A stretch of DNA of 64,000 nucleotides, from assembly GCA_029239875.1 (NCBI GenBank), contig JARBUD010000010.1, positions 1-64,000 on the forward strand, written 5' to 3'. Within the stretch, counting starts at the first letter, position 1. Each line of letters starts with the position of its first letter. A program made the translations under genes and the position numbers. This stretch comes from Xanthobacteraceae bacterium. GTDB taxonomy: Bacteria; Pseudomonadota; Alphaproteobacteria; Rhizobiales; Xanthobacteraceae. This document shows positions 1 to 64,000 of the stretch, in pieces. The notes beneath the pieces are model-generated. The model worked only from the letters and a program-made list of their open reading frames with translations. It made no database searches and was not told the origin of the DNA.

Positions 1-4
1 CGCT

Positions 5-38
5 TAACCGTGTCGGGGGTGCCCCCGACACGCGGTTC
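5..38. repeat. Strong inverted repeat / hairpin downstream of pyc
   Basis: CGTGTCGGGGG-TG-CCCCCGACACG (9-32) perfect arms; flanking AACCG/CGGTT extends the stem with a 2-nt bulge. Confidence 0.6.
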
Positions 39-118
39 GACCTTTAGGTCTTCCTTCAAAATCGATAGTCGCATTGCCTTCCTCCCAAGAAGGTTATTCT
101 CTGAATATTAGCCAGCTA

Positions 119-3583
<3,465 letters not shown>

Positions 3584-3990
3584 GAGCGTGCCAGGCCTGT
3601 GGTTGCGGTCGACGGGATCGGGACTCGGAAACCTGCATCCTGGCTGCGACAATCAGCGCCTCTGCCGCCGCCGGGTCCCGTGGCCGATGCATCAGCCATG
3701 CCGGGATACCGTGGCGCGGACAGGCGCCGCACAGCATTATTGGTATACAGAATTCCACATGCCAGCAAGCAAAATCACCGGCGCGTGATCGCAGGCTCGG
3801 TACTTAGCCGGCGCGGCAGACGGCGCCGTTCCACGCGATTGTGAGGCCCGCGTCGCGGTATCGACACGTTGCAGTGCAAGATATCGCGGGCGAGACAGAC
3901 CAGCCGAATTGGTACATAGAGAACGCGCCGGCAACGTGAGCCCGTATCAGTGCGGGGTCGCGGGAGACGCGCCGGATTACGGAGGAAACT

Positions 3991-5532
3991 ATGGCTAGCA
4001 GGCGGGAACGCGCAACGAAGATCGTGGCGACCCTAGGCCCGGCCTCATCGAGCCCGGAGAAGATCCGGGCGCTTTACGAAGCAGGCGTGGACGTGTTCCG
4101 GCTGAATTTCAGCCACGGCACGCAGGAGAACCACGGCAATGTGCTCGGCGCCGTGCGCGCGCTGGAGAAGGATGTCGGCCGGCCGATCGGCGTGCTCGCC
4201 GATCTGCAGGGTCCGAAGCTGCGCCTCGGCAAGTTCGTCGACGGCCACATCACCCTGACCGCGGGCACCACCATCCGCTTCGACACCGACCCGACGCCGG
4301 GCGACGAGAAGCGCGTGCCGATCCCGCACCCGGAAATCCTCGAAGCCCTGCATGAGGGCTCCACCGTGCTGCTCGACGACGGCAAGGTGCGCGTGCGCGT
4401 CGTCCGCAAGGGCGCGGGCTTCATCGAGGCCGAGGTGGTCGCGGGCAACCGGCTGTCGAACAACAAGGGCTTCAACGTCCCCGACGTGCTGCTCCCGGTC
4501 TCGGCGCTCACCGACAAGGACCGCTCCGACCTGTTCTTCGCCCTCGACCTCGGCGTCGAGTGGATCGCGCTCTCCTTCGTGCAGCGCCCCGAGGACGTGC
4601 TCGAGGCCAAGGAGCTGATCCAGGGCCGCGCCCAGATCAACCTGAAGCTGGAGAAGCCTCAGGCGGTGGAGCACCTCACCCGCATCACCGAGCTTTCCGA
4701 CAGCATGATGGTGGCGCGCGGCGACCTCGGCGTCGAGCTGTCGCTGCCGGAGATCCCGGCGCTGCAGAAGCGCGTCATCCGCGAATCCCGCCGCCTCGGC
4801 AAGCCGGTGATCGTGGCGACGCAGATGCTCGAATCCATGATCAGCGCCCCGGTGCCGACCCGCGCCGAGGTGTCCGACGTCGCCACCGCCGTCTATGACG
4901 GCGCCGACGCGGTGATGCTCTCCGCCGAGAGCGCGGCCGGCCAGTATCCGGTCGAGGCCGTGGCGATGATGGACCAGATCATCAAGCAGGTGGAACGCGA
5001 TCCGGGCTACCGGGCGATCATCGAATCGCAGCGTCCGGAGGCGCGCCATTCGGTCGCCGACGCGGTGACGCAGGCCGCCTATCAGGCGGCGATGTCGGTC
5101 GATGCCGCCGCCATCGTCACCTACACGCTGTCGGGCACCACGACGCTGCACGCGGCGCGCGAGCGCCCGCGGATCCCGATCATCGGCATCGCCAGCCAGC
5201 TCTCCACCGCCCGCCGCCTCGTCATGTCCTATGGCGTGCATGTCGTGCACGCGCCGGAGGAGATCCACACCTTCGGCGAGATGGCGACCAAGGCGACGCA
5301 GGTGACGGTCGAGCACGGCTTCGCCACCGAAGGCGACCGCATCGCCATCACCGCCGGCGTGCCCTTCGCGACGCCCGGCACGACCAACGTGCTGCGCCTC
5401 GTCACCATCGACAAGGCGATGATGAACCGTCGCCCCAGCAGCGAGAAGAAGACCGAGCCGGCCACGCCCCGCGCCGCCGCGAAGAGCGCGGATGCGGGCG
5501 CGGTCGTCCGCTCCGAGCCGGTGGCCGACTGA
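3991..5532 (+). CDS. pyk: Pyruvate kinase
   Basis: RRERATKIVATLGPASSSPEKIRALYEAGVDVFRLNFSHG; MLESMISAPVPTRAEVSDVATAVYDGADAVMLSAESAAG. Confidence 0.96.
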   Translation: MASRRERATKIVATLGPASSSPEKIRALYEAGVDVFRLNFSHGTQENHGNVLGAVRALEKDVGRPIGVLADLQGPKLRLGKFVDGHITLTAGTTIRFDTDPTPGDEKRVPIPHPEILEALHEGSTVLLDDGKVRVRVVRKGAGFIEAEVVAGNRLSNNKGFNVPDVLLPVSALTDKDRSDLFFALDLGVEWIALSFVQRPEDVLEAKELIQGRAQINLKLEKPQAVEHLTRITELSDSMMVARGDLGVELSLPEIPALQKRVIRESRRLGKPVIVATQMLESMISAPVPTRAEVSDVATAVYDGADAVMLSAESAAGQYPVEAVAMMDQIIKQVERDPGYRAIIESQRPEARHSVADAVTQAAYQAAMSVDAAAIVTYTLSGTTTLHAARERPRIPIIGIASQLSTARRLVMSYGVHVVHAPEEIHTFGEMATKATQVTVEHGFATEGDRIAITAGVPFATPGTTNVLRLVTIDKAMMNRRPSSEKKTEPATPRAAAKSADAGAVVRSEPVAD

Positions 5533-5559
5533 GGCCGGCCGGAAGGCTTCAGCAAAAGG

Positions 5560-5587
5560 AAAAGGCCCCCGGTTCGGGGGCCTTTTT
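5560..5587 (+). terminator. Intrinsic terminator of pyk
   Basis: AAAAGGCCCCCG-GTT-CGGGGGCCTTTTT. Confidence 0.9.
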
Positions 5588-5622
5588 CGTTTGGCGGGAT
5601 CGACCTTCGCCCGAAGCGACCT

Positions 5623-5724
5623 CATCCTGAGGTACGGGCGCAGCGAGCCTCGAAGGATGTTCTTGAGAGCGCTCCCGGGCGAGCCTCCTTCGAGGCCCGG
5701 CGAAACGCCGGGCACCTCAGGATG
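5623..5724. repeat. Intergenic palindromic repeat, family B copy 1
   Basis: CATCCTGAGGT...GCCTCGAAGGATG then inverted CCTTCGAGGCCCGGC...CACCTCAGGATG; same modules recur at 26.64-26.75 kb. Confidence 0.85.
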
Positions 5725-5760
5725 GGATCGCTCGCAGGCGCGATCCTCAAGGCCGCCCCC

Positions 5761-6273
5761 TCAGGGCAGCATCACCACCGGCGTGCCGACGCCGACGCGG
5801 CCGTAGAGGTCGATGATGTCCTCATTGTACATGCGCACGCAGCCATAGGAGGCGAAGGTGCCGATCGACCTCGGCTGGTTGGTGCCGTGGATGGCGTATT
5901 GCCCGCCGCCGGAGAGCGTCATCGCGCGCGCGCCCATCGGGTTGGCCGCGGTGCCGCCAGGAATGACCTCCGGCAGCTTGGGGTTGTCGCGCTTGATCTC
6001 GTCGGGCGGCGTCCACGCCGGTTCGACATATTTGCCGCTGATGCGCACCTGGCCTTGCCACTGCTTGCCGCGGCGGCCGACCGCCACGGGATAGCGGATG
6101 GCCTTGCCCGGGCCGGTGACGAGATAGAGCCGGCGCTCACGGGCGCTGACCACGATGGTGCCGGGGCGCACGCCCGGCTTGTCGAAGGCGACGGCCTCGC
6201 GCGCCGAAGCGGAGGCGAGCGGGAACAGCTGAGTCGCGAGCGCGATCAGGCAGAACGATAACCAACGCAACAT
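5761..6273 (-). CDS. L,D-transpeptidase (YkuD domain), secreted
   Basis: N-terminal signal sequence; catalytic region HGTNQPRSIGTFASYGCVRMYNEDIIDLYGRV. Confidence 0.9.
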   Translation of the reverse strand: MLRWLSFCLIALATQLFPLASASAREAVAFDKPGVRPGTIVVSARERRLYLVTGPGKAIRYPVAVGRRGKQWQGQVRISGKYVEPAWTPPDEIKRDNPKLPEVIPGGTAANPMGARAMTLSGGGQYAIHGTNQPRSIGTFASYGCVRMYNEDIIDLYGRVGVGTPVVMLP

Positions 6274-6532
6274 TGTCCAGCCCCAGCGAAGACTACGGCC
6301 GGGTATTACCAGAAATTATCGCAGCTTACCGCCCTCGATACCGCCGGGAGGCACCTGAGGGCCTCTGCCCGCGCCATTTTTGCAACAGTGGGCGAAAAGT
6401 TCGGTTGTGAGTTCGCGGGAGCCCTACAGTCAATTGCACGGGCCGGCGAGAAAGGTTAGTCATTAAGGCGACAAGACCTCTGTGCCACCGGCTCAGCTCT
6501 TCGTTTTGTTTACTAACGGAAGGTAATTGCGC

Positions 6533-6706
6533 ATGATCAAGACCCTGCTCGTGGCTTCTGCGTCCCTCTTCATGCTGGGCGCCGCCGTCGCCGCCGACCT
6601 CCCGCAGCCGCAGCCGGTGCCGGCTGAGGCCGCTCCGATTGGCAAGGCCCCGATCGGCAAGTCTCCGCTCGGCAAGGCCCCGGCCCCGCTCGTCACCAAG
6701 GGCTGA
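6533..6706 (+). CDS. Small secreted Pro/Lys-rich protein (57 aa)
   Basis: Read directly (below ORF-track cutoff): MIKTLLVASASLFMLGAAVAADLPQPQPVPAEAAPIGKAPIGKSPLGKAPAPLVTKG; GGAAGG RBS upstream; signal-peptide-like start. Confidence 0.65.
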   Translation: MIKTLLVASASLFMLGAAVAADLPQPQPVPAEAAPIGKAPIGKSPLGKAPAPLVTKG

Positions 6707-6804
6707 TGCGGCACTAAGCACGCATCTCAGTCTCGTTGCGTGCTTGACACGATCGCGACGGACCTGTCCCTTCGCGATCTGATCGAGAGAAGCGACGGGG
6801 TGTC

Positions 6805-7605
6805 GTGATGAAGATGTCTACAAACACGGCAAAGCGCCACTGCCTCACAGTGGCGCTTTGCATGTCTGCCCTCCTCGCAGTGAGCACGCTGCCGGCGGCA
6901 GCCGTCACCAGCGGCAGCACGGATTCGGCTGTGGCAGCGACGCCTCAGGCGGTACCCGCCCAGGCGGCCGACACCATCAAGCCCAAGCCGCGCCAGAAGG
7001 TCAGCGCGCTGCCCGGCGGCACGTCGTCCGCCAGCAGCGGATCGAGCGCGACCTCCGCCAACAGCGTCGCGGCGAACGGGTCGTCCGCTGCGTCCGGCAA
7101 TGCGGCGCCGGGCTCGTCCGAGGCGGTCGCCTCGTCGACCCCGCCTCCGGGCCCCTATTACGTCGATTTCCGCGCCCGCACGGCGGCGTCCTACGGCCAT
7201 GCCTTCATCTGGTACGGCAAGTCGAGCGAGCGCGCAGTGGAAGTGGCCGGCCTGCATCCGGCGACCGACAGCCCGGTGCCCTATGTGCTGGGCCACCTGA
7301 TGTGGGTCCAGTCGGAGACCGGCGCCAGCTATGGCGACCTCGACGAGCAGTATCTGACGGCGAACTACCGCGTCTATCTGAGCGAGGAGGACGCGCCGAA
7401 GGTTATCGCCTATATCCAGAAGCTGCAGAAGAACTCGCCGCTCTGGAACGCGACCACCACCAACTGCACCTGGTTCATCGGCCAGATCGCTTCCTTCATG
7501 GGCCTCAAGACCCCCTGGCATCTGCTGGTGCCGGAGGAATATGTCAACGAGCTCAAGAAGATGAATGGCGGGCGCAACATGGCGCGGCTGTCGCCGAACC
7601 AGTAG
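6805..7605 (+). CDS. Secreted protein with possible permuted NlpC/P60-papain-like domain
   Basis: Signal peptide, Ser/Ala linker, then YGHAFIWYG...TTTNCTWFIGQIASFMGLKTP (His before Cys order). An in-frame ATG at 6862 is an alternative start. Confidence 0.7.
   Translation: MMKMSTNTAKRHCLTVALCMSALLAVSTLPAAAVTSGSTDSAVAATPQAVPAQAADTIKPKPRQKVSALPGGTSSASSGSSATSANSVAANGSSAASGNAAPGSSEAVASSTPPPGPYYVDFRARTAASYGHAFIWYGKSSERAVEVAGLHPATDSPVPYVLGHLMWVQSETGASYGDLDEQYLTANYRVYLSEEDAPKVIAYIQKLQKNSPLWNATTTNCTWFIGQIASFMGLKTPWHLLVPEEYVNELKKMNGGRNMARLSPNQ
6831..6859 (+). promoter_or_regulatory. Perfect 12-bp hairpin overlapping the 5' coding region
   Basis: AAAGCGCCACTG-CCTCA-CAGTGGCGCTTT. Confidence 0.75.
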
Positions 7606-7633
7606 GACTGCCCGGACAGGCAACGACGGCACG

Positions 7634-7657
7634 CGGCGGGGTCTTCCCCGCCGTTTT
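7634..7657 (+). terminator. Intrinsic terminator
   Basis: CGGCGGGG-TCTT-CCCCGCCG-TTTT just after the 6805-7605 CDS. Confidence 0.85.
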
Positions 7658-7730
7658 CATTTCCGGCGGGCGGCTTCGCTGCAAGCGGCCGGAGTGAGGC
7701 CCGAGAGTCCGGCTTGTAATCTGATCTTCT

Positions 7731-7818
7731 CTCATCCCCGGGCCTGCCCCGGGACCCAGCCTGTACGTTGGCTCCCGGTGGAAAGCCTGGGTAGCCGGGT
7801 CGAGCCCGGCCATGAGGG
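7731..7818. repeat. Intergenic palindromic repeat, family A copy 1
   Basis: CTCATCCCCGGG...CCGGGTCGAGCCCGGCCATGAGGG; matches the ends of the 22.44-22.60 kb element. Confidence 0.8.
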
Positions 7819-8040
7819 CGGGAGGATGGCTGTCCCCCTCCCAGACGGAATTACGGGTCAGGCTCCGAGGCGCGGGAGGTTCATCACGGTCGATGTCGAG
7901 TGTAGCGAGATCGCCGTCCCGCCTCCCTGTCATCCAGCCGATCTTCGCGGTAAGAAAATAGCGGCCGACGCGATCCGCCGCCGCGGCTTAGTCGTGTCGG
8001 GCCGCGGCAGGCGCGTGCTTGGCCTTTCGCCGATTCCGTC

Positions 8041-9222
8041 ATGACCAGCGCGGCCGCCACGCCGCTTCCAAGGCCGTCCATGCCCGACCTCGCCGGCCAC
8101 ACGCCATCCGCCACCTCCCGCGTCATCTGCCTCGACGGGCTGCGCGGCGTCGCCGCCTGCACGGTGGTCGCCTTCCACTTCTTCTACGCCTTCACCCCCG
8201 CCCTCTTCGCCGACAAGGCGCGCGCCGGCTTCACCCTCTTCGACACGCCGCTGGCGGTGCTGTGGAACGGCCATTTCGCCGTGGCGGTGTTCTTCACCCT
8301 CTCCGGCTTCGTGCTCGCGGCCTCGGCACCGCGGAGCGCGCGCGAGGCGCCGCTGATGATCGGCCTGCGCTATTTCCGCCTCGGCGTACCGGCGCTGGCC
8401 TCCTCCATCCTGGCCTGGGCCTGGCTGACCAGCTTCCCCGAAGCGGCGCGCGACACCCAGGCGATCACCGCCAGCCCGTGGTTCCGCTGGACCTACCAGC
8501 CGCCGATCCCGCCGCTGAGCCAGGCGATCTGGGAAGGCGCCGTCGGCGTGTTCGTGAACGGCACCACCCGCTTCAACAACCCGCTCTGGACGATGCAGGC
8601 CGAGTTCTTCGGCTCGGTGCTGATCTACGGTTCCTATGCCGTGCTGCGCGGGCATGCGCGTCCGGCGGCGATGGCGCTGGGCCTCGTCGGCTTCACCGCC
8701 TTCGGGCTGTTTCCCCTCGCCGCCTTCAGCGGCGGCGCGCTGGTCTACGAGCTGCGCCACAGGCTGCGCGACCACGCCGTGGCGGGAAGCCTGATTGGCT
8801 TTGCCGGCCTCACCCTCGGCGCCACCTTCCCCGGCCATGCCGCCGGACCGGGGATCCTCGCCTATGTCCAGTCCTGGCTCGGCACCGGCGGCCTGCGCGA
8901 GATCGGCGCCTTGCTGGTGATGGTGGCGATCCTGATCAACCCGCCGGTGCGGCGCTTCTTCGAGGCGCCGCCGCTGCAACGGCTCGGCGAGCTCTCCTTC
9001 CCGATCTACCTCGTGCATGTGCCGCTGATCGTGGCGCCGGTGGCCGCCATCTTCACCGCGCTCGCCCCGCTTTCGCCACTGGCGCTGGTGGGGCTGTTCG
9101 CGCTCACCTGCCTCGGCACGCTGGCGCTCGGGGCCCTGTTCCTGGTGGCGGTGGAGCGGCCGCTGCTCGCCGTGCTCAAGGCGGTCCGCACCCGCGGACG
9201 GGCCCGCCTCGCGGCGCCGTAG
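8041..9222 (+). CDS. Acyltransferase family 3 (OafA/YrhL type)
   Basis: ICLDGLRGVAACTVVAFHFFYAF; FFTLSGFVLA; many TM segments. Confidence 0.9.
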   Translation: MTSAAATPLPRPSMPDLAGHTPSATSRVICLDGLRGVAACTVVAFHFFYAFTPALFADKARAGFTLFDTPLAVLWNGHFAVAVFFTLSGFVLAASAPRSAREAPLMIGLRYFRLGVPALASSILAWAWLTSFPEAARDTQAITASPWFRWTYQPPIPPLSQAIWEGAVGVFVNGTTRFNNPLWTMQAEFFGSVLIYGSYAVLRGHARPAAMALGLVGFTAFGLFPLAAFSGGALVYELRHRLRDHAVAGSLIGFAGLTLGATFPGHAAGPGILAYVQSWLGTGGLREIGALLVMVAILINPPVRRFFEAPPLQRLGELSFPIYLVHVPLIVAPVAAIFTALAPLSPLALVGLFALTCLGTLALGALFLVAVERPLLAVLKAVRTRGRARLAAP

Positions 9223-9230
9223 CCGGCAGC

Positions 9231-10445
9231 CTACTGCGCAGGCGTCGGATAATTGCCGGCGCCCGGCACCAGCCGCACCGGATCCCCGACCGTGCCCGAA
9301 GTGCTCCGCGTCCCCGAGCCGTTGGCCGGCCGCGGCGCCGAGACCGGCGGCACGCCCGGCAGGGTCGGCGGCGCGGAGAAGGGCGAGTTCTGCGCCGGCG
9401 ACTGCACCGGCCGAGCCGGCGCCTGATCGACGACGGCGCCGGGCGGGGGCGAGCCCTGGATCACGTTCGCCCGCGACGACGGCGCGAGCTGCGCCGAGCC
9501 GGCGGGACCGGGCACCTGCGGATAGCCCTCATAGGGATCGACGAGATTGCCCTGCGGCATGCCCGGCTGGGCCATGCCGGGCTGGTACACCTGCTCCGGC
9601 TGGGGCACGGCGCTGCCATAGCGCGGCCGGGCGCGACGCCGCGGGGCGGGCGCCGCCACCGGGGCGGCCTCGGCCTCCGGTCCCATCCAGCCGTCGAGCA
9701 CCGTGCCGTCGCCCTGCAGGCCGGACGGATAGGCCAGCGGCCCGCCGATCCGCCCCAGCCCCTCCGGCTCGCCCATCGGCCGGCCATAGGGCTGCCAGAC
9801 GTAGGGGAGGAAGTAGCCGTTGATGGAATAGCGGTACATGACGCGCAGCAGATCCTGCTCGCTGGCGCCGATCTGGCACAGCCGCAGGCGGATGGAGAGC
9901 ACGCCGCGGTCGACCCGGAAGATGTTCATCGGCACCTGCGACTGGATGCGCTGCCAGCCATAGATGCACAGCTCGCCGCCGCCGGCATTACCGATGGCAT
10001 AGTTGAACGGGCCGTAGCGGTTCTGCACATAGTAGTTCGACACGTGCATGGTGACGCCCGGCATGCGGTCGAGCATCTCCTGGTCGATCACCTCCTCGCT
10101 GAGGAAGTCGTCGGCGCGCGTGTTCTCCCAGCCGGTGCGCTCCTTCACCGGGCCGAAGAACACCGTGTAGATGGCGTTCTGCCCGCGCGAATGCGCGTTG
10201 GTGCCGAGCATGATCTCCTGCTCGATGGCATTGAGATAGGTGGTTTGGACGACGGCGATGACCGGCGGCGCCGAACCGGGCTCGGGCAGCACCAGCGCGT
10301 CGGAGATCGCCACCTCGGTCGCGAGGTTAGCAACCTTGGGGTTCTGCCCCAGCCACGGGTACATGCCGCCGCATCCGGCCACGAGGAGAGCCAGGGACAC
10401 CGCCAGACACCCGGGTAGAGGTACGCGCGTAGTCCGTCCCGTCAT
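9231..10445 (-). CDS. bcsN: Cellulose biosynthesis protein BcsN-like, lipoprotein-like N-terminus
   Basis: Signal ending LVAGCGGMYP; divergent from bcsA; resembles the rhizobial BcsN family by recollection of sequence and context. Confidence 0.75.
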   Translation of the reverse strand: MTGRTTRVPLPGCLAVSLALLVAGCGGMYPWLGQNPKVANLATEVAISDALVLPEPGSAPPVIAVVQTTYLNAIEQEIMLGTNAHSRGQNAIYTVFFGPVKERTGWENTRADDFLSEEVIDQEMLDRMPGVTMHVSNYYVQNRYGPFNYAIGNAGGGELCIYGWQRIQSQVPMNIFRVDRGVLSIRLRLCQIGASEQDLLRVMYRYSINGYFLPYVWQPYGRPMGEPEGLGRIGGPLAYPSGLQGDGTVLDGWMGPEAEAAPVAAPAPRRRARPRYGSAVPQPEQVYQPGMAQPGMPQGNLVDPYEGYPQVPGPAGSAQLAPSSRANVIQGSPPPGAVVDQAPARPVQSPAQNSPFSAPPTLPGVPPVSAPRPANGSGTRSTSGTVGDPVRLVPGAGNYPTPAQ

Positions 10446-10687
10446 AGCCCCTTCAACGCTCGCGATGGCCGAACAAGCGCCCCACCGCCACGGTTACCCC
10501 CCAAGAAACCGCAGCCCGGAACAACACCGAATCACTTGTGTCATTGGACTTTAGCCTGCGCCGCAATAGGGTGGAATCGATCCGCGCGCGATATGGTTTG
10601 AATTTGGATAGATTTCCTCAACCTCTCGCGTCTAAGACACATTGATCTGCTGAATTTCAGCGGGGGCTGGACGAGGCAATAACGACG

Positions 10688-12895
10688 ATGCGCAAAGCCT
10701 GGATCGCCGCGCTGTGGGCTATTTCGTCCCTGGTGGTCGTATTCTTGATCACCCTGCCGATCAGCCTGCAGGCTCATCTGATCGCCGGCTGCATCGTCGT
10801 CGTGGCCATGATCCTGCTGAAGACCTTCGGCCCGCCGGTCGGCATGCCGCGCACCATCGCGCTGGCCATCGGCACCGCCGTAGTATTGCGATACGTATAC
10901 TGGCGCACCACCAGCACCATCCCGCCGATCTCGCAGCTCGAAGACTTCATCCCCGGCTTCATGCTCTACCTGGCCGAGATGTACAGCGTGTTCATGCTGT
11001 TCCTCAGCCTGTTCGTTGTCTCGGCGCCGATGCCGGTGCGCACCGCGCCGGCCATTCCCGCGGACCAGATCCCGACCGTCGACGTGTTCATCCCGAGCTA
11101 CAACGAGGATGCGTCGCTGCTGGCCTCGACCGTCTCGGCGGCGCTCAGCCTCGACTATCCGGCCGACAAGTTCACCGTCTGGCTCCTCGACGACGGCGGC
11201 ACCGACCAGAAATGCGAGCAGGACGACCCCGACCAGGCCGCCGCCGCCATCGCCCGGCGGGCCGAGCTGCAGCAACTCTGCGCCGGCCTCGGCGCGCGCT
11301 ACCTGACCCGCGCCCGCAACGAGCACGCCAAGGCCGGCAACCTCAATAACGGCCTCGCGCACTCGACCGGCGACCTGGTGGTGGTGTTCGACGCCGACCA
11401 CGCGCCGACGCGCGACTTCCTCACCAACACGGTCGGCTACTTCCTCGAGGACGAGAACCTCTTCCTCGTGCAGACGCCGCACTTCTTCATCAATCCCGAC
11501 CCGCTGGAGCGCAACCTCGGCACCTTCGACTTCATGCCGTCGGAGAACGAGATGTTCTACGGCATCATCCAGCGCGGCCTCGACAAGTGGGACGCCGCCT
11601 TCTTCTGCGGTTCGGCGGCGGTGCTCAGCCGGCGCGCGCTGGGCGAGAGCAACGGCTTCAGCGGCGTCACCATCACCGAGGACTGCGAGACGGCGCTGGA
11701 GCTGCACTCGCGCGGCTGGCACTCGATCTATGTCGACAAGCCGATGATCGCCGGCCTGCAGCCGGACAGCTATGCCAGCTTCATCGTCCAGCGCTCGCGC
11801 TGGGCGCAGGGCATGATGCAGATCCTGCGTTTCCACTTCCCGCCGGGCAAGCGCGGCCTCACCCTGGCGCAGCGCCTGTGCTACTGCTCCAGCACCTTCT
11901 TCTGGCTGTTCCCGTATTCGCGGCTGATGTTCCTCATCTCGCCGCTGTTCTACCTGTTCTTCTCGCTGGAGATCTTCAACGCCTCCGGCGCCGAGTTCCT
12001 CGCCTACACCACCACCTACATGCTGGTGAACCTGCTGATGCAGAACTACCTCTATGGCCGCTACCGCTGGCCATGGGTGTCGGAACTCTACGAATACATC
12101 CAGTCGATCTACCTGTTCCCCGCCTTGGTGTCGGTGCTGGCCAATCCGCGCAAGCCGACCTTCAAGGTGACGTCGAAGGGCGAGCACATGGACGAGGGCC
12201 ATGTGTCGGAGATCGGACCGCCCTTCTTCATCATCTTCGGCATCCTTGTCCTCGGCGTGGTGCTGACCATCTGGCGGCTGCTGACAGAGCCCTTCAACCA
12301 TGACGTCATCATCGTCGTCGGCGGCTGGAACCTGCTCAACCTGCTGCTCGCCGGCTGCGCGCTGGGCGTCGTCTCCGAGCGCCGCAACCGCCGCCGCACA
12401 CACCGCGTCGACCTGCTGCGCCGGGGCGAGATCGTCATCAACGGCGTCGCCTACCCGGCCGCCATCGAGGACGGCTCGCTCGGCGGCGCGCGGGTGCGGC
12501 TGGCGGCCAATGTGACGGTGCCGGAATTCGAGCGCGGAACGGTCGGCCTGCTGCGCTTCCGCCCGCTGGCCACGAACATCCCGATCGACGTGCTGCCGGT
12601 GGCGATCCGCAACGTCGAGCGCGGCGCCGAGGGCGCGCTGCTCGGCTGCCAGTTCCATCCGGACCAGCCGCTGCACTACCGGCTGATCGCCGACCTGATC
12701 TTCGCCAATTCCGACGAATGGCAGAAATTCCTGGATTCGCGCCGCAAGAATCCCGGCGTGCTCATGGGCACGATACGGTTCATCCGCGTGGCGGTGTTCC
12801 AGACCGGCCGCGGCCTGTCCTACCTGGTCAACCTGCACAAGCTCTGGCGCGAGCGACGCCGCCGCCCGGTGCTCGCACCGGTCAAACGTGGATGA
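10688..12895 (+). CDS. bcsA: Cellulose synthase catalytic subunit with PilZ domain
   Basis: LLDDGGTDQK, VVFDADHAP, TEDCETALELHSRGW, QRSRWAQGMMQ; PilZ-like RRTHR...EDGSLGGA. Confidence 0.96.
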   Translation: MRKAWIAALWAISSLVVVFLITLPISLQAHLIAGCIVVVAMILLKTFGPPVGMPRTIALAIGTAVVLRYVYWRTTSTIPPISQLEDFIPGFMLYLAEMYSVFMLFLSLFVVSAPMPVRTAPAIPADQIPTVDVFIPSYNEDASLLASTVSAALSLDYPADKFTVWLLDDGGTDQKCEQDDPDQAAAAIARRAELQQLCAGLGARYLTRARNEHAKAGNLNNGLAHSTGDLVVVFDADHAPTRDFLTNTVGYFLEDENLFLVQTPHFFINPDPLERNLGTFDFMPSENEMFYGIIQRGLDKWDAAFFCGSAAVLSRRALGESNGFSGVTITEDCETALELHSRGWHSIYVDKPMIAGLQPDSYASFIVQRSRWAQGMMQILRFHFPPGKRGLTLAQRLCYCSSTFFWLFPYSRLMFLISPLFYLFFSLEIFNASGAEFLAYTTTYMLVNLLMQNYLYGRYRWPWVSELYEYIQSIYLFPALVSVLANPRKPTFKVTSKGEHMDEGHVSEIGPPFFIIFGILVLGVVLTIWRLLTEPFNHDVIIVVGGWNLLNLLLAGCALGVVSERRNRRRTHRVDLLRRGEIVINGVAYPAAIEDGSLGGARVRLAANVTVPEFERGTVGLLRFRPLATNIPIDVLPVAIRNVERGAEGALLGCQFHPDQPLHYRLIADLIFANSDEWQKFLDSRRKNPGVLMGTIRFIRVAVFQTGRGLSYLVNLHKLWRERRRRPVLAPVKRG

Positions 12896-15800
12896 CCAGG
12901 ATGCGCGCTCCCGCCTCCATCGCCGCCGCCCTCATCCTCGCGCTCGCGCAGGCGCCGCTCGCCAGCCCGTGGCTGGCGCCGGCCTACGCCCAGGGAGCCG
13001 GTCAGGGCACCGGCTTCTCGATGACGCCGCCGATCCCCGGCTATAGCGGGGGCAATGCGCCCGCTTCCGGCAATGCCGCGCCGGCGACCTCGGTGCCGAT
13101 GACGCCGCCCGCCTCGTCCGGCTCCGCCGCGCCGAGCCCGTCCGCCTCGTCGACGCCGCCGGCGGCGTCGAGCACCTCGAACGCCGGCGCGGCCGGCGGA
13201 CAGAACTTCTCCATCCCGTCCTTCCCGACGCCGTCGGCGCCGTCGCAGGGGTCGACGCCCTTCGCCATGCCGTCCGGACAGGCCGCGCCGTCCTCGTCCT
13301 CCGCCTGGATTCCGGCACCCGCCGCCTCCACCACGCCGGCCGACGACACGCCCGCACGTACGCAGACCAGCCAGGCGCAGCCGATCAATCCGCAGCAGGC
13401 GAACCCTGCGCCTTATGTCCAGGCGCCGGCCATGCCCTCGCCTGCGATGCCTTCGCCGGCGATGCCCTCGCTCGCGGCGCCGCGCACCACGCCTCCCGCC
13501 TCCGCTCAGGCCCCCGCGAGCCCGCCGACATCGCCGGCACCGCCGACCTGGGACATGGACCAGTCGTCGACCGGCATCGAGCTGCCGGGCGAGCCCGGCG
13601 CGCCCGCGCCGACCGCCGCGCCGTTCCAGATGGTGCCCGGCCGGCCCGCGCCGGTGATCACGCAGGTGCCCGCCACCACGCCGGCGGCGGAAGTGCGCAA
13701 GCGGCCCGACCGCTTCCTCATCCCGCAGCGGCGCATGATCTTCGCCGGCGAGGTCGCCTCGCGCGCCTGGGTATTCTACGCCACCCAGGAAGAAGCCAAC
13801 CGGCAGGCGAGCTTCCTGCTCAGCTATCTCAGCGCCGTCGTCGTGATGCCGGAGACCTCGCGCATCCGCGTGACCGTCAACGGCCAGGCGCTGATCGAGC
13901 GGCCGATCGCCGCCTCGCAGGAGCCGGCGCATTTCGAGGTGCCGATCCAGCGCGGCACGCTGCGCCCGGGCGCCAACCTCATCCGCATCGACGTGGTGCA
14001 GCGTCACCGTACCGACTGCGCGGTGACCGCGACCTACGAGCTCTGGACCGAGATCAACAACGAGGGCACCGGCCTCGTCTTCAACGGCGGCCGCCCGCCG
14101 CTGTCCGGCGGCCTCGACGACCTCGCCTCGGTCGGCTTCGACCAGTACGGCGTGACGCCGATCCGCATCGTCACCCCCGGCCCGATCGAGGGCGGCGGCA
14201 GTTCCCGCGTGCTGCGGGTGGTGCAGGGCCTGGCCGTGCGCGGCCAGTTCCCCAACACCTCGGTCACCATAGCCGACGGCCAGATCGGCCAGACGCCGCC
14301 GGGCGGGCTCACCGTCGTGGTCGGCACCGCCTCGGAGCTGCCGCGCCTGATGGCCTCGGTGCCGAACGAGGCGCGGCTGCGCCCGATCACCACCCTGCTG
14401 GAGGACGACCGGCTGGGCGCGCCGACGCTGGTCATCTCCGGGCCGACCGCGGCCGACGTCGACCGCGCCATCGACCGGCTGAACGCGATCTCCATCCCCC
14501 GGACCGACGCGGTCAACACGCAGACCCTGTACGCGCCCAACGCGCCGCTGTTCGACAGCGCCCGCGGCGTGCGCCTCGGCGAGCTCGGCGTGCCGACGCA
14601 GGAATTCTCCGGCCGCCGCTTCCGCGCCGAGTTCCAGATCGCGCTGCCGGCCGACTTCTACGCCCAGGCCTATGGCAACGCGCAGCTCCTGCTGGACGCC
14701 GCCTTCACCGCCGCGGTGCGGCCGGGCAGCCATGTCGACGTCTATGTGAACGAGCAGATCGCCTCCAACCTGCCGATCACCGCTTCGGGCGGCGGGCTGT
14801 TCCAGCGCGAGCGCATGCAGATCCCGCTGCGCAACTTCCGCCCCGGCGTGAACCGCCTCTGGCTGGAGGTGGTGCTCGACACGGAATCGGACGCGCGCTG
14901 CCTGCCCGGCGCCACCTTGCCGGCCGAGAACCGCTTCGTGCTGTTCGATTCGACCGAGTTCTCGATCGGCGACTTCGCCCGCATCGGCCGGCTGCCGGAC
15001 CTTGCCTCCTTCTCCGCCAATGCCTTCCCCTACAATCTCGACGGCAACCCGGTCGCGGTGGTGCTGGCGCGGCAGGATTCGTCCACGCTGTCCGCCGCCG
15101 GCACGCTGATGTCGCGGCTCGCCCTGGCCAATGGCGCGCCGCTGCCGATCGACGCCTCCCCCGCCTCGGTGACGCTGGGCGAGCGCAACGTGATCTTCGT
15201 CGGCAGCATCGACCAGATCTCCTCCAGCGTGCTGGACCAGGTCGGCGTCGCCGAGACGGTGCGGACCAACTGGGTGGTCTCCGCCAGCGGCGACGAGAGC
15301 GGCGACGTCGGCAGCAGCGACGAGTACGACAACGTGCTGGAGCGCTTCCGCTCGCGGCAGGTCGGCGACAGCCCGCCTCCGCCCGGCGAGCCGCGGCTCG
15401 ACCAGAACACGCACGAGGTCTATGAGCGCTGGCGCGGAAGCGTGCAGGGGCACAGCAGCCTCTACAGCATCGTCGAGGGCTTCGAGAGCTGGCTGGAGCG
15501 CACCTTCTCCATCAACTTCGAATCCTTCCGCCTGCAGGAGGGCCGGCGCAGCCTGTTCGAGCCGCCCCCGCGCACCTCGGTGCTGATGGCGCAGGGCACC
15601 GGCCCGACCGGCTCGGCCGCCTGGACGCTGGTCGCCGGGCGCACGCCGGAGGCGCTGGCGGCGTCGATGACCCGCTTCACCTCGGATGCCGTGTGGAACC
15701 GCGTCGGCGGGCAGGCCGTCGCCTACCAGGTCGCGTCCGGCGACATCGAGCGGCGCGACATACGCAGCTTCAGCTTCATCGTCACGCAGCCGCTCTCCTT

Positions 15801-15936
15801 GGGCAATCTGCGCATGATCGCGGCCAACTGGCTGTCGATAAACATCCTGCCCTACGCGCTGATGCTGGTGCTGGCCGGTACCATCCTCGGCTGCGCCACC
15901 GCCCTCCTGCTGCGCCGGCTCGGGCGGCCCTCATGA
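12892..15936 (+). CDS. bcsB: Cellulose synthase regulatory/periplasmic subunit BcsB with long disordered N-terminus
   Basis: ATGA overlap with bcsA; signal peptide; FYVNEQ-type BcsB body and C-terminal TM helix. Confidence 0.92.
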   Translation: MTRMRAPASIAAALILALAQAPLASPWLAPAYAQGAGQGTGFSMTPPIPGYSGGNAPASGNAAPATSVPMTPPASSGSAAPSPSASSTPPAASSTSNAGAAGGQNFSIPSFPTPSAPSQGSTPFAMPSGQAAPSSSSAWIPAPAASTTPADDTPARTQTSQAQPINPQQANPAPYVQAPAMPSPAMPSPAMPSLAAPRTTPPASAQAPASPPTSPAPPTWDMDQSSTGIELPGEPGAPAPTAAPFQMVPGRPAPVITQVPATTPAAEVRKRPDRFLIPQRRMIFAGEVASRAWVFYATQEEANRQASFLLSYLSAVVVMPETSRIRVTVNGQALIERPIAASQEPAHFEVPIQRGTLRPGANLIRIDVVQRHRTDCAVTATYELWTEINNEGTGLVFNGGRPPLSGGLDDLASVGFDQYGVTPIRIVTPGPIEGGGSSRVLRVVQGLAVRGQFPNTSVTIADGQIGQTPPGGLTVVVGTASELPRLMASVPNEARLRPITTLLEDDRLGAPTLVISGPTAADVDRAIDRLNAISIPRTDAVNTQTLYAPNAPLFDSARGVRLGELGVPTQEFSGRRFRAEFQIALPADFYAQAYGNAQLLLDAAFTAAVRPGSHVDVYVNEQIASNLPITASGGGLFQRERMQIPLRNFRPGVNRLWLEVVLDTESDARCLPGATLPAENRFVLFDSTEFSIGDFARIGRLPDLASFSANAFPYNLDGNPVAVVLARQDSSTLSAAGTLMSRLALANGAPLPIDASPASVTLGERNVIFVGSIDQISSSVLDQVGVAETVRTNWVVSASGDESGDVGSSDEYDNVLERFRSRQVGDSPPPPGEPRLDQNTHEVYERWRGSVQGHSSLYSIVEGFESWLERTFSINFESFRLQEGRRSLFEPPPRTSVLMAQGTGPTGSAAWTLVAGRTPEALAASMTRFTSDAVWNRVGGQAVAYQVASGDIERRDIRSFSFIVTQPLSLGNLRMIAANWLSINILPYALMLVLAGTILGCATALLLRRLGRPS

Positions 15937-16985
15937 TCCGGCGGGTGCTCGCCGGCTTTCTCCTGCTCGTCTGCGGAGCGCTGCCCGTGTCCGCCCAGCC
16001 CTCCACCCTGATCCCGACCGAGGCCTGGAGCGCCTTCATGCAGCGCTTCGTCGACGCCAGCGGGCGCGTCGTCGACACCGCCAATGGCGGCATCAGCCAC
16101 AGCGAAGGCCAGGGCTACGGTATGCTGCTGGCGTATTTAGCAGGTGACAGAAGCAACTTCGAACGCATATGGAGTTTTACGCGTACCGAGTTACTGATTC
16201 GCGATGATGGACTCGCCGCATGGCGCTGGGATCCGAACTCTACGCCGCATGTCACCGACGTAAACGCGGCGAGCGACGGCGATTTGTTAATCGCCTATGC
16301 CTTGGCACGGGCCGGAGCGGCGTGGAATCAACAATCCTATATCGAGGCCGCGCGGCGATCGGCGCGGGCGGTCGGGCGGAAGCTTCTGGTCACCGACGGG
16401 AACCGGCTGGTTCTGCTTCCCGGCGTCTCCGGCTTCTCCTCCAGCGACCGGCCGGACGGCCCGATACTCAACCTATCCTATTGGATCTTCGAGACCTTTC
16501 CGGTCATGGCGCAGCTCGCGCCGGAGTTCAAATGGGCGGACGCGGCCAATGCCGGGCTGGAGCTGCTGAGCATCGCCCAGCTCGGTCCGGCACGACTCCC
16601 GCCGGACTGGATCTCGGCCCCGGCGAGCAAGCCGGTGACGGTCGCCGAGGGCTTCCCGCCGGTCTTTGGTTACAATTCATTAAGGATATCTCTTTACCTG
16701 TTGCGGGCAGGGATCGAGAACACGGCGTTACAGGAACCATTCCGGCGGAGTTGGCTGATCGAAGGCGGGGGTACACCCGCGGTCGTCGACATCCCCACCG
16801 GACGCGTGCTCGCACGGCTTACCGACCCGGGCTACCGCATGCTCGCGTCGGTTCTGGCCTGTGCGCTGAATGCCACCCCGATTCCCGAAGATCTGAGACG
16901 GTTTGAGCCCACGCTCTACTATCCGTCGACGTTGTACTTGTTAGGCTGGGCACTGGTCGCGGAGCGATATCCGAGATGTCTTTGA
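15933..16985 (+). CDS. bcsZ: Glycoside hydrolase family 8 endoglucanase
   Basis: ATGA overlap with bcsB; SEGQGYGMLLAYLAGDRSNFERIW, WRWDPNS, DVNAASDGDLLIAYALARA. Confidence 0.93.
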   Translation: MIRRVLAGFLLLVCGALPVSAQPSTLIPTEAWSAFMQRFVDASGRVVDTANGGISHSEGQGYGMLLAYLAGDRSNFERIWSFTRTELLIRDDGLAAWRWDPNSTPHVTDVNAASDGDLLIAYALARAGAAWNQQSYIEAARRSARAVGRKLLVTDGNRLVLLPGVSGFSSSDRPDGPILNLSYWIFETFPVMAQLAPEFKWADAANAGLELLSIAQLGPARLPPDWISAPASKPVTVAEGFPPVFGYNSLRISLYLLRAGIENTALQEPFRRSWLIEGGGTPAVVDIPTGRVLARLTDPGYRMLASVLACALNATPIPEDLRRFEPTLYYPSTLYLLGWALVAERYPRCL

Positions 16986-19258
16986 AGAGGGCCATTCTGC
17001 TGATCATGCTCGGGGGGGCGGTAGTTCCCGCGATCGGACAGCAGATCGAGCTCCCGGGCACCGGAGACAGCACCAACAAGACCGCCCGTCCCAAGGTCGA
17101 CGAGACCGCCCTGCGCTACTTCGCCTCCCAGGGCGACACCCGCCGGCTGGAAGCCGAGATCGCCCGCCTGCGCGCGCTCTATCCCGACTGGTCGCCGCCC
17201 GACGACCTGTTCGGCCCGCAGACCGACGTCGAGCTGCAGCGCATGTGGAAGCTCTACGCCGAGGGCAAGTATTCCGACGTACGCAGCGCCATCGCCACGC
17301 GCCAGGCCGCCGATCCGTCCTGGAAGGCGCCGCCGGACCTGCTGGCGCGGCTCACCGAGGCGGAGAACCGCCGGCAGCTGGTCAACGCCTCCGACGCCGA
17401 GCAGTGGGCGACTGTGCTGCGCCTCGCCACGGATGCGCCGGGGCTGCTGACCTGCACCAATGTCGACATCCTCTGGCGCGTCGCCGAGGCCTTCGTGAAG
17501 ACCGAGCAGACGCCCCGCGCGCTCGACGCCTACACCTATGTGCTGACCAACTGCAACGATCCGGGCGAGCGCCTCGCCACGGTGCAGAAGGCGATGCCGC
17601 TGCTCACCGACGAGCAGATCGAGAACCTGCTGAAGCTCGAGCGCAAGGACGAGGCCGGCAAGCCGGAATTCGCCGCGCTGCGCGACGACCTCATCCGCCG
17701 CCGCATGGGCCACGCCGCCGAGAATCCCGAGTACACGGTGCCGGACGAGGACATCAAGCGGATGGAGGCGCTGGCGCGCCAGAGCACCACGCCCGGCGAC
17801 CCACTGCTGCTCGGCTGGTACCTGTTCCGCCATGACGAGGCCACCCGCGCCCTCGAATGGTTCAAGCTGGCGCTCGACCGCAAGGGCGGCCCGAAGTCGG
17901 CGGAAGGCTATGTGCTGGCGCTCAACTTCCTCGGCCGCTCGCTGGAGGCCGAGCCGATCGCCTTCGAGTGGCGCGATTCCGCCCCGGAAAACAACAAGGC
18001 CTATCTCGACGTCGTCATCGCGCTGCTCACCGCCGACCCGCCGCCGGTGCTCGACGAGATCGTGCTCTCCCGCTTCAGCCCCGTGGTGATGCGCGACAAG
18101 TACGTCCCCGGCGCGCAGGCGCTCGGCTGGTACGCCTACAACACCGGGCAGATCGTCACCTCGCAGTCCTGGTTCGACACCGCGCTGAACTGGGACCCGA
18201 ACGACGAGCCCTCCGCCTACGGCCTGTCGCTCACCTATTGGCGTCTCGGCGACATCGCCCGCCTCAACGCGATGGTGCAGAGCTGGGGTCCGCGCTCCGA
18301 GCGCATCGTGGCGCTGGTCGACCCTGTGGTGCGCGCCCGCCTCGAAGCCCGCAACGCCCAGACCACCACCCAGATCGACCCGCATATCGATCCGCTCGGC
18401 GCCGCCGCGGCCCGCCTGACGCCGGTGCCCTCGCTGATGCCGCCGCCGATCGGCACGCCTCCCATGGGCCTGCGAAGCGGGGCGGGGCAGTTTGCTCAGA
18501 TCCCGACGGCCGGGCAGTTCCAGCCGATCCCGCAGGCCGGCACGGCGCCCCTCGCCTATCGCGGCGCGCCCTATCAGGCGCAGAATCCGCTGGCGACCGG
18601 CCAGTTCCAGCCGCTCCCCGGCGCGACGGCCCAGCCCTATGCCGGCGCCCAGCCCTACGCCGGGGCGCAGCCGTCCTACGCCGCGGCGGATTATGTGCCG
18701 GCGCCGCGCCGCCGCCCGGTGGCGCGCTCCGTCGCCCGCACCGGCAGCACGGTCGAGACCGCTGCGGCCGGTGGTGGCGGTGGTGGTGCCGCCGTCGCCC
18801 GCGGCTGGCGGATGATGGACCTCGACCGGCCCATGGAAGCGGTGCGCGCCTTCGACCAGGCGATTGCCGCCGGCGGCCGTGCCGCCGAGGACGCCGCCTA
18901 CGGCAAGTCGCTCGCCTATCTGCGCATGGGCATGACCAACAAGGCGCAGGCCGCGGCGCTCGAGGCGCCGCAGAATCCGCGCCGCGCGGTCCAGCTGAGC
19001 GGCGACCTGCTCGCCCAGCGCGCGCTCGCCGCCTACAAGGACCAGCGCTACGTCGAGACCATCATCGCCCTCGACGAGCGCTCTCGGATCGCACCGGAGC
19101 AGCAGGACCTGATGGTGCTGCGCGCCTGGGCCTACTACCAGATCCGCGACATCCGCTCGGCCCAGCGCATCTTCAGGGCGCTGCAGGCACAGGGCAATTC
19201 CGAGGGCGCCAACGGCATGGCCGCCATCGACGCGCTGACCCGCAAATACCGCACCTGA
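16976..19258 (+). CDS. Periplasmic TPR-like protein at the end of the cellulose operon (BcsK-like)
   Basis: Start overlaps bcsZ end; signal peptide, helical-repeat sequence, Gln/Pro/Ala/Tyr-rich linker. Confidence 0.75.
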   Translation: MSLKRAILLIMLGGAVVPAIGQQIELPGTGDSTNKTARPKVDETALRYFASQGDTRRLEAEIARLRALYPDWSPPDDLFGPQTDVELQRMWKLYAEGKYSDVRSAIATRQAADPSWKAPPDLLARLTEAENRRQLVNASDAEQWATVLRLATDAPGLLTCTNVDILWRVAEAFVKTEQTPRALDAYTYVLTNCNDPGERLATVQKAMPLLTDEQIENLLKLERKDEAGKPEFAALRDDLIRRRMGHAAENPEYTVPDEDIKRMEALARQSTTPGDPLLLGWYLFRHDEATRALEWFKLALDRKGGPKSAEGYVLALNFLGRSLEAEPIAFEWRDSAPENNKAYLDVVIALLTADPPPVLDEIVLSRFSPVVMRDKYVPGAQALGWYAYNTGQIVTSQSWFDTALNWDPNDEPSAYGLSLTYWRLGDIARLNAMVQSWGPRSERIVALVDPVVRARLEARNAQTTTQIDPHIDPLGAAAARLTPVPSLMPPPIGTPPMGLRSGAGQFAQIPTAGQFQPIPQAGTAPLAYRGAPYQAQNPLATGQFQPLPGATAQPYAGAQPYAGAQPSYAAADYVPAPRRRPVARSVARTGSTVETAAAGGGGGGAAVARGWRMMDLDRPMEAVRAFDQAIAAGGRAAEDAAYGKSLAYLRMGMTNKAQAAALEAPQNPRRAVQLSGDLLAQRALAAYKDQRYVETIIALDERSRIAPEQQDLMVLRAWAYYQIRDIRSAQRIFRALQAQGNSEGANGMAAIDALTRKYRT

Positions 19259-19282
19259 CGCGGCCGGCCCATTCCGGCCGCG
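19259..19282. terminator. Hairpin between convergent genes (bcs operon and lysR)
   Basis: CGCGGCCGG-CCCATT-CCGGCCGCG; no long T tract. Confidence 0.55.
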
Positions 19283-19283
19283 T

Positions 19284-20183
19284 TCACCCCCCGACCTTCT
19301 CCGCCAGGAAATCGACGAAGGCCCGTATCCGCGCGGCGAGGTAGTCGTGGCCGACGAACACGGCATGTACCCGCTCGATGTCGCCGCCGTTGAACTCCTC
19401 CAGCACCGGCACCAGGGCGCCCGTCGCGATGTCGCGCTCGGCGACGTAGCGGGCGATGCGGGCGAGGCCGAGCCCGTCCAGCGCGAGGCGCTGCACCATG
19501 GAGCCGCTGTTGCCCTCCAGATTGCCCGACACCGGCAGCGCATAGCCCTCGCCGGTGGCCGGATCGACGAAGGGCCAGTCGTCCTGGGAGCGGCGGAAGT
19601 TGAAGCGCAGGCAGTTGTGGCCGGCGAGTTCCTGCGGGGTGCGCGGCACGCCCCGGCGCGCGAGATAGGCCGGGGACGCGACGATGACGCGCCGGCTCTC
19701 CAGCATCTTGCGGGCCTTCAGCGAGGAATCGCGCATCGGCCCCGCACGCAGGCCGATATCGGCGCGCTCGGCGACGAGGTCGATCACTTCGTCGGTCAGC
19801 GACAGGTCGAGCTGCACCTCGGGATACAGCGCGAGGAATTCCGGCACCCGCGGCACCACGCAGCGCTCGCCGAAGCCGACGGTGGAACTCACCCGCAGCC
19901 GGCCGCGCGGCGCGGCGGCGGCGCCGGCGGCGATGAAGCGCTCGGCCTCGTCGATCTCGCCGAGGATGCGCCGGGCGCGGGCGACATAGGCCTCGCCCTC
20001 GGCGGTCAGCATGATGGCGCGGGTCGAGCGCACCAGAAGACGCGTGCCCAGCCGCTCCTCCAGCCGCGTCACCAGCTTGCTCACCGCGGAAGGCGACAGG
20101 CCGAGGCGGCGGCCGGCGGCGGAGAAGCTGCCGCGGTCCACCGCCTCGATGAGCACCTGCATCTCGCCCGCGCGATTGTCCAT
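19284..20183 (-). CDS. LysR family transcriptional regulator
   Basis: VLIEAVDRGSFSAAGRRLGLSPSAVSKLVTRLEERLGTRLLVRSTR. Confidence 0.95.
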   Translation of the reverse strand: MDNRAGEMQVLIEAVDRGSFSAAGRRLGLSPSAVSKLVTRLEERLGTRLLVRSTRAIMLTAEGEAYVARARRILGEIDEAERFIAAGAAAAPRGRLRVSSTVGFGERCVVPRVPEFLALYPEVQLDLSLTDEVIDLVAERADIGLRAGPMRDSSLKARKMLESRRVIVASPAYLARRGVPRTPQELAGHNCLRFNFRRSQDDWPFVDPATGEGYALPVSGNLEGNSGSMVQRLALDGLGLARIARYVAERDIATGALVPVLEEFNGGDIERVHAVFVGHDYLAARIRAFVDFLAEKVGG

Positions 20184-20367
20184 CGCCCTGCTCCATCTCG
20201 AAGGGCCGCAGCCTATCTGTGAACTCAGTTCAAAAGTATTGATCCGTCATAGCGGCTACCGGCGCAAGCGGGCGCGCGACATATTCCGGCCAACGCCACC
20301 TATCGCCCTGCCAGCGCCGCGCTCCCCGAGCCGCGGGCGCCGGGCCTCGCATTGTCTGGAACCCGCC

Positions 20368-21564
20368 ATGTCGCTCACCCGCATGCCTCTCGCGCTGTTC
20401 GCGCTCACCATCGCCGCCTATGCCATCGGCACCACCGAATTCGTCATCGTCGGCCTCTTGCCGACCGTCGCCGCCGATCTCTCCATCGACCTGCCGCTCG
20501 CCGGCCTGATCGTCAGCGTCTATGCGCTCGGCGTGACCTTCGGCGCGCCGGTGCTCACCGCGCTTACCGGCCGCGTGCCGCGCAAGGCGCTACTGCTCTC
20601 GCTGATGGTGCTGTTCATCGTCGGCAACGCCGCCGCGGCGCTGAGCCCGAGCTACGCCCCGCTCCTCGCCGCCCGCGTGTTCTCCGCCTTCGCGCATGGC
20701 GTGTTCTTCTCGGTCGGCGCCACCATCGCCGCCGATCTGGTCCCCGCCGACAAGCGCGCCTCGGCCATCGCCATGATGTTCATGGGCCTCACCGTCGCCA
20801 TCGTCACCGGCGTGCCGCTCGGCACCTTCATCGGCCAGAGCTTCGGCTGGCGCGCGACCTTCTGGGCGGTGTCCGGCCTCGGCGTCGTCGCCTTCATCGC
20901 CATCGCCGCGCTGCTGCCGTCCAACCTGTCGCGCGCCGCTCCGGCCCGGCTGATCGACCAGGTCCGCGTGCTCGGCTCCGGCCGGCTGCTCATCGTCTAT
21001 GGCATGACCGCGCTCGGCTATGGCGGCACCTTCGTCGCCTTCACCTATCTCGCCTCGATTCTCGAGCAAATCACCGGCTTCGCCTCGTCGAGCGTCAGCC
21101 TGATCCTCGTGCTCTATGGCCTCGCCATCGCCGCCGGCAACCTCATGGGCGGTCGCTTCGCCGACCGCGACCCGGTGAAGGCGCTCACCTACCTGTTCCT
21201 GGCGCAGGCCGCCGTGCTGGCGCTGTTCGCCTTCACCGCGCCCTCGCCCTGGCTTGCCCTGCCGACACTGGCGGCGCTCGGCTTCCTCTCCTTCGCCAAT
21301 GTGCCGGGCCTGCAGATCTATGTCGTCGAGCTGGCGAAGAAGGTGCGGCCCGGCGCGGTCGACGTCGCCTCGGCGCTCAACATCGCCGCCTTCAACCTCG
21401 GCATCGCCATCGGCGCCTGGGTCGGCGGGCGGGTCGTCGCCTCCCCGCTCGGCTTGGAGGCCACGCCCTGGGTCGGCGCCCTCATCGTTGTCGCCGCGCT
21501 GGGGCTGACTATCTGGAGTGGAGCGCTCGACCGCCGCGAAAGCCTCGCCCTGCGCACCGCCTGA
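20368..21564 (+). CDS. MFS transporter (AraJ/YdhP-like efflux)
   Basis: FVIVGLLPTVAADL...GVTFGAPVLTALTGRVPRK; 12-TM pattern. Confidence 0.92.
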   Translation: MSLTRMPLALFALTIAAYAIGTTEFVIVGLLPTVAADLSIDLPLAGLIVSVYALGVTFGAPVLTALTGRVPRKALLLSLMVLFIVGNAAAALSPSYAPLLAARVFSAFAHGVFFSVGATIAADLVPADKRASAIAMMFMGLTVAIVTGVPLGTFIGQSFGWRATFWAVSGLGVVAFIAIAALLPSNLSRAAPARLIDQVRVLGSGRLLIVYGMTALGYGGTFVAFTYLASILEQITGFASSSVSLILVLYGLAIAAGNLMGGRFADRDPVKALTYLFLAQAAVLALFAFTAPSPWLALPTLAALGFLSFANVPGLQIYVVELAKKVRPGAVDVASALNIAAFNLGIAIGAWVGGRVVASPLGLEATPWVGALIVVAALGLTIWSGALDRRESLALRTA

Positions 21565-21585
21565 TTTTTCTCCAGGGAGATTTCC

Positions 21586-22419
21586 ATGCAGACCTATGTC
21601 ACCGCCAACGGCGCGAAGATCCCGGCGCTCGGCTTCGGCACCTTCCGCATGCCCGGTCCGGACACGCTGCGCATGGTGCCGCACGCGCTCAAGGCGGGCT
21701 TCCGCCACATCGACACGGCGCAGATCTACGGCAACGAGGCCGAGGTGGGCGAGGGCATCGCCTGCTCCGGCGTGAAACGCGCCGACATCTTTCTCACCAC
21801 CAAGGTGTGGGTCGACAAGTTCGGCCATGACGCGCTCATCGCCTCGGTCGACGAGAGCCTCGGCAAGCTGAAGACCGACTATGTCGACCTGCTGCTCCTG
21901 CACTGGCCGGCCGGCCACGCTTTGCCCGAGCCGATCGGCGCGCTGAACGAGGTGGTGCGCGCCGGCAAGGTGCGGCACATTGGCGTGTCGAACTTCAACA
22001 CCGCGCAGATGAAGGAGGCGATCGGCCTCAGCCAGGTGCCCCTCGTCACCAACCAGGTCGAGTACCACCCTTATCTCGACCAGAGCCCGGTCATCGAGGC
22101 CGCGCGGGCCGCCGGCCTCTCGGTGACCGGCTATTTCGCCATGGCGGACGGCAAGGTGTTCGGCGATCCCGTTCTGAAGGACATCGCCGCCCGCCACGGC
22201 AAGAGCGTCGCGCAAATCGTGCTGCGCTGGGTGATCCAGCAGGACAAGCTGATCGTGCTGTCCAAGACCGCGACCGAGGCCCGGGTGGCCGAGAACCTCG
22301 CCATCTTCGACTTCGAGCTCTCGGGCGAGGAGATGGCGGCGATCCACGGCCTCGCCAAGCCCGACGGGCGCCTCGTCAGCCCCGGTGGCCTCGCGCCGGT
22401 CTGGGACAAGGCGGCCTGA
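21586..22419 (+). CDS. Aldo/keto reductase
   Basis: GFRHIDTAQIYGNEAEVGEGI; DYVDLLLLHWP; IGVSNFN. Confidence 0.95.
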   Translation: MQTYVTANGAKIPALGFGTFRMPGPDTLRMVPHALKAGFRHIDTAQIYGNEAEVGEGIACSGVKRADIFLTTKVWVDKFGHDALIASVDESLGKLKTDYVDLLLLHWPAGHALPEPIGALNEVVRAGKVRHIGVSNFNTAQMKEAIGLSQVPLVTNQVEYHPYLDQSPVIEAARAAGLSVTGYFAMADGKVFGDPVLKDIAARHGKSVAQIVLRWVIQQDKLIVLSKTATEARVAENLAIFDFELSGEEMAAIHGLAKPDGRLVSPGGLAPVWDKAA

Positions 22420-22443
22420 TCCACGGCCTGCAATCCTACCTCC

Positions 22444-22598
22444 CTCATCCCCGGGGCTTGACCCGGGGATACAGCCTTTGCTTCCGGGAGCGCGCCCGGT
22501 CCAGGTCTGGATGGCCGGAACTCGGGCTTGCCCGAGTTCCTCGTTGTGGAGACCGAAGTCGGCAAATGCCGACTTCGGGTCAAGCCCGGCCATGAGGG
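22444..22598. repeat. Intergenic palindromic repeat, family A copy 2
   Basis: CTCATCCCCGGGGCTTGACCCGGGG... plus nested AACTCGGGCTTGCCCGAGTT and GAAGTCGGCAAATGCCGACTTC ... GCCCGGCCATGAGGG. Confidence 0.85.
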
Positions 22599-22678
22599 AA
22601 GAGATGCTCCGGGTTTATTCTTATTCCCATCAGCTATGTTTTCGTGTTCATAACGCTCAGGGGAACGACAGGACGCCG

Positions 22679-23260
22679 GTGCGGGAGGACACGTTGCGGG
22701 TCACCAAGCAGAAGGTCGCCGAGCATCATCGGTCGATCCTCGCCTCCGCCTCCCGCCTGTTCCGCGAGCGCGGCTTCAACGATGTCGGCGTCGCCGAGAT
22801 CATGCAGGCGAGCGGCTTGACCCACGGCGCCTTCTACGGCCATTTCCGCTCCAAGGCCGACCTCGCCGGCCAGGCCTGCCGGCAGGCCTGCACCGAGGGC
22901 CTCGCCCGCTGGCAGAAGGCGGCGAGCCTCTCCGCCATCGTCGGCCGCTATCTCAGCCCTTCCCACCGCGACGACCCGGCGACCGGCTGTGGGCTCTCGG
23001 CGCTTGCCGCCGAGGCCGCGCGCCAGGCGCCGGAATTGCAGAAGAACTATGCCGAAGGCCTGTCGGGCTTCATCGACGCCGTCGAGCAGCGCCTCGACGA
23101 GGCGGACCCGCTGGCCCGCCGCCGCCAGGCGATCGCCGTCCTCGCCTCGATGATCGGCGCGCTCACCATGGCCCGCGGCGTCGCCGCCGGCGACCCGGAA
23201 CTGTCGGACGAGATATTGCAGAGCGTCCGCGCCGAGCTCGACGCGCGGTTCGGCGACTGA
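22679..23260 (+). CDS. TetR/AcrR family regulator
   Basis: HHRSILASASRLFRERGFNDVGVAEIMQASGLTHGAFYGHFRSKADL; GTG start chosen within the longer ORF. Confidence 0.9.
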   Translation: MREDTLRVTKQKVAEHHRSILASASRLFRERGFNDVGVAEIMQASGLTHGAFYGHFRSKADLAGQACRQACTEGLARWQKAASLSAIVGRYLSPSHRDDPATGCGLSALAAEAARQAPELQKNYAEGLSGFIDAVEQRLDEADPLARRRQAIAVLASMIGALTMARGVAAGDPELSDEILQSVRAELDARFGD

Positions 23261-23380
23261 GGCGCTGCGACTGACGCGCTCCGTCCGAGGCCCCGTCTGG
23301 GGCAAATGCCGTATTGCCTCCACCCGTCACCGCTGGGCACAAGCATCGGACATGTTTGCGTGCCGGGGTGAAGCGAGCCG

Positions 23381-24550
23381 ATGACGAGTGGTCCTGAGAA
23401 TGCCTCCCGGCCCTGGCGCATCGGCGTGCTGTTCTCCGCCACCGGCGTGACCGCGGCGGTCGAGACCTCCCAGCGCGGCGGCACGCTGCTCGCCATCGAC
23501 GAGATCAACGCCGCCGGCGGCGTTCTCGGCCGGCCGGTCGAGGCGGTGGTCTATGATCCGGCCTCCGACCCGAAATCCTATCGCCGCTATGCCGAGAAGC
23601 TGCTCGGCGAGGACGGGGTGCGGCTGATCTTCGGCTGCTACATGTCCTCCACCCGCAAGGCGATCCTGCCGGTGGTCGAGGCCTATCGCGGCCTGCTGTT
23701 CTACCCGACGCTCTATGAGGGTTTCGAGTACTCCCGCCACTGCGTCTACACCGGCGCGGCGCCGAACCAGAACTCGATCCAGCTCGCCAAGTACCTGCTG
23801 GGCACCTATGGCAACCGCTTCTTCATGATCGGCTCGAACTACGTCTTTCCCTACGAGTCGAACCGCATCATGAGCGACTTCGTCATCCAGTCGCGCGGCA
23901 AGGTGCTGGACGAGGTCTATGTGCCGCTCGGCGCCGGCGCGGCCGATTTCGAGCGGGTGATGGCGAAGGTGAGGAAGGCCGCCCCCGACGTCATCTTCTC
24001 CACCGTCGTCGGCGCGGACACGGCGACGCTCTACGAGGCGCACCGCGCCGCGGGCTTCGATGCCGCAAGTCTCCCCATCGCCAGCCTCACCACCGGCGAG
24101 GCGGAGGTGGCGCTGATGGCGCCCGAGGCGGCCGCCGGCCACGTCACCGCCGCGCCCTTCTTCGAGACGCTGGGCACCCCCGCCGCCCGCCGCTTCGTGC
24201 AAGCCTTCAAGGCCCGCAACGGCGCGGATGCGCCGGTGACCGCCGCCGCCGAGGCCGCCTATTTCCAGGTGCATCTCGCCTTGCGCGCCCTCGCCCGCGC
24301 CGGCACCGACGCGCCCGACGCGTTGCTGGCGCAACTCGCCGATTCCGAATTCGACGCGCCGCAGGGCCGGGTCCGCGTCGACGCGCAAACCAATCACACC
24401 TGGCTCTGGCCGCGCGTCGCCCGGCTCGACGGCAAGGGCCGCTTCCAGATCGTCTGGAACCCCGGCACGCGGGTGAAGCCCGATCCCTATTGCGTGGTGC
24501 AGAGCCTCGACGACTGGTCGGCGGACGGCCTGCACCCCGAGCCCTCCTAG
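23381..24550 (+). CDS. amiC: Amide-sensing periplasmic-binding-like regulator (AmiC-like)
   Basis: RIGVLFSATGVTAAVETSQRGGTLLAIDEINAAGGVLGRPVE; adjacent to AmiR-like and AmiE-like genes. Confidence 0.85.
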   Translation: MTSGPENASRPWRIGVLFSATGVTAAVETSQRGGTLLAIDEINAAGGVLGRPVEAVVYDPASDPKSYRRYAEKLLGEDGVRLIFGCYMSSTRKAILPVVEAYRGLLFYPTLYEGFEYSRHCVYTGAAPNQNSIQLAKYLLGTYGNRFFMIGSNYVFPYESNRIMSDFVIQSRGKVLDEVYVPLGAGAADFERVMAKVRKAAPDVIFSTVVGADTATLYEAHRAAGFDAASLPIASLTTGEAEVALMAPEAAAGHVTAAPFFETLGTPAARRFVQAFKARNGADAPVTAAAEAAYFQVHLALRALARAGTDAPDALLAQLADSEFDAPQGRVRVDAQTNHTWLWPRVARLDGKGRFQIVWNPGTRVKPDPYCVVQSLDDWSADGLHPEPS

Positions 24551-24562
24551 AGCGAGGGCGGC

Positions 24563-25165
24563 ATGGCGATCCAGATTCTCAAGGACCTGCGCGGGCTGCG
24601 CGTCCACGTCATCCACCCGCCAGACGAGGAGCGCGGCAGCCTGGTCGAGCATCTGCGCCGCATCGGCTGCATGGTGGAGATCACCTGGCCGGTGCCGGCC
24701 GACTGGCCCGCCGCCGACATCGTGCTGCTCGCCATCGAGCAGGATACGCGGGCCGAAATCCTGAAGCTGCTGAAATCCGATCCGGACGCGCGGCCGACGC
24801 TGATCGCCATCGTCGGCTACGAGAACCCCTCGACGCTGCAGCTCGTGCTGGAATCGGGCGCCGTCGCGGTGGTGGAGCGGCCGATCCGCCCCTTCGGCCT
24901 GCTGACCAACCTCACCATCGCCCGCAGCCTGTGGCTGGAGCGCGAGGAGGCGCGTCGGCGTGTCGCCAAGCTGGAGCGCAAGCTCTCCGGCATCCAGAAG
25001 ATCCAGAAGGCCAAGACCATCCTCATGGAGAGCCAGGGGCTGAGCGAGGAGGAGGCCTATCAGAGCATCCGCCGCCAGGCCATGGCCAAGCGCGTGCCGA
25101 TGGAGGACATGGCGCTCGCCATCATCAACGCCAGCGAATTGCTGAACTTCCGCCCCAAGGCGTGA
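24563..25165 (+). CDS. amiR: ANTAR-domain antitermination regulator (AmiR-like)
   Basis: Pseudoreceiver plus coiled coil and ANTAR-like C-terminus KAKTILMESQGLSEEEAYQSIRRQAMAKRVPMEDMALAII. Confidence 0.88.
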   Translation: MAIQILKDLRGLRVHVIHPPDEERGSLVEHLRRIGCMVEITWPVPADWPAADIVLLAIEQDTRAEILKLLKSDPDARPTLIAIVGYENPSTLQLVLESGAVAVVERPIRPFGLLTNLTIARSLWLEREEARRRVAKLERKLSGIQKIQKAKTILMESQGLSEEEAYQSIRRQAMAKRVPMEDMALAIINASELLNFRPKA

Positions 25166-25203
25166 GGCGTGCCGAACCGGCAACACCGGCATTTGCCGGG
25201 GGT

Positions 25204-25325
25204 GCCGAAGGGCGCTTCGGCTTGAACTCACCGAGCGGCGATGATTAGATGCTCGGCATGGACGCTTTCCGGGCATCTTCGCCCGGCGGCGTCATCTGCC
25301 CGGTCATCGATGCTGCTGATCGGGC
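25204..25325 (+). promoter_or_regulatory. Structured amiE leader: stacked hairpins upstream of terminator
   Basis: GCCGAAG-GGCG-CTTCGGC; CCGAGC(25231-36)/GCTCGG(25251-56); CCGGGC-ATCTTC-GCCCGG (25269-86); GCCCGGTCA/TGATCGGGC (25298-25325). Confidence 0.7.
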
Positions 25326-25334
25326 GCGGCGGTG

Positions 25335-25373
25335 AAGCCCGGAAGGCTCGCGAGAGCCTGTCGGGCTTTTTTT
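25335..25373 (+). terminator. Intrinsic terminator in the amiE leader
   Basis: AAGCCCG-GA-AGGCTC-GCGA-GAGCCT-GT-CGGGCTT-TTTTT. Confidence 0.9.
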
Positions 25374-25521
25374 GTGCCTGGCATCCGGCGGGACGACGCT
25401 GTCCCCGCCGACCCGCAGCGAGAGCCGGCGATCTCCGATCCCGGCACCAGCCATCCCACAACGCAATGGCCCGGCCGCTTGCGCATGAGCGCCTGCGCGC
25501 CTTCACGCGAGGAGAACACCC

Positions 25522-26559
25522 ATGTTGCACGGCGACGTTTCCAGCAGCAAAGACACCGTTGGCGTAGCGGTCGTGAACTACAAGATGCCGCGGCTGCACA
25601 CCAAGGCCGAGGTGCTCGCCAACGCCAAGAAGATCGCCGACATGATCGTCGGCATGAAGACGGGCCTGCCGGGCATGGACCTCGTCATCTTCCCGGAATA
25701 TTCGACCCACGGGATCATGTATGATTCCAAGGAGATGTACGACACGGCCGCCACCGTGCCGGGCGAGGAGACCGAGATCTTCGCCGAGGCCTGCCGCAAG
25801 GCGAAGGTGTGGGGCGTCTTCTCCCTCACCGGCGAGCGCCACGAGGAGCACCCCAGCAAAGCGCCCTACAACACGCTCATCCTGATGAACGACAAGGGCG
25901 AGATCGTGCAGAAATACCGCAAGATCATGCCCTGGGTGCCGATCGAGGGCTGGTATCCCGGCAACTGCACCTATGTCTCGGAAGGCCCGAAGGGGTTGAA
26001 GGTCTCGCTCATCATCTGCGACGACGGCAACTACCCGGAAATCTGGCGCGACTGCGCCATGAAGGGCGCCGAGCTGATCGTGCGCTGCCAGGGCTACATG
26101 TACCCGGCCAAGGACCAGCAGGTGATCATGGCCAAGGCCATGGCCTGGGCGAACAATTCCTATGTCGCGGTGGCCAATGCCGCCGGCTTCGACGGTGTCT
26201 ACTCCTACTTTGGCCACTCGGCGATCATCGGCTTCGACGGCCGCACGCTGGGCGAATGCGGCGAGGAGGAGTACGGCATCCAGTACGCCGCGCTCTCCAC
26301 CTCGCTGATCCGCGACGCGCGCAAGAACATGCAGTCGGAGAACCACCTCTTCAAGCTCGTGCACCGCGGCTACACCGGCATGATCAACTCCGGCGACGGC
26401 GACAAGGGCGCCGCCGAATGCCCCTACGACTTCTACAAGAAGTGGATCGCCGACCCCGAAGGCACGCGCGAGATGGTGGAATCCTTCACCCGCCCGATGG
26501 TCGGCACCGAGGAATGCCCGATCGAAGGGATTCCGAACCCCGATACCGCGCATCGGTGA
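25522..26559 (+). CDS. amiE: Aliphatic amidase (nitrilase superfamily)
   Basis: Catalytic triad context: IFPEYSTHG (Glu), YRKIMPW (Lys), [11 protein letters not shown] (Cys). Confidence 0.95.
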
Positions 26560-26641
26560 AGAAGGGACGGCCAGATCTCCCGTCCTCCACCCCACACAAC
26601 GTCATGGCCGGGCTCGTCACGGCCATCCATTCCCGATGGCC

Positions 26642-26747
26642 GTCATCCTGAGGTGCCCGACCAACGGTCGGGCCTCGAAGGATGCTCGTCTTGGTGCACT
26701 ATAACGACCATCCTTCGAGGCTCGCCGCGCTCGCACCTCAGGATGAC
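26642..26747. repeat. Intergenic palindromic repeat, family B copy 2
   Basis: GTCATCCTGAGGTGCCCGACCAACGGTCGGGCCTCGAAGGATG ... CATCCTTCGAGGCTCGCCGCGCTCGCACCTCAGGATGAC. Confidence 0.9.
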
Positions 26748-26768
26748 GGCGCTCCTTTTGGGGGCTCG

Positions 26769-26810
26769 TCATGCTGAGGTGCCGGCGCATGGCACCGGCC
26801 TCGAAGCACG
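26769..26810. repeat. Degenerate family B half element
   Basis: GTCATGCTGAGGTGCCGGCGCATGGCACCGGCCTCGAAGCACG. Confidence 0.65.
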
Positions 26811-26848
26811 CAGGCGCGTGCCGCCCTACCGCTCGCAACGACCGGCAC

Positions 26849-29113
26849 TTACCGCCGCGCCAGACGGAAATAGAGTTCCGACAACCGCATCGGCAGGTCC
26901 TCCACCCGGCGCACGGGCATCGCGTTGGCCTGGCCGAAGATCGTCGGCCCCGAGCCGACGCCGGCCGGGTCGAGCGTGACGCCGAAGGTGTCGACGCCCT
27001 GCGCGCGGAGCTGGAGCACCACGCGCCGGGCGTCCGCCACGAGGTCGCCCGCCGCCGCGTCGATGTCGGACGGCTCGCCGTCGGTGAGCACGAGGATGAG
27101 CTTGCGGAAGGACCGCACGGGAGCAATCACCGCCCCGGCATGGCGCAGCGCGGTGCCGAGCCGGGTCGACAGACCGGGCGACAGCCCCGCGAGCCGCGCC
27201 GCTGCCTCGGCGTCATACGTCTCGGAAAAACCCTTCACCAATGTCGCGCGCACGTCGCCGCGCCCGTTGGAGGCGAAGGCGAGCAGTGCGAAATCGTCGC
27301 CGAGCTTGTCCAGCGCCTCGGCCAGCATCGCCACCGCCAGCTTCTCGACGTCGAGCACGCTGGAGCCATCCGCCAGCTTCTCGCGGGTGGACTGGGAGAC
27401 GTCGACCAGCACCAGCACGGCGAGGTCGCGCTGGATGAGCGCGGTGGAGCGGAACACGCGCAGGTCCGGCACCTCGCCGGCATGGCGGGCGATGGCCGCC
27501 TCGATGGCGGCGTCGATGTCGAGGTCGTGGCCTTCCGCCTGCCGCTTCAGCCGCACGGCGCGGCCGACCTTGGCGGCCTTCACCAGCCGGGCGATACGAG
27601 CGCGGACCGGTGCTGCGCGGTCCAAAGCACGTTGAAGAATGCGCGCGTCGCCGGCCACCGGCATCATTTCCCGCACCGTCGTCCAGTCCGGCCGCTCGAC
27701 GCCGGCCGCCGCATCCCATTCGGGATAGGTGGCGACGACGGCGCCTTCCCCGCCCGCCGGCCTCGGCCGCGCCCTCCCCGCAGGCTCGCGGGAAGGCTCG
27801 TCCTCCCTGCCATCCTCCGCCTCGCGCCGCTCGATGCGGGCGGCCTCAACCATCAGCTCGACCGCGTCCGTCGCTTCCGGGTCGATGTCGGAAAAGTCCC
27901 ACAGGCCGAGCCCGTCGTCGCGATAGGCCGGTTCGGCGACATGGCCGCGCGCGTCGAAGCGCAGGCGGCGCTGTCCGATGTCATTGGCGAGGCGCGTGCC
28001 GATGCCCAGACTCAGCGCCGGGTCGTGGAGATCGCCCACTGAGGCGAACAGCGCCTGCGCCTTGCCGACCAGCGCGTCGGGATCGGCGTAGGTCGGGTCG
28101 AACAGCCCGCGCGCCACGCGCCTGAGCAACGCGGCGACGGTCGGGCCGTCCTCGGGCGTGGCGTCGTGATAGGGCGCCCACAGCCGGGCGAGGCCCGGAT
28201 AGCGGCGCATCGCCAGCGCCTCGATGCGAGCATCCTCGACCAACCCGGCGAGCGCGATCTGCACTGGCTTGAATTTTCGAACGGGGAAGCGCGGATTGCC
28301 GAAGAAAAGATGCGCCGAGGCGTGGATTGCGGCCGCGAGATAGAGCCGCCGCGACGCCTCGCCAGCTATACCGGGAACCACCTCCGGCAGGCGGATCACC
28401 GGCCCGGCGATGTTGACGCGCGGCCCCGTCTCGCGACCGGCGAAGGGGAGCGGCTGCAGGTTCGGCATTGTACCCCACAGGGCAGTGAGCACGGTCTTCA
28501 GCTCCGCTTCCAGCTCTGCAAAGCCCGGCCCGGCACTGAACCGCGCGACCATCGCTTGAGCCAGCCGGTCCTCCAGCGTGAAGAAGGCGCGGCGCTTGGC
28601 GCGGTCACGCCCGGCGGCTTTGAGCCCGGCCTCGATGAAATCGGCGAAGGCGGCGACAAGGCCGGACCGCACCAGCTTTTCCGCTCGCTCCGCCACCAGT
28701 TCCACGCAGTCCGGCGCCGCGCGGGCGAGGGTGAGCAGAGCGCGCCACCAGATGTCACGCTCCCGCGCGCCGGCGAGCCGCGGCTCGATGCGGACGAAGG
28801 CGTCGAGTGTCGCAGCCGCCGCCTTGCCGCCCGCCTCGCGGCAGATGGCGGCGGCCTGCCTTGCCATTTCTCCCAACCCGCCATGCGCGGCGAGTTCGAG
28901 GCTGGCGCACCAATAGGCCAGCAGACATCCCGGCCCGGCATTCACCTCCAGCAAGGCCAGCCCGCCCGCCCCCCAGTCCTCCAGCGCATCCTCGTCGAGC
29001 CGCATGGAAAGCCGTCGCCGCGCATCGGCGAACACGCCGGCCAGCCCGTCGCGCCCCGCCAGCAGTCGGGCGAGACGGTCGAGCGGCGCCGCGATGTCCA
29101 GCACCGCGCTCAT
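26849..29113 (-). CDS. von Willebrand factor A domain protein, NorD/CbbO family
   Basis: C-terminal vWA MIDAS-like LVLVDVSQSTREKLADG; overlaps (ATGA) a NorQ/CbbQ-like gene. Confidence 0.85.
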   Translation of the reverse strand: MSAVLDIAAPLDRLARLLAGRDGLAGVFADARRRLSMRLDEDALEDWGAGGLALLEVNAGPGCLLAYWCASLELAAHGGLGEMARQAAAICREAGGKAAAATLDAFVRIEPRLAGARERDIWWRALLTLARAAPDCVELVAERAEKLVRSGLVAAFADFIEAGLKAAGRDRAKRRAFFTLEDRLAQAMVARFSAGPGFAELEAELKTVLTALWGTMPNLQPLPFAGRETGPRVNIAGPVIRLPEVVPGIAGEASRRLYLAAAIHASAHLFFGNPRFPVRKFKPVQIALAGLVEDARIEALAMRRYPGLARLWAPYHDATPEDGPTVAALLRRVARGLFDPTYADPDALVGKAQALFASVGDLHDPALSLGIGTRLANDIGQRRLRFDARGHVAEPAYRDDGLGLWDFSDIDPEATDAVELMVEAARIERREAEDGREDEPSREPAGRARPRPAGGEGAVVATYPEWDAAAGVERPDWTTVREMMPVAGDARILQRALDRAAPVRARIARLVKAAKVGRAVRLKRQAEGHDLDIDAAIEAAIARHAGEVPDLRVFRSTALIQRDLAVLVLVDVSQSTREKLADGSSVLDVEKLAVAMLAEALDKLGDDFALLAFASNGRGDVRATLVKGFSETYDAEAAARLAGLSPGLSTRLGTALRHAGAVIAPVRSFRKLILVLTDGEPSDIDAAAGDLVADARRVVLQLRAQGVDTFGVTLDPAGVGSGPTIFGQANAMPVRRVEDLPMRLSELYFRLARR

Positions 29114-29922
29114 ATCAGGCAGGCGGCGATCGCCTCGCCGAGCGCCCGGCGCACGTCGGCGTCATCAGTCATCGGCAGCACGATGCCGGCATTCACCGCC
29201 GTCGCCAGCGGCACGCCGCCGGCTGCCAGCCGCCCGGCATGGATCAGCATGCGGGTGGAGGCACCCTCATCGAGCCCCTGCCCCTTGAGGTTGCGCGAGC
29301 AGGCGGCGATGGCGACCAGCGTGCGGGCGAGCGCCAGGTCGGCGCCGGCCTCGCGCATGACGATCTCCGCCTCCAGCACCGGCGCGGGATAGTCGAAATC
29401 GATGGCGACAAAGCGCTGCTTGGTGGACTCCTTCAGGTCCTTCACCGCGCTCTGGTAGCCGGGGTTGTAGGAGATCACGAGCTGGAAGTCGGCATGCGCC
29501 GGCACCAGCTCGTTGCGCTTCTCCAGCGGCAGCATGCGCCGCGCATCGGTGAGCGGGTGGATGACGACGGTGGTGTCCTGCCGCGCCTCGACGATCTCGT
29601 CGAGATAGCAGATGGCTCCGAAGCGCACCGCCTGGGTGAGCGGGCCGTCATGCCACACCGTGCCCTCGGGGGTGAGCAGGAAGCGGCCGGCCAGGTCGGC
29701 GGCTGTCATGTCCTCATGCGCGGCGACGGTGATCAGCGGCCGGCCGAGCCGCCAGGCCATGTATTCGACGAAGCGGGTCTTGCCGCAGCCGGTCGGGCCT
29801 TTCAGCATCACCGGCAGGCGGTGCCGCCACGCCGCCTCGAACACGGCGACCTCCTCGCCCACCGGCCGGTAATAGGGCTCGGCGGCGATGCGGTAGGCGG
29901 CAAGATTTGTGTCGATCAGCAT
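29110..29922 (-). CDS. MoxR-type AAA+ ATPase, NorQ/NirQ/CbbQ family
   Basis: MLKGPTGCGKTRFVEYMAWRLGRPLITVAAHEDMTAADLAGRFLL; YLDEIVEARQDTTVVIHPLTD. Confidence 0.92.
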   Translation of the reverse strand: MLIDTNLAAYRIAAEPYYRPVGEEVAVFEAAWRHRLPVMLKGPTGCGKTRFVEYMAWRLGRPLITVAAHEDMTAADLAGRFLLTPEGTVWHDGPLTQAVRFGAICYLDEIVEARQDTTVVIHPLTDARRMLPLEKRNELVPAHADFQLVISYNPGYQSAVKDLKESTKQRFVAIDFDYPAPVLEAEIVMREAGADLALARTLVAIAACSRNLKGQGLDEGASTRMLIHAGRLAAGGVPLATAVNAGIVLPMTDDADVRRALGEAIAACLI

Positions 29923-30083
29923 TCGGGTCTCCGCGTGGATGTCGCGGAACCTTCCCGTCGGCAGGACAGGACGGCCCCGCGAGGGGCTGCCGGCATCCCT
30001 GCCGTGACGCGCCGGCGACGACCCTGGCGCGCGGCACCTGCATTAGAAGTCCATTCGCTGCGCCGCACAAGAGGCGGCGCACC

Positions 30084-31205
30084 TTATCCCGCCGCCTGCA
30101 GCGCCTTGCGGAAGCGCAGCGCGGCGAGCGTCAGAAAGGCCGCGCCGATGCCGGCCAGCGCCAGGAGGTTCGGCCAGATCGTGTCGATCCCCGCCCCGCG
30201 GTAGAGCACCGCCTGCGACAGCGCGACGAAATGGGTCGAGGGCGAGAACTGCATGATGTTCTGCAGCCAGACCGGCATGCTCTCCATCGGCGTGGTCGAG
30301 CCGGAGAGCAGGTTCATGACGATCATCACCGGCATGACGATGAGGCCGAACTGCGCCATCGAGCTCGACACGGTGGCGAGGAGGATGCCGAGCGCGGTGA
30401 CGGAGAACTGGTAGACCAGCATCGAGGCGACGAAGAGCGGGATCGAGCCCTGCACCGGCACGCCGAGCAGGCGCTCCACCACGATGACGAGCGACAGCGT
30501 CGCCGCCACCACGATGACGAGTCCGTTCGACCAGATCTTCGCCAGCATGATCTCGATCGGCGTGACCGGCATGACCAGCAGGTGCTCGATCGTTCCGTGC
30601 TCGCGCTCGCGGATCAGCGCCGCGCCGGAGAGGATCACCGCCAGCATGGTGACGTTGTTGATCACCTGCATCACCGCGGTGAACCAGGCCGAGGTGAGGT
30701 TCGGGTTGAACTTGGCGCGGATGACGACCTGGACCGGCGCCTGGGCGACGGTGCCCGGCGCGGCAGCCTGCACCTCCTGCTGGATGATGTTCTGGATGTA
30801 GGCGGCACCGTTGCCCGCCTGCGACATGGCGGTGGCGTCGATGTCGAGCTGGATGGTCGGGTTGCGGCCGGCGATCAGGTCGTGCTCGAAGCGCGGCGGG
30901 ATCTGCACCACGAAGACGAAGCGTCCCGCATCCATCGCCGCGTCGATCTCGGTGGCCTTGATCTCCACAGGCTCCTTGAAGAAGGGGCCCAGCAGCGCGT
31001 CGCTCAGGCGGCGCGAGAGTGCGGTCTGGTCCTCGTCGACCACGGCGACGGCGGCGTTCTCCACCTCGAACTTGGCGCCCTGCGAGACGGTGTAGACCGC
31101 GACCGTGAAGGTATAGACGATCAGCGCCGCCAGCACCGGGTCGGCCCTCAGGCTGTAGAGCTCCTTGATGCCGAGGCGGAAGATGCGGGCGAGCCGGGCG
31201 CGCAT
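30084..31205 (-). CDS. ABC-2 type permease (YhhJ-like)
   Basis: MRARLARIFRLGIKELYSLRADPVLA; ABC-2 membrane region IREREHGTIEHLLVMPVTP. Confidence 0.92.
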   Translation of the reverse strand: MRARLARIFRLGIKELYSLRADPVLAALIVYTFTVAVYTVSQGAKFEVENAAVAVVDEDQTALSRRLSDALLGPFFKEPVEIKATEIDAAMDAGRFVFVVQIPPRFEHDLIAGRNPTIQLDIDATAMSQAGNGAAYIQNIIQQEVQAAAPGTVAQAPVQVVIRAKFNPNLTSAWFTAVMQVINNVTMLAVILSGAALIREREHGTIEHLLVMPVTPIEIMLAKIWSNGLVIVVAATLSLVIVVERLLGVPVQGSIPLFVASMLVYQFSVTALGILLATVSSSMAQFGLIVMPVMIVMNLLSGSTTPMESMPVWLQNIMQFSPSTHFVALSQAVLYRGAGIDTIWPNLLALAGIGAAFLTLAALRFRKALQAAG

Positions 31206-31207
31206 GC

Positions 31208-33916
31208 TCACCTCCCCTGCTTTCGCAGCGCCAGCATGGCGAGGCCGATATAGACGAGGCCGATGAGGATGATGACGACGATATCGGTCCACAATTCCGC
31301 GAAGCCCAGCGCCTTGGTGAAGGCGCCGACGCTGACCTGCTGATACCAGGAGGACGGAAAGGCGAGGCCCATCAGCCGCGCGCCGCCCGACAGCGAGGAC
31401 ACCGGCACCAGCAGGCCGGAGAAGTTCACGGCCGGCACGATGGAGATGATGGCGGTGGCGAAGATGGCGGCAACCTGGCTGCTCACGAAGCTGGAGATCA
31501 GCAGCCCGAAGCCGGTGGTCGCCAGCACATAGGCGAGCGAGCCGACCGAGAGCGCGAACAGCGAGCCCTTCACCGGCACGTCGAAGACGAAGCGGGCGAA
31601 GATGACCAGCGTGACGAAGCTGAGGAAGGCGATGACGGCATACGGCAGCTGCTTGCCGAGCAGGAACTCGATCCGCGTCACCGGCGTCGACTGGAAATTG
31701 GTGATGGAGCCGGTCTCCTTCTCCTTCACCACACCCAGCGCCGTCATGATCGCCGGGATCAGCACCAGCATCAGCATGATGACGTTCGGCACCATGGCGT
31801 TCACGCTCTTGAAGGCCTGGTTGTAGCGGAAGCGCGGCTCGATCGTGACCGGCGAGAGCGGCGTCTGCTTGCCGGTCGCGCGCAGCTCCTCGTCGGCGAG
31901 GTAGCTCTGGGCGATGCCCTGCACATAGCCGCGCGTGGTCTCGGCGCGGAACGGCATGGAGCCGTCGAGCCACACGCCGACCTCGGGCTGGCGATCGCGC
32001 GTCAGGTCGCGGCCGAAATCGGGCGGGATCTCGATGGCGAGCTTGAGCTCGCCGCTGCGCAGCCGGCGATCGAGCTCGTCGGTCGAGGAAATCGGCGCAT
32101 GGGTCTCGAAATAGCGCGAGCCCTCGAAGCTCTCCAGCAACTGCCGGCTCTGCGCGCTCCGGTCCTGGTCGAAGGCGGCATAGGGCAGGTTCTCGACGTC
32201 GAAGGAGATGCCGTAGCCGAAGGTGAACAGCAGCAGCAGCGGGCCGCCCAGCGCAAAGGCGAGCCGCGCCGGGTCGCGCACGATCTCCAGCGCCTCGCGC
32301 CGGGCATAGGCCCAGAGCCGGCCGAGATCGAAACGGCGCACATGGGCGGGCGCCGAAGGCCGCTCCTTGAACTCGGCAGCGCCCTCCTCGCGGCCCATGC
32401 CGGCCTCTTCCAGCATGGCGATGAACACCTCCTCCAGGCTGTCCATGCCGCGCTGGCGCTGCAATTCCTCCGGCGTGCCGATGGCCAGCACCTTGCCGGC
32501 GTGCATCAGCGAGATGCGGTCGCAGCGCTCGGCCTCGTTCATGAAATGAGTGGAGAGGAAGATGGTCACGCCGTCCTTACGCGACAGCTCGATCAGCGTG
32601 CGCCAGAACCCGTCGCGCGCCACCGGGTCGACGCCGGAGGTCGGCTCGTCGAGGATCAGGATCTCCGGCTTGTGGATCACCGCCACGGCGAGCTGCAGGC
32701 GCTGGCGGATGCCGAGCGGCAGGCTCTCGGGACGCACGTCGGCGACGCCGGCGAGGTCGAAGCGCTCCATCATCTCGGCCACGCGCCCCTCGACGTCGGG
32801 CAGCTCGAACAGCCGCGCATGCAGCACGAGGTTCTGGCGGACGGTGAGCTCGGCATAGAGCGAGAAGGCCTGCGACATGTAGCCGACGCGCTTGCGGGTC
32901 GCCATGTCGCCGCCGGCCAGCGGCGCGCCGAACAGCTTGGCCTCGCCCTCGCTCGCCGGCAGCAGGCCGGTGAGCATCTTCATGGTCGTGGACTTGCCTG
33001 AGCCGTTGGAGCCGAGGAAGCCGAATATCTCGCCCTTCTCGATGCGGAAATTGACGTGGTCGACGGCGACGAAATCGCCGAAGCGCCGGGTGAGCCCAGT
33101 CGCCTCGATCGCCGGCTCGCCGCCATGGTCGACGCGCGGCAGGTCGGGGAGAGGCTCGGCATCGCCGCGCTCGTCCTGCGGCAGCAAGGCGACGAAGGCG
33201 CGCTCCAGGTCCGGCTCACCGGTCTGCTTGAGGATGTCGGCCGGGCTGCCGGTCGCGAGCACGCGCCCGCCGCTCATGGCCGCCAGCCAGTCGAAGCGCT
33301 CGGCCTCCTCCATATAGGCGGTGGCGACGATGACGCTCATCGACGGCCGGCGCGCCCGCAGCCGCGCCATCAGTTCCCAGAACTGCCGGCGCGAGAGCGG
33401 GTCGATGCCGGTGGTCGGCTCGTCGAGGATGACGAGGTCGGGATCGTGGATCAGCGCGGCGCAGATGCCGAGCTTCTGCTTCATGCCGCCGGAGAGCTTT
33501 CCCGCCGGCCGGTCGGCAAACGCCGCAAGGCCGGTGGCCGCGAGGAGCTCCTCGATGCGCTCGCGCCGCTCGGCCCCGCCCTGCCCGAACAGCCGGCCGA
33601 AGAAGTCGAGGTTCTCGGCGATGGAGAGCGTCGGATAGAGGTTCCGCCCCAGCCCCTGCGGCATGTAGGCGATGCGCCCGCCGGCCTGCCGGCGCCAGCT
33701 GCGCTGGGCCATGTCGCCGCCGAGCACGTGCACCGTGCCCTCCTGGATGCGGGTCACCCCGGCAGCGAGGGAGAGCAGCGTCGACTTGCCGACGCCGTCA
33801 GGCCCGATCAGCCCGGCCATGCAGCCGGCCGGCACCTCGAGGTCGACGCCGTCGAGCGCAACCGTCTTGCCGTAGCGATGTACGGCGCCGGCAAGCGCGA
33901 TGGCGGCCCCGCTCAT
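31208..33916 (-). CDS. Fused ABC transporter: two ATPase domains plus ABC-2 permease (RbbA-like)
   Basis: Two Walker A (GPDGVGKSTLL, GSNGSGKSTTM), LSGGMKQK signature, C-terminal ABC-2 permease. Confidence 0.93.
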   Translation of the reverse strand: MSGAAIALAGAVHRYGKTVALDGVDLEVPAGCMAGLIGPDGVGKSTLLSLAAGVTRIQEGTVHVLGGDMAQRSWRRQAGGRIAYMPQGLGRNLYPTLSIAENLDFFGRLFGQGGAERRERIEELLAATGLAAFADRPAGKLSGGMKQKLGICAALIHDPDLVILDEPTTGIDPLSRRQFWELMARLRARRPSMSVIVATAYMEEAERFDWLAAMSGGRVLATGSPADILKQTGEPDLERAFVALLPQDERGDAEPLPDLPRVDHGGEPAIEATGLTRRFGDFVAVDHVNFRIEKGEIFGFLGSNGSGKSTTMKMLTGLLPASEGEAKLFGAPLAGGDMATRKRVGYMSQAFSLYAELTVRQNLVLHARLFELPDVEGRVAEMMERFDLAGVADVRPESLPLGIRQRLQLAVAVIHKPEILILDEPTSGVDPVARDGFWRTLIELSRKDGVTIFLSTHFMNEAERCDRISLMHAGKVLAIGTPEELQRQRGMDSLEEVFIAMLEEAGMGREEGAAEFKERPSAPAHVRRFDLGRLWAYARREALEIVRDPARLAFALGGPLLLLFTFGYGISFDVENLPYAAFDQDRSAQSRQLLESFEGSRYFETHAPISSTDELDRRLRSGELKLAIEIPPDFGRDLTRDRQPEVGVWLDGSMPFRAETTRGYVQGIAQSYLADEELRATGKQTPLSPVTIEPRFRYNQAFKSVNAMVPNVIMLMLVLIPAIMTALGVVKEKETGSITNFQSTPVTRIEFLLGKQLPYAVIAFLSFVTLVIFARFVFDVPVKGSLFALSVGSLAYVLATTGFGLLISSFVSSQVAAIFATAIISIVPAVNFSGLLVPVSSLSGGARLMGLAFPSSWYQQVSVGAFTKALGFAELWTDIVVIILIGLVYIGLAMLALRKQGR

Positions 33917-34950
33917 TGCGGCAGCTTCACCGCGAGCGTGTCCGGCCAGGGCGTCGCGGGATTGGTGCGCACATAGGCGAGGCCGCGCACCCCGGCCTTC
34001 ACCCGGTCCTCGTACTGGCGCAGCAATTCCGGGGCGATGCGCAGCTTGACGCGGAACATCAGCTTCTCGCGCTCTTCCGCCGTCTCGACCGTCTTCGGCG
34101 TGAACTGCGCGCCGGCGGCGACGAAGCTCACCGTGGCGGGGATGACGTAGTCGGGCGCGGGGTCGAGCACGATGCGCCCCTCGTCGCCGAGCGCCAGCCG
34201 GCCGGCGACGCGCGCGGGCACGAAGATGGTCATGTAGACGTCGGAGAGGTCGAGCAGCGTGACGATGGGCGCACCCGCCGCCACCACCTCGCCGGACTGC
34301 ACGAGCTTGTACTCGACGCGCCCGCGCCGCGGTGCCTTCAGGATGGAATCGTCGATCTGCGACTGGATCCGGGCGACCTCCGCCCGCGCCGCATCGGCCG
34401 CGGCATGGGCTTCGTCGAGCGAGGCCTGCGCGGCGCGCTGGGCGGCGATGGCGACATTGAGCTGGCTCTGGCGCAGATCGAGCGACTGGGCCGTACCATA
34501 GCCGCTCTTCTGCAGCTTGGAGGCCCGCTCGTGCTCCTGCTCGGCGAGGGTGCGCTCGCTATCGCGCTGGGCGATTGCGGCCTCCGCCTCGGCGATCGCC
34601 TTCTCCGAGCGGCGCACCTGCGCCTCCGCCCCGGCGAGCTGGGCTTCCAGCTCCAGCGTGTCCATCCGCGCCACCACCTGGCCGGCATCGACGGTCTGGC
34701 CCTCCTCGGCCAGCACCTGCGATACGCGTCCGGGCAGCTTGGCGGCGACCAGCACCTGTTCGGCCTCGATACGGCCATTGGTCGAGAAGATGTCGGCCGG
34801 CAGGCCGCGACCGGTCAGTTTGTCGATGAGCGACTGCAGCCGGGCGGCGATGCCGGAACCGGAATTGTCCTGCGCCGCCGCCGGCAAGGCGAGGCCGACG
34901 CAGATGAAGGCCGCGAAGAGACAGACCGGCACATGTCGCTGCCTTGCCAT
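33913..34950 (-). CDS. HlyD family periplasmic adaptor (YhiI-like)
   Basis: Signal peptide; VSQVLAEEGQTVDAGQVVARMDTLELEAQLAGAEAQ; coiled coil. Confidence 0.92.
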   Translation of the reverse strand: MARQRHVPVCLFAAFICVGLALPAAAQDNSGSGIAARLQSLIDKLTGRGLPADIFSTNGRIEAEQVLVAAKLPGRVSQVLAEEGQTVDAGQVVARMDTLELEAQLAGAEAQVRRSEKAIAEAEAAIAQRDSERTLAEQEHERASKLQKSGYGTAQSLDLRQSQLNVAIAAQRAAQASLDEAHAAADAARAEVARIQSQIDDSILKAPRRGRVEYKLVQSGEVVAAGAPIVTLLDLSDVYMTIFVPARVAGRLALGDEGRIVLDPAPDYVIPATVSFVAAGAQFTPKTVETAEEREKLMFRVKLRIAPELLRQYEDRVKAGVRGLAYVRTNPATPWPDTLAVKLPQ

Positions 34951-35135
34951 TCACGACTCCGTAGGATTCCAACCCAGCACTCCCTGCAACATGACGCGCT
35001 GGGGTGCGTTCGCCAAGATGGAGGATAACCCTGATGGAGGATAACACTTACGCGACAGCGTCTTGACCGCGATCAACGACCGCGCCGCAATGGGCGGGCT
35101 TCATGCCGCCGCCAAGCAAGCGCCGAGGACATGCG

Positions 35136-36119
35136 ATGAAGGCCATGGTTCTGCATGCCTATGGGGAGAGGCTGCGGCTCGAGGAGCGCCCGCTGCCCAT
35201 CCCCGGTGCCGGCGAGATAAGGGTGCGGGTCGAGGCCTGCGCGGTGTGCCGCACCGACCTGCATGTGGTCGACGGCGAACTGCCGCTGGGAAAGCTGCCG
35301 GTGGTTCCGGGCCACGAGATCGTCGGCATCGTCGAGGCCTTGGGCGAGGGCGTCGCGGCCCCGGCCATCGGCACCCGCGTGGGCATCCCCTGGCTCGGCC
35401 ATACCTGCGGGGCCTGCCCCTATTGCCGCTCGCACCATGAGAATCTGTGCGACGACCCGCTGTTCACCGGCTACACGCGCGACGGCGGCTTCGCCACCCA
35501 TGTGGTGGCGGATGCGGCCTTCTGCTTTCCGCTCGACGGCTTCGCCGATCCGGTCGCCGCCGCGCCGATGATGTGCGCCGGGCTGATCGGCTGGCGCACG
35601 CTGAAGATGGCGGGCGAGGCACAGCGCGTCGGCATCTACGGCTTCGGCGCCGCCGCCCATCTCATCGCGCAGGTCTGCCGCTGGCAGGGGCGCGAGGTCT
35701 ACGCCTTCACCCGTGCGGGCGACGCGAAGGCGCAGGAGCTGGCGCTCTCGCTCGGCGCGCGCTGGGCGGGAGGTTCAGACGAGGCGCCGCCGGAGCCGCT
35801 CGACGCGGCCCTGATCTTCGCCCCTGTCGGCGCGCTGGTGCCCACCGCCTTGCGGGCGGTCGCCAAGGGCGGGCGCGTGGTGTGCGGCGGCATCCATATG
35901 AGCGACATCCCGCAATTCCCCTATGCCATCCTGTGGGAGGAGCGGCAGGTCGTCTCCGTCGCCAATCTCACCCGCGAGGACGCGACCGAGTTCCTTGCCA
36001 TCGCCCCCAAGGCCGGCGTCACCGCCACGACCACCACCTATCCGCTGGAGCAGGCCAACGAAGCTCTGGCGGATCTGCGCGCCGGGCGCTTCCAGGGCGC
36101 GGCGGTGCTTGTGCCGTGA
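35136..36119 (+). CDS. Zinc-dependent alcohol dehydrogenase family protein
   Basis: CAVCRTDLHVVDGELP; GHEIVGIV; CGACPYCRSHHENLC. Confidence 0.95.
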   Translation: MKAMVLHAYGERLRLEERPLPIPGAGEIRVRVEACAVCRTDLHVVDGELPLGKLPVVPGHEIVGIVEALGEGVAAPAIGTRVGIPWLGHTCGACPYCRSHHENLCDDPLFTGYTRDGGFATHVVADAAFCFPLDGFADPVAAAPMMCAGLIGWRTLKMAGEAQRVGIYGFGAAAHLIAQVCRWQGREVYAFTRAGDAKAQELALSLGARWAGGSDEAPPEPLDAALIFAPVGALVPTALRAVAKGGRVVCGGIHMSDIPQFPYAILWEERQVVSVANLTREDATEFLAIAPKAGVTATTTTYPLEQANEALADLRAGRFQGAAVLVP

Positions 36120-36197
36120 TGCTGGTGTCATGACGCTGGCGCCCTAATTCACCCTTCGCCTTCACCCTTCCCGAGCCAAATGCAGGAGAGGACGCCC

Positions 36198-38570
36198 ATG
36201 CCGGCCGAGTCGACCCCCACGCTGAGCCCCGACCTCGCGACGCGCATGAACGCCTGGTGGCGGGCGGCGAACTATCTCTCGGTCGGCCAGATCTACCTGC
36301 TCGCCAACCCGCTGCTGCGCGAGAAGCTGACGCTCGATCACGTCAAGCCGCGCCTGCTCGGCCATTGGGGCACGACGCCCGGGCTGAACTTCATCTATGT
36401 CCACCTCAACCGCGTCATCAACGACACCGGCGCCGAGGTGCTGTTCATCGCCGGCCCCGGCCACGGGGCGCCCGGCGTGGTGGCCGCGACCTATCTCGAA
36501 GGCACCTATTCCGAGCTCTACCCGGACGTCTCGCAGGACGAGGCCGGCCTGTGCCGGCTGTTCCGCCAGTTCTCCTTCCCGGGCGGCATTCCCAGCCACG
36601 CGGCGCCGGAGACCCCCGGCTCGATCCATGAGGGCGGCGAGCTCGGCTATTCGCTCTCACATGCCTATGGCGCGGTGCTCGACAATCCCGACCTGGTCGT
36701 CGCCTGCGTGGTCGGCGACGGCGAGGCCGAGACCGGCCCGCTCGCCACCTCCTGGCACGGCAACAAGTTCCTCAATCCGGCCGCGGACGGCGCGGTGCTG
36801 CCGATCCTGCACCTCAACGGCTACAAGATCGCCAACCCCACCGTGCTCGCCCGCATCTCGCCGGAGGAGCTCAAGTGCCTGATGGAAGGCTTCGGCTACG
36901 CGCCGATCTTCGTCGAGGGCGACGAGCCGGAGGCGATGCACCAGTTGATGGCGGCCGCGCTCGACAAGGCCTTCGCCGACATCCGCGCCATCCAGAAGGC
37001 GGCGCGCGAGGGCGGCGACACGCAGCGCCCGCGCTGGCCGATGATCGTGCTGCGGAGCCCCAAGGGCTGGACCGGCCCGAAGACGGTCGACGGCAAGAAG
37101 GCCGAGGGCTTCTGGCGCTCGCACCAGGTGCCGTTCTCCGACATGTCGAAGCCCGAGCACCTCACCCTGCTCGAAGAGTGGATGAAGAGCTACAAGCCGG
37201 AGGAGCTGTTTGACGAGGCCGGGCACCTGCGTCCCGAGATCGCCTCGCTCTCGCCCGCCGGCGAGAAGCGCATGAGCGCCAACCCGCACGCCAATGGCGG
37301 CGCGCTGCGCCGGCCGCTGCGCCTGCCCGACTTCACCACCTATGCCGTCGACGTGCCGCATCCTGGCGGCGTCGAGCTGGAATCGACCTACATCATGGGC
37401 ACCTTCCTGCGCGACGTGATGAAGGCCAACGGGGACGCGAAGAACTTCCGCGTCTTCGGCCCGGACGAGACCGCCTCCAACCGGCTGCAGGCGCTGTTCG
37501 AGGTCACCAACCGCGCCTGGGACGCGGAGAAGCTCGACTATGACGACCACCTCGCCCGCGACGGCCGGGTGATGGAGATGCTCTCCGAGCACATGTGCCA
37601 GGGCTGGCTGGAGGGCTATCTTCTCACCGGCCGGCACGGGCTGTTCTCCTGCTACGAGGCGTTCATCCACATCATCGATTCAATGTTCAACCAGCACGCC
37701 AAATGGCTGAAGTCCTCGAAGGAGGTGGAGTGGCGCCGGCCCATCGCCTCGCTCAACTATTTGCTGACCTCGCATGTCTGGCGGCAGGACCATAACGGCT
37801 TCAGCCATCAGGACCCGGGCTTCATCGACCATGTGGTGAACAAGAAGGCGGACATCGTCCGCGTCTACCTGCCGCCGGACGCCAACACCCTGCTCTACGT
37901 CACCGACCACTGCCTGAAGAGCTGGAACCGGGTGAACGTCATCGTCGCCGGCAAGCAGCCGGCGCCGCAATGGCTCGACATGGATGCCGCCATCAAGCAC
38001 TGCGCGGCGGGCATCGGCACCTGGGAATGGGCGAGCACGGATGAGGGCGTCGAGCCGGACGTCGTGCTCGCCTGCGCCGGCGACGTCCCAACGCTGGAGA
38101 CGCTCGCCGCCACCGACCTGCTGCGCGGGTATTTCCCCGATCTCAAGGTGCGGGTGGTCAACGTCGTCGACCTGATGACGCTGCAGCCGAAGTCGGAGCA
38201 CCCGCACGGGCTGTCGGAGGCGGATTTCGACGCGCTGTTCACCAGGGACAAGCCGGTGATCTTCGCCTATCACGGCTATCCCTGGCTCATCCACCGCCTC
38301 GCCTATCGCCGCACCAACCACAACAACATGCATGTGCGCGGCTATATCGAGGAGGGCTCGACCACCACGCCCTTCGACATGGTGGTGCGCAACCGGCTCG
38401 ACCGCTTCCACCTCGTCGCCGACGTGATCGAGCGGGTGCCGAAGCTCTCCGGCAATGTGCATGTACGCCAGGCGATCCGCGACAAGCTGACCGAGCATGC
38501 GCGCTACATCCGCGCCCACGGGCTCGACATGCCGGAGGTACGCGACTGGCGCTGGCCGGGAAGCGAATGA
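36198..38570 (+). CDS. xfp: Phosphoketolase (xylulose-5-P/fructose-6-P)
   Basis: [51 protein letters not shown] before 36198. Confidence 0.95.
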
Positions 38571-38670
38571 GGGCTGCATGACCTTCGGTCACTGACAGGC
38601 CGCGGACAGGTCGCCGACGCTAGCGTGCCGGCGTTCGCTGCTTCCAGCGGACTGTCAGGAACGGAACGTC

Positions 38671-38952
38671 ATGCAGAAGATCCTCTTCGCCCTGTCTGCC
38701 CTCGCCATCGTCGCGCCGGCGGCCGTCACCTCCGCCGCCGCCGGACCGGCCTGCACCACGGAAGCCAAGGACAAGTGGCTGCCCGAGGACGCCATGAAGG
38801 CGAAGGTCGCCGAGATGGGCTACCAGAAGATCAAGACCTTCAAGGTCTCCGGCAGCTGCTACGAGATCTACGGCTACACCAAGGACAACAAGAAGGCCGA
38901 GGTCTACTTCAACCCCGTCACCGGCGCGGTCGTGAAGTCCGAGATCGATTGA
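38671..38952 (+). CDS. PepSY domain protein, secreted
   Basis: Signal peptide; KAKVAEMGYQKIKTFKVSGSCYEIYGYTKDNKKAEVYFNPVTGAVVKSEID. Confidence 0.88.
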   Translation: MQKILFALSALAIVAPAAVTSAAAGPACTTEAKDKWLPEDAMKAKVAEMGYQKIKTFKVSGSCYEIYGYTKDNKKAEVYFNPVTGAVVKSEID

Positions 38953-39527
38953 TGACGCAGCAGATGGCGCAGGCCGGGGCGATGGCCCCGGCCGCGGGCG
39001 CGGGCGTCCGAGTGTGGGACCCGGTCGTGCGCCTGTTCCACTGGACCGTCGTCGCCGGCTGCGTCCTCAACCTGTTCGTCCTCGAGGACGGCGAGCTCCC
39101 GCACGAGATCGTCGGCTACGTCGTGGCGGCGGCGCTCGTCGTCCGCTTCGTCTGGGGATTCGTCGGCACGAAGCATGCGCGTTTCTCGGACTTCGTGCCG
39201 ACGCCCTCCCGCCTGAACGCCTATGTCGCGGCGCTCCTGCGCGGCCGCGAGCCGCGCCTGCTCGGCCACAATCCGGCCGGGGCGGTGATGATGCTGGCGC
39301 TCATGGTGCTGCTCGCCGGCGTGTCCGTCACCGGCTGGATGACGACGCTCGACGCGTTCTGGGGAGAGGACTGGCTGGAAGGGCTGCACGAAGGCCTCGC
39401 CAATGCCATACTGGTGCTCGCCCTGCTGCACGCGGCGGCCGCCCTGTTCGAAAGCTGGCGCCACCGCGAGAACCTGGTCTGGGCGATGGTGACGGGACGC
39501 AAGAAGTCCATGGGTGCGAGGCCGTGA
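38952..39527 (+). CDS. Cytochrome b561-type domain protein
   Basis: VWDPVVRLFHWTVVAGCVLN; GYVVAAALVVRFVWGFVGTKHARF; TGATG overlap with PepSY gene. Confidence 0.9.
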   Translation: MTQQMAQAGAMAPAAGAGVRVWDPVVRLFHWTVVAGCVLNLFVLEDGELPHEIVGYVVAAALVVRFVWGFVGTKHARFSDFVPTPSRLNAYVAALLRGREPRLLGHNPAGAVMMLALMVLLAGVSVTGWMTTLDAFWGEDWLEGLHEGLANAILVLALLHAAAALFESWRHRENLVWAMVTGRKKSMGARP

Positions 39528-39534
39528 GAAAGCC

Positions 39535-40209
39535 TTGAGGCTGTTGCTGGTCGAAGACAGCCCCCGGCTGCGCGAGCTGGTGGGCGAGACGATACGCGGC
39601 GCCGGCTGGCGGCTCGACGCCGTCGGCAGCGCGTCCGAGGCCGACGCCGCGCTCGCGAGCACCCGCTACGACCTGATCCTGCTCGACCTCGGCCTGCCGG
39701 ACGGCGACGGGCTCGACCTGCTGCGCGACCTGCGCGCGCGCCGGGACGCGACGCCGGTGCTGGTGCTCACCGCCCGCGGCGCGGTCGACGAGCGCATCGC
39801 CGGCCTCGACGCCGGGGCGGACGACTACCTCGCCAAGCCCTTCAACAACGGCGAACTGCTTGCCCGGGCGCGGGCGCTGCTGCGCCGCGCGCCGCTCTCC
39901 TCGCATCCGGTGCTGGAGGCGGGCGCCCTGCGCTACGATCCCGCCACCCACGAGGTGCGCTGCGGCGAGGAGGTGCTGGGCCTCGCGCCGCGCGAGCGGG
40001 CGATGCTGGAGATATTGATGCGCAATGTCGGGCGGGTGACGCCCAAGCGCGGGCTGGAGGAGAAGCTCTCCGAATTCGACGGCGAGATGAGCCCGAACGC
40101 CATCGAGGTCATGCTCTCGCGCCTGCGCCGCAAGCTCGCCCCCTACACCACCGGCACCGCCATCGAGACGGTGCGCGGCGTCGGCTACCTGCTGCGCGAG
40201 ACCGAGTGA
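39535..40209 (+). CDS. OmpR/PhoB-type response regulator
   Basis: LRLLLVEDSPRLRELVGE; LILLDLGLPDGDGLDLL; LTARGAVDERIAGLDAGADDYLAKPF; non-ATG start likely. Confidence 0.94.
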   Translation: MRLLLVEDSPRLRELVGETIRGAGWRLDAVGSASEADAALASTRYDLILLDLGLPDGDGLDLLRDLRARRDATPVLVLTARGAVDERIAGLDAGADDYLAKPFNNGELLARARALLRRAPLSSHPVLEAGALRYDPATHEVRCGEEVLGLAPRERAMLEILMRNVGRVTPKRGLEEKLSEFDGEMSPNAIEVMLSRLRRKLAPYTTGTAIETVRGVGYLLRETE

Positions 40210-41564
40210 TGCCCACGGGGGCAAGGCGGCCGCTCGGGCGCATCGTCGCCCTGCGCATCGTGCTCTTCGCCGCGCTCGCCATGCTGGCGCAGCTCGTCGC
40301 GGTGCTCGTCGAATATGGCCGCGACCCGGAATATCTCTCACTGCTCGCGCTGGAGCAGGAGACGGACGCGCTCGCCGCCGGGCTGACGCACAGGGGCACG
40401 CACCTCGCCTACCAGTTGCCCGCGGCGCTCGACGGGCGCTACGGCACGGACGATTCCGGCTATGTCGCGCGGGTGCGCACCGCGAGCGGCGTGGTGCTGT
40501 TCTCCCATTGCGACGATGCCTGCACGCAGCACTTCCTCCCGCTCGAGCTCAACCCGCCGACCTTCTGGCTGCGCGTCATCAGCCCCGGCTATCCATTGTC
40601 CTTCGCCGGCGGGCGCATCATCGAGAGCGGCGACCAGAGGATCTTCTTCGAGATCGCCATGAGCGGCGACACCCAGCACGTGGTGTGGGAGGTGCTGGCC
40701 GACGAGGTGCTCGATCACATGATCCTGCCGATGAGCCTGACGCTCATCTTCGTGCTCGGCGCGAGCCTCCTCTCCATCCGCTCGGCGCTGCGGCCGGTAA
40801 CGGCGGCGGCGGAGAAGGCGGAACATCTCGACCCGCTCAGCCCGGATGCGCGGATCGAGGAGGCGGGCATGCCGCGCGAGATCGCCCAGCTCGCCGGCGC
40901 GGTGAACCGCTCCTATGCCCGCACCCGCGAATTGATGAGCGCGCAGAAGCTGTTCACCTCCGCCATCGCCCACGAGATCCGCACCCCGCTCGCGGTCATC
41001 CGGCTGGAGCTGGAGCGCATCGACCATCCCGCCGCCCGGCGCGCGACCGCCGAGCTCGACGAGCTCGGCCATTTCGTCGAACAGCTGGTCACGCTGGCGC
41101 GGCTGGAGGCCTCCGACCGCAGCGGCTTCGTGCCGGTGGCGCTCGACGAGCTCGGCCGCGACATCACCGGCACGCTGGCGCCCTTCGTCTATGCCCGCGG
41201 CGCCTCCATCGCCTTCGAGGGCGAGCCGGGGCCGGTGGTGCTCGGCCATGCCGCGCTGCTGAAGGACGCGGCACGCAACCTGATCGAGAACGCGGTGCGC
41301 CATGGCGGGGCGGGCGTCTCCATCCTCGTCTCGGCCGGACCCGGCGCGGTGCTCACGGTGAGCGACGACGGCGTCGGCTTCGAGCCGGCGGGCGGCGAGG
41401 CGCCGCATTACCGGCGCGCCGGCGGGCTCGGCATCGGGCTGGAGATCGTCCGCCGCATCGCCACGCTGCATGGCGGGCGGCTGGAAGTCGAGCGCATCGC
41501 CCCGCACGGCACGTGCGCGCGCCTCGTCTTCCCGCCGGCGGGCGAGGTCACACCCGCTCGATGA
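40209..41564 (+). CDS. Sensor histidine kinase
   Basis: AIAHEIRTPLAVIRLELERI (H box); NLIENAVRHG (N box); LGIGLEIVRRIATLHGGRLEV. Confidence 0.95.
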   Translation: MPTGARRPLGRIVALRIVLFAALAMLAQLVAVLVEYGRDPEYLSLLALEQETDALAAGLTHRGTHLAYQLPAALDGRYGTDDSGYVARVRTASGVVLFSHCDDACTQHFLPLELNPPTFWLRVISPGYPLSFAGGRIIESGDQRIFFEIAMSGDTQHVVWEVLADEVLDHMILPMSLTLIFVLGASLLSIRSALRPVTAAAEKAEHLDPLSPDARIEEAGMPREIAQLAGAVNRSYARTRELMSAQKLFTSAIAHEIRTPLAVIRLELERIDHPAARRATAELDELGHFVEQLVTLARLEASDRSGFVPVALDELGRDITGTLAPFVYARGASIAFEGEPGPVVLGHAALLKDAARNLIENAVRHGGAGVSILVSAGPGAVLTVSDDGVGFEPAGGEAPHYRRAGGLGIGLEIVRRIATLHGGRLEVERIAPHGTCARLVFPPAGEVTPAR

Positions 41565-42348
41565 GCGCCATGGCGGCGGCGGGGTTGCGCGGCTTGAAGC
41601 CGCTGATGACGAAGAGGAATACCTCGCGCGGCTCTTCCTTTGCGGCGGGCGCGAGCAGCTGGTCCTTCAGCGCCGGCGGCGTGCGGCCTTCCGACCACGC
41701 CTTGGCCGCCTCCGCCCAGCTATCCAGCGCCTTGCTGGAATAGCCGAGCGCCTCGTCCTCGCTCGTGCCCATGATGCGGGCATAGACGAAGGGCGCGGTG
41801 ACGTCGGCAATGGAAGGAAACTCGCTGTCGCCGGCGAAGATGATGGCGACGCCGTATTCGCGTGCCAGCTCAACGAACTCCTTCGCCTTGAAGCTGTCGT
41901 GCCGCACCTCCACCGCGTGGCGGATGTCGCGCCCGTCGACGCGCTTGGGCAGCAGCTTGAGGAAGCCCTCGAAATCGGCCGGATCGAACTTCTTGGTGCC
42001 CATGAACTGCCAGTTCACCGGGCCGAGCTTCTCCTTCAATTCGGTCACGCCCGAGTTGAAGAAGCGCTCGACGGATTCACCCGCCTCCGCCAGCACCCGG
42101 CGATTGGTGGTGAAGCGCGGGCCCTTCAGCGTGAAGACGAAGCCTTCCGGCGTCTCGGCATGCCATTTGGCGAAGCTCTCGGGCTTCTGCGAGCCGTAAT
42201 AGGTGCCGTTGATCTCGATCGCCGTCAGTTTCGAGCCGGCATATTCCAGCTCGCGCTTCTGGGCGAGGCCCTCGGGATAGAAGTTCCCGCGCCAGGGCTC
42301 GAAGGTCCAGCCGCCGACGCCGATGCGGATGGGTCCATGCTTCGACAT
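41548..42348 (-). CDS. DUF72 (YecE-like) protein
   Basis: IRIGVGGWTFEPWRGNFYPEGLAQKRELEYAGSKLTAIEINGTYYGSQ. Confidence 0.92.
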   Translation of the reverse strand: MSKHGPIRIGVGGWTFEPWRGNFYPEGLAQKRELEYAGSKLTAIEINGTYYGSQKPESFAKWHAETPEGFVFTLKGPRFTTNRRVLAEAGESVERFFNSGVTELKEKLGPVNWQFMGTKKFDPADFEGFLKLLPKRVDGRDIRHAVEVRHDSFKAKEFVELAREYGVAIIFAGDSEFPSIADVTAPFVYARIMGTSEDEALGYSSKALDSWAEAAKAWSEGRTPPALKDQLLAPAAKEEPREVFLFVISGFKPRNPAAAMALIERV

Positions 42349-42419
42349 CGCGACCTCGCTTGTGAGCGCCTAGGGGAAGGGATTCCGGCGCGGGAAAATG
42401 CCACGAAACGCCGCCGCCG

Positions 42420-43526
42420 TCACAGCCGTCGCCGCCCGCCGGCCGTCTCGCCGACGGCAGGCGGTGGCAGATCGGGCACGGTCCGCACGTTCAGGGAAGC
42501 ATCCTGTACCTCCGGCGGGCGCGAGCCGCCGCGATATTGCCGGGGCGACATGCCGAAGGCCTTGCGGAACTCGCGCGAGAAATGCGCCGCGTCGGAGAAG
42601 CCGCAGTCGAAGGCGATCTCGGTGATGCTGCGGGGGCTGTTGGTCAGCATCCAGCACGCATAGTCCTTGCGCAGCTCGCGCTGGAAAGCGGCGGGCGAGA
42701 CGCTGAGCGCGGTGCTGAAGGCTCGCTCCAATTGCCGGCTCGAACAGCCGACATAGCGGGCGATGGCGTCGATCGAGGGCGGATCGTCCAGGCGCTGCTC
42801 CATGAAATGGACGGCCTGATGCACCCGCGCATCGGTGACGCCGCCGAGATCGGCGAAGAAATGCGGTTGCGGCAGCGAGGAAGGGCGCATGCCCTGCAGC
42901 ATCATGTGCCGCACCGCCTGGTTGGCCTTGGCCGCCCCACAATGGCGCGTGACGAGGTAGAGGCCGAGATCGATCGCGGCGGTGGAACCGGCGCAGGACA
43001 GGACGTCGCCCTCGTCGACGAACAGCTTATCGGTCACCGGACGCAGCGTCGGGAACTGGGCCTGGAAGGCCTCCAGCACGTTCCAGTGGACGCAGGCGGT
43101 GCGTTTCTCGAACAGGCCGGCCTGCGCGATGGCGAAGGTGCCGGTGCACACCCCGATCAGCCGCACGCCGGCCCCCGCGGCGCGCCGCAGGTAGTCGAGC
43201 AGCGCCGCGGGATGGTGCTCGTTGAGATAGTCGTTGCCCCCGCACACCGCGATGTAGTCGAACTGCGCGGGGTCGAGCAGCGGCGAACTGTCGGAGATGA
43301 CCACGCCGCAACTGGCCCGCCGCGACGTGCCGTCAAGGCTCATCACCGTCCAGGAGGCATGGATCTGCCGGCTTCGCCCGCCATGATCGGCGGCGAGGCG
43401 CAGCGCGTCGATCAGCCCGCCGAAGGCGGCGAGGGTGAACTGGTCCAGCAGCACGAAGCCGACGCGCAGCGGCGAGGTGCGGGCGGACGCGAAGCGTTCG
43501 GCGGAGAGCGAAGGCACATGCGACAT
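42420..43526 (-). CDS. GlxA-family regulator (DJ-1/PfpI-like + AraC HTH)
   Basis: VGFVLLDQFTLAAFGGLIDALRLA; GVCTGTFAIAQAGL; AraC C-terminus ITEIAFDCGFSDAAHFSREFRKAFGMSPRQYR. Confidence 0.93.
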   Translation of the reverse strand: MSHVPSLSAERFASARTSPLRVGFVLLDQFTLAAFGGLIDALRLAADHGGRSRQIHASWTVMSLDGTSRRASCGVVISDSSPLLDPAQFDYIAVCGGNDYLNEHHPAALLDYLRRAAGAGVRLIGVCTGTFAIAQAGLFEKRTACVHWNVLEAFQAQFPTLRPVTDKLFVDEGDVLSCAGSTAAIDLGLYLVTRHCGAAKANQAVRHMMLQGMRPSSLPQPHFFADLGGVTDARVHQAVHFMEQRLDDPPSIDAIARYVGCSSRQLERAFSTALSVSPAAFQRELRKDYACWMLTNSPRSITEIAFDCGFSDAAHFSREFRKAFGMSPRQYRGGSRPPEVQDASLNVRTVPDLPPPAVGETAGGRRRL

Positions 43527-43621
43527 GTCGCCAATATCAAAGTTTCTGGCCCGATACTGCAAGCCGCCCTTGCGTCAGGGCGCGATTATCCGGCCGCCTG
43601 CACATGAGGGGAGATAACAAC

Positions 43622-44662
43622 ATGGCACGCATCCATGGTCTCGTTACCGCGTCGGCGCTCGCGCTCGGCGCCGCCATCGCGCCGGCATCGGCGCAGGAAG
43701 CCCTGCACGTCGCCTGGTACGGCGGCAACTGGGGAGACGCCTTCAAGGCCTGCGTGGCCGATCCCTTCACCAAGGCCACGGGCGTCACCGTGGTGCCGGA
43801 GGTCGGCACCTCCACCGTCACCCTGGCGAAGCTGCAGCAGCAGAAGGACGCCCCCACCATCGACGTCGCCTGGATGGATGGCGGCGTCAGCGAACTCGCC
43901 GACGCCGCGGGCGTGCTCGAGCCGATCACGCAAGCGGGCGTGCCGAACCTCGCCAACACGGTGCCGCAGGCGGTCTACAAGGACGATGGCGGCATCTATG
44001 CGGTTGGCACGGGCTACTACTCGCTCGGCCTGACCTACAACACGCAGGAGATCAAGGAGCCGCCGGCCTCCTGGAACGATCTGTGGAAGCCCGAATATGC
44101 CGATGCGGTGACGATCCCCTCACCGGCCAATTCCTCCGGCGTGCCGTTCCTGTTCTTCCTGCACAAGATCTGGAACGCGCCGGCCGGCGACTTCGCCCCG
44201 GTGTTCGCGAAGATCAAGGAACTCAAGCCGGCGCTGTTCTTCGATTCCTCGGGCGCGGCCTCCAATGCCTACCAGAGCGGCGAGGCGGTGATCGGCGCGC
44301 ATTTCAACGTCGGCGCCTTCGACCTCATCGCCAAGGGCCTGCCGATCGGCTTCACCGTGCCGAAGGAAGGCGTCTGGGCCACGGATGCCCGCCTGCATCT
44401 GGTGAAGAACGCCCCGCGCAAGGAGCTGGCGCAGAAGTTCATCGACACCGCGCTGACGCCCGAAGCCTCCGGCTGCCTCGCCGAGAAACTGTTCCTCGGC
44501 CCGTCGGTGAAGGGCGTCACCGTCTCCGCCGAGACCGCCCGCAAGCTGCCCTGGGGCGAGAAGGGCTCGGTCGAGAACCTCTATCTCCTGAACTGGGCCG
44601 AGGTGAACGCCAAGCGCGCCGAACTCGTCGACACTTGGAACCGCGAGATCGCCCGCAAGTAG
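43622..44662 (+). CDS. ABC transporter substrate-binding protein (PotD/extracellular type)
   Basis: Signal peptide; EALHVAWYGGNWGDAFKACVADPFTKATGVTVV. Confidence 0.92.
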   Translation: MARIHGLVTASALALGAAIAPASAQEALHVAWYGGNWGDAFKACVADPFTKATGVTVVPEVGTSTVTLAKLQQQKDAPTIDVAWMDGGVSELADAAGVLEPITQAGVPNLANTVPQAVYKDDGGIYAVGTGYYSLGLTYNTQEIKEPPASWNDLWKPEYADAVTIPSPANSSGVPFLFFLHKIWNAPAGDFAPVFAKIKELKPALFFDSSGAASNAYQSGEAVIGAHFNVGAFDLIAKGLPIGFTVPKEGVWATDARLHLVKNAPRKELAQKFIDTALTPEASGCLAEKLFLGPSVKGVTVSAETARKLPWGEKGSVENLYLLNWAEVNAKRAELVDTWNREIARK

Positions 44663-44847
44663 AGGCGCGCGCTCCCTCCGCCCGGCCCCACTCCGTCCGG
44701 GCGGAGCCGTCCTCGACCCCATCGGTCCAGGGCCTCCGCCGGCGCATTGTCGCCGATCCCGGACGCTCTGGCGTAATCTGGCTCCGCCGACCTGGGACGG
44801 CCACCCTTCCGTGCGGCTGTCCGCCTTCTCAAGCCAGGACACCATCT

Positions 44848-45891
44848 GTGCAGCCACTTCTCACCATTGAATCCGTCTCGAAGCGCTTTGCCGGGCACCA
44901 GGCCCTGCACGAGGTCGACCTCGCGATCGACGGCGGCGAATTCATCGCGCTGCTGGGTCCGAGCGGCTGCGGCAAGACCACGCTCCTGCGCTGCATCGCC
45001 GGCTTCCTGAAGCCGGACGACGGCCGCATCCTCATCGAAGGCGCGGACATCACCGGCGCGCCGCCCTATCGCCGCCCGCTGAACACGGTGTTCCAGAGCT
45101 ACGCGCTCTTTCCCCATATGAGCGTCGCCGACAACGTCGCCTACGGCCCGCGCCGGGCCGGCACCGGCCGCGCCGAGGCGCAGTCCCGTGCCCGCGAGGC
45201 GCTGGCGCTGGTCGGGCTGGAGGAGATGGGCGAGCGGCTGCCGCGCGCGCTTTCCGGCGGCCAGCAGCAGCGCGTGGCGCTGGCCCGCGCGATCGTGAAC
45301 AGGCCGAAGCTGCTGCTGCTCGACGAACCGCTCTCCGCGCTCGACCTGAAGCTGCGCCGCCGCATGCAGATCGAGCTCAAGCACATCCAGGAAAAGCTCG
45401 GCATCGCCTTCATCTTCGTGACCCACGACCAGGAAGAGGCCATGGCGATGGCCAACCGGATCGTGGTGATGAATGCCGGGCGCATCGAGCAGATCGGCAC
45501 GCCCGCCGACATCTACCGGGCGCCGGCGAGCCGCTTCGTCGCCGAGTTCGTCGGCGAGCCGAACCTCATCCCGGTCGAGCCGGCGGGCCCGGGCCGCATG
45601 CGCCTCAAGGTCACCGGCGCCGAACTGCCCTATGCCGAGGGCGTGCGCTGCGTGATGGCGCGGCCGGAAGACCTCGTGCTCGTCGATGGCACGCCGCCCG
45701 CCGACCTCGCCACCGCTGCCGGCATCGTCGAGGAAGTGGTCGCCGTCGGTCCGGTGACGACGCTGTTCGTGCGCTGCGGCGACGTCGTGCTGAAGGTCGC
45801 CCGGCTCGGCATGTCCGCTGCCGCGCTGCATCCCGGCAGCGCCGTCACCCTCGGGCTGCGCGTTTCGGCGCTGCACCCGATCGTGGAGTGA
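44848..45891 (+). CDS. ABC transporter ATP-binding protein (PotA-like)
   Basis: LLGPSGCGKTTLLRCIAGF; LSGGQQQRVALARAI; GTG start. Confidence 0.95.
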   Translation: MQPLLTIESVSKRFAGHQALHEVDLAIDGGEFIALLGPSGCGKTTLLRCIAGFLKPDDGRILIEGADITGAPPYRRPLNTVFQSYALFPHMSVADNVAYGPRRAGTGRAEAQSRAREALALVGLEEMGERLPRALSGGQQQRVALARAIVNRPKLLLLDEPLSALDLKLRRRMQIELKHIQEKLGIAFIFVTHDQEEAMAMANRIVVMNAGRIEQIGTPADIYRAPASRFVAEFVGEPNLIPVEPAGPGRMRLKVTGAELPYAEGVRCVMARPEDLVLVDGTPPADLATAAGIVEEVVAVGPVTTLFVRCGDVVLKVARLGMSAAALHPGSAVTLGLRVSALHPIVE

Positions 45892-46733
45892 GCCCGGTGA
45901 CCGCGCCCCGCACCACATTGGCCCTGCTGCTGTTCGCGCCGCTCGCCTTCTTCGCCGCCTTCTTCGTGGCGCCGATGGTGGTGGTCGCGCTCTCCAGCAT
46001 CACCGCCGACGACGGCGCCCTCACCGCTGCCCACTACGCGCGGATCCTCCTCGACCAGTATCACTGGGACGTGCTGTGGGTGACCTTCCGCATCGCGCTT
46101 CTGACCACGCTGATCTGCATGCTGGTGGGCTTCCCGCTCGCCTGGTACCTCGTGCGGATCGTGCGCTGGCGGGCGTGGCGGCGGGCCTGCGTGATCCTCA
46201 TCATCGTGCCGCTGTTCACCTCGAACATCGTGCGCTCCTTCGGCTGGATGGTGCTGCTCGGGCGCACCGGCCTGGTCAATCAGGGGCTGATGGGGCTCGG
46301 CCTCACCGAGCGCCCGATCCGCTTCCTCGGCACCGAGACCGGCATCCTCATCGGCCTCGTCTACATCCTCGTGCCCTTCGTGGTGCTCACGGTCGGCAAC
46401 GCGCTGGCCAAGATCGACACCGCCTATGAAGAAGCCTCCGCCGATCTGGGCGTCGGGCCGGCGCGGACCTTCTGGTTCGTCACCCTGCCGCTGACCCTGC
46501 CGGGCGCGGTCTCCGGGGCCATCATGGTGTTCGCCCTGGCGGTCAGCGCCTATGTGACGCCGGCGCTGCTCTCGGGCGGCCAGATCACCGTGTTCTCCAT
46601 GCTGATCTTCCAGCAATACTCGTCGGTGTTCGACTTCCACTACGGCGCGGCGCTGAGCATCACGCTGCTGGTGCTGACGCTGGTCCTCGTCACCGTCGCC
46701 GGGCGCATCGGCGAAGGGAGGAAGCCGGCATGA
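45888..46733 (+). CDS. ABC transporter permease (PotB-like)
   Basis: GTGA overlap; EEASADLGVGPARTFWFVTLPLTLPG EAA loop. Confidence 0.93.
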   Translation: MSPVTAPRTTLALLLFAPLAFFAAFFVAPMVVVALSSITADDGALTAAHYARILLDQYHWDVLWVTFRIALLTTLICMLVGFPLAWYLVRIVRWRAWRRACVILIIVPLFTSNIVRSFGWMVLLGRTGLVNQGLMGLGLTERPIRFLGTETGILIGLVYILVPFVVLTVGNALAKIDTAYEEASADLGVGPARTFWFVTLPLTLPGAVSGAIMVFALAVSAYVTPALLSGGQITVFSMLIFQQYSSVFDFHYGAALSITLLVLTLVLVTVAGRIGEGRKPA

Positions 46734-47524
46734 TCACGCGCTTCCTCATCCGCATCGTCGCCCTCGCCGCGCTCGCCTATCTAGTGCTGCCGCTGGTGGT
46801 GATCGTCGGCGCCTCGCTCACCGAGACCAGCTACCTCGCCTTTCCGCCGCAGGGGCTGACGCTGAAATGGTTCGGCGTGCTGTTCGACGATCCGTCCTAC
46901 GTCTCGGCCTTCGTCACCTCGACCCTGCTGGCGCTCGCCGCCACGGTGGTGGCGATCGTGCTCGCCATACCCGCGAGCCTGGCGCTGGCGCGCTACGTCT
47001 TTGCCGGCCGTGAGGCGATCTCCTCGCTGCTGATGTCGCCCCTAGTGCTGCCCTATGTGGTGCTCGGCGCCGCGCTGCTGCAGTTCGGCTCCGCCATCGG
47101 GCTGGCGCGCTCCTTCGAGGCGCTGCTCGTCGGCCATGTCGTCATCGTCATGCCCTTCGTGCTGCGCTCGGTGCTGCCGCTGCTAACCCCCGAGCAGCGC
47201 GCGCTGGAAGAGGCCTCGATGGACCTCGGCGCGACGCCGGTCGCCACCTTCTTCCTGGTCGTGCTGCCGCAGATCCGCGGCGGCATCGTCTCGGGCGGCC
47301 TCCTCGCCTTCATCTCCTCCTGGATCAACGTCGAGCTGTCGATCTTCAACACCTCCTCGGCGCTCAACACCATCCCGGTGAAGATGTTCAACTACGTGCA
47401 GTACACGATCGATCCGACCATCGCGGCGGTGTCCGCGATCACCATCGTCGCGGCTGCGCTCGTCATCATCCTTCTCGATCTGCTGATTGGACTGGACATG
47501 CTGTCCGAGTCCCGTCGGCCCTAA
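46730..47524 (+). CDS. ABC transporter permease (PotC-like)
   Basis: ATGA overlap; EEASMDLGATPVATFFLVVLPQIRGGI EAA loop. Confidence 0.93.
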   Translation: MITRFLIRIVALAALAYLVLPLVVIVGASLTETSYLAFPPQGLTLKWFGVLFDDPSYVSAFVTSTLLALAATVVAIVLAIPASLALARYVFAGREAISSLLMSPLVLPYVVLGAALLQFGSAIGLARSFEALLVGHVVIVMPFVLRSVLPLLTPEQRALEEASMDLGATPVATFFLVVLPQIRGGIVSGGLLAFISSWINVELSIFNTSSALNTIPVKMFNYVQYTIDPTIAAVSAITIVAAALVIILLDLLIGLDMLSESRRP

Positions 47525-47543
47525 TCCCAACGGAGCCTTCGCG

Positions 47544-48557
47544 ATGCGCAAGCAGGATAGTTTTGACGTCATTTACACGCACACCGAGGGCGAGCCGCTC
47601 TGCATCATCCACAGCGGCATTCCCTATCCGGCGGGCTCCTCGATCATCGAGAAGCGGGCGTTCCTCGAGGAGAATTACGACTGGGTGCGCGAGGCGCTGA
47701 TGCGCGAGCCGCGCGGCCATCGCGACATGTTCGGCGTGTTCCTGACCCCGCCTTCCTCGCGCGACTACGACGCCGGCCTGATCTATATCGACGGCACGCA
47801 GTACTCGCACATGTGCGGCCACGGCACGATCGCCGTCGCCATGGCGATGGTGGCGCACGGCATGGTGCGTCGCTCGGACGACGGCATCACCAAGATCCGC
47901 TTCGAGACCACCGCCGGCCTCGTCCAGGCCGAGGTCGCCACCGATGGCGACGAGGTGCTGTGGACCCGCTTCGAGAACGTGCCGGCCTATGTGGCGGCGC
48001 AGGACGTCGCCTTCGACCTGCCGGGCGTCGGCGCGCTCAAGGCCGACATCGTGTGGGGCGGCAACTATTTCGGCATCATCGACCTGCGCGGCACCTCGCT
48101 GAAGATCGGCCCGGAGAACGGCTCGGAGCTGTCGCGCCTCGGCATCCTCGCCCGCGAGGCGATCCGCGAGAAGGTGAAGATCCAGCACCCGACCGCCGGC
48201 CACATCAACAACTTCAACTTCGTCACCTTCTGGCACGAGCCGACCATCGAAGGCGCGCTCTACAAGAACGTGCACGTGTTCAGTGCCGGCCAGCTCGACC
48301 GCTCGCCGGGCGGCACCGGCACCAGCGCGATGATGGCGATGTTCGAGGCGCGCGGCGTGATCGGCCTGAACCAGCCGATCAAGTCCGAGGGCCTGCTCGG
48401 CACTGGCACCTTCGAAGGCGAGCTGATCGGCGAGACGAAGCTCAACAATGTGCGCGCGGTGCGCCCCACGGTGAAGGGCACCGCCGGCCTGCTCGGCACG
48501 GCGCGCTGGGTGATCGACCGCAAGGACCCGGTCGGCGCCGGCTTCCTCGTCGCCTGA
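47544..48557 (+). CDS. Proline racemase superfamily enzyme (hydroxyproline epimerase/dehydratase-like) with atypical Cys/Gly active-site pair
   Basis: THTEGEPLCII; MCGHGTIAVAMAMV; LDRSPGGTGTSAMMAMF. Confidence 0.9.
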   Translation: MRKQDSFDVIYTHTEGEPLCIIHSGIPYPAGSSIIEKRAFLEENYDWVREALMREPRGHRDMFGVFLTPPSSRDYDAGLIYIDGTQYSHMCGHGTIAVAMAMVAHGMVRRSDDGITKIRFETTAGLVQAEVATDGDEVLWTRFENVPAYVAAQDVAFDLPGVGALKADIVWGGNYFGIIDLRGTSLKIGPENGSELSRLGILAREAIREKVKIQHPTAGHINNFNFVTFWHEPTIEGALYKNVHVFSAGQLDRSPGGTGTSAMMAMFEARGVIGLNQPIKSEGLLGTGTFEGELIGETKLNNVRAVRPTVKGTAGLLGTARWVIDRKDPVGAGFLVA

Positions 48558-48573
48558 CGAGCGGGACTGACAA

Positions 48574-48599
48574 GATCGGCGCCCGCGAGGGCGCCGATC
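48574..48599. terminator. Hairpin between convergent genes
   Basis: GATCGGCGCCC-GCGA-GGGCGCCGATC, perfect 11-bp stem with GNRA loop. Confidence 0.65.
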
Positions 48600-48602
48600 A
48601 AC

Positions 48603-49505
48603 CTACGGCAGGACCGTGGTCACGATCGACCGGTCCAGCGCCTCGTAGTCGAAGTAGCGGATGCTCTCGTAGAGCTCGGCGCGGGTCTGCATGCGCGGGA
48701 TCAGCGCCTCCGGCGTGCCGGCCCGGCGGATTTCGCGATAGAGCTCTTCCTGCGCCTTGGCGGCGACGCGCAGCGACGATACCGGCCAGATCACCATGCG
48801 ATAGCCGAGCTCGGCGAATTCCTGCGCGGTCAGCGCCGGCGTGCGTCCGAACTCCGTCATGTTGGCGAGCAGCTTCACGCCCGGCAGGCGCTGGGCGACC
48901 TCGCGGAACATCTCGACCGAGGTGAGTGCCTCCGGGAAGATCGCGTCGGCACCAGCCTCCAGATAGAGCTTCGCGCGCGCCACCGCGCCGACGATCCCCT
49001 CGCTCGCGGCCGCATCGGTGCGGGCGATGATGACGAGGTCGCGGCGCGCCCGGCGGGCGGCATTCACCTTCGCCGCCATGTCCTGCGGCGAGGCGAGGTG
49101 CTTGTCGTTCAGATGACCGCACTTCTTGGGAAGAAGCTGGTCCTCCATCTGCACCGCGCCGGCGCCCGCATCCTCGAAGGCGCGGACCATGTGCATCACG
49201 TTCAGCGCCTCGCCATAGCCGGTGTCGCCGTCGACGAGGACCGGCAGCATGGAGGCGCGGGCGAGCTGGCGGGTGTAGAAGGCCATCTCGTCGACGGTCA
49301 GGATGCCGAGGTCCGGCAGCCCCATCGAGGCGCTCACCGCCGCGCCCGAGAGATAGAGCGCCTCGAAGCCGGCATCGCGGGCCTGAAGCGCGGCGAGCCC
49401 GTTATGGGCGCCGGGAATCTCCAGGATGGCGTCGCGCTCGATGAGCGCCCGGAACCGCGCGCCCGCCGAGGCCGTGGGCAGATCGGCACTAACGAGATAG
49501 GTCAA
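48603..49505 (-). CDS. Isocitrate lyase/PEP mutase family (methylisocitrate lyase-like)
   Basis: DGDTGYGEALNVMHMVRAFEDAGAGAVQMEDQLLPKKCGHL. Confidence 0.93.
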   Translation of the reverse strand: MTYLVSADLPTASAGARFRALIERDAILEIPGAHNGLAALQARDAGFEALYLSGAAVSASMGLPDLGILTVDEMAFYTRQLARASMLPVLVDGDTGYGEALNVMHMVRAFEDAGAGAVQMEDQLLPKKCGHLNDKHLASPQDMAAKVNAARRARRDLVIIARTDAAASEGIVGAVARAKLYLEAGADAIFPEALTSVEMFREVAQRLPGVKLLANMTEFGRTPALTAQEFAELGYRMVIWPVSSLRVAAKAQEELYREIRRAGTPEALIPRMQTRAELYESIRYFDYEALDRSIVTTVLP

Positions 49506-49546
49506 GGCAAGGTCCTCTGTCGGTCATCGGTTGCGGCGGAGCGGCC

Positions 49547-51061
49547 TCAGCTCGCCTCGCTGTCCGACATGGCGCGGATGCGCCGGCCGAGACGCGGGGC
49601 GAGCATGGGGACGAGGAAGGTCAGCGCGGCCAGCACCCAGAACAGGATGGCGACCGGCGAGGAGACGAGCACCAGCACGTCGCCGTCCGAGAGCGACAAG
49701 GCGCGCCGGATGTTGTCCTCCAGCAGCCGCGCCAGCACGAAGGCGATCAGCATCGGGATGAGCGGGATGCCGATCTTGCGCATCGCATAGGCGACGATGC
49801 CGATGCCGGTGGCGAGCAGCAGCTCGAAGGTCGAGTTCGTCGCCGCATAGACGCCGGCGAAGGACAGGCCGAGCACGCCGGGGAACAGGATCCAGTTCGG
49901 CACCAGCAGCAGGCGCGCGAACAGACCGACCAACGGCAGGTTGAGCACCAGCAGCATGATGTTGCCGATATACATGGAGGCGATCAGGCCCCAGGCGATC
50001 TCCGGGCGCTGGGTGAAGAGCAGCGGGCCGGGCGTGATCGAGTACATCAAGAGCGCACCCAGCATGACGGCGGTGGTTCCCGAGCCGGGAATGCCGAGCG
50101 CCAGCATCGGCACCATCGAGGCGGTCTGGGCGGCGTTGTCGGCGGTCTCCGGCGCCGCGAGGCCGCGCATGTCGCCCTTGCCGAAGGTGCCGTCGCGATC
50201 GGACACCCGCTTCTCCGCCGTATAGGCGAGCGCGGAGGCCACGGCCGCACCGGTGCCCGGCAGCACGCCGAGGAAGAAGCCGATGCCGGTCGCGCGCAGC
50301 ATCGCCGGGAAGCAGGCGACGAGCTCCCTCAGCTTCAGATGGCTGCCGGCGCCGAGATTGGAGACCGAGCCCGAGCGCATGCCTTCCGCCACCACGAGAA
50401 TCTCGCTGACGGCGAACAGGCCGATGGTCAGGGTGGTGAAGTCGATCCCGCCCAGCAATTCCAGCGAGCCGAAGGTGAAGCGCTCGACGCCGGAGCCGCC
50501 GTCGACACCGATCATGGCGCCGAGCAGCCCGAGGCAGATCGCCGCCCAGGTCTTGGCGGTGCGCCCCTGCCCCATGGTCGCCAGCAGCGCGAAGGCGAGC
50601 ACCATCAGCGCCACATACTCCGCCGGCCCGAAGGAGACGGCGAGGCGCGCGATGGGCACGGCGAGGAAGGTGAGCAGGACGACGGTGAGCGTGCCGCCGA
50701 CGAAGCTGCCGATGCCGCTCAGCGCCAGCGCCGCCGCTCCGCGCCCCTGCTGCGCCAGCGGGTAACCGTCCAGCGTCGTCATGACGAGGCCGGGATCGCC
50801 GGGGATGTTCAGGAGGATGGACGAGATGCGCCCGCCATAGCCGCTGCCGTAATAGATGCCGGCCAGCAGGATCAGCGCGCTCTCGGGCGGCAACTGCAGC
50901 GAGAAGCACAGCGGCAGCAGCAGCACGATGGCGTTGATCGGGCCGATGCCCGGCAGCGCCCCGATGGCCGTGCCGAGAGCGGCGCCAGCGAGCGCGAGCG
51001 CCAGGTTGAACGGCGTGAAGGCGACGCTGAAGCCGAAGGCCAGTGAGGAAAGCGCTTCCAT
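49547..51061 (-). CDS. tctA: Tripartite tricarboxylate transporter permease TctA
   Basis: GALPGIGPINAIVLLLPLCF; GIYYGSGYGGRISSILLNIPGDP. Confidence 0.95.
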   Translation of the reverse strand: MEALSSLAFGFSVAFTPFNLALALAGAALGTAIGALPGIGPINAIVLLLPLCFSLQLPPESALILLAGIYYGSGYGGRISSILLNIPGDPGLVMTTLDGYPLAQQGRGAAALALSGIGSFVGGTLTVVLLTFLAVPIARLAVSFGPAEYVALMVLAFALLATMGQGRTAKTWAAICLGLLGAMIGVDGGSGVERFTFGSLELLGGIDFTTLTIGLFAVSEILVVAEGMRSGSVSNLGAGSHLKLRELVACFPAMLRATGIGFFLGVLPGTGAAVASALAYTAEKRVSDRDGTFGKGDMRGLAAPETADNAAQTASMVPMLALGIPGSGTTAVMLGALLMYSITPGPLLFTQRPEIAWGLIASMYIGNIMLLVLNLPLVGLFARLLLVPNWILFPGVLGLSFAGVYAATNSTFELLLATGIGIVAYAMRKIGIPLIPMLIAFVLARLLEDNIRRALSLSDGDVLVLVSSPVAILFWVLAALTFLVPMLAPRLGRRIRAMSDSEAS

Positions 51062-51062
51062 C

Positions 51063-51506
51063 TCAGATCCCCAGCGGTCCGCGCGGCAGCGGCAGGCCGA
51101 GCAGGATGTCGATCAGCAAAAGGAAGCTTCCGGCAAGCGCGACGGAGGCGATGGCCGACCCCAGCGTCGGGCCGCGGAAGGCCTTGGCGCAGGCGAAGCA
51201 CAGCAGGGTGGTCGCCGGCACGAAGCCGAGCGGATCGAGCACGAGCGGATAGACCAGGCTCGCGACCGCCACGAGGATGACGCGGCCATAGTCGCCGCGC
51301 TCCCACTCGACACGGTCGGGACGCAGCAGGATGGCGGCGCCGGCGATCGCCAATATGGCCCCCACCACCATCGGGAACACCTTCGGGCCGACCGGGTCGG
51401 CCGCGAAGGGAACGTCGAGCGACCAGGCGTGCCAGATCGCGCCGATGCCGACGAGAAGGAAGAGCGCGCCGGCGATCCGGTCGCCCGACGATCCTGCTGC
51501 GTTCAT
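51063..51506 (-). CDS. tctB: Tripartite tricarboxylate transporter TctB family
   Basis: Small 4-TM protein directly upstream of tctA: GPKVFPMVVGAILAIAGAAILLR. Confidence 0.88.
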   Translation of the reverse strand: MNAAGSSGDRIAGALFLLVGIGAIWHAWSLDVPFAADPVGPKVFPMVVGAILAIAGAAILLRPDRVEWERGDYGRVILVAVASLVYPLVLDPLGFVPATTLLCFACAKAFRGPTLGSAIASVALAGSFLLLIDILLGLPLPRGPLGI

Positions 51507-51516
51507 GAGTGCCTGC

Positions 51517-52500
51517 TCAGTTGCCGGTGGTCTTCAGGCCCACCTCGGCGGCGAGCTTGCGGAACGCATCCGTGCGCGCCTTGGCGAAGGCGTCGAACTC
51601 CGGCCCGACCAGGTCGTAGGCGAACAGGCCCTGCTCCTCGCGCACCTTCTGCCAGCGCGGATCGGAATTGAGCTTCTTCAGCGCATCGACCCAATAGGCA
51701 TACTGCTCGTCGGTGATGCGGGGCGGCAGGTAGAAGCCGCGCACGATCGGCCACTCGACGTCGTAGCCGGCTTCCTTGGCGGTCGGGACATCGGCGAAGA
51801 CGCCCGGCAGGCGCTTGTCGGAGAAGGTCGCGAGCACCCGGATCTCGCCGGCCTCCAACTGGCCGCGGACCTCGGAAGCGTCGCCCGGCACCGCATCGAT
51901 CGTGCCGCCAAGCAGCGCCGCCAGCGCCTCGCCGCCGCCCTCATAGGACAGGTAGCGCATCTTGCGCGGATCGACGCCCGCGGCCTTGGCCACCAGGGCC
52001 GGCTTCATCCAGTCCTGGCTGCCGACCGTGCCGCCGGCGCCGATGGCGACCGAGCCGGGATCCTTCTTCAGCGCATCGACGAAGTCCTGCAGGGTCTTGA
52101 AACGGCTGTCCTTGCGGACGGCGAGGACGCCGTAATCGGCGCCGACGGCACCGAGCCAGCGCACGTCGTTCTCGGTGAAGCGGCCGAACTTGCCCTGGGC
52201 GAGGTTGACCCAGGAGCCGGTGGAGACGGCGATGATGACGTTCGGATCGTCGGCGCGCCGCGCCTGGATGTTGTTGTAGGCCACCGCGCCGATGCCGCCG
52301 GGCATGTTGGTGGTGCGGATGGTCGGCTTGACGATGCCGAGCTCGTTGAGCTGCTGCGAGGTCACGCGGCAGGTCAGGTCGAAGCCGCCGCCCGGCGCAG
52401 CCGGCGCGATGCATTCAGGGTTGCGCGGCTCGAAGCCCTGCGCCGAAGCGACGCCACCGAGGGCGAGGCTGGCGATCACGGCAAAGGCGAGACGTGTCAT
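51517..52500 (-). CDS. tctC: Tripartite tricarboxylate transporter substrate-binding protein (TctC/Bug)
   Basis: Signal peptide; CIAPAAPGGGFDLTCRV; operon position. Confidence 0.92.
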   Translation of the reverse strand: MTRLAFAVIASLALGGVASAQGFEPRNPECIAPAAPGGGFDLTCRVTSQQLNELGIVKPTIRTTNMPGGIGAVAYNNIQARRADDPNVIIAVSTGSWVNLAQGKFGRFTENDVRWLGAVGADYGVLAVRKDSRFKTLQDFVDALKKDPGSVAIGAGGTVGSQDWMKPALVAKAAGVDPRKMRYLSYEGGGEALAALLGGTIDAVPGDASEVRGQLEAGEIRVLATFSDKRLPGVFADVPTAKEAGYDVEWPIVRGFYLPPRITDEQYAYWVDALKKLNSDPRWQKVREEQGLFAYDLVGPEFDAFAKARTDAFRKLAAEVGLKTTGN

Positions 52501-52524
52501 TGGCATCCTCCCAAACTTTCATTA

Positions 52525-52618
52525 TTGTCGACAAATCTCAGAGTTTTTCGCCGAATGCAACCCTTGTGGCGCCAATCCGGCAGGCCAGCGACGAGAATGA
52601 CGGATACTTTGTCGACAA
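52525..52618. promoter_or_regulatory. Two identical TTGTCGACAA palindromes (52525-52534, 52609-52618), likely GntR operators
   Basis: Perfect 10-bp palindromes in the tctC/gntR divergent region. Confidence 0.75.
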
Positions 52619-53304
52619 GATTACCGCAAACCGGACGACGCTCGAACCAGTCCGACTCGCTGTTCGAGACGCTTACGGTCGGGATCATGACCGGGCGCAT
52701 ACAGCCCGGCGACAAGCTGAACGAGCTGGTGCTCGCCGAGGAATTCGGCGTGAGCCGCGCGCCGATACGCGAGGCTTTCCGGCGCCTTCAGGAGAAGGGG
52801 CTGGTCACCCATGTCGCCCATCAGGGCGTCCGGGTGATCTCGCCGACGCTGCAGGATTTCCTCTCGCTGCTGGACGTACGCGAGGCGCTGGAAGGCATGG
52901 CGAGCCGGCTCGCCGCGACGGAGATGGGGCCGGACGAACTCGACGGGCTGGCCGACGTGGTCGAGCAGCACGGCCGCGACCTGCAGCGCAATCCCGACGG
53001 CCCCTATGTGCAGAACGACTTCGACAACGACTTCCACGTTCGGATCGCCCGCGGATGCCGCAACCCGGTGCTGACCGATCTCCTGTGCGACCAGTTCTAC
53101 CCGCGGCTGAAGCTCTGCCGCGCACGGCACGGCCTCGTGAAAGGACGCGGCCTCGCCGCCTGGAACGAACATCGCCGCATCCTCGCCGCGCTGATGGAAC
53201 GCGACGGCGATGTCGCCGAGTTGCTCATGCGCCGGCATGTCCGGTCCGCCCGAGCCGCCCTGCTCTCGTCGGCGCCCGGACCGGATGGACGCGCTGCGGT
53301 CTAA
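52597..53304 (+). CDS. GntR family regulator (FCD/FadR-like)
   Basis: LFETLTVGIMTGRIQPGDKLNELVLAEEFGVSRAPIREAFRRLQEKGLV. Confidence 0.94.
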   Translation: MTDTLSTRLPQTGRRSNQSDSLFETLTVGIMTGRIQPGDKLNELVLAEEFGVSRAPIREAFRRLQEKGLVTHVAHQGVRVISPTLQDFLSLLDVREALEGMASRLAATEMGPDELDGLADVVEQHGRDLQRNPDGPYVQNDFDNDFHVRIARGCRNPVLTDLLCDQFYPRLKLCRARHGLVKGRGLAAWNEHRRILAALMERDGDVAELLMRRHVRSARAALLSSAPGPDGRAAV

Positions 53305-53771
53305 TCGATCGGCAGCGCCTGCGAGTGCTTGATCTGGCTGAGGGCGAAGCTCGACTCGATGGAGGCGACGCCTTCCAGCCGGGTCAGCGTCCGCTTGAGG
53401 AAGGCCTCATAGGCCGGCAGGTCCTTGACCACGATGCGCAGGAGATAATCCCGCTGGCCGGTCATCAGATAGCACTCGACGATCTCCGGCCAGCGCAGGA
53501 TCGCCTTCGAGAAACGGTCGAGCTCGTCCTCGCGCTGGCGCTCCAGCTTGATCGAGGCGAAGACGCTGATGGGCAGGCCGACCTTGTCCTGATCGACCAC
53601 CGCGACATAGCGCTTGATGACGCCGGCGGCCTCGAGGTTGCGCACCCGCCTTGCGCAGGGCGAGGGCGACAGGCCGACGAGCTCCGCGAGGCGCTCCATC
53701 GTGGTGTGCGCATCCTCCTGCAGCACGGCGAGAATCCGGCGGTCGATGTCGTCGATCCTAGCTTCTGGCAT
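53301..53771 (-). CDS. Lrp/AsnC family regulator
   Basis: IDDIDRRILAVLQEDAHTTMERLAELVGLSPSPCARRVRNLEAAGVIKRYVAVVD. Confidence 0.95.
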   Translation of the reverse strand: MPEARIDDIDRRILAVLQEDAHTTMERLAELVGLSPSPCARRVRNLEAAGVIKRYVAVVDQDKVGLPISVFASIKLERQREDELDRFSKAILRWPEIVECYLMTGQRDYLLRIVVKDLPAYEAFLKRTLTRLEGVASIESSFALSQIKHSQALPID

Positions 53772-53901
53772 GATCAGCTACGCTTCAGCTCAAAATTAGC
53801 GGATTGAGCCAAGATAAGTCGTCCGACTGGCGCAGAATAGCTGCAAAACGCGTATGATCGTGCCTAGTCTGCCATTCCAGCGTAAGCCGGAGCGCCGCCC
53901 C

Positions 53902-56277
53902 ATGGCCAAGACCGCCGACGACATCGCCCTTCTCGAAGAGCTGGAGCGCAAGATCCTCTGGCTGGCGACGTGGACGATCCACAATGCCAACCACGTCCGT
54001 CCCAGCACCGACGGGCTGAAGGTGGGCGGCCACCAGGCCTCCTCCGCCTCCATGGCGACCATCATGACCGCGCTCTATCTCAAGGCGCTGCGCCCCGAGG
54101 ACCGGGTCGCGGTGAAGCCGCATGCGAGCCCGATCTTCCACGCCATCCAGTATCTCGCCGGCCACCAGACGCGCGAGAAGCTGGAGAATTTCCGCGGTTA
54201 CAAGGGCGCGCAGTCCTACCCCTCGCGCACCAAGGACATCGACGACGTCGACTTCTCCACCGGCTCGGTCGGCCTCGGCGTGGCGCAGACTTTGTTCGCC
54301 TCGCTGGTGCAGGATTATCTGCGCGCCAAAGGCCTCCTCGGGACCGGCCTCGGCACCGCCCTGCCCGAGGGCAAGATGGTCGCCCTCGTCGGCGACGCCG
54401 AGATGGACGAGGGCAACATCTTCGAAGCTCTGCTGGAGGGCTGGAAGCACGGCCTGCGCAACACCTGGTGGATCGTCGACTACAACCGCCAGAGCCTCGA
54501 TGCGGTGGTGCGCGAAGGGCTGTGGGAGCGCTTCGAATCCATCTTCCGCAATTTCGGCTGGGACGTCGTCATCCTGAAATATGGCCGCCTCCAGCAGGCG
54601 GCGTTCAAGGAGCCGGGCGGCGAGGCGCTGCGCCGCTGGATCGACGAATGCCCGAACCAGCTCTACTCCGCGCTCACCTTCCAGGGCGGCAAGGCCTGGC
54701 GCAAGCGCCTCACCGACGATCTCGGCGACCAGGGCCCGGTCTCGGCGCTGCTGGACCGCCGCTCCGACGAGGAGCTGGCCCAGCTCATGGGCAATCTCGG
54801 CGGCCACGACCTGCCCTCGCTGGTCGACGCGTTCGAGGCGGCGCGCGAGCACGACCGGCCGGTCTGCTTCATCGCCTACACCATCAAGGGCTTCGGCCTG
54901 CCGCTCGCCGGCCACAAGGACAACCATGCCGGGCTGATGACCCCGGCGCAGGTCGAGGACCTGCGCGCCCACCATCATGTCCGTCCCGGCCATGAATGGG
55001 ACCGGTTCGAGGGGCTCACGGCCGAGCCGGCGAAGCTCGACGCCTTCATCAAGGCCGCCCCCTTCAATGCCGAGGGCACGCGCCGCCATCAGGCGCCGCA
55101 TATCGCGGTGCCGGCGAAGCTCGACGTGCCGCTTCAGCCGGCCATGTCGACCCAGCAGGGCTTCGGGCTGCTGCTCAACGAGATCGGCAAAAGCGAAGGC
55201 GAGTTCGCCAGCCGCATCGTCACCACCTCGCCGGACGTCACCGTCTCCACCAATCTCGGCGCCTGGGTGAACCGGCGGCAGCTCTTCGCCCGCGAGGAGC
55301 TGGCCGACACCTTCAAGAAGGAGCGGATACCCTCGACCTTCAACTGGGAGTTCTCGCCCAAGGGCCAGCACATGGAGCTCGGCATCGCCGAGATGAACCT
55401 GTTCATCATGCTCTCGGCGCTCGGCCTGTCGCATTCGCTGTTCGGCGAGCGGCTGCTGCCCGTCGGCACGCTCTACGATCCCTTCATCGAGCGCGGCCTC
55501 GATGCGCTGAACTATGCCTGCTATCAGGACGCCCGCTTCATTCTCGCCGCCACGCCCTCGGGCGTCACGCTGGCGCCGGAGGGCGGCGCGCACCAGTCCA
55601 TCGCCACGCCGCTGATCGGCATGGCGCAGGACGGGCTCGCCAGCTTCGAGCCGGCCTTCGTCGACGAGTTGGCGGTGATCCTGCGCTTCGCCTTCGCGCA
55701 CGCTCAAGACGAGGATGGCGGCTCAACCTATCTGCGCCTTTCCACCCGCACCATCGAGCAGCCGCGCCGCACCATCGACGACGCGCTGGCTGAGGACATC
55801 GTCAAGGGTGGCTACTGGCTGCGCCGGCCGGGTCCGAACGCTCAAGTTATCGTCGCCTATACCGGCGCACTGGCGCCCGAGGCCATCGAGGCGGTCGGGC
55901 TGATCGCCGAGGACCGGCGCGATGTCGGCCTGCTCGCCGTCACCTCGGCCGACCGGCTGCATGCCGGCTGGACCGCCGCCCAGCGGGCGCGCGAAGAGGG
56001 CGATTACGGCGCCCGCGCCCATGTCGAGACGCTGCTCGACGCCGTGCCGCCGGGCTGCGCCATCATCAGCGCGGTCGACGGCCATCCGGCGACGCTCGGC
56101 TGGCTCGGCTCGGTCCACGGCCACCGCTCGCGCGCGCTCGGCGTCGAGCATTTCGGCCAGACCGGCACCATCGCCGACCTCTACCGCCATTTCGGCATCG
56201 ACGCGCAGGGCATCGCCCGCGCAGCGCAGGCCATCGTGCCGGGCCGGCCGATCCGGCATCTGCGGATGGTGAGCTGA
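53902..56277 (+). CDS. AceE/transketolase-like ThDP enzyme (homodimeric 2-oxoacid dehydrogenase E1 family)
   Basis: RPSTDGLKVGGHQASSASMATIMTALYL; VGDAEMDEGNIFEALLEGWKHGLRNTWWIVDYNRQSLD; ATG at 53902 within longer ORF. Confidence 0.85.
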   Translation: MAKTADDIALLEELERKILWLATWTIHNANHVRPSTDGLKVGGHQASSASMATIMTALYLKALRPEDRVAVKPHASPIFHAIQYLAGHQTREKLENFRGYKGAQSYPSRTKDIDDVDFSTGSVGLGVAQTLFASLVQDYLRAKGLLGTGLGTALPEGKMVALVGDAEMDEGNIFEALLEGWKHGLRNTWWIVDYNRQSLDAVVREGLWERFESIFRNFGWDVVILKYGRLQQAAFKEPGGEALRRWIDECPNQLYSALTFQGGKAWRKRLTDDLGDQGPVSALLDRRSDEELAQLMGNLGGHDLPSLVDAFEAAREHDRPVCFIAYTIKGFGLPLAGHKDNHAGLMTPAQVEDLRAHHHVRPGHEWDRFEGLTAEPAKLDAFIKAAPFNAEGTRRHQAPHIAVPAKLDVPLQPAMSTQQGFGLLLNEIGKSEGEFASRIVTTSPDVTVSTNLGAWVNRRQLFAREELADTFKKERIPSTFNWEFSPKGQHMELGIAEMNLFIMLSALGLSHSLFGERLLPVGTLYDPFIERGLDALNYACYQDARFILAATPSGVTLAPEGGAHQSIATPLIGMAQDGLASFEPAFVDELAVILRFAFAHAQDEDGGSTYLRLSTRTIEQPRRTIDDALAEDIVKGGYWLRRPGPNAQVIVAYTGALAPEAIEAVGLIAEDRRDVGLLAVTSADRLHAGWTAAQRAREEGDYGARAHVETLLDAVPPGCAIISAVDGHPATLGWLGSVHGHRSRALGVEHFGQTGTIADLYRHFGIDAQGIARAAQAIVPGRPIRHLRMVS

Positions 56278-56384
56278 CAATCGCGCCCGCACGCGCAAGC
56301 TGACGCTTCCCAAGCCCCGCGGCACGGCGTAACAGAGCCGTGGGGCAATGATTGCCGCGCATTGGCGCGGCATGGGGGAACGGC

Positions 56385-57400
56385 TTGGCGGGGCGGCGCG
56401 TCTTCATCACCGGCACGGCCGGCTTCATCGGCTTCCATCTCGCGCGGCTGCTGCTCTCGGAAGGCTTCCGGGTGCACGGCTATGACGGCATGACCGATTA
56501 TTACGACGTCCGCCTCAAGCAGCGCCGCCACTCCATGCTGGCGCAGAGCGAGGGCTTCTCCTCCACCGAGGCGATGCTGCAGGACATGGAGACGCTGGAG
56601 CGGACGATCGAGGAGTTCCGTCCCGACATCATCGTCCATCTCGCGGCGCAAGCGGGCGTGCGCTACAGCCTTGAGAAGCCGCGCGCCTACATCGACTCCA
56701 ACATCGTCGGCACGTTCAACGTGATGGAATGCGCCCGCGCCGTCCCGGTGCAGCACCTGCTGATGGCCTCGACCTCCTCGGTCTACGGCGCCAATGAGGA
56801 GATGCCGTTCCACGAGACCGACAAGGCCGACACTCCGCTCACTATCTATGCCGCGACCAAGAAGGCCACGGAGGCGATGGGCCATTCCTACGCCCACATC
56901 TACGGCCTGCCGACGACCATGTTCCGCTTCTTCACGGTCTACGGCCCCTGGGGCCGGCCGGACATGGCGCTGTTCAAGTTCACCCGCGGCATCCTCGAAG
57001 GCACGCCGATCGACATCTACAATCACGGCGAGATGTGGCGCGACTTCACCTATGTCGACGACCTCGTGCGCGGCATCCGCCTGCTGATCGACGCCGTGCC
57101 GCCGCTGCCCGGCGCACGTGAGGAAGAGGTGCCCGGCGACAGCCTGAGCCCGGCGGCGCCGTTCCGCGTCGTCAACATCGGCAATTCCGACAAGGTGCGC
57201 CTGCTCGACTTCGTCGACGCCATCGAGCAGGAGCTCGGCGCTAAGGCGATCCGCAACTACATGCCGATGCAGACCGGCGACGTGCCGGCCACCTGGGCGA
57301 ACGCCGACCTGATCCACACGCTCACCGGCTACAAGCCGAACACGCCGTTCCGCGAGGGCGTGGCGCGCTTCGTCGCCTGGTATCGCGACTATTACGGCGC

Positions 57401-57404
<4 letters not shown>
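56385..57404 (+). CDS. NAD-dependent epimerase (UDP-glucuronate 4-epimerase-like)
   Basis: [52 protein letters not shown]; start (TTG) uncertain. Confidence 0.9.
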
Positions 57405-58698
<1,294 letters not shown>

Positions 58699-58702
<4 letters not shown>

Positions 58703-59955
58703 TTCCCGGCTGCGCCGGCCCGGCGACCTGCCAGCTCACTGAGGATCGCAGCGAAGGCGCGCGTGCCCTTGTCGAAGGAGAGCTCGCGCTCATAGAAGGC
58801 GCGGCCATTGGCGCCGAGCGTCGCGAGCTCGGCGGGATCGAGGCTGGCCAGCTGGACGACCGCGCCGGCCAGCGCCTGCGGGTCCTCCGGCGGCACGATG
58901 AGTCCCGCGCCGGCCTGCCGGACCAGCTCGGCCGCATCGCCCGACACCGCCATGAGCACCGGCTTGCCGGCGATCAGATAGGCCTGCGTCTTGGACGGCA
59001 CGGTGACGTCGAAGAGCGGATCGTCCTTCAGATGCACCAGCAGCACGTCGGCCGCCGCCAGCCAGGCGCCGACCTCGGCCGCGGGAACCCGCGGCAGGAA
59101 CCGGACATTGGCGAGCCCCTCGCGCTGGGCGCGCGCCTTCAGTCGTTCGGTCTCCAGCCCATAGCCGAGGAAGCAGAACTCGATGTGCGGATTGCTTTCC
59201 GCCACCAGCGCCGCAGCATCGAGCGCGCTGTCGATCGCCTGGGCGAGGCCCATATTGCCGGCAAACAGCACGCGGAATTTTCCGGTGTCGCCGAACGCCT
59301 CCGGCCGCGGGCCGGGCGGTGCGTACATGGCGTCCTCGTCCGCCCAGTTGTGGATCACGCTGATCTTCTCGGGCGGTGCGCCGCGCTCGATCAGCAGCCG
59401 GCGGAAGCCGTCCGATTGCGCCACGACATGATCCACCCGCCGCCAGGTCCAGCGGCAGACGGCGTCGATCATGCCGAGCACGGAGCCGCTGTTGATCATG
59501 CCGGTCGCCCGCAGCGTGTCCGGCCACATGTCCTGCACCTCGAGCAGCACAGGGGTTCGGCGGAAGAACCGCGTCACCACCGTGGCGACGCCGACCGTGA
59601 TGGGCGGATGATAGGCGCAGATGACGTCGGCGCGACGCGCGAACAGCGTCAGGTAGAGCGTCGCCGACAGGAAGAAGCTGACGAAGTTGAGGATGCGCCC
59701 GAGCCGGCTCGCATCGTGGCTCGGATAGAGCGCCAGCCGGGTGACGGCGACGCCGTCCCGCATCTCCTTCAGGATCGGGCGGATGCGGTAGCCGCCATAA
59801 ACCTTGCCGCCGGGATAGTTGGGGAAGCCGGTGACCACCTCGACGTCGAAGCCGAGCTCGCCCAGCCGCCGCGCAAAGGCCGCGCCCCGGACATTCGGCT
59901 CGGGGTCGTACCATTGCGAGACGAAGATGAGGCGCGGGCGGGCGGCGGCGCTCAT
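58699..59955 (-). CDS. Glycosyltransferase family 4 (WbuB-like)
   Basis: [45 protein letters not shown]. Confidence 0.92.
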
Positions 59956-61100
59956 ATGCCCAGATCGTTCTTCCTGATCCCGTCCCAGCCGTTCGACAGG
60001 TGCGCCGTGCCGAGGATCAGGCTGACCACGCGCTCCGACGTATCGGTGATGCGATAATCCTCCGGCACCGGATGCGGCCGACCCTCTTCTTCGCGGGCGG
60101 CGAACATGCGGGTGGCGGCGTGGACGCCGCGCAGCACCGCCTCGCGCGAGAGGCCGGTGATGACGATGGATCCCGTGTCCAGCGCCTCCGGCCGCTCGAT
60201 CGCATCGCGCGGCGTGATGGCGGGGAAGCCGAGGATGGAGGCCTCCTCGGCGATGGTGCCGCTGTCGGAGATGGCGCAGAAGGCGCCCATCTGCAGGCGG
60301 TTATAGTCGTGGAAGCCGAACGGCTTCATGAACTGCACCCGCTCGTCCGCCACCGCGCCGAGCGCCTCCAGCCGCTTGCGGGTGCGCGGATGGGTCGAGA
60401 CGATGAGCGGGAGGTCATAGCGCACGGCGAGCTCCGAGAGCGCGCCGACCAGCTCGGAGAGGCGGTCGCCCCGGTCGACATTCTCCTCGCGGTGCAGCGA
60501 GACGATGAAATAGCCGCGCTCCGCGAGCCCCAGCCGTTCCAGCACGTCGGAGGCCTCGATCTGCGGGCGATAATGCTCCAGCACCTCGCGCATGGGCGAG
60601 CCGGTGAGGTAGAGACGCCGGTGCGGCAGGCCCTCGGCCAGCAGGTGCCGGCGGGCGTGCTCGGTATAGACGAGGTTGAAGTCGGCGATGTGGTCGACCA
60701 GCTTGCGGTTGGTCTCCTCCGGCACGTTGCGGTCGAAGGAGCGGTTGCCGGCTTCCATGTGATAGACTGGCACCTTCATCCGCCGGGCCATGATGGCGGA
60801 GATCGCCGAATTGGTGTCGCCGAGGATCAGCACCGCGTCGGGCTTTTCAGCGGCGATGACCTTCTCGCTCTCGGTCAGGATCTTGCCCAGCGTCTCGCCG
60901 AGCGAGCCGCCACCGGTGCCGAGGAAATGGTCCGGCCGGCGCACGCCGAGGTCCTCGAAGAACACCTCGTTGAGCTCGTAGTCGTAGTTCTGGCCGGTGT
61001 GGACGATGCAGTGGTCGCAATATTCGTCGAGCCGCGCCATCACCCGCGAGAGGCGGATGATCTCGGGCCGCGTGCCCAATATGGTCATCACCTTGAGCAT
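59952..61100 (-). CDS. UDP-N-acetylglucosamine 2-epimerase family (WbjD/FnlC-like)
   Basis: MLKVMTILGTRPEIIRLSRVMARLDEYCDHCIVHTGQNYDYELNEVFFEDLGV. Confidence 0.93.
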   Translation of the reverse strand: MLKVMTILGTRPEIIRLSRVMARLDEYCDHCIVHTGQNYDYELNEVFFEDLGVRRPDHFLGTGGGSLGETLGKILTESEKVIAAEKPDAVLILGDTNSAISAIMARRMKVPVYHMEAGNRSFDRNVPEETNRKLVDHIADFNLVYTEHARRHLLAEGLPHRRLYLTGSPMREVLEHYRPQIEASDVLERLGLAERGYFIVSLHREENVDRGDRLSELVGALSELAVRYDLPLIVSTHPRTRKRLEALGAVADERVQFMKPFGFHDYNRLQMGAFCAISDSGTIAEEASILGFPAITPRDAIERPEALDTGSIVITGLSREAVLRGVHAATRMFAAREEEGRPHPVPEDYRITDTSERVVSLILGTAHLSNGWDGIRKNDLGI

Positions 61101-61104
61101 CGTC

Positions 61105-61479
61105 TCACCCCAGGACAGGATCGGCATAGGTGTCGGGCGCGGCGGGATCGAAGATCGCCTGCGTCCAGAACAAGGTCAGCAGCGGCTTGTCGCCGATATT
61201 CTCGATGCTGTGCGTGTGCAGCGTCGGCATGTCGACCGCCGCCGGCGCCGCGCCGTTCACGCGATATTCCCACACCGGCCCGCCGAGCACACGACGGATG
61301 CGGATGACGGCCTCGCCCTCCAGCACCAGGAAACGCTCGACCTTGTCGAGGTGGAAATGGTTGCCGCGCGTCACGCCCGGCTCTGTCCAGCTGAGGAAGG
61401 TCTGCCCGCCTCCGCCGCCCTTCACCGCCTCGAACAGCACGCCGCGCGCGTCGCTGTTGAGCTTGAGCGAGCGCGGCGC
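61105..61479 (-). pseudogene. CapF/WbjC-type C-terminal cupin fragment lacking the N-terminal NAD-binding domain
   Basis: SLKLNSDARGVLFEAVKGGGGGQTFLSWTEPGVTRGNHFHLDKVERFLVLEGEAVIRI; frame is closed by a stop at 61480-61482 with no SDR domain. Confidence 0.7.
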
Positions 61480-61967
61480 TCACCGAGGCCGCCGGCTTCT
61501 TCGTCGAGCAGGTGCTGCTCGACCACGACGCCGACAGCTACCGTGTGCTGGGCGGCAGCCGCCGCTCCACCCATGAGGAGCTGCGCCACAACATGGCGCT
61601 GCTGATGCGCTGGCTGCACCCGGACCTGCAGGCGCTGCGCAACCGCGCCGCCGCCGACCGCGAGGTGTTCAGCAGCCGGGTGACGCGGGCCTGGGAGGAC
61701 CTGAAGAACGACGAGCGCCGGCGTGCCTATGACCGCCTGCACCCGCCGGCCGCGCCGTCGAACGGCGCGACGCGCCGGAGCAGCCGTGGGCCAAAGACCG
61801 GTTCGGTAAAGATCAGTCCGGCCAATGGCGCGTCGAAGGGCCGGTATCCCGGGAGCGCGGCGAAGCCGATGCTGCGTTCGCGGTCCCGCTCCCCCGGCAG
61901 ATCCCGCCACAGCAGCGGCGGCTCGTTCTGGATGCGGCTCTTCGACCTGTTCCGGAGGAGCCCGTGA
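61467..61967 (+). CDS. J-domain-like protein, possibly 5'-truncated (GTG at 61512 the first plausible start)
   Basis: ALTEAAGFFVEQVLLDHDADSYRVLGGSRRSTHEELRHNMALLMRWLHPDLQ...RAWEDLKNDERRRAYDRLHP. Confidence 0.65.
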   Translation, partial: ASAALTEAAGFFVEQVLLDHDADSYRVLGGSRRSTHEELRHNMALLMRWLHPDLQALRNRAAADREVFSSRVTRAWEDLKNDERRRAYDRLHPPAAPSNGATRRSSRGPKTGSVKISPANGASKGRYPGSAAKPMLRSRSRSPGRSRHSSGGSFWMRLFDLFRRSP

Positions 61968-63499
61968 CGCTGCTCTTTCCGGGCCGGGAGAAGCACAAGC
62001 GGCGCCACCACCGGTCCCGGACTCAGGACGGCGCGCGCCCGCCGCGCCTGCCCTGGCTGCGCAACCTGCGCCTCGCCGTCGCCGCGCATCCGCGGCGGGC
62101 GGCGGCGCTCGGCGTGCTCGGCCTGCTGCTGGTCGGCTTCATCGCCACCTCCTCGCTGCCCATGGCACTGGCCGAGAGCTATCCGCGCCTCGCGCTGATG
62201 CTCTATCCCGATCACCCGCAGGCGCTGATGACGCTCGCGCGGGACGAGCAGCGCGCGCTCGCCGCAGCATTGCCGGCCCCGCCGGCGCAGGATGCCCGGC
62301 TAGGCAGCGACGCCGCCGCTCCCGCGGATGCCACGGCCGAAACATCGAGCGAAGCGGCGGCCGAGGCGCCGGCGACCGCGACGGGCGAGGCAATCACCGA
62401 GCCCCTCACGCCGCCGGCCTCGCCGGAGGAACTGGCCGCGCGCCGCGCCACCATCCGCGACCTCGCCTCCCGCGCGCTCGCGCAGGCGCCGCTCGCCGCC
62501 GACGTCTATCGCCTGCTCGGCGACACCTCCGAGGACCTCGAAATCACCCGCCAGGCGATGACCGAGGCGGTGGCGCGCTCGCGCCGCGAGACCGTGGCCG
62601 CCTTCTGGCTGCTGCACCAGGCCTATGAAGGCGGCGACCCTGATGGGGTGGTGCGCATGGCGAATGTGCTGCTGCGCACCCGTCCGGAGCTCAACCGCTT
62701 CACGCTGAGCTATCTGAATTCGCTGGTCCTGACGCCGGAAGGGCGCGACGCGCTGGCTGCCGCCCTCGTCGCCCAGCCGTCCTGGCGTCTTCGGTTCCTC
62801 GGCAATCTCGGCCAGCAGCTGGCCGCCTCCGACGCGCCGCTGACGCTGTTCCAGCAACTGAAGGCGGCGGGCAGCCCCCCGACCGAGGAGGAGCTGGCGC
62901 CGTTCCTGCGGGCCCGCATGGCCGCGGACAAGTCGGCCGGCGCCGCCTACAACATCTGGCTGCAACTACTGTCGGCCGACGAGCTGGCCAAGGTGCGCCC
63001 GGTCAACAATATCGACTTCGCCGCCGCGCCGGGCACGCTGCCCTTCAACTGGAGCGTTCCGCGCTCCAGGAACGCCTTCGTGGATTTCCTGCCGCGCGGC
63101 GAGGCGAATGCAGGCCGCACCTTGCGGGTCCGCTTCGGCATCGGCAGGGTGGGGTTCAACGGCGTGTCGCAGGTGACCTTCCTCGCGCCCGGCACCTACC
63201 GCTTCACCGGCATGCAGAAGGGCAGCATGTCGGCGAAGCGCGGCATGCGCTGGCAGGTGCAGTGCTATTCCAGCAGCCAGATGGCCGGCCAGTCCGACCA
63301 GCTGATGGGGACGCCGCGCGGCTGGCAGGAATTCGCCTTCGACGTCACCATTCCCGATGACGGCGGCTGCGACGCCCAGCGGCTGCGCCTCATCCATGAC
63401 GCCCGCTCGGCCTCCGAGCAGTTCGCCAGCGGCGAGATCCAGTTCGAGTCGCTGCGCATCGAGCCGGTGGTGGACACCCCGGCCGCGACGCCGGGCTGA
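61964..63499 (+). CDS. Hypothetical membrane-anchored protein, probable helical-repeat region and C-terminal beta domain
   Basis: GTGA overlap with J-domain gene; one TM (AALGVLGLLLVGFIATSSLPMAL). Confidence 0.75.
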   Translation: MTLLFPGREKHKRRHHRSRTQDGARPPRLPWLRNLRLAVAAHPRRAAALGVLGLLLVGFIATSSLPMALAESYPRLALMLYPDHPQALMTLARDEQRALAAALPAPPAQDARLGSDAAAPADATAETSSEAAAEAPATATGEAITEPLTPPASPEELAARRATIRDLASRALAQAPLAADVYRLLGDTSEDLEITRQAMTEAVARSRRETVAAFWLLHQAYEGGDPDGVVRMANVLLRTRPELNRFTLSYLNSLVLTPEGRDALAAALVAQPSWRLRFLGNLGQQLAASDAPLTLFQQLKAAGSPPTEEELAPFLRARMAADKSAGAAYNIWLQLLSADELAKVRPVNNIDFAAAPGTLPFNWSVPRSRNAFVDFLPRGEANAGRTLRVRFGIGRVGFNGVSQVTFLAPGTYRFTGMQKGSMSAKRGMRWQVQCYSSSQMAGQSDQLMGTPRGWQEFAFDVTIPDDGGCDAQRLRLIHDARSASEQFASGEIQFESLRIEPVVDTPAATPG

Positions 63500-63518
63500 C
63501 GCTTTCCGCGCATGGCCG

Positions 63519-64000
63519 CTACCGGCGCAGGCGGCGGCGATATTCCGTCGGCGTGATGCCGACGGTGCGGCGGAAGCTGGCGGTGAAGGCCGAGGGGTTC
63601 TCGTAGCCGACCGAGAGCGCGATCTCGGTGACGCTGATCTCGATATCGGTCAGCAGGTCCTTCGCCCGCGCCACGCGCTGGTGGGTCAGCCATTCATAGG
63701 GCGTGTAGCCGGTCGCCATCCGGAAGGCGGTGCAGAAGTGGTGGCGGCTGAGCTTCAGCAGGTCGGCCATCTCCTTGAGCGTGACGTTCCGCTCAAGATG
63801 CTCGCGCATATGGGCCGTCACCTTCTTGACCTGCCAGTCGGCGAGGCCCCGGCGCGGAGCGGCGATCCTGGTCTGTCCGAGCGGGGAGACGTGGCCCCGC
63901 ACGAGGTGGGCGCACAGGAGATCGACGGCATGCTCGAGAAGCGCACGCGACGACGGGTCCGAGACGAGGGCGTCGTTGCTCAGCAATCCGAGCAGCCGGG
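63519..64000 (-). CDS. AraC family regulator, C-terminal part (runs off window)
   Basis: MADLLKLSRHHFCTAFRMATGYTPYEWLTHQRVARAKDLLTDIEISVTEIALSVGYENPSAFTASFRRTVGITPTEYRRR; frame open through position 64000. Confidence 0.92.
   Translation of the reverse strand, partial: RLLGLLSNDALVSDPSSRALLEHAVDLLCAHLVRGHVSPLGQTRIAAPRRGLADWQVKKVTAHMREHLERNVTLKEMADLLKLSRHHFCTAFRMATGYTPYEWLTHQRVARAKDLLTDIEISVTEIALSVGYENPSAFTASFRRTVGITPTEYRRRLRR

Follow-up and report, generated by a model that had tools for sequence, protein, structure and literature searches.

The window, i.e., the whole 64,000-nt stretch of DNA analysed here, belongs to a genome of 5.07 Mb, and named Ancylobacter species are among its relatives of the same genus. 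An amiC-like gene (23381–24550), amiR (24563–25165), a gap of 356 nt and amiE (25522–26559) follow one another on the forward strand, and domain and gene calls agree with the gene order and the 356-nt gap between the ANTAR-regulator gene and the amidase gene given in the preliminary description. The product of the amiC-like gene matches Peripla_BP_5 with 470 bits and is probably the amide sensor and negative regulator of AmiR; most amiE loci of Ancylobacter have a homologue with 75–96% identity 5′ of amiR. AmiR, the predicted ANTAR antiterminator, matches AmiR_N with 133 bits and ANTAR with 57.4 bits (cut-off 27.3), and its best match in the PDB is AmiR of Pseudomonas aeruginosa (1qo0). Its residues Y166 and M174 are the counterparts of the RNA-contacting Tyr164 and Met172 of EutV; in the AmiR alignment of relatives, M174 is invariant and Y166 nearly so. 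The gene presumed to be controlled, amiE, encodes an aliphatic amidase (equivalog model NF009802, 725 bits, cut-off 427) and is preceded on the forward strand by the ribosome-binding site GAGGAGA at 25509–25515, of which AGGAGA is invariant in 12 Ancylobacter loci. AmiR, encoded next to the gap, would be the cognate ANTAR protein of a dual-hexaloop leader.

The DNA downstream of amiR was compared over 30 loci from whole genomes and 80 named loci, and the anatomy of the leader was drawn from about 100 amiR-linked leaders of Ancylobacter, Bradyrhizobium, Methylopila, Aminobacter and others. A set of 58 loci was picked for G at loop position 4 (G4) in both of the hexaloop hairpins described below as P1 and P2. 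In Bradyrhizobium, Aminobacter and some Ancylobacter, the amiC-amiR-leader cassette precedes a urea/amide-type ABC transporter substrate-binding gene, not amiE (L042–L055 and similar; L018, L020–L022); since the cassette precedes either gene, the switch module appears to be common to two operon types.

A probable promoter, TTGAAC-17 nt-TTAGAT, lies on the forward strand at 25222–25250, and the Ancylobacter loci have an identical or near-identical pair at the corresponding position. It would set the start of transcription near 25257–25259, and because of this conserved pair the first part of the gap (25166–25257) is placed outside the leader RNA. A strict sigma-70 scan and a terminator scan of the leader detected neither promoter nor terminator, because mismatches interrupt the terminator stem and the -10 element is weak. 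The 5′ end of the predicted RNA folds into a hairpin, P0 (25261–25293, forward strand), with a pair probability of 0.94–1.0 at most transcript lengths. The stretch just 5′ of P1 is unusually structured in the 58 loci, with a mean z of -2.07 compared with values between -0.51 and +0.31 in five control regions.

Downstream of P0 lies the first ANTAR-type hexaloop hairpin, P1 (25298–25325, forward strand), with the arms GCCCGGUCA (25298–25306) and UGAUCGGGC (25317–25325), the loop GAUGCU (25309–25314), the closing pair C25308–G25315 and a U·C mismatch below it. The preliminary description had placed these arms correctly and had called the hairpin not a clean hexaloop because the mismatch sits beneath the closing pair; it is in fact the true upstream hexaloop, in which a single mismatch is followed by the C-G pair that closes GAUGCU, and many relatives have a pyrimidine-pyrimidine mismatch at this point. 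Among the relatives, the P1 stem varies in sequence and length while pairing is retained. The proposed comparison of related leaders revealed strong covariation of this stem: in 40 distinct sequences, the score was 0.487 as against 0.196 after shuffling and a maximum of 0.238 when slid, both sides had changed in 10 of the 11 pairs, and 77 cells were changed on both sides compared with 27 in shuffled alignments. The closing C-G pair was invariant (40/40), and the helix was recovered independently by RNAalifold.

The second ANTAR-type hexaloop hairpin, P2 (25328–25339, forward strand), reads GGC[GGUGAA]GCC, is closed by C25330–G25337 and shares its GCC strand with the 5′ arm of the terminator. 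Only 2 nt (25326–25327) separate it from the full P1 stem; this is the lower limit of the 2–25 nt allowed for the hairpin linker in the available text of PMC8164766. A search for GGC-N6-GCC, in which three Watson-Crick pairs were required and the loop bases were left unconstrained, found the motif at the foot of the terminator in nearly all terminator-bearing leaders. G4 occurs in the P2 loop of 87/95 loci (72/78 when non-redundant), G4 not being imposed; these are the uncircular counts, the G4 in 58/58 of the 58-locus set being circular because that set was selected on G4. Other positions of the P2 loop vary (GGUGAA, AAUGUA, ACUGUC, UAGGUA, UGAGCA, GAUGUA), and position 6, which is paired in the terminator fold, is mostly A. 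The conserved GGC speaks for P2 because the terminator fold leaves it unpaired. Both loops of the window thus have G4 (GAUGCU, GGUGAA) and a C:G closing pair, and from the alignments G4 is all but invariant in both hairpins. Across leaders, the spacing between the P1 and P2 loops is nearly fixed at 15–19 nt, generally about 16 nt and in most leaders 15–18 nt, and the arrangement of the two hairpins arose in 1 of 20,000 dinucleotide shuffles of the leader. Two points count against the ANTAR reading, namely that P2 has only 3 bp and that the linker is shorter than in Enterococcus faecalis. The hairpins listed in the preliminary description all lie where it put them, but its list lacked P2, the promoter-like pair and a third hexaloop, P3.

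The strong terminator noted earlier in the gap is real: an intrinsic terminator, AGCCCGGaAGGCUCgcgaGAGCCUgUCGGGCU-U7, occupies 25336–25373 of the forward strand with -23.7 kcal/mol, overlaps P2 and excludes it. It is present in nearly all amiE-linked relatives, and the leader as a whole folds better than 200/200 shuffles (z -3.7). When the growing transcript of the window was folded, P0, P1 and P2 were found together up to about 25342, with a P2 pair probability of 0.74–0.90; P2 was formed again in transcripts ending at 25360–25364, and at 25368 the fold consisted of P0, P1 and the terminator, with a P2 probability of 0.0. Among the relatives, the minimum-energy fold contained P2 as soon as P2 had been made in 47/58 leaders, and after synthesis of the terminator P2 was lost in 58/58 while P1 was kept in 53/58. 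In these in-silico folds, P2 and the terminator are mutually exclusive. The exclusivity expected in the preliminary description therefore stands, but the competing arm is a different one: CGGGC at 25321–25325 is complementary to GCCCG at 25337–25341, yet this pairing has a probability of 0.0 in all transcripts ending from 25342 to 25521 because P1 is much more stable, and it is for this reason not the switch, which is predicted to be the pairing of GGC (25328–25330) with GCC (25337–25339). Another candidate antiterminator, formed by the 5′ arm of P0 (GCUUUCCGGGC, 25263–25273) and the 5′ arm of the terminator (GCCCGGAAGGC, 25337–25347), was considered and rejected. In the window, this pairing reaches -25 kcal/mol (z -3.8) and is favoured at equilibrium in transcripts ending at about 25346–25356; the complementarity is strong in only a few relatives besides the window and is not conserved in the family, with a mean z of -0.14 over 58 loci.

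As judged from the sequence, the leader differs from the published consensus at loop position 1 only. The strict consensus of 2012 has A at position 1 (A1) in both loops, whereas the window has G in P1, in P2 and also in P3; the leader is accordingly called a variant and not a member of the strict consensus, because its loop position 1 departs from the published motif. In relatives, this position is A or G in P1 and A, G or U in P2. G1 in P1 is found in Bradyrhizobium, Rhodopseudomonas, the window pair and an A. moscoviensis paralogue, and on the AmiR tree at least 3 changes are forced by well-supported branches, with 5 by parsimony. It has been reported that EutV binds less well and induction falls when A1 is mutated (PMC3369931, available text), which counts against the G1 of the window. 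According to the accessible part of PMC8934654, Tyr164 of EutV stacks on G4 and A1 is uncontacted, and the structural role suggested for A1 is the prevention of cross-loop pairing. P1 loops in which positions 1 and 5 could pair occur as often as expected (20 observed, 20.0 expected) and such P2 loops are slightly depleted (19 against 24.5), which bears, for P1, on the published idea that A1 blocks cross-loop pairing. Relaxation at position 1 is not wholly new, because relaxed ANTAR loops have already been accepted in Actinobacteria (PMC8164766, in the text available). The alignment separates what recognition seems to need (G4, the C:G closing pair and fixed loop spacing) from an apparently dispensable A1, and models requiring A1 in both loops would overlook these leaders. 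In the Rfam comparison that had been proposed, nothing reached the gathering score over 25000–25700 and no ANTAR family was among the matches listed; at a permissive threshold, the same interval gave sub-threshold matches to unrelated families only.

Taken as a whole, the region is with high probability an AmiR-dependent transcription-antitermination leader, in which the action of AmiR is assigned by homology. Onto the structures described above, whose conservation, covariation and mutually exclusive folding are read from the sequences, amide sensing, AmiR binding and antitermination can be transferred by analogy from P. aeruginosa AmiC-AmiR, EutV and NasR. RNA polymerase would start near 25258, and P0, P1 and then P2 (GGC[GGUGAA]GCC) would emerge. 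Without active AmiR, the terminator strand, complete at about 25366, would take GCC 25337–25339 from P2, and transcription would end at the U7 tract. When amide is bound by AmiC, AmiR would be released; its freed ANTAR domains would grip first the P1 and then the P2 hexaloop, the flipped-out G4 lying against Y166, and the held P2 would block the 5′ arm of the terminator, so that transcription could proceed into amiE and the read-through RNA would then expose the third hexaloop, P3. The mechanism class proposed in the preliminary description, ANTAR antitermination with competing hairpins in the amiE leader, is thus retained with other hairpins assigned to it, and of its two options, a divergent ANTAR target or a different mechanism, the first holds, as a position-1 variant, and the second does not.

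The amiEBCRS system of P. aeruginosa has the same AmiC-AmiR pair and the same enzyme as the window, although its amiC and amiR come after amiE; in the window both genes precede amiE, and the leader separates amiR from it. P. aeruginosa was absent from the genomes sampled, and four Pseudomonas relatives (L155–L158) with 60–78% AmiR identity took its place; their AmiE is 77–80% identical to that of the window. Their amiE leaders have a P1-like hexaloop such as GCAUC[AGCGUC]GAUGU and a P2-like hairpin that overlaps the terminator; no P3 or P0 is visible in them, unlike in the window. The P2-like hairpin of these relatives, GAGC[AAAUGR]GCUC, has U at position 4 in contrast to the G4 of the window, and its loop conflicts with the stated A1/G4 rule. 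Like the window, the eut leaders of E. faecalis controlled by EutV have two hexaloop hairpins with G4 in both, the second sharing a strand of the terminator (PMC3369931, PMC8934654, available texts), and the P2/terminator switching of the window would correspond to this EutV scheme (PMC3369931, PMC8934654). The window differs from eut in its nearly fixed loop spacing and longer P1 stem, and eutP, according to the text available, needs A1 where the window has G (PMC3369931); no mention of a P3-like hairpin beyond the terminator was found in the accessible parts of the E. faecalis eut texts. In the available texts, Klebsiella nasF/NasR and the alphaproteobacterial nas/nos systems of NasT resemble the window in having an ANTAR protein and a terminator, and their leaders have C:G-closed hexaloops with A1/G4 (PMC7496416, PMC3795266, PMC6759348). 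Their sensor and target genes are unlike those of the window, and the accessible texts describe hairpins only upstream of or within the terminator.

P3 (25387–25409, forward strand) is an ANTAR-type hexaloop hairpin, GGCGGGAC[GACGCU]GUCCCCGCC, with its loop at 25395–25400; C:G closing and G4 are present, and since position 1 is G, a G-U pair within the loop is possible. Its conserved position is about 20–30 nt 3′ of the terminator. In a search for hairpins of 4 bp or more, closed by C-G, with a purine at position 1 and G at position 4 and no farther than 65 nt from the U tract, P3 was found in 35 of the 58 leaders, where shuffles predict 3.4, and with A1 and G4 in 32/58 against 0.8; when another base was set at position 4, the counts fell to 2 for A, 3 for C and 0 for U in the 58 leaders. 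A 700-nt scan around the terminator gave peaks only at the P1 region and at the place of P3. The P3 stem covaries (0.471 compared with 0.208 shuffled and a maximum of 0.212 slid), and P3 with A1 and G4 was replicated in 8 of 9 previously unused loci, where 0.12 were expected. C[AnnGnn]G, the consensus of P3, is identical with the one obtained by SELEX for NasR, i.e., closing C:G, A1 and G4, as given in the available text of PMC7496416.

In published descriptions, ANTAR antitermination relies on two hairpins and recognition is complete before the terminator, and no mention of a hexaloop beyond the terminator was found in the accessible passages of ANTAR papers. P3 presumably cannot influence termination because it leaves the polymerase only after the U tract. 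Conservation of a hairpin behind the terminator, across many genera and in both the amidase and the amide/urea-type ABC transport operons, would imply a further step. We regard it as roughly an even chance that alphaproteobacterial AmiR leaders carry a third conserved ANTAR-binding hexaloop, displayed only by read-through RNA and giving AmiR a second job, with A1 dispensable. As to what that job might be, the most plausible speculation is that AmiR is captured by the full-length mRNA as negative feedback or is retained on the transcript; it is also conceivable that AmiR is held on the untranslated RNA 5′ of amiE, which is rich in C (up to C 19 and G 8 within 40 nt), or that the hairpin acts on message stability. 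For the capture of AmiR, EutX of E. faecalis, an RNA that sequesters EutV, offers a comparison.

It is considerably less probable, though it deserves some weight, that the ANTAR resemblance of P3 is accidental and that it serves as an operator in the DNA or simply stabilises the mRNA as a hairpin. An inverted repeat exists in the DNA too, P3 lies beyond the decision point, and it is missing in Bradyrhizobium/Rhodopseudomonas, in the leaders of a nitrilase-superfamily gene and in Pseudomonas amiE leaders; against this stand the asymmetry of the loop, with its G4 preference, C-G closing and A1, as well as its location on the mRNA strand and its replication in unseen genomes, and the asymmetry argues against an operator because a dyad operator would not fix the loop of one strand. 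In one Ancylobacter-genus leader (L013, G015), the U tract of the terminator has been lost while P1 (AAGGAC) and P3 (AAUGCG) are kept, and in its AmiR, His replaces the RNA-contacting Tyr; this single case fits a role of P3 separate from termination. Between P3 and the amiE ribosome-binding site, another apparently conserved hairpin lies at 25462–25483 in Ancylobacter (CGCAA...UUGCG, in a relative CGCAG...CUGCG).

For the leader as such, other explanations have far less in their favour than AmiR-dependent antitermination. An ordinary terminator could end the amiCR message, with amiE transcribed separately and the hairpins incidental, and the terminator does follow amiR directly, while a terminator between regulator and target needs no switch; the promoter-like pair, however, lies upstream of the terminator in Ancylobacter loci, P1 covaries, the loops keep G4 and GGC is conserved though idle in the terminator fold, so that this explanation is very improbable. 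Slightly more improbable still is leader-peptide attenuation, in which translation of an ORF at 25258–25335 (MDAFRASSPGGVICPVIDAADRARR), possibly leaderless, would be coupled to the terminator. This ORF, which reads MDAFRASSPGG..., has its ATG at the predicted start, and ATGGAYGNTTTCCGGGCA is conserved in many Ancylobacter; yet indels destroy the frame after about six codons and stop codons occur at no fixed place, codon 3 has a variable second base but a fixed third one, the ORF is missing in other genera and there is no run of regulatory codons. The leader peptide was rejected on the ground that the frame is not conserved among relatives. Wilson reportedly found in 1996 that the ORF of the P. 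aeruginosa amiE leader has no role, which also counts against it.

The hairpin CCGGGC-AUCUUC-GCCCGG of the preliminary description is present at 25269–25286 and forms part of P0. Loop and stem sequences of P0 differ among relatives with no conserved loop, and P0 is seemingly a conserved structural feature and not an ANTAR loop; the U at position 4 of AUCUUC, where ANTAR hexaloops have G4, is irrelevant because the loop is not conserved. The reading of AUCUUC (25275–25280) as the ANTAR hexaloop, with the arm 25321–25325 competing for 25337–25341, can practically be discarded, for although both hairpins exist and the two segments are complementary, the loop has U4 and is unconserved, the P0 hairpin of the closest relative (L002) has a different sequence, the competing pairing has a probability of 0.0 at all lengths, and P1 keeps its pairs.

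A genome-wide pattern search for further P2-terminator sites showed no enrichment, with 3 matches against 4 in the reversed control; 2 of the 3 matches adjoin ANTAR genes. A second ANTAR-like leader was observed in the same genome, on the contig beyond the window at 72350–72390 (L160, about 1420–1545). It has the hairpins UGAGC[AAGGCU]GCUCA and GGC[AAGGAC]GCC with a terminator, precedes a further AmiC-like/AmiR-like pair together with a urea/amide-type ABC transporter, and about 60 nt separate its two hexaloops.

Follow-up and report, generated by a model that had tools for sequence, protein, structure and literature searches.

Two gene remnants meeting head to head

We analysed a stretch of 64,000 nucleotides (the window) that makes up positions 1–64,000 of C24, a 114-kb contig in a 71-contig draft genome (G000; 5.07 Mb, 99.6% completeness). 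Near the right end of the window, pieces of two genes lie head to head on opposite strands. On the minus strand, positions 61105–61476 hold a 3′ remnant of fnlB/wbjC, recognized by Pfam, NCBIfam and comparison with relatives. Its reading frame follows a TGA at 61482–61480 and continues as APRSLKLNSDARG, and its cupin domain (Polysacc_synt_C) matches the full PF14667 model (positions 1–111, 2e-43). FnlB/WbjC reductases combine an SDR domain with a cupin; a Pfam search of the remnant found the cupin and no SDR domain, and against the WbjC reductase model NF047837 it covers only positions 254–368 of 372. It corresponds to residues 257–379 of the 379-amino-acid protein of a close relative, G009, which has both domains. 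These matches identify the minus-strand piece as the C-terminal cupin of a FnlB/WbjC-type reductase.

The plus strand carries, at 61471–61967, a 3′ remnant of a gene for a J-domain protein that is linked to wzc in relatives, as identified by Pfam and by those relatives. Here the frame opens after a TGA at 61464–61466 and continues as ASAALTEAAGFF. The remnant runs from about residue 59 of 228 onwards, such that the N-terminal segment is gone and the J domain with its HPD motif is kept; it matches the full PF00226 (DnaJ) model at 4.6e-8. By this match, what the plus strand retains is the C-terminal portion of a J-domain protein. Both remnants are single-copy in the genome except for one distant DnaJ, and the sequence of the junction between them is unique.

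A sequence-only reading of this DNA had already described a CapF/WbjC-like cupin lacking its SDR domain on the minus strand and J-domain-type sequence directly after the stop at 61464–61466 on the plus strand, and its identifications, like its coordinates for the two ORF pieces and both stops, proved accurate. It had also drawn attention to an inverted repeat, GAGCG-CGG-CGCTC, at 61469–61481. The position is right, but the significance given to it does not hold up. The left arm lies on the fnlB side and the right arm on the J side, and the repeat is a by-product of the join because it spans the join; moreover, as there are 183 perfect 5-3-5 hairpins in the window (2.9 per kb), finding one here is at chance level and carries no weight. 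We therefore reject the repeat as a cause of the rearrangement. Each of the two stops falls in antisense sequence of the opposite gene, and so both stops are by-products of the join as well.

Intact genes and intervening DNA in relatives

As a comparison reference we used G009, the nearest relative whose genome is finished (a single contig of 4,765,023 bp), which also stands in for the ancestor with respect to end points, deletion size and gene content. In G009, fnlB and the J gene lie on one contig in the same orientation as in the window but 19.17 kb apart. Window positions 42015–61476 align to G009 3352000–3371481 at 94%, and contig positions 61468–64088 align to G009 3390652–3393285 at 88%, both on the same strand. 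Sequence homologous to full-length FnlB can be followed as far as 61476, and the full-length J gene is matched from about 61471; two positions that are ordered along a single replicon in relatives are joined here. The same order is kept in another relative, G015, which reads fnlC-fnlB-fnlA ... PGT-ligase / cpsB-wza-wzc-J-p508.

Both genes are whole elsewhere. FnlB is full length in G009, G012 and G015, and full-length homologues in other species cover the WbjC model end to end. The J gene is full length in G009, G015, G010 and G001, in the named loci of the same genus, which are from Ancylobacter species, and in further loci from other Hyphomicrobiales. In G009 it encodes 228 amino acids and starts 3 nt after wzc. 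All 12 loci compared have wzc directly upstream of J, and the J match begins at residue 1 in ten of them and at residues 4 and 6 in the other two.

Nearly all of the DNA between the end points is missing from the genome of the window. A DNA search of that genome with 17.4 kb of the 19.2-kb G009 stretch returned just short snippets of 77–94% identity; the remaining ~1.8 kb, at the right end of the stretch, was tested only as Wzc protein. In protein searches of the genome the best relative of Wzc reached 26% and that of FnlA 34%, and almost none of the stretch was found elsewhere in the assembly. Relocation of the locus within the genome can be rejected, as DNA and protein searches alike gave only distant relatives. 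Two Poly_export genes are present on contigs C19 and C29, away from the locus in the window.

Comparing the join base by base, we found that 6 bp, GCGCGG (61471–61476, without strand), are common to the window and to both G009 end points. With G009 as the stand-in for the ancestor, this identity goes beyond chance: at least 6 bp were shared in 0.39% of 200,000 random joins drawn within 1.5 kb of the end points. No insertion sequence or long repeat was seen at the join.

Together, these observations make it likely that one deletion, about 19.2 kb long by comparison with G009, left its scar here by joining the middle of fnlB/wbjC to the middle of the J gene. Cutting and rejoining would have used the shared GCGCGG, in the manner of replication slippage or end-joining at microhomology. 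Because the middle of the locus varies among relatives, the exact size and the set of lost genes are estimates. The earlier reading had proposed a deletion or inversion breakpoint that removed the 5′ ends of both genes together with wbjB and the rest of a polysaccharide locus. Deletion is borne out by the collinearity with G009 and the gap there, truncation by the full-length genes that relatives carry in place of these short ORFs, and the predicted loss by the fnlA/wbjB gene and Wzx/Wzy/Wza/Wzc locus that G009 has between the end points. The inversion part is unsupported and we reject it, because the order and strand of both flanks are kept relative to G009. A simple deletion would suffice, with neither inversion nor translocation needed.

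Alternatives to a simple deletion

Divergence from G009 is higher in the flank to the right of the join (80–94% identity, dS 0.22–0.30) than in the left flank (mostly 92–99%, dS 0.10–0.18), and the right flank is followed by a segment of ~8.1 kb (contig positions 64,088–72,188, beyond the window) that is missing from the corresponding place in G009. These features hint that recombination also acted at the locus. The deletion could then have accompanied the acquisition of foreign DNA spanning J, p511, araC and the 8.1-kb segment (to ~72.2 kb of the contig), through homologous recombination on the right and an illegitimate join at microhomology on the left, an account also favoured by matches of 77–82% between the far part of the segment and sequences both in other members of the genus and elsewhere in G009 (1,042,311–1,047,685). 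We nevertheless regard it as unlikely. The gene p511 and the tail of J evolve fast in general (omega 0.44 and 0.76, respectively, between G009 and G015), the genome of the window and G009 are about equally distant from G015 in the right flank, and insertion and deletion could be separate events. By eye, the 8.1-kb segment encodes a FixJ-like response regulator, a second J-domain protein, a Tat-type beta-propeller protein and a MacB/LolD-like ABC transporter.

In a draft of 71 contigs, the flanks might also have been wrongly connected during assembly, with the locus present in the real genome. This is very improbable: an assembly that is 99.6% complete lacks nearly all of the 19 kb, relatives have the flanks in identical order and orientation, and assemblers need far more than a 6-bp overlap to connect contigs. 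A further idea, that the cupin and the short J protein are each complete genes in their own right and that DNA was inserted in G009, can be dismissed: the reading frames of both remnants are open and their folded parts conserved, yet several species have full-length genes, J starts at residue 1 in most relatives, and one insertion could not complete two unrelated genes at once.

Predicted lost functions and retained neighbours

Going by the content of G009, the deletion would have removed the SDR half of fnlB, fnlA (fnlA/wbjB), three glycosyltransferases, Wzx, a Wzy-like membrane protein without a Pfam match, a PglF/CapD-type dehydratase, a DegT aminotransferase, an acetyltransferase, an initiating sugar transferase, a Wzy_C ligase/polymerase, CpsB, Wza, Wzc and the first ~58 residues of the J protein; the glycosyltransferases, acetyltransferase and sugar transferase were named by eye from translations. 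As the middle of the G009 locus is variable between relatives, the ancestor of the window strain may have carried other genes there, but it very probably had fnlA and cpsB-wza-wzc-J, since G015 also keeps them. Both promoter regions were likely lost too, because the two operons diverge between the ligase gene and cpsB.

What remains on the left is an fnlC-type UDP-GlcNAc 2-epimerase gene (59952–61127, minus strand; PF02350, WecB family), which overlaps the 3′ end of the fnlB remnant, and a WcaI/WbuB-type glycosyltransferase gene (58699–59955, minus strand). On the right, the J remnant is followed by p511 (61964–63499, plus strand), an intact gene, also found in relatives, for a 511-amino-acid protein with one N-terminal hydrophobic stretch. 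These genes would have been cut off from the upstream parts of their operons. Relatives carry fnlA-fnlB-fnlC, the genes of the FnlA-FnlB-FnlC (WbjB-WbjC-WbjD) pathway to UDP-L-FucNAc. In the window strain, fnlC and the remaining 3′ end of fnlB keep the relatives' order; without fnlA and the SDR half of fnlB, the pathway is expected to be non-functional. Export through the locus's own Wzx/Wzy/Wza/Wzc would be lost as well, and the strain is predicted to lack one surface polysaccharide that relatives produce.

Losses of surface polymer genes are an ordinary type of event in bacteria, and deletions within Wzx/Wzy-dependent loci that abolish capsule or exopolysaccharide are known. There, as apparently here, one event takes out the bulk of the genes for synthesis, polymerization and export and truncates the flanking genes. 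Unlike those cases, the join here has 6-bp microhomology without an insertion sequence or long repeat, and the host is an Ancylobacter/Starkeya-type bacterium. Literature searches yielded nothing on this locus, and a search among open-licence papers gave none on this wzc-linked J protein.

A by-product of the comparison is that a J-domain protein and a protein of unknown family accompany the Wzc export kinase across Hyphomicrobiales. In G009 the order cpsB-wza-wzc-J-p508 runs from L028:17492 to L029:4696 by gene-order comparison; it is complete in 10 of 12 loci (L044–L055), including loci outside the genus, and the other two end at contig ends on the wzc side. In relatives the counterpart of p511 is the last gene of this operon, whose upstream part is missing here. 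We obtained no Pfam match for p511, no NCBIfam match for its G009 orthologue and neither for p508. A J-domain partner for Wzc-type export may not have been described before. That the truncated J protein and p511 keep a function after loss of the polysaccharide machinery seems quite doubtful; in that reading, cpsB-wza-wzc-J-p508 would be a conserved, apparently undescribed Hyphomicrobiales operon.

The remnants also bear on the age of the loss. Compared with G009 over the cupin (123 codons) and the J core (91 codons), they show 28 silent and 5 amino-acid changes, and free drift over the lineage's whole branch would be expected to give ~47 amino-acid changes; drift lasting longer than roughly a quarter of the branch should already have produced more than the five observed. 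Assuming equal branches and a Poisson count, five or fewer changes have a P value below 0.01 once free time reaches ~30% of the branch. Because amino-acid change is so low in the folded parts, this suggests that the loss is recent or that the remnants are still under selection; divergence in the J tail is uninformative on decay, as the tail evolves fast in relatives too. Finally, the retained glycosyltransferase gene is a divergent allele, with 75% amino-acid identity to G009 against 97–99% for its neighbours and 73–76% nucleotide identity within a stretch that is otherwise 92–98% identical, which probably reflects local recombination in the polysaccharide locus.
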